The position numbers and the translations under genes are program-made. Source: Acidobacteriota bacterium (GTDB lineage Bacteria; Acidobacteriota; Terriglobia; Terriglobales; Acidobacteriaceae). Taken from it: a stretch of DNA of 32,873 bases. The stretch is taken from positions 17,852 to 50,724 of the forward strand of contig QIAB01000071.1 in NCBI GenBank assembly GCA_003225455.1, written 5' to 3'. Every line of letters starts with the position of its first letter. Within the stretch, counting starts at the first letter, position 1. The notes beneath the pieces were generated by a model. It was given only the letters and a program-made list of their open reading frames with translations. It did not search any database and was not told the origin of the DNA. Below, in pieces: positions 1-32,873 of this stretch.

Positions 1-2194
1 GATCGCCGATTACTACCTCGCGCCCCTGGGAGAAGTGTTCCGCACCATGTTGCCCTTGGCTGCGGAATTCAAGCGGTCTATCAATTACCGGATTACCGAC
101 GAAGGTCGTCTCGTGCTCCACCAGGCTAGCCTGTCCGGATCATCGGCTCGCTCCCGCCGGACGCCGGACGAGCAACTAGCCGAATTTCGCGTGCTCGAGT
201 ATTTATCGGAGCGTGAAATAACGCGAGAGTCCAGCTTGCGTGCTGCGGCTCGCGCCTCCAAGGCCGTGCTCGATGGTATGGTGCGGAAGAAGTGGATCGC
301 GCGCGAAGACGTTTCCGGCGCACGCGATGGTTCGAATGTCGTGAAGGTTGCCGCCCTGAAGAACGCAGAAGGGAAGCTTAACGCAAACCAGCAAAGGATC
401 ATTGACACCCTGGCCGCGGCTGGGGGCAAGCTCGGCCTGGAATTGCTGCGCGGGCTGCCAGTCCCACGCACAACGCTTCGCACTCTCGTGAGACGTGGAT
501 TCGTGGAAGTTGCCGAGGAGCCCGCGGATTTTAGTCTTTCCAGTTTGAAAGCCCGGCCATCACCGTTTGATTTCGATTTCAACTCCGCACAGCAGGACGC
601 CCTTCGGCATATTCAGGAAAGAGTCGCGGCACGTGAGTTCGAAGGCGTGTTGCTGCACGGTGTAACCGGATCCGGCAAGACGGCCGTATATCTGGCGGCC
701 ATGAAATCGGTGCTCGATGCCGGAAGATCGGCCATTTTGCTCGTGCCGGAAATCGGCCTTACGCCCGCTGTTGCGGCCGATTTGAATCAGGTATTCGGCA
801 ATGAAGTGGCGATTCTTCACTCCGCGCTTTCCGCTCGCGAACGCACCGAGCAGTGGCATCGTATCAAGCGGGGCGAAACACGTGTAGTGGTTGGAACTCG
901 CTCGGCGGTGTTTGCGCCGGTTTCAGATCTGGCGCTCATTATCGTGGATGAGGAGCAGGACTCTTCATATAAGCAGGAAGAAACCCCACGCTATCATGCG
1001 CGCGACGTGGCAGTGATGCGGGCCAAAATGGCGAATGCCGCCGTGGTGCTGGGTTCGGCGACGCCATCTCTCGAATCGTATTTCAATGCCAAGAAGAATA
1101 AGTATGCGCTGCTGGAATTGCCCGATCGGGTGGAGCAGCGGCCTCTACCGGAAGTTGAAATCATCGATATGCGCCAGGAGTTTCAGGAAACCGGACACGA
1201 GCAAGTCATCTCACGCAAGCTGGCGCAGGAAATTCGCGAGCGGCTGGAGCAAAAAGAACAGGTCATGGTGCTGCTCAATCGCCGCGGATATTCGCCAGTC
1301 GTACTGTGCCGTACCTGCGGCAAAACTTTGGAGTGCAAGAATTGCGCGATTGCGCTCACCCACCACAAACGTACGCATCGCATGGAGTGCCATTACTGTG
1401 GCTACATGGCTCCAGTTCCGAAAGCCTGCATTCACTGTGGCAGCGAATACGTTTATTTCCTGGGGACGGGATCAGAAAAGCTCGAGGAGCTGTTGCACGG
1501 AATGTTTCCGCATGCGCGCATTGGGCGTCTGGATCGAGACACCGTGCGCGGCCGCGAAGATTTCGAGCGCGCGCTGAATGCCTTGAACGAAGGCGAACTC
1601 GATGTGCTGGTGGGCACGCAGATGATTGCCAAAGGACATGATGTCCACGGTGTCACGCTGGTGGGAGTGGTTGGCGCCGACGCTGCTTTGGGCTTTCCTG
1701 ATTTTCGCGCCGCCGAGCGTACTTTCCAGTTGCTCACGCAGGTGGCCGGACGCGCCGGACGTGGACAGAAGCTGGGGAAAGTCGTGTTGCAAACCTATTT
1801 TCCCGATCATTACGCGGTTCAGTACGCGGCGCAACACGATTTCGCCGGCTTTTATGACAAAGAATTGCGCTTCCGCAGTTGGATGCATTATCCGCCGTAC
1901 AGCTCGATTGCGAATGTGCTGGTGCGCAGCGGCAAGTCGGATGAAGTGTTGCGCTGGTCAGGAATTCTCGGGCAATGGTTCGAGAAGGTGCGCCATGAAG
2001 GTGTTCGGGTGCTGGGTCCGGCAGCCGCGCCCATCCTGCGCTTAAAAGAAGATTACCGCTACCACTTTGTTTTGAAATCCGCCAGCCGGGAGAAATTGAA
2101 TGCCCTGTTGCGGGCTATGCTGGCTCATGCGATACAGCAGAAAATCCCGCGCACGCAGGTAATCGTGGATGTGGACGCGGTGTGGATGATGTGA
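1..2194 (+). CDS. priA: Primosomal protein N' (replication restart helicase PriA), 5'-truncated by the window edge
   Basis: PriA is a superfamily 2 DNA helicase that recognises stalled forks and reloads the replisome. The frame is already open at base 2 and encodes IADYYLAPLGE before the first candidate start (GTG 35), a typical end of the PriA N-terminal 3'-DNA-binding domain, so the true start lies outside the window. Visible motifs are Walker A GVTGSGKT, a DEAD-like box DEEQDSSYK (many PriA proteins have DEEH here), the eight-cysteine zinc region starting CRTCGKTLECKNC and ending CIHCG, GTQMIAKGHD, and QVAGRAGR of motif VI. The C-terminal domain follows and ends normally at TGA. It converges on the next gene with 11 bases between stops. 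Identity is very secure; only the start is missing. Confidence 0.96.
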   Translation, partial: IADYYLAPLGEVFRTMLPLAAEFKRSINYRITDEGRLVLHQASLSGSSARSRRTPDEQLAEFRVLEYLSEREITRESSLRAAARASKAVLDGMVRKKWIAREDVSGARDGSNVVKVAALKNAEGKLNANQQRIIDTLAAAGGKLGLELLRGLPVPRTTLRTLVRRGFVEVAEEPADFSLSSLKARPSPFDFDFNSAQQDALRHIQERVAAREFEGVLLHGVTGSGKTAVYLAAMKSVLDAGRSAILLVPEIGLTPAVAADLNQVFGNEVAILHSALSARERTEQWHRIKRGETRVVVGTRSAVFAPVSDLALIIVDEEQDSSYKQEETPRYHARDVAVMRAKMANAAVVLGSATPSLESYFNAKKNKYALLELPDRVEQRPLPEVEIIDMRQEFQETGHEQVISRKLAQEIRERLEQKEQVMVLLNRRGYSPVVLCRTCGKTLECKNCAIALTHHKRTHRMECHYCGYMAPVPKACIHCGSEYVYFLGTGSEKLEELLHGMFPHARIGRLDRDTVRGREDFERALNALNEGELDVLVGTQMIAKGHDVHGVTLVGVVGADAALGFPDFRAAERTFQLLTQVAGRAGRGQKLGKVVLQTYFPDHYAVQYAAQHDFAGFYDKELRFRSWMHYPPYSSIANVLVRSGKSDEVLRWSGILGQWFEKVRHEGVRVLGPAAAPILRLKEDYRYHFVLKSASREKLNALLRAMLAHAIQQKIPRTQVIVDVDAVWMM

Positions 2195-2205
2195 GCGTCA
2201 ACTTT

Positions 2206-2763
2206 TCAGCGCGGCCAAAGCCAGCCAAAAGTCCCGGCGGTCAGCAAGCCGTAGACCAATCCATCGATGACTTCCTTAACGGTCACGCTCCAAGGCTGGC
2301 CCTTCCAGATGCCGTCGCTGAGGTGTCCCAAGCCGTAGGCGAGGAACGCAGCGGTACCCGCAACGCGAAAGACAGCCGGATAGGGTGTACTAGGAGCGAC
2401 AGTGCGTCCGGTGAGATAGGCGGTAAAGTATCCGATGATGAGGCAATAAACAAACCACAGGGCGAGAAATTTTGGCATGGCGGGCGGACCGCTAGGGAAC
2501 ACAGTCATCATCCCGACCGGTCCCTGCTTGTATTTTTCGACCACGGCGGGCGAGTTCATTTCCTTGTGGGTGCAAAAAGGAAAAATGTAAAGGCCCCGCT
2601 TCAGGCCAGCAGCGCGCAGAGCCGCAAGGGTCTTGTCCTCATCGGGGAGCCGCTGGTAGTCGCTACGATGGTACGGCAAAAGCATGTGCATGATGGAACT
2701 GGCGACAAAGACGATGACGGCTGACAGCAGAATCGGAAGCCAAAGAGCGGTGAGCGGGACCAT
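2206..2763 (-). CDS. Unknown four-helix membrane protein, 185 aa
   Basis: I do not recognise the family. The protein opens with a hydrophobic helix (residues about 5-28, LWLPILLSAVIVFVASSIMHM), then a polar stretch of about 65 residues containing LPDEDKTLAALRAAG, then about three more hydrophobic segments (near 98-118, 132-152 and 163-182). The start is well supported: AAGGAGG lies a few bases upstream of the ATG at 2763. It stands alone between priA, which converges on it, and the ABC importer, which is transcribed the same way but ends 113 bases upstream. That spacing suggests its own promoter. No catalytic motif is evident. It is probably an inner-membrane protein of unknown role. Confidence 0.75.
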   Translation of the reverse strand: MVPLTALWLPILLSAVIVFVASSIMHMLLPYHRSDYQRLPDEDKTLAALRAAGLKRGLYIFPFCTHKEMNSPAVVEKYKQGPVGMMTVFPSGPPAMPKFLALWFVYCLIIGYFTAYLTGRTVAPSTPYPAVFRVAGTAAFLAYGLGHLSDGIWKGQPWSVTVKEVIDGLVYGLLTAGTFGWLWPR

Positions 2764-2876
2764 GCAGCCTCCTTACGGCAAGCGTGGTGAACGAATTTCG
2801 CACGCGAGACTACTCCGGTCATGCGTTGTGGTCAAGAATTGATTGGAAACTCCTGATGGCTTTGAGGCTGCAAAAC

Positions 2877-3764
2877 TTATTGTCTGCTTCCTCGCAAGAA
2901 ATCGCGGACGACTTGTTTGACGTCCCGATGTTGACCATCCACTGCGTAGTTAAGCTGCTGCATATCATGGTCGGAGATTTTTCCGGCGAGCTCGTCTAAA
3001 GCCTGCTTCACCTCGGGATGATCGGCCAGCGTTTGCTCGCGAATAATGGGCACGGCTTCATACGGTGGAAAGTAGTGCTTGTCGTCGTCGAGCACAAACA
3101 GATCAAGCGCCGGAATCAGGCCATCGGTGGTATTGCCGGCGGCAAGGTCAATCTGCTTGTCTTTTAATGCGCGCGCAAGCAGGCCGAGGTCCATGATGCG
3201 GGGCGGAGCTGCAAAACGCAGACCGTAAGTTGCGGCCAGGCCTTTGTAGCCGTCAGGGCGCTCCATGAATTCATATCCGAAGCCAGCGCGCCACTGCGGC
3301 GTGTAGGCGGCGGCTTGCGAGATGGTCTTCAGGCCAAGGCGGCGGGCATCCTCACCACGAATTTCAATCGCGAAGGTATCGTTGAATCCGAAAGGTTCGC
3401 CCACAGAGAGATTGAAGCGTCGCGCATATTCGCTCTTCACCGTTTGATAGACCGCCTCCCGATTACCCTCCGGCTTTTGTTTCAGAATCGCTGTCAACGC
3501 GGTGCCCGTGTACTCGGGATAAATATCGATTCGCCCACCAAGAATCGCCTGGTGGCAGATATAACTGCCGGCGAGATAGAACCGGCGTTCAACCTGAAGG
3601 TGCGTCTTCGCTTCAATTTGCTGGGCGATGATTTCGCCGAGAATGAGCTGCTCGGTGAAGTTTTTTGATCCGACGACGATCCTATCTTTACGTGGAGCGC
3701 ACGCAATCAGAGTAAGTGCGAAAGCGAGGATGAAAAGATTTCGCAACGTGGCTTGGGCCGTCAT
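2877..3764 (-). CDS. Osmolyte (choline/glycine betaine type) ABC transporter substrate-binding lipoprotein
   Basis: This is the extracytoplasmic binding protein of an OpuB/OsmX-like quaternary amine importer. The N-terminus is a lipoprotein signal: hydrophobic LFILAFALTLIAC with a lipobox ending at Cys21 or so, followed by charged PRKDR. The mature part begins VVGSKNFTEQLILGE, the hallmark of the OpuAC/ProX-like choline-binding family, then YPEYTGTALTAIL and the internal lobe with DGLIPALDLFVLDDDKHYFPPYEAVPI. At 295 aa it is full length for the family. Its ATG overlaps the permease stop (TGATG at 3762-3766), so translation is likely coupled. The exact ligand (choline, betaine, carnitine or another compatible solute) cannot be read from sequence. 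Confidence 0.9.
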   Translation of the reverse strand: MTAQATLRNLFILAFALTLIACAPRKDRIVVGSKNFTEQLILGEIIAQQIEAKTHLQVERRFYLAGSYICHQAILGGRIDIYPEYTGTALTAILKQKPEGNREAVYQTVKSEYARRFNLSVGEPFGFNDTFAIEIRGEDARRLGLKTISQAAAYTPQWRAGFGYEFMERPDGYKGLAATYGLRFAAPPRIMDLGLLARALKDKQIDLAAGNTTDGLIPALDLFVLDDDKHYFPPYEAVPIIREQTLADHPEVKQALDELAGKISDHDMQQLNYAVDGQHRDVKQVVRDFLRGSRQ

Positions 3765-4396
3765 CAGCGTGGACTCAATCGCTTCTCCAGCCAGCCTAGG
3801 CTTATATCGGCCAGTAGAGCCAGCATCGCTGCCGGAATCGCGCCAGCCAGAATGACCTGATCATTGACCATGGCAAGTCCACGAAAAATATATTCGCCCA
3901 AACCGCCTGCGCCGATAGCGGCAGCGATGGTCGCGAGTCCAACGGAGATCACGGTCGCAACGCGCACGCCGGCGATGATCACCCCCAGCGCCAGTGGGAG
4001 TTCCACCTGCCAGAGCAATTGGCCATCAGTCAGGCCCATGCCTCGTCCGGCTTCAACGATGGCGCGGTCCACGCCTTTAATGCCTGTGTAAGTATTTCGA
4101 ATCAGAGGAAGCAGTGCATACAGGGTGAGCGCAAGAATGGCAAGGCGATCGGCGCGCGCGCCGATCCAGGGCGCAGGTAAGAGAAATCCGAAGAGCGCCA
4201 GGCTGGGGATTGTTTGAATGACGTTCGCGGCTCCCAACACAGGCTTGTTCAGCACGGGCCGGCGCGTGATTAATATCCCCAACGGGATTCCGATCAGCAC
4301 GGCGAACAGTGTGGAGATGGCTACAAGTTGGAGATGCTGCAGTGTTGCTTCCAGAATCTCTGTGTGGTTTTGCAGAATGAATTGCCAAAGGTTCAT
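3764..4396 (-). CDS. Osmolyte ABC transporter permease (OpuB/YehY type)
   Basis: A 210-residue inner-membrane permease of the binding-protein-dependent transport family. It has about six hydrophobic segments, including LVAISTLFAVLIGIPLGIL near residues 25-43 and VISVGLATIAAAIGAGGLG near 148-166. The EAA-type loop that docks on the ATPase is visible as EAGRGMGLTDGQLLWQVELP (residues about 116-135) followed by LALGVIIAGVR. It sits between the ATPase and the binding protein and overlaps both: its ATG shares ATGA with the ATPase stop, and its TGA shares an A with the binding-protein ATG. One permease gene is enough because this class works as a homodimer. Confidence 0.9.
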   Translation of the reverse strand: MNLWQFILQNHTEILEATLQHLQLVAISTLFAVLIGIPLGILITRRPVLNKPVLGAANVIQTIPSLALFGFLLPAPWIGARADRLAILALTLYALLPLIRNTYTGIKGVDRAIVEAGRGMGLTDGQLLWQVELPLALGVIIAGVRVATVISVGLATIAAAIGAGGLGEYIFRGLAMVNDQVILAGAIPAAMLALLADISLGWLEKRLSPR

Positions 4397-5163
4397 GAGG
4401 CGCCTCGCTTCAAATCGGTTCCAAAGGCGTTCAGGTAAGCAGCAGTCAGAGGTTCAGTGGAGTGAACAAACTCATCAGGCGTTTGTACGGTGGCCAATCG
4501 GCCAGCTTCCATCAGCGCGATACGCGAGCCGAGAAGGAGTGCCTCGCGCAAATCGTGGGTCACGAATACGACGGTCTTCCGCAGGCGATTCTGGAGAGCG
4601 AGAAATTCTCGTTGCAGTTCAACGCGGGTGATGGGGTCGAGCGCGCCGAAAGGCTCGTCCATCAAGAGAATTGGCGGATCGGCGGCAAGAGCGCGGGCGA
4701 CGCCCACCCGTTGCCGCTGACCTCCTGAGAGTTCGCGCGGATAGCGGGAGGCGAGCGTCGGCTCAAGCCCTACCAGTTGCATGAGTTCTTGGACTCGGTG
4801 CCGAATACGTTCGAGCGGCCACTTCTCGATCTGCGGCACAAGGGCTATGTTGCGCTCGACGGTGAAATGCGGAAACAACCCAACTTCCTGGATGACATAA
4901 CCAATCGTGCGCCGCAGGCGAATGAGGTCCCAATCACGCAGAGAGCGGCCGTCAACCAGGATTTCTCCGCCCGTCGCCGAAAGCAGATGGTTGATAAGTT
5001 TGAGCGTGGTGGTTTTTCCGGATCCGCTGCGGCCGAGGAGCACAAGAGTTTCGCCGCGCTCAACTTCGAGGGTTAAGTTGTGAAGGAGCTCGAGCCCATT
5101 GTCCAATCGGAAGAAGACATTTTTAAACTGAATGACTGGACGATGATCAGGAGGATCATTCAT
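4393..5163 (-). CDS. Osmolyte ABC transporter ATP-binding protein, short form without CBS domains
   Basis: The energy-coupling ATPase of the importer, 256 aa. Walker A GRSGSGKT is at residues 44-51, the ABC signature LSGGQRQR near 145-152, Walker B ILLMDEPFGALD near 165-176, and the H-loop VFVTHDLREA near 200. Many OpuA/OpuC relatives carry C-terminal CBS domains that sense ionic strength; this protein ends soon after LTAAYLNAFGTDLKRG, so no CBS pair is present and osmotic gating through CBS is not expected. The ATG at 5163 lies 10 bases after the npdG stop, so it may be co-transcribed with the F420 genes. Confidence 0.92.
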   Translation of the reverse strand: MNDPPDHRPVIQFKNVFFRLDNGLELLHNLTLEVERGETLVLLGRSGSGKTTTLKLINHLLSATGGEILVDGRSLRDWDLIRLRRTIGYVIQEVGLFPHFTVERNIALVPQIEKWPLERIRHRVQELMQLVGLEPTLASRYPRELSGGQRQRVGVARALAADPPILLMDEPFGALDPITRVELQREFLALQNRLRKTVVFVTHDLREALLLGSRIALMEAGRLATVQTPDEFVHSTEPLTAAYLNAFGTDLKRGAS

Positions 5164-5173
5164 GCGTGTACAG

Positions 5174-5854
5174 CTACGTTTTGTACGCCTGGTCTGGCAA
5201 ACCCGTGATACGAATTCCGCTGTGGCCCTTGTGACGAATGTTCAGGCCAACCAGCAACGCGGTAATTTGTTCGAGAATGCGCGCGTTTTCGAGCTTGCCA
5301 CCGTCGATGGCACGTACGCCGGGAATTTTTGCGGCCAGCCCGCGCACGGACTGGATAGACTCAGCATGGTCGCTGCAGACGATCACATCGCATTCTACTG
5401 GTCCATCGCCATTCAAAAGATCAGCGGCAATGTTCTGGAAGGCAGCGACTACGGCAACGTCGGGCAGAAGCTCGGCAGTTTCCTGCGCTGCCGAACCCTG
5501 CCAAATTCCCAACGTGCGCGTGGCGCGTCCGCCAACGCTTGCAGCTAAAGGAACGGTGGCGTCCACCACAATGCTGCCCGGGCGAATCGCCGGCTTAATG
5601 TGCTTGAGCAGCGCGGCGTGTCCTTCAAACGGAATCGTAAGCACAACCACATCGGCAGAAGCGCAGGCAACACTGTTCTCGTCGCCAGAAACTTGCGCAT
5701 TTGGGATTGAAGCCTTGATCTTAGCGGCCCCTTCCTGCGCGCGCTGGGCGTCTCGTGAGCCAATGATGACTGCCTCGCCCGCCTTCGTCCAGCGCCGAGC
5801 GAGGCCGAAACCTTCAGGCCCTGTGCCGCCAAGCACGGCGATGGAGCGGGTCAT
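5174..5854 (-). CDS. npdG: F420-dependent NADP reductase (NPDG type)
   Basis: Transfers hydride between reduced coenzyme F420 and NADP+. The 226-residue protein begins with the family's Rossmann motif IAVLGGTGPEGFGLARRW (residues about 5-22), then IIGSRDAQRA for the NADP 2'-phosphate region, VVLTIPFEGH, and the central VVAAFQNIAADLL that marks this family. The C-terminal VRAIDGGKLENARILEQITALLVGLN is also typical. It is the last cof-linked gene, 16 bases after cofH, and precedes the ABC ATPase by 10 bases. In context it would recycle F420H2 for F420-dependent enzymes such as the luciferase-like protein at 28483-29550. Length and motifs look intact. Confidence 0.92.
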   Translation of the reverse strand: MTRSIAVLGGTGPEGFGLARRWTKAGEAVIIGSRDAQRAQEGAAKIKASIPNAQVSGDENSVACASADVVVLTIPFEGHAALLKHIKPAIRPGSIVVDATVPLAASVGGRATRTLGIWQGSAAQETAELLPDVAVVAAFQNIAADLLNGDGPVECDVIVCSDHAESIQSVRGLAAKIPGVRAIDGGKLENARILEQITALLVGLNIRHKGHSGIRITGLPDQAYKT

Positions 5855-5870
5855 CTTATGCAGCTCCGGG

Positions 5871-7100
5871 TTAAGCGAACTCTGGTTCGAGGGACTGCTC
5901 GAATGTGAACTGCTCGCCTGGGACCTTAATATTAATACGCGTGTATGTAGTATTGCGCTCAGCGGGAATGCGCCCGGCTTCGAGGATCAGCGACTGAAAG
6001 TCCTGCGGGCTTGTGTACTGGCCTGCTGTAGCTCCCGCTTCGCGCGAAATATTTTCTTCCATCAAGGTTCCGCCGTAGTCATTCGCTCCAGCGTGCAAAC
6101 AAAGCTGCGAGAGCTGCCGGTTCAGTTTGACCCAGGACACCTGCACGTTATTGATCGCGCCTGCCAGCAGAATCCGCGACAGCGCATGGATTTTCAAATG
6201 CTCCGCAAGCGTTGGTCCAGGACGCGCAATGCCCTGATGAAAAAGCAGAGTATTTTGATGAACGAAACCGAGCGGCACAAACTCGCTAAACCCGCCGGTC
6301 TCTTACTGAATCTAGCGGTAATGCAGAAGCTGATTTACCCAATGAGCCGGAGTCTCCACATGCCCATACATCAGCGTAGATGTGCTGCGGATACCAAGAT
6401 GATGAGCTGCGCGGATAACTTCTTTCCATTGTTCCGCGGACAGCTTGTTGCGTGAGAGAACGAATCGTACATCATCATCGAGAATCTCGGCCGCGGTTCC
6501 CGGCAGGGTATCGAGGCCATTGTCGTGGAGCATTCGCAGGTAATCGCCGAGCGACATGCCGGTCAGCTCAACGCCATAGACAATCTCCATTGGGGAGAAG
6601 GCGTGGATGTGCATTCCGGGCACAGCACGTTTTACGGCGCACAGAATATCGCGATAGTAAAACGGTGGCAGGCCATGAGGCAGCCCGCCCTGAATGCAGA
6701 CCTCTGTGGCGCCAAGCTCCCAGGCTTCAATGGCTTTCGCAGCGACTTGCTCAAAATTCAAAAAGTAGGTGTCAGATTCCCTCGGCCCCCGGCTGAAAGC
6801 ACAGAATTTGCATCCGACGAAGCAGATGTTGGTGAAATTGATGTTGCGGTTTACTACATAGGTGACGATGTTGCCCACAATTTCGCGGCGCAACTCATCA
6901 GCGGCTACCAGCAGTCCGAGCAGGTCATCGCCTTCCGCGTTCGCTAAGGCGAGGCTTTGTTCGCGCGAGAGCAAGACGCCTTCCTGGGTTTCGAGCACAT
7001 GCTCAAGCGCGGTACGAACTTCAGAGGAAAGATGCGGCGCAACATCGTACCATTCGAGAGAGGAGAAGCTCTCCAGATCACAAATTCCAGACTTGCTCAT
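5871..7100 (-). pseudogene. cofH: 7,8-didemethyl-8-hydroxy-5-deazariboflavin synthase subunit 2 (CofH), interrupted by two in-frame stop codons
   Basis: CofH is the radical SAM half of Fo synthase that joins tyrosine to the ribityl-uracil precursor. The radical SAM cluster is present as CFVGCKFC (Cys93, 97, 100 counted from ATG 7100). The reading frame is uninterrupted to codon 262 (VNQLLHYR), then reads TAG (6312-6314), Ile, Gln, TAA (6303-6305), and continues in the same frame with ETGGFSEFVPLGFVHQNTLLF to a normal C-terminus and stop at 5871. Family members read roughly REIQ(K/E)ETGG here, so both stops sit where Glu or Lys codons are expected. No indel is needed. The start ATG 7100 has GGAG six bases upstream and is preferred over ATG 7142, which would overlap cofE. 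It is either a fresh pseudogene or a sequence error. Confidence 0.88.
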
Positions 7101-7125
7101 AAGAAACTCCAGCGCAGAACTCAGC

Positions 7126-7899
7126 TTAACGAAACAGATCATTCGCGGCAGGCCGGATCAGTTCGCGAGCTGTCCCGCGTCCCGGGCGATACCTAAACCC
7201 GCGAATGATACATGCGGGCGTGCGAGCCAGCTTGCCGCAGACCAGCCCGGCAGCGCAAGCCAGTTCGTCAGCAACCGCGTCAATGCTTACCCGCAGCTTG
7301 TAACCGCGCGGGTCGCGACGGCCCCGATAATCTTCGAGCGGCTTCATTCCCGCTATGCCGATTGCAACCTCAGTCATCCCCTCGCGCCAGGGACGCCCAA
7401 AACTATCACTGATGATCACAGGAATCGAAAGGTGCAAACGTTTTTTCAACTCGCGATAGATCTTGGCAGCCGAATGATCCGGTTTTTTGGGCAGCAGCAA
7501 AGCATGGCTGCCACCATCAACGTTTGAAACATCCACGCCGCTGTTGGCGCAGACGAAACCGTGGCGGGTTTCCGTGATGAGCACGCCTCGTTTGCGGCGG
7601 ACCACGCGCCGGCTCTGCGTGAGAGCGAGTTCGGTTGCGCGCGCATCCAGTTGATAGCGGCGGGCCCAGGCGCGCGACGAAGCTGAAGGCTTGATCTTCG
7701 CCAAATCTACGAACTGGCCTTCCGCTTTAGAGATGATCTTATGTTTCACGACCAAAATGTCGCCTGGGATAAGAGCTAAGCTTCGACCTTCCATTCCGTC
7801 CAGTATCTTGTGTGTAACCGAATCTCCGGCCTTGATCTCATCGCGGAGTGTGATCGGAATCAGCCGTAATTCCTGATGATGACTTGCCGGTGCCTTCAT
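7126..7899 (-). CDS. cofE: Coenzyme F420-0:L-glutamate ligase (CofE)
   Basis: Adds gamma-linked glutamates to F420-0 using GTP. The 257-residue protein shows the family start LRLIPITLRDEIKAGDSV, GDILVVKHKIISKAEG (residues about 46-61), TRHGFVCANSGVDVSNVDGG, and ISDSFGRPWREGMTEVAIGIAGM followed by DYRGRRDPRG. This is the single-domain archaeal/proteobacterial-style form; there is no nitroreductase-like FbiB extension. The start overlaps the cofC stop by ATGA (7896-7899), and 25 bases separate its stop from cofH. All expected blocks are intact. Confidence 0.93.
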   Translation of the reverse strand: MKAPASHHQELRLIPITLRDEIKAGDSVTHKILDGMEGRSLALIPGDILVVKHKIISKAEGQFVDLAKIKPSASSRAWARRYQLDARATELALTQSRRVVRRKRGVLITETRHGFVCANSGVDVSNVDGGSHALLLPKKPDHSAAKIYRELKKRLHLSIPVIISDSFGRPWREGMTEVAIGIAGMKPLEDYRGRRDPRGYKLRVSIDAVADELACAAGLVCGKLARTPACIIRGFRYRPGRGTARELIRPAANDLFR

Positions 7900-8549
7900 T
7901 CATTTGCTGCCACTGGAAGCTGCCTCAGGTTCCACTGCCGGATCATACACTGCGCACGCGTATCTCCGGGAGCGCTCGCAAGATTGGCCAGATCCGAAGG
8001 ATTATCGATGTCGAGCGCGATGCCGGGCAATGAGAGCACAACGCACGGTTTCCGGCTCGCGTGCGCCGCCGCGAGATGCGGCTTGAAGCTGTCGTTGCCG
8101 AAGCGCAGCGGAAAGAGAGCAGCGGGACGACGAAGAACAGCGTTAGTCCCGCGACCGTCCGCGGCAGGGACCAATACAGAGCCTTCTTCCGGAGCGGCTT
8201 GCAAAATCGTGGTTACCTCCGACGACTGAATCAGCGGAATGTCTGCCGGAATCACCAGCGTGCTCTCCACGCCGCGTGATTCACAGAGTTGAGTTGCCAT
8301 CTCAATCGCATCGGTTTCACTGAAGTTCGCGAGATCAGCGATCACTTCGAAATTGAACTCGCGAGCAAGATCAACAGCGAATGGATCGCTTGTAACCAAG
8401 GCAACTTGCGGTCTATTGGAGCACATGGCAAGCGCATCGAGCACGTCGTGCAACATTGCCCGAGCTAATTCTATGCGCGTGCCCTGACCGACCACGGAGG
8501 CCAGCCGCTGCTTGGCATTAGCGAGATTTTTCACCGGAACGAGAATCAT
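7896..8549 (-). CDS. cofC: Phosphoenolpyruvate/2-phospho-L-lactate guanylyltransferase (CofC/FbiD)
   Basis: Makes the guanylated three-carbon donor that CofD transfers to Fo. From ATG 8549 the 217-residue protein begins MILVPVKNLANAKQRL, the nucleotidyltransferase signature of the family. It continues with VALVTSDPFAVDLA, TLVIPADIPLI (the metal-binding Asp motif), and ALRRP-like NAVLRRPAALFPLRFGNDSFKPHLAAA. An upstream in-frame extension to 8618 exists but is made of palindromic repeat sequence (LCGGGSSTRLDGAEP), so ATG 8549 is preferred; GGAA about eight bases upstream is a weak ribosome site. Whether the donor is phospholactate or phosphoenolpyruvate cannot be decided from the sequence. Confidence 0.9.
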   Translation of the reverse strand: MILVPVKNLANAKQRLASVVGQGTRIELARAMLHDVLDALAMCSNRPQVALVTSDPFAVDLAREFNFEVIADLANFSETDAIEMATQLCESRGVESTLVIPADIPLIQSSEVTTILQAAPEEGSVLVPAADGRGTNAVLRRPAALFPLRFGNDSFKPHLAAAHASRKPCVVLSLPGIALDIDNPSDLANLASAPGDTRAQCMIRQWNLRQLPVAANE

Positions 8550-8561
8550 GTGTATGTTCCA

Positions 8562-8613
8562 TGTGGGGACGGGCTCCGCCCCGTCCAGGCGGGTCGAAGA
8601 CCCGCCTCCACAC
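8562..8613. repeat. Intercistronic double-hairpin palindromic repeat between cofD and cofC
   Basis: Two adjacent hairpins lie inside an outer inverted repeat TGTGG (8562-8566) / CCACA (8608-8612). Hairpin 1 pairs GGACGGG (8567-8573) with CCCGTCC (8580-8586). Hairpin 2 pairs AGGCGGGTC (8587-8595) with GACCCGCCT (8599-8607) around a GAA loop, a perfect nine-base stem. There is no T-run on the transcribed side, so it does not look like a terminator. It resembles the elements at 16591-16633 and partly 10898-10915. It may modulate mRNA stability within the F420 operon. Confidence 0.8.
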
Positions 8614-8618
8614 AGCAA

Positions 8619-9578
8619 TCAAAGTTTCTGAGCGCTTTGCTGCATCCCTGTTTCGCGATGCACCACTGACAGAGCCGTGCGCGCGAGTTCAGCCTTTTCT
8701 CCGGCGGTTCGCAGGAGAGTGTTGGTACAGTGCACCCGCAGTCCTGAGCGGCGAAGCTCTTCGGCCGCTTGCGTGTCACGACCATCAACAATCAATACAT
8801 CCAGAAAATCTTTGTAAGCGCGCGCGACCCCTGCAATCGAGACTGGCCATCCCTGCGCCGCCATTAGGATTCCCGCCGGTCCAGACACTGCGGCTCCGCC
8901 AACTATCGGACTGATGGCGGCAACCGGCGCCTTCGTTCGCTGCAAGGCTTCTTTAATTCCCGGTACGGCAAGGATGGGACCAATACTGCTGACGGGATTG
9001 CTGGGCGCGACCAGCACAGCACTAGCCGACATAATCGCGTCGATAACACCAGGTGCCGGTTCGGCGTGCGCAGCGCCCGCGAAACGAACTGAGTTCACCG
9101 GATCCTGATACCAGCGCTGCACAAAATATTCCTGGAAGCTGAGTTCCCCAGCTGACGTGTCAACCCGCGTTTCCACTCGCAAATTGCTCATAGGCAGGAC
9201 GCGCGACTGCACGCCCAGGCTGCGAGCGATTTCGGTTGTTGCTTCTGACAGCGTCTTGCCTTGTGCCAGCAATTTTGACCGGAGCACGTGTACCGCCAGA
9301 TCACGGTCGCCAACATGAAACCAGATCGGCTGGCCGAGCTTCCTCATCGTCTCGAGGCAGAAAAATGTATCGCCCTTTACGCCCCAACCGCGTTCATTGC
9401 TCAACATCCCAGCAAGGACGTAGGTGATGGAATCAACATCCGGCGAGACATATAGACCCCACCACTCCAGATCATCTCCGGTGTTGACGATGATCGTAAG
9501 TTCGTTCGCCGATACGGTTTGCCGCAAGCCATCAACGAATTTCGCTCCGCCCGTACCACCCGTAAGTACGACGATCAT
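8619..9578 (-). CDS. cofD: 2-phospho-L-lactate (or phosphoenolpyruvate) transferase (CofD)
   Basis: Transfers the phospholactyl or enolpyruvyl-phosphate unit to Fo to give F420-0 or its dehydro form. The 319-residue protein opens with VVLTGGTGGAKFVDGL, then IIVNTGDDLEWWGLYVSPDVDSITYVLAG (Fo-binding region), WFHVGDRDLAVH, and VLVAPSNPVSSIGPILAVPGIKEAL (nucleotide region), and ends with GPAGILMAAQGWPVSIAGVA. These are all hallmark blocks. The start overlaps the cofG stop by four bases (ATGA, 9575-9578), implying translational coupling. A 70-base spacer holding a palindromic repeat follows before cofC. Confidence 0.95.
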   Translation of the reverse strand: MIVVLTGGTGGAKFVDGLRQTVSANELTIIVNTGDDLEWWGLYVSPDVDSITYVLAGMLSNERGWGVKGDTFFCLETMRKLGQPIWFHVGDRDLAVHVLRSKLLAQGKTLSEATTEIARSLGVQSRVLPMSNLRVETRVDTSAGELSFQEYFVQRWYQDPVNSVRFAGAAHAEPAPGVIDAIMSASAVLVAPSNPVSSIGPILAVPGIKEALQRTKAPVAAISPIVGGAAVSGPAGILMAAQGWPVSIAGVARAYKDFLDVLIVDGRDTQAAEELRRSGLRVHCTNTLLRTAGEKAELARTALSVVHRETGMQQSAQKL

Positions 9579-10759
9579 TGAGCCGTCACCCGCGCGTAGC
9601 CCTCCGCATCTGCGGCTGCCTTAAGTTTTTGCGAAAGCAACCCAGGTTCTGCCATCGCTCGATTCACGAATTCAGGATAAACCGGAAGCCGCTGCCGCAG
9701 GCTGTAGCCTTTGGCTTCAGTTCGTAACTTCAGTTCCTCCAGATGCGGCCACGGTTTTTCAGGATTGATGAAATCAGGCGTCAACGGTGAGACTCCGCCC
9801 CAGTCGTTGATGCCCGCATCGAGCAGCTCAACATAGTAAGGTGCCGATAAATTCGGGGGCGCCTGGATGTTTACATCCGGCATGAGCAGGCGAGCTACGG
9901 CAACGCAGCGCAGCATTTCGCCCCGGCTAGGCTCTGGCCAATCGTGCATTGGGATTTCTGGCTTGACTCGGAAATTTTGCACGATCACTTCCTGAATGTG
10001 TCCATAACGGCGATGCATTTCGCGAATCGCCAGCAGGGCATCAATACGGTCTTCCAGAGTCTCGCCGATTCCAATCAGCAGTCCTGTGGTGAATGGGACA
10101 CCCTGCTTCCCAGCTTCTTCGATGGTGCGAAGGCGCTTAGCCGGGACTTTGTCCGGAGCGTTGTCATGGGCTTTGCCCGGCTGCAGCAGCGACTCGCTCG
10201 TGCTCTCCAACATGAGTCCCATGCTAGGCGAAACTGCAGCTAGTCGATTGATCCACGCAGCACTGAGGAGACCAGGATTCGGATGTGGCAGCAACGATGT
10301 TTCCCGTAGAACTAGTTCGCACATGGCTTCGAGATATTGCAGCATTGAGTTATATCCAAGACGATGAAGAACGTCACGCATTTCAGGAAATGCCAGCTCA
10401 GGCTTATCGCCCAGGCTGAACAGCGCCTCGGTGCAACCCAATTTTTCGCCGGCCCTTGCTATCGCCAACACCTCATCAGGAGTCATCGTATGTGCGCCCG
10501 AGTCGCCTGGATCGCGGCGGAAGATGCAATACCCGCAGTAGTCGCGGCAGAGGTTTGTGAGAGGAATAAAAACCTTGCGCGAATATGTGATCACGCGCGG
10601 CTTGAAGCGTTCCCTAGCCTCCCTTGCTGCGAGAAGAAGTTGCGGAAGCTCATCATCCGTGGCCCGCATCAAGTAACAAGCCTGCTCGCGCGAGATCGGG
10701 CCTGAACTCAGCATATCCAGAACTGAGTCGTGGCGAGGGAAGGTATGAGCTACGGCCAA
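9575..10759 (-). CDS. cofG: 7,8-didemethyl-8-hydroxy-5-deazariboflavin synthase subunit 1 (CofG)
   Basis: The other radical SAM half of Fo synthase, working with CofH. At 394 aa it is full length. The iron-sulfur binding motif CRDYCGYC is at Cys71, Cys75, Cys78, preceded by YSRKVFIPLTNL. Further CofG blocks are TEALFSLGDKPE, ESTSESLL, TTGLLIGIGET, QEVIVQNFRVKPEIPM and DAGINDWGGVSPLTPDFINPE. The start is TTG at 10759 with GGGTGA upstream. It is the first gene of the F420 operon and is divergent from the GntR regulator. CofG and CofH are separate genes here rather than the fused FbiC of actinobacteria. Confidence 0.95.
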   Translation of the reverse strand: MAVAHTFPRHDSVLDMLSSGPISREQACYLMRATDDELPQLLLAAREARERFKPRVITYSRKVFIPLTNLCRDYCGYCIFRRDPGDSGAHTMTPDEVLAIARAGEKLGCTEALFSLGDKPELAFPEMRDVLHRLGYNSMLQYLEAMCELVLRETSLLPHPNPGLLSAAWINRLAAVSPSMGLMLESTSESLLQPGKAHDNAPDKVPAKRLRTIEEAGKQGVPFTTGLLIGIGETLEDRIDALLAIREMHRRYGHIQEVIVQNFRVKPEIPMHDWPEPSRGEMLRCVAVARLLMPDVNIQAPPNLSAPYYVELLDAGINDWGGVSPLTPDFINPEKPWPHLEELKLRTEAKGYSLRQRLPVYPEFVNRAMAEPGLLSQKLKAAADAEGYARVTAQ

Positions 10760-10773
10760 GAATTCACCCGATT

Positions 10774-10794
10774 CTCGACGAAACTATTGTCGAG
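10774..10794. promoter_or_regulatory. Inverted repeat just upstream of cofG
   Basis: A perfect six-base inverted repeat CTCGAC (10774-10779) and GTCGAG (10789-10794) with a nine-base AT-rich spacer lies 15 bases before the cofG TTG start. It could be an operator or a 5' leader hairpin of the F420 operon. No clear -35/-10 pair could be assigned around it. Confidence 0.3.
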
Positions 10795-10897
10795 TGTTAA
10801 GTCCAAAATCTAATTTTAAACTCCCGGATCATACACGAGAGCCGGATGTAGCATTGCAGCCGCTCGAATATCGAGGGCAGCGGCGGAGACTGCTGGT

Positions 10898-10915
10898 GAG
10901 GGCGCCCGCCCCACA
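10898..10915. repeat. Partial copy of the GC-rich interspersed palindromic repeat
   Basis: Read on the minus strand this gives GTGTGGGGCGGGCGCCCT, matching the head of the TGTGGGG-type elements at 8562 and 16591, but without the second hairpin. It sits in the 270-base divergent region between cofG and the GntR gene. Confidence is limited by the short length. Confidence 0.45.
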
Positions 10916-10950
10916 CTGCTGTCCGGCGATGCTTCACCACGGGGTCTAAA

Positions 10951-10977
10951 TTGTTCAACACTTGACAACGTGAACAA
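10951..10977. promoter_or_regulatory. Candidate GntR operator overlapping a -35-like box
   Basis: A perfect seven-base inverted repeat TTGTTCA (10951-10957) and TGAACAA (10971-10977) flanks a 13-base spacer. The left arm itself forms the nine-base palindrome TGTTCAACA. The spacer contains TTGACA (10962-10967), a consensus -35 sequence, with only a weak -10 candidate (CAAGAT, 10986-10991) downstream. It lies 53 bases before the GntR start, a common place for autoregulation by FadR-family repressors. The assignment is an inference from symmetry and position. Confidence 0.42.
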
Positions 10978-11029
10978 GCGGAGCGCAAGATGACCCCGGC
11001 TTCGCATTGCGTTTCCAGTCCGCATCCCC

Positions 11030-11716
11030 ATGGAGCGCTCACAGATTCACCGGGTCAGCGTCGCCGATCAAGTCGCGTCGGTCCTCCGCCAGCGCATTTT
11101 GAAGGGTGAGCTGCGCCCCGGAATGCCCCTTCAGGAAATCCCGCTGGCAGCCTCGCTTGGCGTCTCACGCAACACCATGCGCGAAGCCACGCGCATTCTG
11201 TCTCTCGAAGGGTTGCTCAAGCGCAGCATTCATCGGGGCGTGGCAGTCTCGCAACTTTCTTTGCAAGACGTTCAGGAAATTTATCACTTACGCCGCATGC
11301 TGGAAATTCCAGCCGTGCTGGCTGCCAAATCTGATCGTTCGTACGTTTTGCCTGACTTAAAAAATGCCTTTGAAGGCTACGAAGCTGCAGTCAGCGAGCG
11401 GGACTGGGTTCGTGCGGTAGAATTCGATTTGCAATTTCACACTCTGCTGATTCGCTTTCATCGCAACCGCCGGCTGGAGTCGTTTTACCAGAAACTCATC
11501 GGCGAGTTGCGCATGGGGATGGTGCTGGTTGATCGAGGCCATGATGATCCCGGAAGGCTGGTTCCGGTTCACCGCAAGTTGTATCAGCTTTTGTCATCCG
11601 GCAAGCTTAAGCAATGCGCTGCGTTGCTCGCGCAGCACTTAGATGATTCTGAATCCCGCCTGATCCGGGTTATGGGGGACCGGACTGCCGGGACCAACGG
11701 GGGACGGAAAATCTGA
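11030..11716 (+). CDS. GntR-family transcriptional regulator, FadR/FCD subfamily
   Basis: A 228-residue one-component regulator. Residues about 8-75 form the winged helix-turn-helix (VADQVASVLRQRILKGELRPGMPLQEIPLAASLGVSRNTMREA). Residues about 80-215 form an FCD ligand domain. The four usual FCD metal ligands are all visible: Asp133, His137, His181 and His203, so it probably binds a metal plus an organic acid effector. It starts the plus-strand catabolic cluster, 40 bases before the TonB receptor, and faces the F420 operon across a 270-base gap holding a candidate operator. It is the likely regulator of the downstream genes; the effector is unknown. Confidence 0.92.
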   Translation: MERSQIHRVSVADQVASVLRQRILKGELRPGMPLQEIPLAASLGVSRNTMREATRILSLEGLLKRSIHRGVAVSQLSLQDVQEIYHLRRMLEIPAVLAAKSDRSYVLPDLKNAFEGYEAAVSERDWVRAVEFDLQFHTLLIRFHRNRRLESFYQKLIGELRMGMVLVDRGHDDPGRLVPVHRKLYQLLSSGKLKQCAALLAQHLDDSESRLIRVMGDRTAGTNGGRKI

Positions 11717-11756
11717 ACCAAGCGTTGGCATTGGGACCAACGGGGAGGATGCGCGT

Positions 11757-14700
11757 ATGACAACGACAAACCGCGGAAGGTTTGGTCAGTTGTGCCTGAG
11801 TACGTTTCTGGCAGTTTTAATTGCTGCCTCGACACTCCATGCGCAAGTCGTAACCGTGACCATTCAAGGCCGAGTGGATGACACGACAGGTGCAGCCATC
11901 TCCCAGGCCAGCATTTCGGCAACTAATACGGGCACAGGATTTTCGCGCTCGGCAACCGCATCCGCCACGGGCGAGTATCAGATAGCCGGGCTTCCCGTAG
12001 GTGATTACACGGTTACCGCGGAGCGGGCCGGGTTTCAGAAGCAGGCAAAAAAGGTTCATCTGGATATAGGAGCGAGCGGCAATGTCGATTTCAACCTGGC
12101 GGTGGGTCAGGTTTCGCAGGAAGTAAACGTACAGGACGTGGGAGAAGTGGCGGAACCCACGCGCACCATGGTCAGCTCGGTGATCGATGAGCAGAAAATC
12201 GAAAACCTTCCCGTCAACGGCCGCCAGTTTATTGATTTCGCGCTACTAGCACCCGGAGTGAAGATCGGCGACACGACCTCCGGCAGCACGGACGTGATCA
12301 TCGAGCCGGTGACCAAGCTTTCCTTTGCCGGCCAAAATATACACTACAACTTTATTGCCGTAGACGGCGCTGACAATATCTCCACCGCCTCCGGCACCCA
12401 GAAATACACCCCGTCGCAGGAAGGCGTGCGCGAATTCCGCGTGATCAACAGCAGTTACAGTACAGAGTTCGGACGGGCGGTAGGCGGCATCGTCAATATC
12501 ATCACCAAGAGTGGCTCGAACGATTTTCACGGATCGGCCTACGAATACTTCCGCAATGACAAACTCGATGCCGGGAGCATTCTCGCCTCATCGGATCCCT
12601 CGACTTGCGCAACCCCAGGAGTTCTGAGTTCCGGCGGGTGCAAACAACTGAACAAGCTACGCCAGAACCAATATGGCTTTACTCTAGGCGGGCCGATCGT
12701 CAAGAACAAAACCTTCTTCTTCGGCAACTACGAAGGCCAGCGCCGCCGTGAGTCTCCTTATTACAACTCGATCATCTTGAACAATATTGATGCCATCCAA
12801 TCGTTCGAGAGCGGGATCGGAGTTCCCGTGGACAGGTTGAATGTCACGCGGAACACGGATTATGACAACGTACTCGCGCGTGTGGACCACACCATCAATG
12901 AGAAGAACAACCTGTTCGTCCGGTACTTCTTCAACAGCGGTAACCTCAAGAACTATTCCCCGCTCAATGATGGTTTCGATTTGCCCTCTGGTTTTAAGAA
13001 CAACAACGACAAGGATCATTCCATCGTCGGTAATTTAACGACCACATTTACTCCAACATTGGTAAACGAGTTGCGGCTGCAATACGCACATCGCAACTAC
13101 GATTTCGCCACTGCGAGTTCAATACCACACATGGAAATAGCGAACCAATTCACCATCGGCGTAAATCGTGGCAATCCAGATTTCTATAGAGAGGGCCGCT
13201 TTGAGCTCGTGGACAATCTCACTAAAAATGTAGGAAAACACACCTTCAGCTTTGGTGGTGACTATAACTGGGTGCGTACCACGGAATCGTTCCCCCTCTT
13301 CTATCCGTTTGAGGCCGTATTTCTCTGTGTCGCGCCCGATCCAAACAATCCGCTTTGCGGCATTTCCAATTTGATGGAACATGACCCGGTGCTCATTGAA
13401 TTCGAGCGCTTTCAAGCGCCGCTGTTTAATGAGCCGACCTTCGATCCAGCAGTGTTCCAAGGACATGGTTATCCCTCTTCCATTCGCAATGCCGCGCAAG
13501 GTACGCTGGATCACACTTACAGCGGACTCTTTGTCCAGGACAACTGGCGGGCCACCAGCCACCTTACGGTTAACTTGGGCGTCCGCACCGATTGGGAGAC
13601 GTGGCCCAGCGGCGTCTTGAACACCCAGCGGGCAGTGGATCCGAGATTGGGAATTGCGTACAGCCTGGGCACGAAGCGGAATATTGTGATCCGAGCGGGC
13701 TTGGGTCTGTTCCACGGAATTGTGCCCGCCCCGCTGCTGGCGTGCCAGAAGCCCTCCTGCGGTGGACAAGCCAAATTCCGGCCACAGGAAGACGACCTGA
13801 ATTCGGTGACACAATTGTACGGATTTGTAAGCAGCCAACGTCCGGGCGGCTTGTTGCAGGCTGCCTTTAATAACCTGTTAAACGGCAGCTACCCTGACAA
13901 CCCAGCCAATTTCGTGCCTGGATTTCAGGCTCCGTTCACGGTAGTGCGCTTCACCAAGAACCACCGTCAGCCTTATGGAATTCAGAACAGCCTTTCGCTG
14001 GAATTTGAGCCCGCAAAGGACGTCGCCCTGAACATCAGCTATTTGCGCACGCACGGCGTTCACCTGGGCAGTTTTTTCAACATCAATCAACCTGCACCCA
14101 GCGGCAACGTCCTGGTTCATGACTCCAAGGGCGATGCTGGATTGAAGAATACGTTCTGGGTTCCTGGAACCGGGAATACGATTCCAGGCGCCGCCAATCC
14201 TAATTTCTTCAACTTTTTCGAGGCCGACTCTCGCTGGTACTCGGAGTTCGACGGGCTGCTGGTTAACCTCAACAAGCGCGTCACTCACCATGTTGGCTTT
14301 GGACTCAGTTACACTTGGTCGAAAAGCCTGGACAACGGACCCAATCCCAGCTTCGTGCTCATCCCGCAGGACAGCGGCAACTTTGGCGAGGAGAAGGCAC
14401 TCTCAGCGGATCATGCCGCACACCGGTTTGTGGGCAACGCGACTTTCGAGAGTCCAACCCACATGAACGCTGTGGTGAACAATTGGCAGCTATCGACTAT
14501 CGTCAGCCTGGAGTCTCCTCACTATTTCACAAAATTCACAGGGTTCGATGCGAATGGAGACGGTTTTCCTCTCAACGACCGCGTCGGAATCGAACCGCGA
14601 GACACATTTAAGGGCGACAGTTTTCAAAGCGTGGACCTGCGAGTCTCGCGAACCTTCAAGCTGACTGAGAGATTCAGTCTGCAGGGGTTGGCGGAGAGCT

Positions 14701-14879
14701 TTAATACGATGAATACGGTTAACATCCGATTCTTCAACACAGTTTATGGTGCTCCCGACTTCATCCCGAGAGGCACATCTGGCACATTTCGCGAGGGTTC
14801 GCCCAACCCGAACTACGGCACGACACGCGCCATCTTCAATCCGCGGCAGATTCAGTTGGCGCTGCGGCTTACGTGGTAG
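11757..14879 (+). CDS. TonB-dependent outer-membrane receptor, Oar-like, with carboxypeptidase-regulatory domain
   Basis: A 1040-residue outer-membrane transporter or surface protein of the kind expanded in Acidobacteriota. A signal peptide spans residues 1-30 or so (LSTFLAVLIAASTLHAQ). A carboxypeptidase-regulatory-like beta domain follows (about 33-115, GRVDDTTGAAISQASISATN to VGDYTVTAERAGF), then a plug domain (about 125-250, ENLPVNGRQFIDFALLAPGV, VGGIVNIITKSGSNDFHGSAYEYFRND) and a long beta-barrel ending RQIQLALRLTW with a terminal aromatic residue. GGGAGG lies eight bases before the ATG. The ligand is not readable; placement after the regulator and before the oxidative enzymes suggests uptake of the cluster's substrate or an oligomer of it. 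Confidence 0.93.
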   Translation: MTTTNRGRFGQLCLSTFLAVLIAASTLHAQVVTVTIQGRVDDTTGAAISQASISATNTGTGFSRSATASATGEYQIAGLPVGDYTVTAERAGFQKQAKKVHLDIGASGNVDFNLAVGQVSQEVNVQDVGEVAEPTRTMVSSVIDEQKIENLPVNGRQFIDFALLAPGVKIGDTTSGSTDVIIEPVTKLSFAGQNIHYNFIAVDGADNISTASGTQKYTPSQEGVREFRVINSSYSTEFGRAVGGIVNIITKSGSNDFHGSAYEYFRNDKLDAGSILASSDPSTCATPGVLSSGGCKQLNKLRQNQYGFTLGGPIVKNKTFFFGNYEGQRRRESPYYNSIILNNIDAIQSFESGIGVPVDRLNVTRNTDYDNVLARVDHTINEKNNLFVRYFFNSGNLKNYSPLNDGFDLPSGFKNNNDKDHSIVGNLTTTFTPTLVNELRLQYAHRNYDFATASSIPHMEIANQFTIGVNRGNPDFYREGRFELVDNLTKNVGKHTFSFGGDYNWVRTTESFPLFYPFEAVFLCVAPDPNNPLCGISNLMEHDPVLIEFERFQAPLFNEPTFDPAVFQGHGYPSSIRNAAQGTLDHTYSGLFVQDNWRATSHLTVNLGVRTDWETWPSGVLNTQRAVDPRLGIAYSLGTKRNIVIRAGLGLFHGIVPAPLLACQKPSCGGQAKFRPQEDDLNSVTQLYGFVSSQRPGGLLQAAFNNLLNGSYPDNPANFVPGFQAPFTVVRFTKNHRQPYGIQNSLSLEFEPAKDVALNISYLRTHGVHLGSFFNINQPAPSGNVLVHDSKGDAGLKNTFWVPGTGNTIPGAANPNFFNFFEADSRWYSEFDGLLVNLNKRVTHHVGFGLSYTWSKSLDNGPNPSFVLIPQDSGNFGEEKALSADHAAHRFVGNATFESPTHMNAVVNNWQLSTIVSLESPHYFTKFTGFDANGDGFPLNDRVGIEPRDTFKGDSFQSVDLRVSRTFKLTERFSLQGLAESFNTMNTVNIRFFNTVYGAPDFIPRGTSGTFREGSPNPNYGTTRAIFNPRQIQLALRLTW

Positions 14880-14930
14880 GACGTTGCGGGAGTCGGCCGC
14901 GGATGCTCAATCGTGGAACTCCGGAATTTC

Positions 14931-15479
14931 ATGAGCGTCACTCAGTCAGAGTTTCGCAACGCGCTGGGATGTTTCGCCACCGGAGTTACGGTCATAACTT
15001 TGGATTACGAAAATGAAGTACATGGGATGACGGCGAACGCGTTCACTTCGGTTTCTTTGGACCCGCCACTGGTGCTGGTGTGTGTCGATCAGCGGGCGCG
15101 GACGCATGCGCATTTGCACGCCAAGAAACGGTTCGGAGTAAATGTTTTGTCGGAAGATCAGCGCGCAATTTCGGAGTACTATGCGCGCGTCAGCCGTATC
15201 CACCAGCACGCGGAGAAAGAAGCCGGGGCGAGGTTTGATCGTACGGCGCACGGAACTCCGGTGCTGCATGGCGCGCTGGCCTATCTCGAGTGCCGCTTGA
15301 ATACCGCAGAGGATGCAGGAGATCACACCATATTTATCGCTCAGGTTGAAGACGTGGTGGTGCGCGAAGGGGAGCCGTTGCTTTACTTTCGCGGAAAATA
15401 CCATGACATCGGACCGGCCACGAATGGCGGGGGCAAGAGCGCTGCGAGCGAGCAAGCGGATTCGGCAGCAAGGAAGTAG
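14931..15479 (+). CDS. Flavin reductase of a two-component monooxygenase (HpaC/RutF-like)
   Basis: Supplies reduced FMN or FAD to a partner oxygenase using NAD(P)H. From ATG 14931 the protein has 182 residues with the flavin-reductase fold: FRNALGCFATGVTVIT (about 8-23), GMTANAFTSVSLDPPLVLVCV (about 32-52, flavin phosphate region), FGVNVLSEDQ, and GDHTIFIAQVEDV in the C-terminal part. A GTG at 14913 is in frame, but CGGA upstream of ATG 14931 favours the shorter form. It ends with two consecutive TAG codons. The luciferase-like gene follows after 13 bases, so the two very probably act as a reductase-oxygenase pair. Confidence 0.9.
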   Translation: MSVTQSEFRNALGCFATGVTVITLDYENEVHGMTANAFTSVSLDPPLVLVCVDQRARTHAHLHAKKRFGVNVLSEDQRAISEYYARVSRIHQHAEKEAGARFDRTAHGTPVLHGALAYLECRLNTAEDAGDHTIFIAQVEDVVVREGEPLLYFRGKYHDIGPATNGGGKSAASEQADSAARK

Positions 15480-15492
15480 TAGGACATAAAGA

Positions 15493-16581
15493 ATGCGATT
15501 CGGGATCTATTGCGAACTTCAAACGCCGCCGGGCAAGCCGCATTACGACATGACATGGGAGATCATGCGGCAGATCGAACATGCAGATGAATGCGGGTTC
15601 GATGTGTACTCGGTTATCGATCATCACTTCTTCCAAAACTTTTCGATTTCGGCCAATCCGCTGGCGATGTTCGCAGCCGCCGCTCAACGGACAGGACGCA
15701 TCCGGTTCCGAACGGCGCTGCATACGCTGCCGCTGGAAAATCCCATGCGCCTGGCTGGCATGATTGCCGAAACGGACATTCTTACCAATGGCCGCTTGGA
15801 ATGCGGCCTGGGACGGGGTCATGCTTGGCTGTTTGGCCCTTCGTCATTGCCGCTTGAAGAAAGCCGTCCGCGCTATAACGAGGCCATCGATATTCTTGAG
15901 TTAGCGTTTACAAAAGAAAAATTCTCCTACGATGGCCGATATTACAAAGTAAAAGATGTGACGATAGTGCCCCACCCTGTCCAGAAACCGCATCCGAAGT
16001 TCTACACCGGCGGCACCAGCGACATTACTTATCAAATGGCAGGCGAAAAGGGCTGGGGCATGTTCGTGCCTCCACTGTTGCCGTGGCACGTGCTGGAAGC
16101 ACCGGTGAATATCTACAAGAAAGCCTGCGCAGCGCACGGGCATGAGCCGGATATCGTCTACATTCGTCCCGTTTACATCGATGAGGATGAAAAGCAGATT
16201 CGGCGTGAAGTTGAACAGGCCCTCCACAATTTTCTCGCCTTCAACGCCTCGCCGGTCGAATCGCTACAGAGCGAAGAGAAAAAAGCCGAATTGCGGGCCA
16301 AAGGCTACGGATTCTATGCCAGCGGCGCTCTTGAGTCGCTGACGAAATTGACTTACGACGAAATCGTAGAGCAGGAGATTGGATTCATTGGCACGCCGGA
16401 GAAAGTCATTCGCCAAGTGGAGGCGCTTCAACAGAAAGGCGGCATTGGAGAGCTGGCAATCGTTTCCAACTTCGGCGGTCTGGAGCACTGGAAGAGTATC
16501 AAGACGCAGCACATGTTCGCCAAACACGTCATTCCAGCGTTCCGTGGGAAGACCACGGTGCGGCAGGCTGCAGCAGACTAG
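15493..16581 (+). CDS. Luciferase-like (LLM class) flavin-dependent monooxygenase
   Basis: A 362-residue TIM-barrel enzyme of the bacterial luciferase family, likely using FMNH2 from the adjacent reductase and O2. Evidence includes VYSVIDHHFFQNFSISANPL (about residues 38-57; luciferases have EHHF here), TALHTLPLENPMRLAGMIAETDILTNGRLECGLGRGH, and PRYNEAIDILELAF. KFYTGGTSD and IGFIGTPEKVIRQVEAL at the end are also typical. AGGA precedes the ATG. Its pairing with a flavin reductase parallels RutA/RutF and EDTA-monooxygenase systems, but the substrate is unknown. It is less likely to use F420 than the second LLM protein at 28483. Confidence 0.9.
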   Translation: MRFGIYCELQTPPGKPHYDMTWEIMRQIEHADECGFDVYSVIDHHFFQNFSISANPLAMFAAAAQRTGRIRFRTALHTLPLENPMRLAGMIAETDILTNGRLECGLGRGHAWLFGPSSLPLEESRPRYNEAIDILELAFTKEKFSYDGRYYKVKDVTIVPHPVQKPHPKFYTGGTSDITYQMAGEKGWGMFVPPLLPWHVLEAPVNIYKKACAAHGHEPDIVYIRPVYIDEDEKQIRREVEQALHNFLAFNASPVESLQSEEKKAELRAKGYGFYASGALESLTKLTYDEIVEQEIGFIGTPEKVIRQVEALQQKGGIGELAIVSNFGGLEHWKSIKTQHMFAKHVIPAFRGKTTVRQAAAD

Positions 16582-16590
16582 CACAAGCCA

Positions 16591-16633
16591 TGTGGGGGCC
16601 GTCCTCGGCCGTCCAGGCCGAACGAAGCTCGGC
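16591..16633. repeat. Double-hairpin palindromic repeat, same family as 8562-8613
   Basis: Hairpin 1 pairs GGCCG (16597-16601) with CGGCC (16606-16610). Hairpin 2 pairs GCCGA (16617-16621) with TCGGC (16629-16633). The leading TGTGGGG and the central GTCCAGG match the element inside the F420 operon. It fills most of the 66-base gap before the membrane gene. Confidence 0.7.
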
Positions 16634-16647
16634 GGCAGTTTGAACTA

Positions 16648-17745
16648 ATGGCAACGACAGTCGCACAAACAAGGGTCTCGTTACCGTTCCCCGCGATGCG
16701 CGCGCAGCGCCTGCTCGTCTTTGGGGGAATTGCGCTGATTGCCGGCGGCATGCTCTTCGGTGACATCTTTGCGGTTTTTGTTTTGCATCAAAATGGCGGG
16801 GAAACGGGCGCTGCGCTGCTGGCCGCGACGAAAGCAGTGGCAGCGCAGAATCCGGCTGCGGTTAAAGAGACGTTCGCCCGAATCGGCGGCTTGCTGGAAG
16901 ATCGCGGCACCAAGGTGGACACACATGTTCACATGGCTGATGCCGGTTACTTGGCTCTGCTGCTGGCGCTGGTACAGCCTTATGTGGCCTTCTCGCCTGG
17001 GCGCAAAAAGTTTCTCGCGAAATTGTTTCTGGTAGGCGGTGTACTTCTGCCGATCGGCATCTTTCTGATCCATTACGTCGGGCTCGCGTACAGCCCATCT
17101 TCCGTGATCGGGTGGGCCAGCATTCTGGCAGATTCGGCTGGCGCGCTGATGATCGTCGCTCTGTTCGGAGAGGCTTGGGGGTTGCTCAACTATTTTCGCA
17201 GCAGACCCGCAGTGGAAAGCGAACTTCCACAGGATCGAAGCTGGGAAAGCCGTGTACTCCTTTCTGGCGGAACAGTGCTGGTGCTGCTGGGGTTTCTGTA
17301 CGGCGCCTGGTACGCAGGGGTGAACTTGTACGAGCAAGAAGCGAGAGAGGCAAAGATATTCAGCACAATGCTGGATTCTGCCGTCGCAAATAGCTCGGCA
17401 GCCGCAGAATCCGTGAACGCGTACGGCATGCTTGCGGCTGAGAAAGCGGTCGAGATCGCAGCGCACTCCCACATCATCGAATTTGGCTTGCTTGCTATTC
17501 TGCTTTCTTTTATCCAGCCGTACGTTTTTCTTCGCGATGTTTGGAAGCGGCGCTGGGTGATGTTGCTGCTCGCAGGTTCGGTCATTCTTCCAATATTTGT
17601 ATTGCTGGAACTTCGGTTTGGCTTGATTGCGGGCGGCATAGCTGATATCGGCGGTGTGATGGTAATTGTCGCGCTTGTTGGAATGCTGGTGGGCATACTG
17701 CGCTACAGCGGAAGCCTCGACGTGCGTGCCGGTGGCTTATCGTGA
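16648..17745 (+). CDS. Unknown membrane protein made of two tandem copies of a four-helix unit
   Basis: A 365-residue integral membrane protein of no family I can name. It contains two homologous halves. Half 1 (about 17-190) has LLVFGGIALIAGGMLFGDIF, a polar loop, VDTHVHMADAGYLALLLALVQPYV, a Gly/Pro-rich helix VGGVLLPIGIFLIHYVGL, and a last helix ASILADSAGALMIVALFGEAWGLL. Half 2 (about 203-360) repeats the order: VLLSGGTVLVLLGFLYGAWYAG, a loop, IAAHSHIIEFGLLAILLSFIQPYV, LAGSVILPIFVLLELRFGL, IADIGGVMVIVALVGMLVGIL. Each half has an HxH motif at the start of its second helix. The next gene overlaps it by GTGA and encodes a third copy. A role in electron transfer, metal or haem binding, or quinone handling is possible but unproven. 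Confidence 0.8.
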   Translation: MATTVAQTRVSLPFPAMRAQRLLVFGGIALIAGGMLFGDIFAVFVLHQNGGETGAALLAATKAVAAQNPAAVKETFARIGGLLEDRGTKVDTHVHMADAGYLALLLALVQPYVAFSPGRKKFLAKLFLVGGVLLPIGIFLIHYVGLAYSPSSVIGWASILADSAGALMIVALFGEAWGLLNYFRSRPAVESELPQDRSWESRVLLSGGTVLVLLGFLYGAWYAGVNLYEQEAREAKIFSTMLDSAVANSSAAAESVNAYGMLAAEKAVEIAAHSHIIEFGLLAILLSFIQPYVFLRDVWKRRWVMLLLAGSVILPIFVLLELRFGLIAGGIADIGGVMVIVALVGMLVGILRYSGSLDVRAGGLS

Positions 17746-18239
17746 GCCGTGCGAGGAAGGTTCTTATTTTCGGCGGCATTGCGCTTGCAGCATTTGGGAT
17801 GCTCTACGGGCTTTACTATGCGGTGTTTGTCGAGCATCAGACTCTGGATCAGATGGGCGGCTCGCTGGCTGCTGCGTTCGTGGATGCGGCGCAGAGGAAC
17901 ATGCCCGAGTCGCACATGGCGTTGGATGCCTATGCTTCCACGAAATATGATTATGTTCGTCAAGTAGATGTGCATTCGCATTGGATCGGCTTGGCAATGT
18001 TGATGATTGTGATGGGAGCGGCATTCGACCGTCTGGGATTTGGTCAGCGGATACAGTTGGCGATCGCCTGGGGATTACTTACCGGTTCTGTGCTTTTTCC
18101 GCTGGGGGTGATCCTGCAAACCGTGGGTCATGGCAGCGCGTTTGCTTCAGCGGCGGCGATTCTTGGATCGGGGCTGGTGATCATCGCGTTGGCGGTTACA
18201 GCGGTTGGTTTTGTACGGGAGAGAACTGCTTCGCAGTAG
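17742..18239 (+). CDS. Unknown four-helix membrane protein, single copy of the same repeated unit
   Basis: A 165-residue membrane protein beginning at GTG 17742, overlapping the previous stop by four bases (GTGA). Its layout matches one half of the upstream protein: VLIFGGIALAAFGMLYGLYYAVFVEHQ (about 7-33), a polar loop, VDVHSHWIGLAMLMIVMGAAFDRL (about 75-98), WGLLTGSVLFPLGVILQTVGHG (about 108-129), AAAILGSGLVIIALAVTAVGFV (about 136-157). The HxH motif is again present. The two genes probably form one complex. They lie just upstream of the molybdenum hydroxylase genes, which hints at an association, but no motif fixes a function. Confidence 0.78.
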   Translation: MSRARKVLIFGGIALAAFGMLYGLYYAVFVEHQTLDQMGGSLAAAFVDAAQRNMPESHMALDAYASTKYDYVRQVDVHSHWIGLAMLMIVMGAAFDRLGFGQRIQLAIAWGLLTGSVLFPLGVILQTVGHGSAFASAAAILGSGLVIIALAVTAVGFVRERTASQ

Positions 18240-18250
18240 CTCCACTTGCC

Positions 18251-18350
18251 GAGGGCAAGATGCCCTCGGGACAGCCGGCAAGATGCCGGCGCTACACTTT
18301 AGGCGAGACGCCGGCGCTACGCTTTAGACACGATGCCGGCGCTACGTTTG
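18251..18350. repeat. Hairpin followed by three tandem 25-base repeats
   Basis: A perfect seven-base hairpin GAGGGCA / TGCCCTC with an AGA loop (18251-18267) is followed by GCCGGC-AAGAT-GCCGGC and three direct copies of GAYGCCGGCGCTAC starting at 18282, 18307 and 18332, an exact 25-base period. Copies 1 and 2 share the CTTTAG tail; copy 3 drifts. The same hairpin-plus-GGCGCTACA arrangement recurs at 22711-22766, so this is one member of a dispersed family with a local expansion. It occupies most of the 134-base gap before the molybdenum hydroxylase genes. Confidence 0.85.
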
Positions 18351-18373
18351 GATTAAGCTGCGGCTGCTAAGAC

Positions 18374-19247
18374 ATGTATCCCAGGACATTTCACTATCAC
18401 CGCGCGAGTTCGCTGAAAGAAGCGGCTGTCATGCTTTCTCAGCTCGGCGAAGAAGCCAAACTGCTGGCAGGCGGCCAGAGCCTGATTCCGCTGATGAAGT
18501 TGCGGTTCGCTAATCCCAAACATCTTGTGGATCTGAATTTCATTTCTGGGACGTCATACATCAAGGAAGAAAACGGCGGGCTTCGATTTGGCCCCATGAC
18601 GCGCCATGCAGAAATCGAAGCTTCATCCCAGGCGGCCAAAATTCCAATTGTCCGCGATTGCGCGGCTGGAATTGCGGACGCGCATTGGCGGATCGCTTGC
18701 CGAAGCCGATCCCAGCGGCGATTGGGCTGCGGTGCTGATGACGCTGCAAACCGACGTACGCTGTCTGGGTCCAAAGGGCGAACGAACAGTGCCGCTCGCG
18801 AACTTCATCAAAGACGCGTACACCACCGAGCTCGCTCATGATGAATTGGTGAGTGAAGTGATCGTCCGTATCCCTGCCAAAAATAGCGGCGGCGCGTATC
18901 TCGCGTTCAAGCGATCGGCGCCGGTATATCCAACAGCAAGTGCCGCTGTTCAGCTCACTATGGATGGCGATACATGCAGAGACGTCGCGATTGTGCTGGG
19001 CTGTGTAGGGTTGACTCCTATCAAGGTAAAAGAGGCCGAACCTATGTTGCGCGGGGTGCAGATAAACGATAAGGCTATCTCGGCGGCTGTGGAAAGCGCC
19101 CACGCGGCTGCCGATCCTCAATCCGACATGCGCGGCTCGGCCGAATACAAGCGCACGCTGGTTGGAGCTCTGGTGAAACGAGCCATCGAAATTGCAGTCC
19201 GCCGCGCCCGTGGCGAGCAAGTCGAGGTAAGCCACATCTATGCCTGA
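18374..19247 (+). pseudogene. Molybdenum hydroxylase FAD-binding subunit (CoxM-like), frameshifted by a short deletion
   Basis: The FAD subunit passes electrons from the molybdenum and 2Fe-2S subunits to FAD. It starts at ATG 18374 (MYPRTFHYHRASSLKEA) and carries the first FAD motif LLAGGQSLIPLMKLR. After IVRDCAAGIADA (to 18682) the frame breaks. The correct continuation IGGSLAEADPSGDWAAVLMTL begins at 18684 in the next frame and runs to a normal end (VEVSHIYA) at 19247. Family members have about seven residues, roughly QVRNRGT, between these points, so about 20 bases appear deleted, which removes part of the second FAD-binding loop. Its stop overlaps the 2Fe-2S gene by eight bases. It is either a fresh pseudogene or an assembly or sequencing error; everything else looks intact. 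Confidence 0.87.
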
Positions 19248-19728
19248 CACTATCCAGAGCGTCGCTATTAAAGTGAATGTCAACGGCAAGCCTCGCTCGC
19301 TTAAGGTCGAGCCGCGCATGCTGCTGGTGGAAATGCTGCGCGAGGCCCTCGATCTCACGGGCACGCACGTTGGCTGCGACACTACTTATTGTGGGGCTTG
19401 TACGGTGTTGATGAACGGCGCGGCTGTGAAATCGTGCACCATGTTTGCTGTTCAGGCCGACGGCGCGGAGATCACAACGGTAGAAGGGCTGGAAAGAGAC
19501 GGCCAGCTTCATCCCATCCAAAAGGCTTTCGGCGATGCTTACGGCTTGCAATGCGGGTATTGCACGCCTGGTTTGATGCTTTCGGCGCATCACTTGCTCT
19601 CCCGCAACCAGCAGCCAAGTGAAAAAGATATCCGCAAGGCGATCGCCGGCAACACCTGCCGCTGCACCGGATATCAGAACGTTCTCAAAGCGATTCAGTT
19701 AGCCGCGCAGAATATGAAAGGGGCCTGA
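19240..19728 (+). CDS. Molybdenum hydroxylase 2Fe-2S subunit (CoxS-like)
   Basis: A 162-residue electron-transfer subunit with two [2Fe-2S] clusters. The plant-ferredoxin-type cluster is bound by Cys46, Cys51, Cys54 and Cys66 (GCDTTYCGACTV, then KSC). The second, all-helical cluster domain has Cys105 and Cys108 (QCGYCTPG) and Cys140 and Cys142 (NTCRCTGYQN). Length and spacing match CoxS/xanthine-dehydrogenase small subunits. It overlaps the FAD subunit gene by eight bases and precedes the CoxG-like gene by three bases. It is complete and should fold even if the FAD subunit is broken. Confidence 0.95.
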   Translation: MPDTIQSVAIKVNVNGKPRSLKVEPRMLLVEMLREALDLTGTHVGCDTTYCGACTVLMNGAAVKSCTMFAVQADGAEITTVEGLERDGQLHPIQKAFGDAYGLQCGYCTPGLMLSAHHLLSRNQQPSEKDIRKAIAGNTCRCTGYQNVLKAIQLAAQNMKGA

Positions 19729-19731
19729 GCG

Positions 19732-20172
19732 ATGGCGATCAAGTTCGGCGGTGAGTTTGAAGTCAAGAAAACTCCCGAGGAAGTGTATGACTTTCTCACC
19801 AATCCCCAAAAATTCGCGCCGCTGTTACCCGACTTTCAAGGCATGACGCAGCAAGACTCGACTCACTTTACCGTGAAGGTCGATGTAGGCATTTCCTACA
19901 TCAAAGGGACGGCAGAGGTGAAGATGCAACTGGCCGAAGCAGATCGCCCTAAGCGGGCGCAATATAAGGGGCAAGGGAGCGTCGCAGGAGGGAATGTTTC
20001 GCTTACGGCAGGTTTTGATTTGTCACCTGTCGACAGCGGTACGAAAGTGGCCTGGCAAGGCGAAGCGACAGTTTTCGGACGCCTCACGTCTGTGGCTGGC
20101 GGATTGTTAGAGCCGCTGGGAAAGAAGAACGTCAAAAAGCTGATTGACGGATTGCAGGCTGCCTTGCAATGA
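19732..20172 (+). CDS. CoxG-like SRPBCC protein
   Basis: A 146-residue START/SRPBCC-fold protein of the carbon monoxide dehydrogenase subunit G family. It has the family opening FGGEFEVKKTPEEVYDFLTNPQKFAPLLPDF and the central VGISYIKGTAEVKMQL and KGQGSVAGGNVSLTAGFDLSPVDSGTKVAWQGEA. CoxG helps anchor CO dehydrogenase to the membrane in Oligotropha; relatives occur with many other molybdenum hydroxylases and may bind substrate or lipid. Unlike some CoxG proteins it has no C-terminal membrane helix. It lies directly between the 2Fe-2S and large-subunit genes, so it very probably serves this enzyme. Confidence 0.9.
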   Translation: MAIKFGGEFEVKKTPEEVYDFLTNPQKFAPLLPDFQGMTQQDSTHFTVKVDVGISYIKGTAEVKMQLAEADRPKRAQYKGQGSVAGGNVSLTAGFDLSPVDSGTKVAWQGEATVFGRLTSVAGGLLEPLGKKNVKKLIDGLQAALQ

Positions 20173-20180
20173 ACACGTAG

Positions 20181-20202
20181 GGACAGCCGCCTTCGGCTGT
20201 CC
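20181..20202. repeat. Perfect palindromic hairpin between the CoxG-like and large-subunit genes
   Basis: GGACAGCCG (20181-20189) pairs perfectly with CGGCTGTCC (20194-20202) around a CCTT loop. The sequence belongs to the dispersed GGACAGCC/GTCC palindrome family also seen at 18251-18350 and 22711-22766. There is no following T-run, so a terminator is unlikely. Confidence 0.8.
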
Positions 20203-20240
20203 AAGCTCGGCTCAGGAAGGAAAAAGGGACGGGAGAATCA

Positions 20241-22703
20241 TTGGTGGGTTCGGAAGATCACAACAAGAATTGGGTTGGCAAGCCTCTTCCCCGCAAAGAA
20301 GAGAATCGCCTCCTGCGCGGTCGCGGCAAGTTTGCCGACGACATCAAGCTGCGCGATTTGCTGTATCTGCGTTTCGTGCGCTCTCCCTACGCGCACGCGA
20401 AGATGGTTAGCCTAGACACCTCTGCCGCTGAAGCGCTTCCCGGCGTTGTTTGTGCTTTGACTGGCGCCGAGATTGCACTGCAAACCCAGCCGTTCATTGA
20501 GATCGGGCCCGAGCCATTCGCCAAGATTAAGGATTATCCGATGGCGGTCTCGAAGGTTCGTTATCAGGGCGAGCCAGTGGCCGCAGTGGCAGCGGAATCG
20601 GCGGCAATCGCTGACGATGCAGCCGAACTTGTTCAGGTGGAATACGAGTCACTCGACCCGGTGGTTGATGCGGAGCAGGCCCTCGAAGATAAAAGCCTTC
20701 TGCACGATGAAGCCGGCACCAACCGCGTTTGGAATGGTGTTTTCGAGTATGGCGATGTCGAGAAGGCTTTCAAAGATGCAGCTTACGTCGTGAATATCGA
20801 CCGCTTGCACTTCCATCGTTTTTCCAGCACGCCCCTCGAGAACAATGTCGTCATCGCGGAATGGGACCCTAAAGATGAGCGCATCTATTACTCCTGCAAC
20901 AATTCGTTTCCTTCATTTGCGATTCAGTTTCTCGCCGCACACCTGAACGTTCACATTGACCGCATTCGCGTGGAGACCTCCGACATCGGCGGCAGCTTCG
21001 GCATAAAAATCACTAGTTACCCGCAGATGGCAGTCTGCGCGCTTGCTTCAAAAAAAGCTGGCGGACGTCCAGTTAAGTGGGTCGAGACCCGCTCTGAGCA
21101 CATGACTTCTAGCGCCCATGGCAACGAGCGGACATTCCGTGACACGCAGGTTGCGTTGGATAAAGACGGGGTGATTACTGCGATTGCGTCGCGGCATATC
21201 GACGATTGCGGGGCTTATCCTCGCTATGAGCCTCTGGGGTGCGTGATCTGGTCGCAGGTTTTCCCTGGTGTCTATCGATTCAAGAACGCGCGCATTGATT
21301 TCATACAGGCCGTGACCAATAAATGCCCGGTGGGCCCTAATCGTGGATATTCACGCATGCAGCACCTGTGGTTTTTGGAACGCGTTGTAGATATCTGCGC
21401 GCATGAATTGGGAATCCCGTCAGACGAGATGCGATTGCGCAACTATATCCGGACCGAAGAATTTCCTTATACGACGCCGAATGGTTGTGTCTACGACTCT
21501 GGCAACTATCCCAAGATGCTTGACATCGCAAAGCGCCTGATTGGCTGGGATGAATGGAAAAGGAAGCAGATCGAGGCACGGAAGCAAGGCCGGCTGATGG
21601 GCATCGGCATTGGAACCACGCTTGATTCAGGAACAAATAATTTTGGCCAGTCGCAAATTGTGAATCCCGGATTGCCTTATTCGGGCAACTCGCAGGGTGC
21701 GAATTGCAAGCTTGATATTTACGGCGAAGTCGTGGTCGCGGTAGGGTCTTGCCCGCAAGGCCAGGGGCATGAAACCACTGCTGCACAGGTAGTCGCGGAC
21801 GTCCTGAATATACATCCGGACCTGGTGACCGTGCGAACGGGCTTTGACACTGAGCGCAACGTGCACACGGGATTTTCGGGTACTTATGCCAGCCAGTTTG
21901 CGGTTTCGGGTCTTTCTGCCGTTCACGGAGCGGCGCAAAAGCTCAAAACAGAGATGAAGCAGCTTGGGGCATTCGCGTTGCGAGTGAAAGAAGATGAAAT
22001 CGAGTTCGGGATGGGTGCGCAAGGACCTGAGCTTCGCGCCAAGAACAACGGCAAGTGCATCAACTATTGGGGACTCGCCAATCTGGTAAACGCCAACAGC
22101 GCCGCGTTGCCACCTGAACTTTACGATGTCACACTGAACTGTCGTTACATTTGGCGAGCGCCCTTCAAAGTTCCAGACAAGCAGAAAAAATATGGCAACC
22201 TGACGCTGACTTACGCCTCGCAGCTTCACATCGCCGTGGTGGAAGTCGATCGCGAAACATTTATCCCTCGCATTTTGGATTATGTCGCGGTGGATGATTG
22301 CGGGACAGTGATTAATCCTGCCATTGTTGAAGGCCAGGTCTACGGCGCGACAGCACACGGTATTGGCGCGGCGCTGATGGAAAATTGCGTCTACGATGCG
22401 GTCGGCAACATGCTGACCAGCACGTTCAGTGATTACACGCCCATCACCGCTGTGAATATGCCGATCGTGAAATATGGCCATATCGAAACGCCGTCTCCGC
22501 ACAGCTACAGCGGCGCGAAAGGGATGGGCGAGGGCGGGGCCGCGCCGATTCACACCATTTCGGCGGCCTTGCAGGATGCATTATTCGATAACGGTATTGT
22601 GATCGAGGACTCGTTCAACAATGCCGATAGCCTATTCCGAGCTCTGGTCGGGAAAGAAACCAGCCAAGCGGAGACGTTGGTGAAAGTGGAGCGCCGAGTT
22701 TAG
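20241..22703 (+). CDS. Molybdenum hydroxylase large (molybdopterin-binding) subunit, xanthine dehydrogenase/CoxL superfamily
   Basis: The catalytic subunit of a Mo-Fe-S flavin hydroxylase, 820 aa from TTG 20241; GTG 20244 is equally possible, and GGGAG lies just upstream. The N-terminal a/b hammerhead domain begins RLLRGRGKFADDIKLRDLLYLRFVRSPYAHA. The Mo-cofactor domain shows ETSDIGGSFGIK, GSCPQGQGHETTAAQV and the C-terminal GAKGMGEGGAAP with the expected catalytic Glu (E764). The active-site loop reads CPVGPNRGYSRMQ, unlike the AYxCSFR loop of form I CO dehydrogenase and unlike the AYRGAGR loop of form II relatives. CO oxidation is therefore not supported; a hydroxylation of an unknown, possibly heterocyclic, substrate is more likely. 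Confidence 0.9.
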   Translation: MVGSEDHNKNWVGKPLPRKEENRLLRGRGKFADDIKLRDLLYLRFVRSPYAHAKMVSLDTSAAEALPGVVCALTGAEIALQTQPFIEIGPEPFAKIKDYPMAVSKVRYQGEPVAAVAAESAAIADDAAELVQVEYESLDPVVDAEQALEDKSLLHDEAGTNRVWNGVFEYGDVEKAFKDAAYVVNIDRLHFHRFSSTPLENNVVIAEWDPKDERIYYSCNNSFPSFAIQFLAAHLNVHIDRIRVETSDIGGSFGIKITSYPQMAVCALASKKAGGRPVKWVETRSEHMTSSAHGNERTFRDTQVALDKDGVITAIASRHIDDCGAYPRYEPLGCVIWSQVFPGVYRFKNARIDFIQAVTNKCPVGPNRGYSRMQHLWFLERVVDICAHELGIPSDEMRLRNYIRTEEFPYTTPNGCVYDSGNYPKMLDIAKRLIGWDEWKRKQIEARKQGRLMGIGIGTTLDSGTNNFGQSQIVNPGLPYSGNSQGANCKLDIYGEVVVAVGSCPQGQGHETTAAQVVADVLNIHPDLVTVRTGFDTERNVHTGFSGTYASQFAVSGLSAVHGAAQKLKTEMKQLGAFALRVKEDEIEFGMGAQGPELRAKNNGKCINYWGLANLVNANSAALPPELYDVTLNCRYIWRAPFKVPDKQKKYGNLTLTYASQLHIAVVEVDRETFIPRILDYVAVDDCGTVINPAIVEGQVYGATAHGIGAALMENCVYDAVGNMLTSTFSDYTPITAVNMPIVKYGHIETPSPHSYSGAKGMGEGGAAPIHTISAALQDALFDNGIVIEDSFNNADSLFRALVGKETSQAETLVKVERRV

Positions 22704-22710
22704 ATGTATC

Positions 22711-22766
22711 CCGGGACCGGCGGGCGAGGACACCCGCCAGACAGCCGGCGAGACGCTGGCGCTACA
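22711..22766. repeat. Palindromic repeat, same family as 18251-18350
   Basis: Contains the hairpin GGCGGG (22719-22724) / CCCGCC (22733-22738), followed by ACAGCCGGCGAGACGCTGG and CGCTACA, which matches the hairpin-plus-GGCGCTACA layout upstream of the molybdenum hydroxylase genes. It fills the 64-base gap before the next gene and ends right at its start codon. Confidence 0.75.
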
Positions 22767-22767
22767 T

Positions 22768-23730
22768 ATGCAACGAGTGTGCATTATCGGTTGTGGAGCA
22801 ATCGGAAGTCTCTACGCCGCGCATTTGGCGCGGGTGACAGAAGTCTGGTGCTTGGTCCGGCGCGAAGAACATGCGCAAGCGCTGAATCGTGAAGGCTTAA
22901 GAGTTTCAGGGAGGCACAAATTTCACGTGACGTTGAAGGCGACCACGCGGCCCGAGGATCTGCCAGATTGCGATCTTGGAATCGTTGCCACAAAAGCCGC
23001 GCAGGTAGCGGATTCCATTGCTCCAGTTGGCCATCATTTCGATGGCGGAGCGATCATTTCCGCGCAAAACGGTTTAGGAAGTGAGGAGATCATTGCCGAG
23101 CACACCCGAGGGCACGTAATCCGCGGCACAACTTTTATGAGCGGTACGAAGCACAGTGACACGAACGTACAGTACGAACTCGACACTGCGACGTGGCTCG
23201 GCCCATTTGAGCCGCGTGCTACCCCCTACGCAACCGTGGAGCAGGCTGCTGAACTAATTGTTTCCGGCGGTCTGAAAGCAGAAGCCTTGCACGACGCGCG
23301 TCCGGCACAGTGGTCGAAACTGATCTTCAATGCGTCGGTAAACGGCGTGTCGGCTTTGACCGGGTTACCGCATTCGCCGCACTTTGCCGATGAGAGCGAC
23401 TTTGGTGGCCTCGGTCATCTGCTGCATGAACTAATTAACGAGGGCAAACGTGTGGCGGCCGCAGCCGGAGTCGAGCTTCACCAAGATCCGTGGGAGATGA
23501 ACAAAATTGGCGCTATGACGAATCATCCGCCGTCGATGCTTTACGACGTGCGCCACCAGTTGCCAACGGAGATTGACTTCCTTAGCGGCGCAATCGCGCG
23601 CGAGGCCAGCCGGGTTGGCGTGCCGGCTCCACTGCATACTGCCGTCTACAGACTCATCAAAGGCAAAGAAGCGGCTTGGACGTTTCAGGACGAAAATTCT
23701 CCGGTAGCGATCCAAAGGACGGCACACTGA
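22768..23730 (+). CDS. Ketopantoate reductase-like NAD(P)H dehydrogenase (ApbA/PanE family), copy 1
   Basis: A 320-residue 2-hydroxyacid-type dehydrogenase. The Rossmann motif is VCIIGCGAIGSLYAAHLA (residues about 4-21), and the catalytic block is ARPAQWSKLIFNASVNGVSALTG, with the conserved Lys and Asn, plus SMLYDVRHQLPTEIDFLSGAIAREA at the C-terminus. All PanE blocks are present. Its genome position, with an M24 and an M20 protein immediately after and a paralogue at 27473-28396, argues for reduction of a cluster-specific 2-oxo acid rather than pantothenate synthesis, though the latter cannot be excluded. The next gene overlaps its stop (TGATG). Confidence 0.88.
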   Translation: MQRVCIIGCGAIGSLYAAHLARVTEVWCLVRREEHAQALNREGLRVSGRHKFHVTLKATTRPEDLPDCDLGIVATKAAQVADSIAPVGHHFDGGAIISAQNGLGSEEIIAEHTRGHVIRGTTFMSGTKHSDTNVQYELDTATWLGPFEPRATPYATVEQAAELIVSGGLKAEALHDARPAQWSKLIFNASVNGVSALTGLPHSPHFADESDFGGLGHLLHELINEGKRVAAAAGVELHQDPWEMNKIGAMTNHPPSMLYDVRHQLPTEIDFLSGAIAREASRVGVPAPLHTAVYRLIKGKEAAWTFQDENSPVAIQRTAH

Positions 23731-24923
23731 TGCCTTGGCCGATTGACAATCAAAAGCTGAATCGCGTCCGTGTGATGATGAAAGATCAGGATGTGACTGC
23801 ACTGGTTGTGCGCGCGCCCGACAACGTCCTATATCTCACCAATTACTGGTGCATGAAGGGTTACGACGCTGTTGTATTTCCGCGCGAAGGCGATCCCACG
23901 CTGATCGTGCTCGAGCCGCAGCTCGCCGATGCGCAGCGCAACTCCTGGACTAAAGACCTGCGTCTGTTCAAGGGATACGACGAGCGTGATCCGCGTCCTC
24001 CGCAGTATCGCGCGCTCGATATTGCACTCGATGTGCTCAAGCAGCGCGGGCTCACCGATAAGATTGCCGTCGAGCTGAACATGGGCACGCAATCTGCTGA
24101 CCGCATGGTGGGCGAGCCGACGACTCCGACGCAAAACTATTTCGACGCATTTCGGAAAATCTCCGGCCATGTCCTGGATGCGACTCCGCTGCTGAACGAG
24201 GCTCGCGCCATCAAAACCTCGCAGGAGATCGAGCGCATGCGTCTGGCGAATGAACTGGCAGCTCTTGCCATGGAGCATACCCGTGAGCACATGCGTCCCG
24301 GAATGAAGGAAAGTGAAGTGGGCGGCATGTACGAAGGATTCGTCCACGGCCTGGGCGTCGGCTACAAACGCAAAGTTGAAATGGCGCGCGCCTTCACACT
24401 AGTTTGGTCAGGCGAGGGGATTAGGACTTTTACCGCAACCGGGGACCGCCCTATCCAGAAAAATGAGCCGACACTGTTTGAAATTTGGATATGTGTCGAC
24501 GGCTACTGGACCGATCTGACCAAGAATGCTTGTCCCGGAGAGCTGAAGCCGGAATATCACAAGCTGCTCGATCTTCTGCTCAAGGTATTCAACGAAGCTG
24601 TTTCGTTTTCACGTGATGGCGCCAGCTTTCCTGAATTAGACAAATTGGTTCGCGCGCGGATCGCCGAAGGCGGATACCCGGGACAGCCGTCACATCCGGT
24701 CTGCCACGGTGTTGGCGCCCGCGCTCACGAATTCCCGTACGCTCATCAAGCTGGAGGCGGAACCATCAAAAAAGGCATGGTGCTGGCGATCGAGCCGGGC
24801 ATCTACTGGCCGCAAGGCGGCGGGCTGCGCCTGGAAGATAATTTTTGGATTACAGAAAAAGGCAACGAAAAGCTTTGCTCTTATCCGGACGATTTTCGGC
24901 TGGCAAGATCGTCAGCCGCTTGA
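23730..24923 (+). CDS. M24 (pita-bread fold) family hydrolase, copy 1, with one altered metal ligand
   Basis: A 397-residue homologue of Xaa-Pro dipeptidase/creatinase. The N-terminal creatinase-like domain runs to about residue 155 (VVRAPDNVLYLTNYWCMKGYDAVVF). The catalytic domain begins ARAIKTSQEIERMRLANELA. Metal-site positions by spacing are E251, D262, H326, E355 and E369; classical peptidases have Asp at the first position (here LFEIWICVDGYWTDLT), so one ligand is changed Asp to Glu. GVGARAHEFP and LAIEPGIY are otherwise normal. The start ATG 23730 overlaps the preceding stop and is preferred to the upstream in-frame start at 23676. It is likely a metal-dependent C-N hydrolase or a dipeptidase on an unknown substrate. 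Confidence 0.88.
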   Translation: MPWPIDNQKLNRVRVMMKDQDVTALVVRAPDNVLYLTNYWCMKGYDAVVFPREGDPTLIVLEPQLADAQRNSWTKDLRLFKGYDERDPRPPQYRALDIALDVLKQRGLTDKIAVELNMGTQSADRMVGEPTTPTQNYFDAFRKISGHVLDATPLLNEARAIKTSQEIERMRLANELAALAMEHTREHMRPGMKESEVGGMYEGFVHGLGVGYKRKVEMARAFTLVWSGEGIRTFTATGDRPIQKNEPTLFEIWICVDGYWTDLTKNACPGELKPEYHKLLDLLLKVFNEAVSFSRDGASFPELDKLVRARIAEGGYPGQPSHPVCHGVGARAHEFPYAHQAGGGTIKKGMVLAIEPGIYWPQGGGLRLEDNFWITEKGNEKLCSYPDDFRLARSSAA

Positions 24924-24935
24924 TCCAGAGGCCGA

Positions 24936-26204
24936 TTGAAAGCCGCTCCCAAGACGATGAACTCGCTGGACGCGAAATTAGCGCAGTCGATTCTTGCAGA
25001 GATCCGCGAAGAAGAAATCGTCGCGATGGCGTGCGATGTCATCAACATTCCCAGCCCAACCGGAGAAGAGTTGCAGATGGCGCAATACATGCAAACTGCA
25101 CTGCAGAAACTCGGCCTGGATGTTGCATGGCAGGAAGTAGAAGAAGGACGCGCCAACGTGGTCGGTCGATGGATCGGGACAGGTGGCGGCAAGAACCTGA
25201 TGTTCAACGGTCACATGGATACTTCGAACACTGGCCGCGAAGAATTTCTCACTGGCATCGGATACAAGCCCCAGGCAGTCGTAAAAAACGGAATGATCTA
25301 TGGTCTCGGCATTTACAACATGAAGGGCGCGCTCGTCTGTTACACCCACGCCGTGAAAGCGCTGCAGCGGGCAGGGGTGAAGTTAAAAGGCGACATAATC
25401 ATTGCCGCGGTCGCTGGCGAGATTGAAAAAACGCAATGGGGCGAGTTCAAAGGGAAGGAATATCGCGGCTATGGATTCGGCACGCATTATCTGGTGAATC
25501 ACGGCGTTCTCCCGGATATGTGCATTCTCGGCGAACCTACGGATATGCGTCTGGTGCTTGAACACTTCGGTTCGATGTGGGTGCGAATCTCCTGCACCGG
25601 AATTTATGTTCACACCGCATTTTGCGAAGGCCGCGAAGAGATGAACTCGATTCGACGAATGCATCAATTAATGACGGCCATCATGCAATGGATCACCGAG
25701 TGGGAAACGAAAGCAGCCTACGGCGGGAAGAAGGCAATCGTTAATTTTGGCGGGATTCGCGGAGGCCATGCCTGGCGCGCCAGCCGCACTCCAGAGAAGA
25801 CTGATCTGTTTCTGGATGTCCGCGTGCCGCCGAATATTGCGATGAGCGAAGCGCGCCGCGATATCCATCGCGTCTTTCTTGATCTGCAGAAACAGCATCC
25901 CGACTGGGGACTTGAATTCGAAACATATGTTTCCGTTCCCGGAGCGCGCATCAGTGAAGAGCACGAAATGATCAAAGCTATTGAAGCCAATCACGAGCGC
26001 ATCATGGGCAAGCTCCCTGAGCGGGAAGTCGTCACCTGGTGCTCCGATGCAAGTGTACTGAGCCGATATGGAATTGAGACCGTCAACTATGGTCCGTCCA
26101 GCGGTCCGCGTGATGCTGAGGGCGAGAAGGTAAGGATTCAGACGCTCGTGGATATTACGAAAATTTATGCGCTGACAGCGGCCGAGCTGTGCGTAGTGTC
26201 GTAG
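24936..26204 (+). CDS. M20 family amidohydrolase/deacetylase-like protein with degenerate metal site
   Basis: A 422-residue ArgE/DapE/carboxypeptidase-G2-like protein. TTG 24936 is favoured because AGAGG lies four bases upstream; ATG 24957 is an alternative. Family marks are NIPSPTGEE, LMFNGHMDTSN (His93, Asp95), the dimerisation-domain CTGIYVHTAF, and LGEPTDMRL. Departures are clear: the bridging Asp block, normally DMKG, reads YNMKG (Asn128); the catalytic Glu pair reads GEIE rather than EE; and the C-terminal metal His of the usual AHxxxE block is not evident in SSGPRDAEGEKV. It may use a different metal arrangement or have lost hydrolase activity. Twelve bases separate it from the M24 gene. 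Confidence 0.85.
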   Translation: MKAAPKTMNSLDAKLAQSILAEIREEEIVAMACDVINIPSPTGEELQMAQYMQTALQKLGLDVAWQEVEEGRANVVGRWIGTGGGKNLMFNGHMDTSNTGREEFLTGIGYKPQAVVKNGMIYGLGIYNMKGALVCYTHAVKALQRAGVKLKGDIIIAAVAGEIEKTQWGEFKGKEYRGYGFGTHYLVNHGVLPDMCILGEPTDMRLVLEHFGSMWVRISCTGIYVHTAFCEGREEMNSIRRMHQLMTAIMQWITEWETKAAYGGKKAIVNFGGIRGGHAWRASRTPEKTDLFLDVRVPPNIAMSEARRDIHRVFLDLQKQHPDWGLEFETYVSVPGARISEEHEMIKAIEANHERIMGKLPEREVVTWCSDASVLSRYGIETVNYGPSSGPRDAEGEKVRIQTLVDITKIYALTAAELCVVS

Positions 26205-26217
26205 CATCTTCTATTTC

Positions 26218-26254
26218 TTGTCATTTCGAGTGCTGCGAAGACTGTGCATTTGTC
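26218..26254. repeat. Degenerate interspersed repeat of the TGTCATTTCGAG type
   Basis: The 96-base spacer after the M20 gene contains TTGTCATTTCGAGTGCTGCG and GACTGTGCATTTG. This closely resembles a dispersed repeat (TGTCATTCCGAGCG-type) that I recall from many bacterial genomes, including acidobacteria. Only one copy is visible here, so the call rests on recollection. Confidence 0.35.
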
Positions 26255-26300
26255 GTCCAGCTGACGAGCTTTTCTGCTGCTGCTGAGATTGAGGCTCTGA

Positions 26301-27443
26301 TTGCCAAGTCAAACCGAAATTGACCGCCGATACAAAAACATCCGGTCGCGCATGGAGCACGAGGGATTGGATGCCCTGATCGTGTGCGGCAATCAGTACG
26401 CAGGGTTTGAAGGCGCAGTGTTGTATACCTCAGGCTTCGAGATCGTACATCGTTATGTTTACGTCCTGATTCCGCTCGAGGGCGAGCCGACTCTAGTCTT
26501 CCCGCGCGAGGCTCGCTGGATCGGCGATAAGACGAAGCCTTGGGTCAAAGATCAGGTATGGCCAGATATCCCCGGCCAGTGGATTCGCGAGCGTGGCGGT
26601 GAAAGTGGCTGGAAACGCGTTGGCGTATATGGAATGAACTTCATCATGGCAGTTCGCGATTACCGCGAGCTGTGCAATGGTCCTTTCGAACTCGTCCCCT
26701 TTGATTTCCAATTCGATATGGCGCGCGCGGTCAAGAGCGAAGAAGAGCTTGCCGAAATTCGTGACGCCATGGACATCATTCTGGACGGTTTTTGGGCTCT
26801 GGTCGCTGCGTATGAGCCGGGCAAGACCGAAGCCGAGGTTATGGCGCCCGCGGTAGAACGATTCTTTGCTCGTGGCGCCGGACCTCGCATGATGAACATT
26901 CTGCTCTCCGGTACTCACGGCGAAGCCGAAGCATCCTTCAAAGTGCCCGGCCATCGCGTTATTGCAGCGGATGACCTCCTCCTCTACTCGCTCGAAATTA
27001 CCGGGGCTGGCGGCTACTGGGTGGAATTTTCTCGTCCACTCATTCGAGGACGCCTTAGCGCGCGCTCTCAAGCCATGGCGAATGCGTATCCCGAAGCGTT
27101 GGAGGCCGCGCGCAAACTTATGCGTGAAGGCGAGCTGGCCAGCAATGTGCACCGCGCGATTGCTGACGCATTCGCCAGGCACGGCTTTGCGTTAGGGCAT
27201 CTTTCGGGTCACAGCATTGGCGCAACTATGATCGAGCACCCGGCAATCGGTTCCAAAAGCGATGTGCCGCTGGAAGAGAACATGATCTTTTCGCTTCATC
27301 CACAGGTCGTCGACAAAGATGGGAAGGTCTGTCTCTACACGCAGGATACGTACCGCATCGGCAAAACTGAGGGTGAGTGTCTGGCCGATGTTCCGTGGAA
27401 GTTCTTTACCGGGGAAGAAGCCGCCGTCCGAGTTGCAGATTAA
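26301..27443 (+). CDS. M24 (pita-bread fold) family protein, copy 2, with heavily altered metal site
   Basis: A 380-residue creatinase/prolidase-fold protein starting at TTG 26301 with GAGG six bases upstream. The N-terminal domain contains VCGNQYAGFEGAVLYTSGFEIVHRYVYVLIP, and the catalytic fold is recognisable from ARAVKSEEELAEIRDAM, GHLSGHSIGATMIEHP and ENMIFSLHPQVV. Metal positions are changed: the two Asp become Glu-like positions (E232 and E242, spaced 10 rather than 11), His304 is kept, the Glu of the usual EPG block is His333, and the last Glu is Gln348 or Asp349. It therefore resembles creatinase-type non-peptidases more than a dipeptidase. The ketopantoate-reductase-like gene follows 29 bases later. 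Confidence 0.87.
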   Translation: MPSQTEIDRRYKNIRSRMEHEGLDALIVCGNQYAGFEGAVLYTSGFEIVHRYVYVLIPLEGEPTLVFPREARWIGDKTKPWVKDQVWPDIPGQWIRERGGESGWKRVGVYGMNFIMAVRDYRELCNGPFELVPFDFQFDMARAVKSEEELAEIRDAMDIILDGFWALVAAYEPGKTEAEVMAPAVERFFARGAGPRMMNILLSGTHGEAEASFKVPGHRVIAADDLLLYSLEITGAGGYWVEFSRPLIRGRLSARSQAMANAYPEALEAARKLMREGELASNVHRAIADAFARHGFALGHLSGHSIGATMIEHPAIGSKSDVPLEENMIFSLHPQVVDKDGKVCLYTQDTYRIGKTEGECLADVPWKFFTGEEAAVRVAD

Positions 27444-27472
27444 TTGTTCACTCACATCATTACGACACTCGC

Positions 27473-28396
27473 ATGAAAATTTGCATTATCGGTTGTGGCG
27501 CTGTCGGCAGCCTGTTCGCCGCGCACCTGGCGAAAGCCGGGGAAGTCGAGGTTTGGGCTTATGACGTCTGGAAGGAGCACATCGACGCCATCCGGGAGAA
27601 CGGACTCAGATTGTCTGGAGCAGCCGAATTTACCGCGCGCCTAAATGCAACCAGCAATCCCCAGGAATTGCCGCGTTGCGATTACGGAATTGTTGCTACA
27701 AAGGCCATCCATACTGCGAACGCCATCGCACAAACGGCTCACATTTTTGACGCGAGCAGCGCTGTTTGCTCCGTGCAAAACGGCGTGGGCAACGAAGAGA
27801 TCATCGCTGACCGCGTAAAGTTTGTGATTCGCGGGACCACTTTTCCTGCGGGCCATCCGATTGCGCCGGGCCATGTCGGATATGACATCAAGGGTGACAC
27901 TTGGATTGGTCCATTTGAGCCCGCCAACACACCGATGCGGAAAGTTGAAGAACTCGCAGACCTGATGACCCGTTCCGGCATGAATACCATTGCCTTGAAA
28001 GATGCGCGCGGCGCGCAATGGACGAAGCTGATCTTTAACGCTGCGACCAATCCCGTCGGCGCGCTCACGTCCCTTCATCACGGCGCGGCAACACGTTTTG
28101 AACCGACTGGACAACTGTTCAATGATCTGATCGCCGAAGGTGAGGCTGTTGCCCACAAGCTGGGAATTGAGCTGCATGGTGATCCGCGACAATTAGTGCA
28201 AAAGGGCGCAAGTGCCCCAGGGAAACACCGGGCAAGCATGTTGCAGGATGTCCTCGCCAGACGGCAGACCGAAGTCGATTTCATGAACGGCGCGATTGTC
28301 CGGCAGGGGGACAAAGCTGGCGTGCCCACGCCCTTAAACAAAGCACTATGGCAGTTGATTAAAGGGCTTGAGCATTCGTGGAAAGATCCAGCTTGA
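27473..28396 (+). CDS. Ketopantoate reductase-like dehydrogenase (ApbA/PanE family), copy 2
   Basis: A 307-residue paralogue of the protein at 22768-23730. It starts MKICIIGCGAVGSLFAAHLAKAG at ATG 27473; the longer in-frame ORF runs into the preceding gene and is rejected. Catalytic blocks are DARGAQWTKLIFNAATNPVGALT and SMLQDVLARRQTEVDFMNGAIV. The two copies share CxIxGCGAxGSLxAAHLA, RGTTF and FNAxxNxxxALT, so they are related, but both also keep the family's conserved catalytic residues. Two such enzymes close together, each beside an M24 gene, suggests two related reduction steps or substrate variants. Confidence 0.88.
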   Translation: MKICIIGCGAVGSLFAAHLAKAGEVEVWAYDVWKEHIDAIRENGLRLSGAAEFTARLNATSNPQELPRCDYGIVATKAIHTANAIAQTAHIFDASSAVCSVQNGVGNEEIIADRVKFVIRGTTFPAGHPIAPGHVGYDIKGDTWIGPFEPANTPMRKVEELADLMTRSGMNTIALKDARGAQWTKLIFNAATNPVGALTSLHHGAATRFEPTGQLFNDLIAEGEAVAHKLGIELHGDPRQLVQKGASAPGKHRASMLQDVLARRQTEVDFMNGAIVRQGDKAGVPTPLNKALWQLIKGLEHSWKDPA

Positions 28397-28434
28397 AGAT
28401 GCTCTACGCCGATAATAATTCAAACGAAGTCGCG

Positions 28435-28453
28435 GCACGGCCAGAGGTCGTGC
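28435..28453. repeat. Short imperfect hairpin in the spacer before the second LLM gene
   Basis: GCACGGCC (28435-28442) pairs with GGTCGTGC (28446-28453) around an AGA loop, with one G-T wobble. The AGA loop recalls the hairpin at 18251-18267. It could be another member of the dispersed palindrome family or a local mRNA structure. Confidence 0.4.
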
Positions 28454-28482
28454 ACTTTCAAAGCCATTGACCGACAAAACGT

Positions 28483-29550
28483 ATGACTATTCCCTTTAAC
28501 GTCGGCGTTCTACAACTCAGCATGGAGCCGGTACACGAAACGATTGAAATGGCGAAGGCATGCGAGCACGCTGGCTTCGACGCCTTCTGGATCGCCGAAG
28601 CTTACCCTTGGTGGCGTAAGCACGGATTCGAGGCGCGTTCCTCGACTGCGATCCTGGCTGTGATTGCATCGCAGACGCGGCGCATTCAACTTGGGTGGGG
28701 AATTATTTCGCCCTACACGCGGCATCCTGTGCAGATCGCGATGGAAGCCCGTGTAATGCAGGACATCGCCGGAGACCGCTTTTTGCTTGGCCTTGGAGCC
28801 TCGAAGATTTTCATGAAGGAAATCGGCGAAGGGGAAGGTGAAAAAGTCGGCCCAGCGACTGTAATGAAAGAGAGCATCGACATCGTTCGAGGCATGCTTA
28901 AAGGCGATGCATTCGAATATCGCGGCAAAGTTTTCGCGGCCAGCGTTCCCGCACTGAAGTCTGAAGCGCATGTTCCACGCACGATTCCACCGGTCTACAT
29001 CGCTGGCACCGGTCCAGTCCTGCAAAAAATGGCAGGATCAATGGGAGATGGGTTGCTCACCGCCAGCATAACCACGCCGGCGTTCGTGCGTTATTCGCGT
29101 CAGAACATGGAGGAAGGAGCACGCAAAGCTGGAAGGGATCCGTCTACCTTGATCCTGGGTTCAGTAATCGTGGGCAGCGTTGGCCGCGATTCCGACAAGG
29201 GAAAGGAAGGTGCTCGCGAACAGGCGGCAATGTATTTGGCAAATAAAGTCCAGAACATAAAAGGATCGGCCGATGTGCTGCTCGAGTGCGCCAGCTTGAG
29301 TTTCGACGAGTTGCGTCCAATCGCCGATGCGATGGAACAAGGTGGCCGTAAAGCAGCCGCCGGGGCCGTAACTGACGACATCCTGCGCAAAGTCTGCCCT
29401 ATCGCCGGGACGCCGCAGGAATGCATTGAGCGGATTCAGGAGTATCGTGAAGCGGGCTGCAGCCACATAATGCTGGAGGTTTGGGGCGACGACCGCACCG
29501 GGCAGGCAAAGTTGTTCGGAGAAGAAGTGCTGCCTCACTTAAATCATTAG
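28483..29550 (+). CDS. LLM class oxidoreductase, Mer-like, possibly F420-dependent
   Basis: A 355-residue TIM-barrel protein of the luciferase-like superfamily. It begins FNVGVLQLSMEPVHETIEMAKACEHAGFDAFWIAEAYPWW, followed by TRRIQLGWGIISPYTRHPVQIAMEARVMQDIAGDRFLLGLGASK, and PPVYIAGTGPVLQKMAGSMGDGLLTAS near residues 168-194. This layout is close to methylenetetrahydromethanopterin reductase-like and F420-dependent dehydrogenase members rather than the FMN monooxygenases. With an F420 operon in the same window, F420H2 is a plausible cofactor, but no residue proves it. It ends tail-to-tail with the next gene, the two stops overlapping at 29547-29550. Confidence 0.87.
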   Translation: MTIPFNVGVLQLSMEPVHETIEMAKACEHAGFDAFWIAEAYPWWRKHGFEARSSTAILAVIASQTRRIQLGWGIISPYTRHPVQIAMEARVMQDIAGDRFLLGLGASKIFMKEIGEGEGEKVGPATVMKESIDIVRGMLKGDAFEYRGKVFAASVPALKSEAHVPRTIPPVYIAGTGPVLQKMAGSMGDGLLTASITTPAFVRYSRQNMEEGARKAGRDPSTLILGSVIVGSVGRDSDKGKEGAREQAAMYLANKVQNIKGSADVLLECASLSFDELRPIADAMEQGGRKAAAGAVTDDILRKVCPIAGTPQECIERIQEYREAGCSHIMLEVWGDDRTGQAKLFGEEVLPHLNH

Positions 29551-30743
29551 CTTGCGGCAGCACGTTGAGCGGTCACGATTTGGCGGAACTCGTCATCACC
29601 GACCAGTCCACGTTTCGCAATCGCCAGCTTTTTAACTTCCGCCAGAATCGTTGCTCGCTGCTCTGGCGCGATCGACAGACCAAGCTCTTTGCACTTCAGA
29701 TCGATACTATCAAGCCCGCTCTTTTTGCCCAACACGATGCTGCGCCGGGCGTTTACAAGTTCGGATGAATACGGCTCGATGGCTTCCGGAATGTGAAACT
29801 GGCTGGCCACTGCGCCGCTCTCGCGCATGAATAGATTTTCGCCAGTCAACGGCTTCCACGCTTCCAACTTATAACCTGATGCTTTGCTGACCACTGCAGA
29901 TGTTTCGCGCACTTTGCCCAGATCGAGCGCAACGGGCACATCGTAGAGGCAGCGCAACGCCAGCGCGATTTCGCCAATGTCGGCATTGCCCGCGCGCTCA
30001 CCCATCCCGTTAATCGTGCCTTGAATCCACGACGCTCCGCCGCGAACCGCAGCGACGGCGCAGGCCGTCGCCATCCCAAAGTCGTTGTGGCCGTGCCAGT
30101 GTACAGGCGTGCGCGGTCCTGCCCAATTGCAAACTTCGCGAACCAGGAACTCAGCGGCCTCGGGTCCACAGGCGCCGATCGTATCCACCACCACAAGCTC
30201 TCGTCCTCCCGCATCAAGCGCCGCCAAACAAACTTTCTTGAGGAAATCAAGCTCCGTGCGCGTCCCGTCAACGGCAAAGAAGGCAACAGCGATTGCATTC
30301 TTTCTCGCGAAAGAGACTGAGTCACTGATCCGGCGCAGCACTTCATCCCGCGACATTCCATAGGCCTTTAATTTTATGTCGCTGGTCGGAGCCTCGATAA
30401 TTGAGGCCCGCAGCCCCAGGCGTACAAGCTCCTCGATATCCGCTTTCACTGCGCGCGAAAATCCCCACAGCTCAGCTTTCAAATCGGCTTTCTGCATGAC
30501 CTGAATGGCTTCTGCATCTTCAGGAGAGACTCGGGGAAACCCAGCTTCAATGCGGCTTATGCCCAATTCATCCAGCTTGCGGGCTATTTCCAGCTTCTGC
30601 TGCGGAGAAAGAACTACACCAACCGTCTGCTCACCATCGCGAAGCGTAGTGTCGTAGAACTGAACTGGAGTTCGTGGAAAGGCGGCACGAATTTCCGACC
30701 GCGCGTTGAGTTCACTGACCCAAATTTTCGAGTCGATTGTCAT
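29547..30743 (-). CDS. Acyl-CoA-condensing enzyme of the isopropylmalate/homocitrate/citramalate synthase family
   Basis: A 398-residue HMGL-like TIM-barrel enzyme that condenses an acyl-CoA with a 2-oxo acid. Family motifs are FYDTTLRDGEQT (Asp31, Arg35, Asp36), HWHGHNDFGMA with metal ligands near His217 and His219, and GTINGMGERAGNADIGE (about 242-258). The length matches NifV-like homocitrate synthases; the regulatory LeuA C-terminal domain is absent. Substrate choice among homocitrate, isopropylmalate and citramalate cannot be settled from motifs. It lies 21 bases after the FAH-family gene in the same direction, so it is probably its operon partner. No good ribosome site is seen before ATG 30743. 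Confidence 0.88.
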   Translation of the reverse strand: MTIDSKIWVSELNARSEIRAAFPRTPVQFYDTTLRDGEQTVGVVLSPQQKLEIARKLDELGISRIEAGFPRVSPEDAEAIQVMQKADLKAELWGFSRAVKADIEELVRLGLRASIIEAPTSDIKLKAYGMSRDEVLRRISDSVSFARKNAIAVAFFAVDGTRTELDFLKKVCLAALDAGGRELVVVDTIGACGPEAAEFLVREVCNWAGPRTPVHWHGHNDFGMATACAVAAVRGGASWIQGTINGMGERAGNADIGEIALALRCLYDVPVALDLGKVRETSAVVSKASGYKLEAWKPLTGENLFMRESGAVASQFHIPEAIEPYSSELVNARRSIVLGKKSGLDSIDLKCKELGLSIAPEQRATILAEVKKLAIAKRGLVGDDEFRQIVTAQRAAAS

Positions 30744-30764
30744 TGAGGAGAGGTATCAGTCTGC

Positions 30765-31796
30765 TTATCTCAGGACTTCCTGGGTAGCCATCACCGCAGG
30801 CTTACGGCCGTAAGCTTCTTCCCAGGAGATCACACGGTTTCGCAGAACGCCAATGTTTTCGATCTCGCATTCCATCACATCCCCGACCTTTAGATACCAG
30901 GCTTTCGGGTCACCGCTGAACGCGGCCACCCCCGAGACTGTGCCAGTTGAAACCACGTCACCGGCGCTATAACCCATTGGAGAATAATGCGAGAGAATCT
31001 CGGGAATTTTCACCGACATTTTGCTGGAATGAGAGCGTTGGCGCGGTTCGCCATTCACGCGCAACTCCATCGCGAGATTGTGAGGATCCGGAATCTCGTC
31101 CGCGGTCACAATCCAAGGCCCCAAGGGGCAGAACGTATCAATTCCCTTGCAAAAACTGAATACACCAGACTTCATTTCCCGGCGCTGAATGTCGCGAGCA
31201 GTGATGTCATTGAAAATCACATAACCGCCGATATAATCCTTTGCTTCTTCCGGAGAAAAGTGCTTGCCGCCTTTCTTCAGCACAACCGCTAACTCCAGTT
31301 CATAGTCGAGTTCCTGAGTCAGATGCTCGGGATAAATTACGGCCTCGTCGTGGCCGATGATGGCGTCCACGTTTTGAAAGAACACAATCCACGGCAGTAC
31401 CGGATGAGAGAATCCGGCCTTGGTAGCTTCTTCGTGGTGCTCGCGGAAATTTCCAGCGGTGTGAACGAACTTCTTGGGGATGATCGGCGCTTTGAGAGTG
31501 ACCTCGCCAGCAGCATAAAAAATCGTCTCGCCATGCGGTCCGGGAACATGCGCATCTTGCGCCAGAACGTAATCCAGAGCCTTGTGTGCCGCTTCCAGAC
31601 TGGTGTCGCCGCCCTCGAACAATGCCCGCATCTCTGACGGCACCAGCGCCTCGGCAAGGCGATAGAACGCGCTTTCGTTCTCTACATCGCGAAGGTAAAC
31701 GGCGCAAGCCGAATGTAAATCAACTACACGACTGTCATTGGTCATCGCGCCAATTCGCGAGTGCCGGGCCGGAGTTTCAAAGGTGACAAGTCGCAT
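30765..31796 (-). CDS. Fumarylacetoacetate hydrolase (FAH) family protein
   Basis: A 343-residue enzyme of the FAH superfamily, which hydrolyses, decarboxylates or isomerises beta-diketo-type acids. The fold marks are PKKFVHTAGNFREHHEEA (catalytic His-Glu region, about 108-124), the metal ligands in ELDYELELAVVLKKGGK (about 162-178), GGYVIFNDITARDIQ with Asp197, and GDVVSTGTVSGVA near the end. ATG 31796 (MRLVTFETPARHSRIGAM) matches the usual N-terminus; an in-frame extension to 31856 exists but lacks support. It would fit the ring-fission end of an aromatic or heteroaromatic pathway. It is divergent from the Tat-exported M24 gene. Confidence 0.9.
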   Translation of the reverse strand: MRLVTFETPARHSRIGAMTNDSRVVDLHSACAVYLRDVENESAFYRLAEALVPSEMRALFEGGDTSLEAAHKALDYVLAQDAHVPGPHGETIFYAAGEVTLKAPIIPKKFVHTAGNFREHHEEATKAGFSHPVLPWIVFFQNVDAIIGHDEAVIYPEHLTQELDYELELAVVLKKGGKHFSPEEAKDYIGGYVIFNDITARDIQRREMKSGVFSFCKGIDTFCPLGPWIVTADEIPDPHNLAMELRVNGEPRQRSHSSKMSVKIPEILSHYSPMGYSAGDVVSTGTVSGVAAFSGDPKAWYLKVGDVMECEIENIGVLRNRVISWEEAYGRKPAVMATQEVLR

Positions 31797-31923
31797 GGAA
31801 GCTCTGTGTACTGAAGCGGCACTAAAAGTGTATTGAGCGAAGCCTCTCTTGTCCAACGCGCAAATCGCCGCCTTGCGCTAAGATGGTGCGCTCCGTTTCT
31901 TCACAAGATCCCAGGGAGGATTG

Positions 31924-32873
31924 ATGGCAGACCGAAGGCAGTTTCTGCGCACGCTGGGTGGAGCCGCAGCACTGGGCTTGACCGCCAACGTCAGCAGTCT
32001 TGGGAGTGCGCGCCGCTTGAGCATGTCGGTGGCGATGCAAAATACGGGCGAGCACGACCGGCTTCAGCCCGACTGGTACCGTCGCAAGATCAAACAAGTT
32101 CAAGTCGAGATGAAAAAGCATCGGGTCAACGCTATGGTCCTGCTGCACGCCAGCAACGTTATTTATACAACCGGATATTTCCACCTCTCGACCGAACGCC
32201 CATTGGCCGCGCTGATTCCAGAGTCAGGAGACCCCGTGCTGTTTATCCCCGGACTAGAGTCTGACCAGGTGAAACTCTGGTGGGTGAAAGATTACGAGAC
32301 CTACTTCGATTATCCCGGACCAGTGAATCGCGTGCGCTGGATTTTCGAGCGACTGGCCAAGCGTGGACTGGGCGGCGGCCGCATTGGGGTGGAGGAACCT
32401 CCGCCGAGTCGCCTCCGGCACATGAAAGAAGGCGCACTGAAGGCGCACATCGCTGATTCCGAAGACCTCATCGATAATCTGCGCTGGATCAAAGATGAAG
32501 ACGAACTGCGCATCATGCGCCGCGCTATGTACTTCGCGGACTTTACGGTTCAGGCTGGACGCGAGTTCGTGGAGAAAAACGGCGGCGCAACCGAAGATCA
32601 AATCCTAAAAGCCACAGCCGATGCGGTCGCCGATAAGATGTCAAGGGAACTCAAAGACGTAGTCGGAGTCGGCATAGAGCCTCCGTTCGGCGGACTTGTG
32701 CCTTTTGGAAAACGTTCAGCATTCCCGCATGCGGTCCCGAGCAAAGATCGTCTCAAGAAAGGCGATGCGCTGATCCTCAGCTTCGGGGCGCAGGTTGGAG
32801 GCTACAACGTGGAGTGCGAGCGCTCGTTCTCGATCGGCAAGCCGAGCGACTACGCCAAGCGCCTCTTCGATGC
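31924..32873 (+). CDS. Tat-exported M24 family protein, copy 3, truncated by the window edge
   Basis: The frame opens at ATG 31924 behind a strong AGGGAGG and stays open for 316 codons to the end of the window. The N-terminus is a twin-arginine signal: DRRQFLRTLGGAAALGLTANVSSLGSA. The creatinase-like N-domain (MVLLHASNVIYTTGYFHLSTERPLAALIPE) and the start of the catalytic domain (LRWIKDEDELRIMRRAMYFAD) follow. At the first metal positions the sequence is LILSFGAQVGGYNVECERSF: Ser286 and Glu297 stand where two Asp are expected. The last three ligands lie beyond the window. Its export to the periplasm sets it apart from the two cytoplasmic M24 copies and suggests early processing of the imported substrate. 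Confidence 0.86.
   Translation, partial: MADRRQFLRTLGGAAALGLTANVSSLGSARRLSMSVAMQNTGEHDRLQPDWYRRKIKQVQVEMKKHRVNAMVLLHASNVIYTTGYFHLSTERPLAALIPESGDPVLFIPGLESDQVKLWWVKDYETYFDYPGPVNRVRWIFERLAKRGLGGGRIGVEEPPPSRLRHMKEGALKAHIADSEDLIDNLRWIKDEDELRIMRRAMYFADFTVQAGREFVEKNGGATEDQILKATADAVADKMSRELKDVVGVGIEPPFGGLVPFGKRSAFPHAVPSKDRLKKGDALILSFGAQVGGYNVECERSFSIGKPSDYAKRLFD

Follow-up and report, generated by a model that had tools for sequence, protein, structure and literature searches.

Does a cofH gene that carries two in-frame stop codons inside an F420 biosynthesis operon record the loss of a pathway, or a fault in the sequence by which the gene is represented? The question arises from a stretch of 32,873 nucleotides from an Acidobacteriota bacterium (hereafter the window), which comprises bases 17852–50724 of its contig. 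For the group concerned, outside the Actinobacteria, there were no experimental studies on the role of F420 as of 2021, according to a review (PMC8498797). Among publications on F420 and cofH in Acidobacteria, on cofH pseudogenes and on stop-codon errors in draft genomes, the case is left untreated as far as titles and the opening lines of abstracts go.

Genomic context of the cofH locus

The window belongs to a genome of 4.99 Mb in 195 contigs, with a completeness of 95% and a contamination of 4.5%. The named relatives closest to it are draft genomes of Terriglobia/Acidobacteriales, almost all of which are labelled MAG and whose titles often mention soil depths, palsa, bog or fen, and the genome of the window is probably a metagenome assembly as well; none of the 60 relatives considered belongs to the same genus. 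Five other genes for F420 accompany cofH:

5174–5854, minus strand: npdG, NADPH-dependent F420 reductase, intact (TIGR01915, 220.3 bits, cut-off 149.8)
7126–7899, minus strand: cofE, intact (TIGR01916, 245 bits, cut-off 180.65)
7896–8618, minus strand: cofC, intact (TIGR03552, 153.8 bits, cut-off 105)
8619–9578, minus strand: cofD, intact (TIGR01819, 325.8 bits, cut-off 257.45)
9575–10759, minus strand: cofG, intact (TIGR03550, 457.4 bits, cut-off 213.35)

The expectation from the letters alone that these five genes are intact was borne out, as each scores above the cut-off of its family. The order cofG-cofD-cofC-cofE-cofH-npdG is common to the relatives and is followed in part of them by an ABC transporter. 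No second cofH and no fused fbiC, either of which the original prediction had thought worth looking for, scored above the CofH cut-off when the approximately 95% complete genome was searched by protein, by DNA and by profile. Four places were returned by the protein search, namely cofH and cofG of the window and two others that remained below the cut-off (334.9 and 333.7 bits) and are presumably MqnC- and MqnE-like.

The window also contains two genes for luciferase-like monooxygenases (15493–16581 and 28483–29550, both on the plus strand) with full-length open frames. Both match F420-dependent families best, yet below the cut-offs of these families, and they are therefore regarded as candidate F420 users only. 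Molybdenum hydroxylase-like genes from the glyceraldehyde/xanthine dehydrogenase families are also present, at 18374–19728 and 20241–22703 (plus strand).

Two stop codons in a conserved reading frame

The CofH frame runs from 7142 to 5871 on the minus strand, spans 424 codons including the end stop, and is divided as follows:

6315–7142, minus strand: upstream part of cofH, codons 1–276, carrying the CX3CX2C motif
6312–6314, minus strand: in-frame TAG, codon 277 (relatives: E 37, D 18, Q 16 of 79)
6303–6305, minus strand: in-frame TAA, codon 280, a very variable column (relatives: S 27, D 11, Q 9, A 8 of 79)
5871–6302, minus strand: downstream part of cofH, codons 281–424, conserved, in frame and with its own end stop

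In the frame from 7142, the minus-strand translation around the stops reads NQLLHYR, stop, IQ, stop, ETGGFSEF, with only Ile-Gln between the two. The ATG at 7098–7100 (codon 15) is a likelier start than 7142, because overlap with cofE is then avoided.

With stops at codons 277 and 280, a single uninterrupted frame for CofH is absent. The CofH profile (TIGR03551) is matched in the same frame at positions 2–216 upstream and 223–345 downstream of the stops, and at 2–345 when they are read through; the read-through protein obtains 482.4 bits against a cut-off of 374.1, and the open parts taken singly obtain 292.0 and 165.1 bits, both below it. Translation and profile matches thus uphold the initial description of two in-frame stops between conserved flanks in one frame. 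The radical-SAM motif CX3CX2C, the iron-sulphur motif, is kept as CFVGCKFC (C107, C111, C114). Judged by its sequence, a product that ends at codon 276 would very likely be dead, because many columns that do not vary across 17 CofH proteins lie further on and would be lost.

It had also been proposed that the ancestral codons were GAG and GAA, each altered by one G-to-T change. For the first stop a Glu codon is plausible (37 of 79 relatives), but a G-to-T origin of the second is unsupported, because its column is very variable and rarely Glu (6 of 79); the relatives whose protein is closest over the 5' part (L098, L034 and L037) have Gln there.

Rarity of interruptions among relatives

The gene was compared with the 80 best of 296 relatives, all of which align and 79 of which have letters at codons 277 and 280; the frame is therefore not one that stands open by chance. 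A stop at either codon occurs in none of these 79, and the comparison with cofH of related genomes that had been recommended from the outset accordingly gave sense codons at both sites in 79 of 79. Among the 80 best relatives, an in-frame stop in cofH is found in L080 alone (QIAJ01000240.1, Acidobacteria bacterium gp1 AA132, which is contig 244 of genome G262 with 100% identity over 4,676 bases), as a TGA at codon 274. The row without letters at codons 277 and 280 is L113 (JACQDD010000235.1, Acidobacteriales bacterium NC_groundwater_985; cofH at 119–1252, plus strand), from which codons 271–293 are missing, in frame and without N; it is also the row nearest to L080 by bases (0.825). Only one other internal gap of at least four codons was seen in the core of the gene among the 80 relatives (L050, 16 codons, 358–373), and L048 has an internal gap near the cofH start.

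CofH above the cut-off was detected in 117 of 398 family genomes and 92 of 399 class genomes (22 in both, 187 distinct), and an in-frame stop within the matched stretch in 2 of the 187, namely this genome and G262. As a control, cofG has in-frame stops in 0 of 120 family genomes compared with 2 of 117 for cofH, a difference that is not significant (Fisher P 0.24). In the operons of the relatives, in-frame stops are present in cofG (1/62) and cofC (2/75, at residues 18 and 27) and were absent from cofD (0/69), cofE (0/76), npdG (0/76, with two frame changes) and three ABC genes (0/78). A lone stop like that of L080 would lie no more than three codons away from the stops of the window with a chance of about 0.03; adding L113 strengthens the coincidence of break points, but this coincidence was spotted after the fact.

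Sequence signals around the stops and across the assembly

Relative to L034, pN is 0.072 upstream and 0.057 downstream of the stops, with pS at 0.73 and 0.71, near saturation. Protein-level constraint is not relaxed by this measure, pN being low and similar on both sides, and cofH was therefore functional until a very short time ago, if it is not functional even now. A loss of such recent date would leave no signal of relaxed constraint, and by a rough estimate even about 1% of the gene's own branch without constraint would give a visible excess of changes. The distance to seven outgroup rows is ordinary for the 5' part of cofH (0.224) and is at the high end of the 12 compared for the 3' part (0.166, range 0.089–0.172).

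The original prediction was right about the stops and too narrow about their surroundings, as residues 274, 275 and 286 are odd as well:

6285–6323, minus strand: odd patch, codons 274–286, with H274, Y275, stop 277, stop 280 and S286

His at residue 274 and Tyr at residue 275 are unique to the window's gene, where 73 of the 79 relatives have Leu and 78 have Leu or Phe, respectively, and Ser occupies residue 286, which is Thr in 78 of the 79. Between codons 55 and 403, three bases are unseen in any relative at their place, and all of them lie within codons 275–286. The same range holds seven private residues counting the stops, four of them in codons 274–280 (P 0.0004, a value that counts the very stops by which the patch was defined); of the five that are not stops, two stand no more than three codons away from one (P 0.005 if placement were random). 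Outside the patch there is no excess, with three private residues compared with a median total of 3 per sequence. At codon 168 (6639–6641, minus strand), likewise outside the patch, Cys replaces the Arg found in 79 of 80 relatives (R168C).

Local clustering as such is not unique, because several relatives match or exceed it, and clusters of this kind do arise in these sequences, be it through error or through evolution. The number of private residues within seven codons reaches 5 in L101 and 4 in L112, a divergent sequence with 31 private residues, compared with 4 in the window's cofH; unseen bases within 20 nt number 6 in L101, 5 in L112, 4 in L108 and 3 each in L054 and L088, compared with at most 2. 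L100 had also appeared as an extreme cluster of private residues and was dropped, its cluster being a run of N. Taken together, the stops and the adjoining odd positions suggest one local event, even if clusters elsewhere in a few relatives are denser. No source of a copied segment was found, the 24-base pattern of the patch occurring once only in the genome at up to three mismatches, nor were any convincing inverted or direct short repeats seen at the patch. A chimera of distant genomes was ruled out, as neither the group of related genomes nor the order of genes changes from one side to the other. The nearest relatives are L098 and L034 for the 5' part of cofH and L111, L102 and L050 for the 3' part, of which the latter three cover no more than 88, 94 and 127 of 143 codons, respectively.

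In 881 kb sampled from the genome there are 69 runs of N, or one per 12.8 kb, some of which may be operator masks. One run ends at the base just before the window, the window itself is without N, and some 6 kb separate the patch from the closest gap seen. As a scan for in-frame stops, codon scores in blocks of 50 codons separated poorly. A survey of 100 same-frame neighbour pairs from 944 gene-like segments (914 kb including the window), six of which were picked by eye for Pfam, yielded at least two breaks that were judged true besides cofH, a judgement that is partly subjective. One is a lone in-frame TAG amid conserved coiled-coil sequence of an EmrA/HlyD-like adaptor gene (L140, 2862–4547, plus strand) on a contig of 5.8 kb (1–5795). 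The other is an in-frame TAG in an IS110-family transposase (L122, which is bases 1–17851 of the window's contig; 1–816, minus strand), approximately 23 kb from cofH.

Discussion

The two stops are real in the sequence and ordinary in kind, most likely reflecting either a local sequence fault or a very recent inactivation, neither of which is unusual. We give roughly even chances to a local assembly or consensus fault by which cofH is misrepresented, and slightly favour it over genuine inactivation. The cofH of the cells would then work, wrong bases having entered codons 274–286 (6285–6323) at assembly or consensus calling from a scaffolded, probably metagenomic source with presumably thin coverage; two of these bases would happen to create stop codons, and the odd bases would be absent from the DNA of the cells. 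Confinement of the three unseen bases to the patch and the position of two of the five private residues next to the stops could well point to such a fault, which is favoured because the flanks and the neighbouring genes are intact, constraint is not relaxed, the assembly is rich in gaps and the adaptor gene has its lone TAG, as does the IS110 transposase. Counted against a fault are the patch being free of N and distant from any gap, the position of R168C outside the patch (it could be a first sign of decay), the high outgroup distance of the 3' part, the denser clusters in relatives and the different ranking of nearest relatives for the two halves.

Only a little less probable in our estimate is a genuine and very recent inactivation, in which one complex mutation, or several in quick succession, confined to some 40 bases, turned the cofH of the sampled strain or population into a pseudogene. 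Bacteria are known to show local mutation bursts; the stops are present in sequence that has no gaps around it, in-frame stops are also carried by another conserved gene and by the IS110 transposase of the genome, and R168C may be further damage. The same stretch of cofH is broken in two relatives close to one another, L080 and L113, as repeated real loss would give. Under inactivation, Fo and F420 would no longer be made, or Fo would come from neighbours, and the rest of the operon would have yet to decay. No second cofH was found to stand in, and at least one bacterium can do without F420, since fbiC deletion strains of M. smegmatis are viable, if hypersensitive to several compounds (PMC8498797). 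Against inactivation, the absence of relaxed constraint and the intact neighbours confine the event to roughly the final 1% of the branch that leads to the nearest relative, by a rough estimate, and the two candidate F420 users in the window keep full-length open frames.

That UAG and UAA are instead read as amino acids and a full-length CofH is made is very improbable. Such a product could work, because the stops stand at variable columns that tolerate many residues, between constrained flanks and within a modelled helix (265–282, followed by a strand at 285–292; mean pLDDT 70.5 overall, 89 for 271–280 and 81 for 281–290). The stops are shared by 0 of 79 relatives, though, and are thus not conserved, and no stop-decoding anticodon is among the 43 tRNA places found in the genome, a set that is incomplete in that it is without Tyr and Ile. 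TAG and TAA also occur at seemingly ordinary gene ends in the genome, the RNA that surrounds the stops is no more stably folded than its shuffled versions (6240–6380, z +0.54), and two different stop codons are involved here and a third kind, TGA, in L080. Hardly credible at all is a split enzyme, in which a polypeptide of residues 1–276 and the product of a downstream restart would assemble into CofH: both parts are open and conserved, but the first in-frame start past the TAA is a GTG at 6278 that is without a clear ribosome-binding site and loses the conserved ETGGFSEF, the break would fall in the middle of the modelled helix, and no relative is seen to be so split. Because codons 271–293 contain the stops of the window, the TGA of L080 and the 23 codons missing from L113, this stretch might also be a recurrent break point in Terriglobia, either a hotspot of mutation or a site where readthrough is tolerated, by which populations could switch Fo synthesis off and on; we regard this as a long shot.

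The evidence agrees with the order of plausibility in which the causes had originally been placed, with recent loss or a data fault ahead of a far less likely readthrough. Apart from the way in which the break points coincide, no positive support was found for the 'biological switch' raised as the alternative to a data fault. Should the patch be an error, it would be wrong to annotate this genome as having lost F420, and one small fault would have sufficed to erase a pathway from the record. Should it be real, the sequence would show the loss of F420 just as it begins, in a group that lies outside the Actinobacteria. In practical terms the value is modest.

Compared with the broken genes of its relatives, the cofH of the window resembles that of L080 in having an in-frame stop, which lies in L080 three codons upstream of the window's TAG, and differs in that L080 has a single TGA (codon 274), on a contig of 4.7 kb and without a cluster of private residues around it. 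With L113 it shares damage in the same stretch, which takes the form of a deletion there and involves no stops. Set against the CofH family (TIGR03551), the gene has a full-length match when read through, the same operon order and 85% identity to L034, and departs from it in the two in-frame stops and the odd residues 274, 275 and 286. Isolated breaks between conserved flanks are likewise found in nonsense pseudogenes and in consensus errors of draft genomes; what distinguishes the present case from other breaks in draft genomes is that two stops lie three codons apart, and in a core biosynthetic gene.
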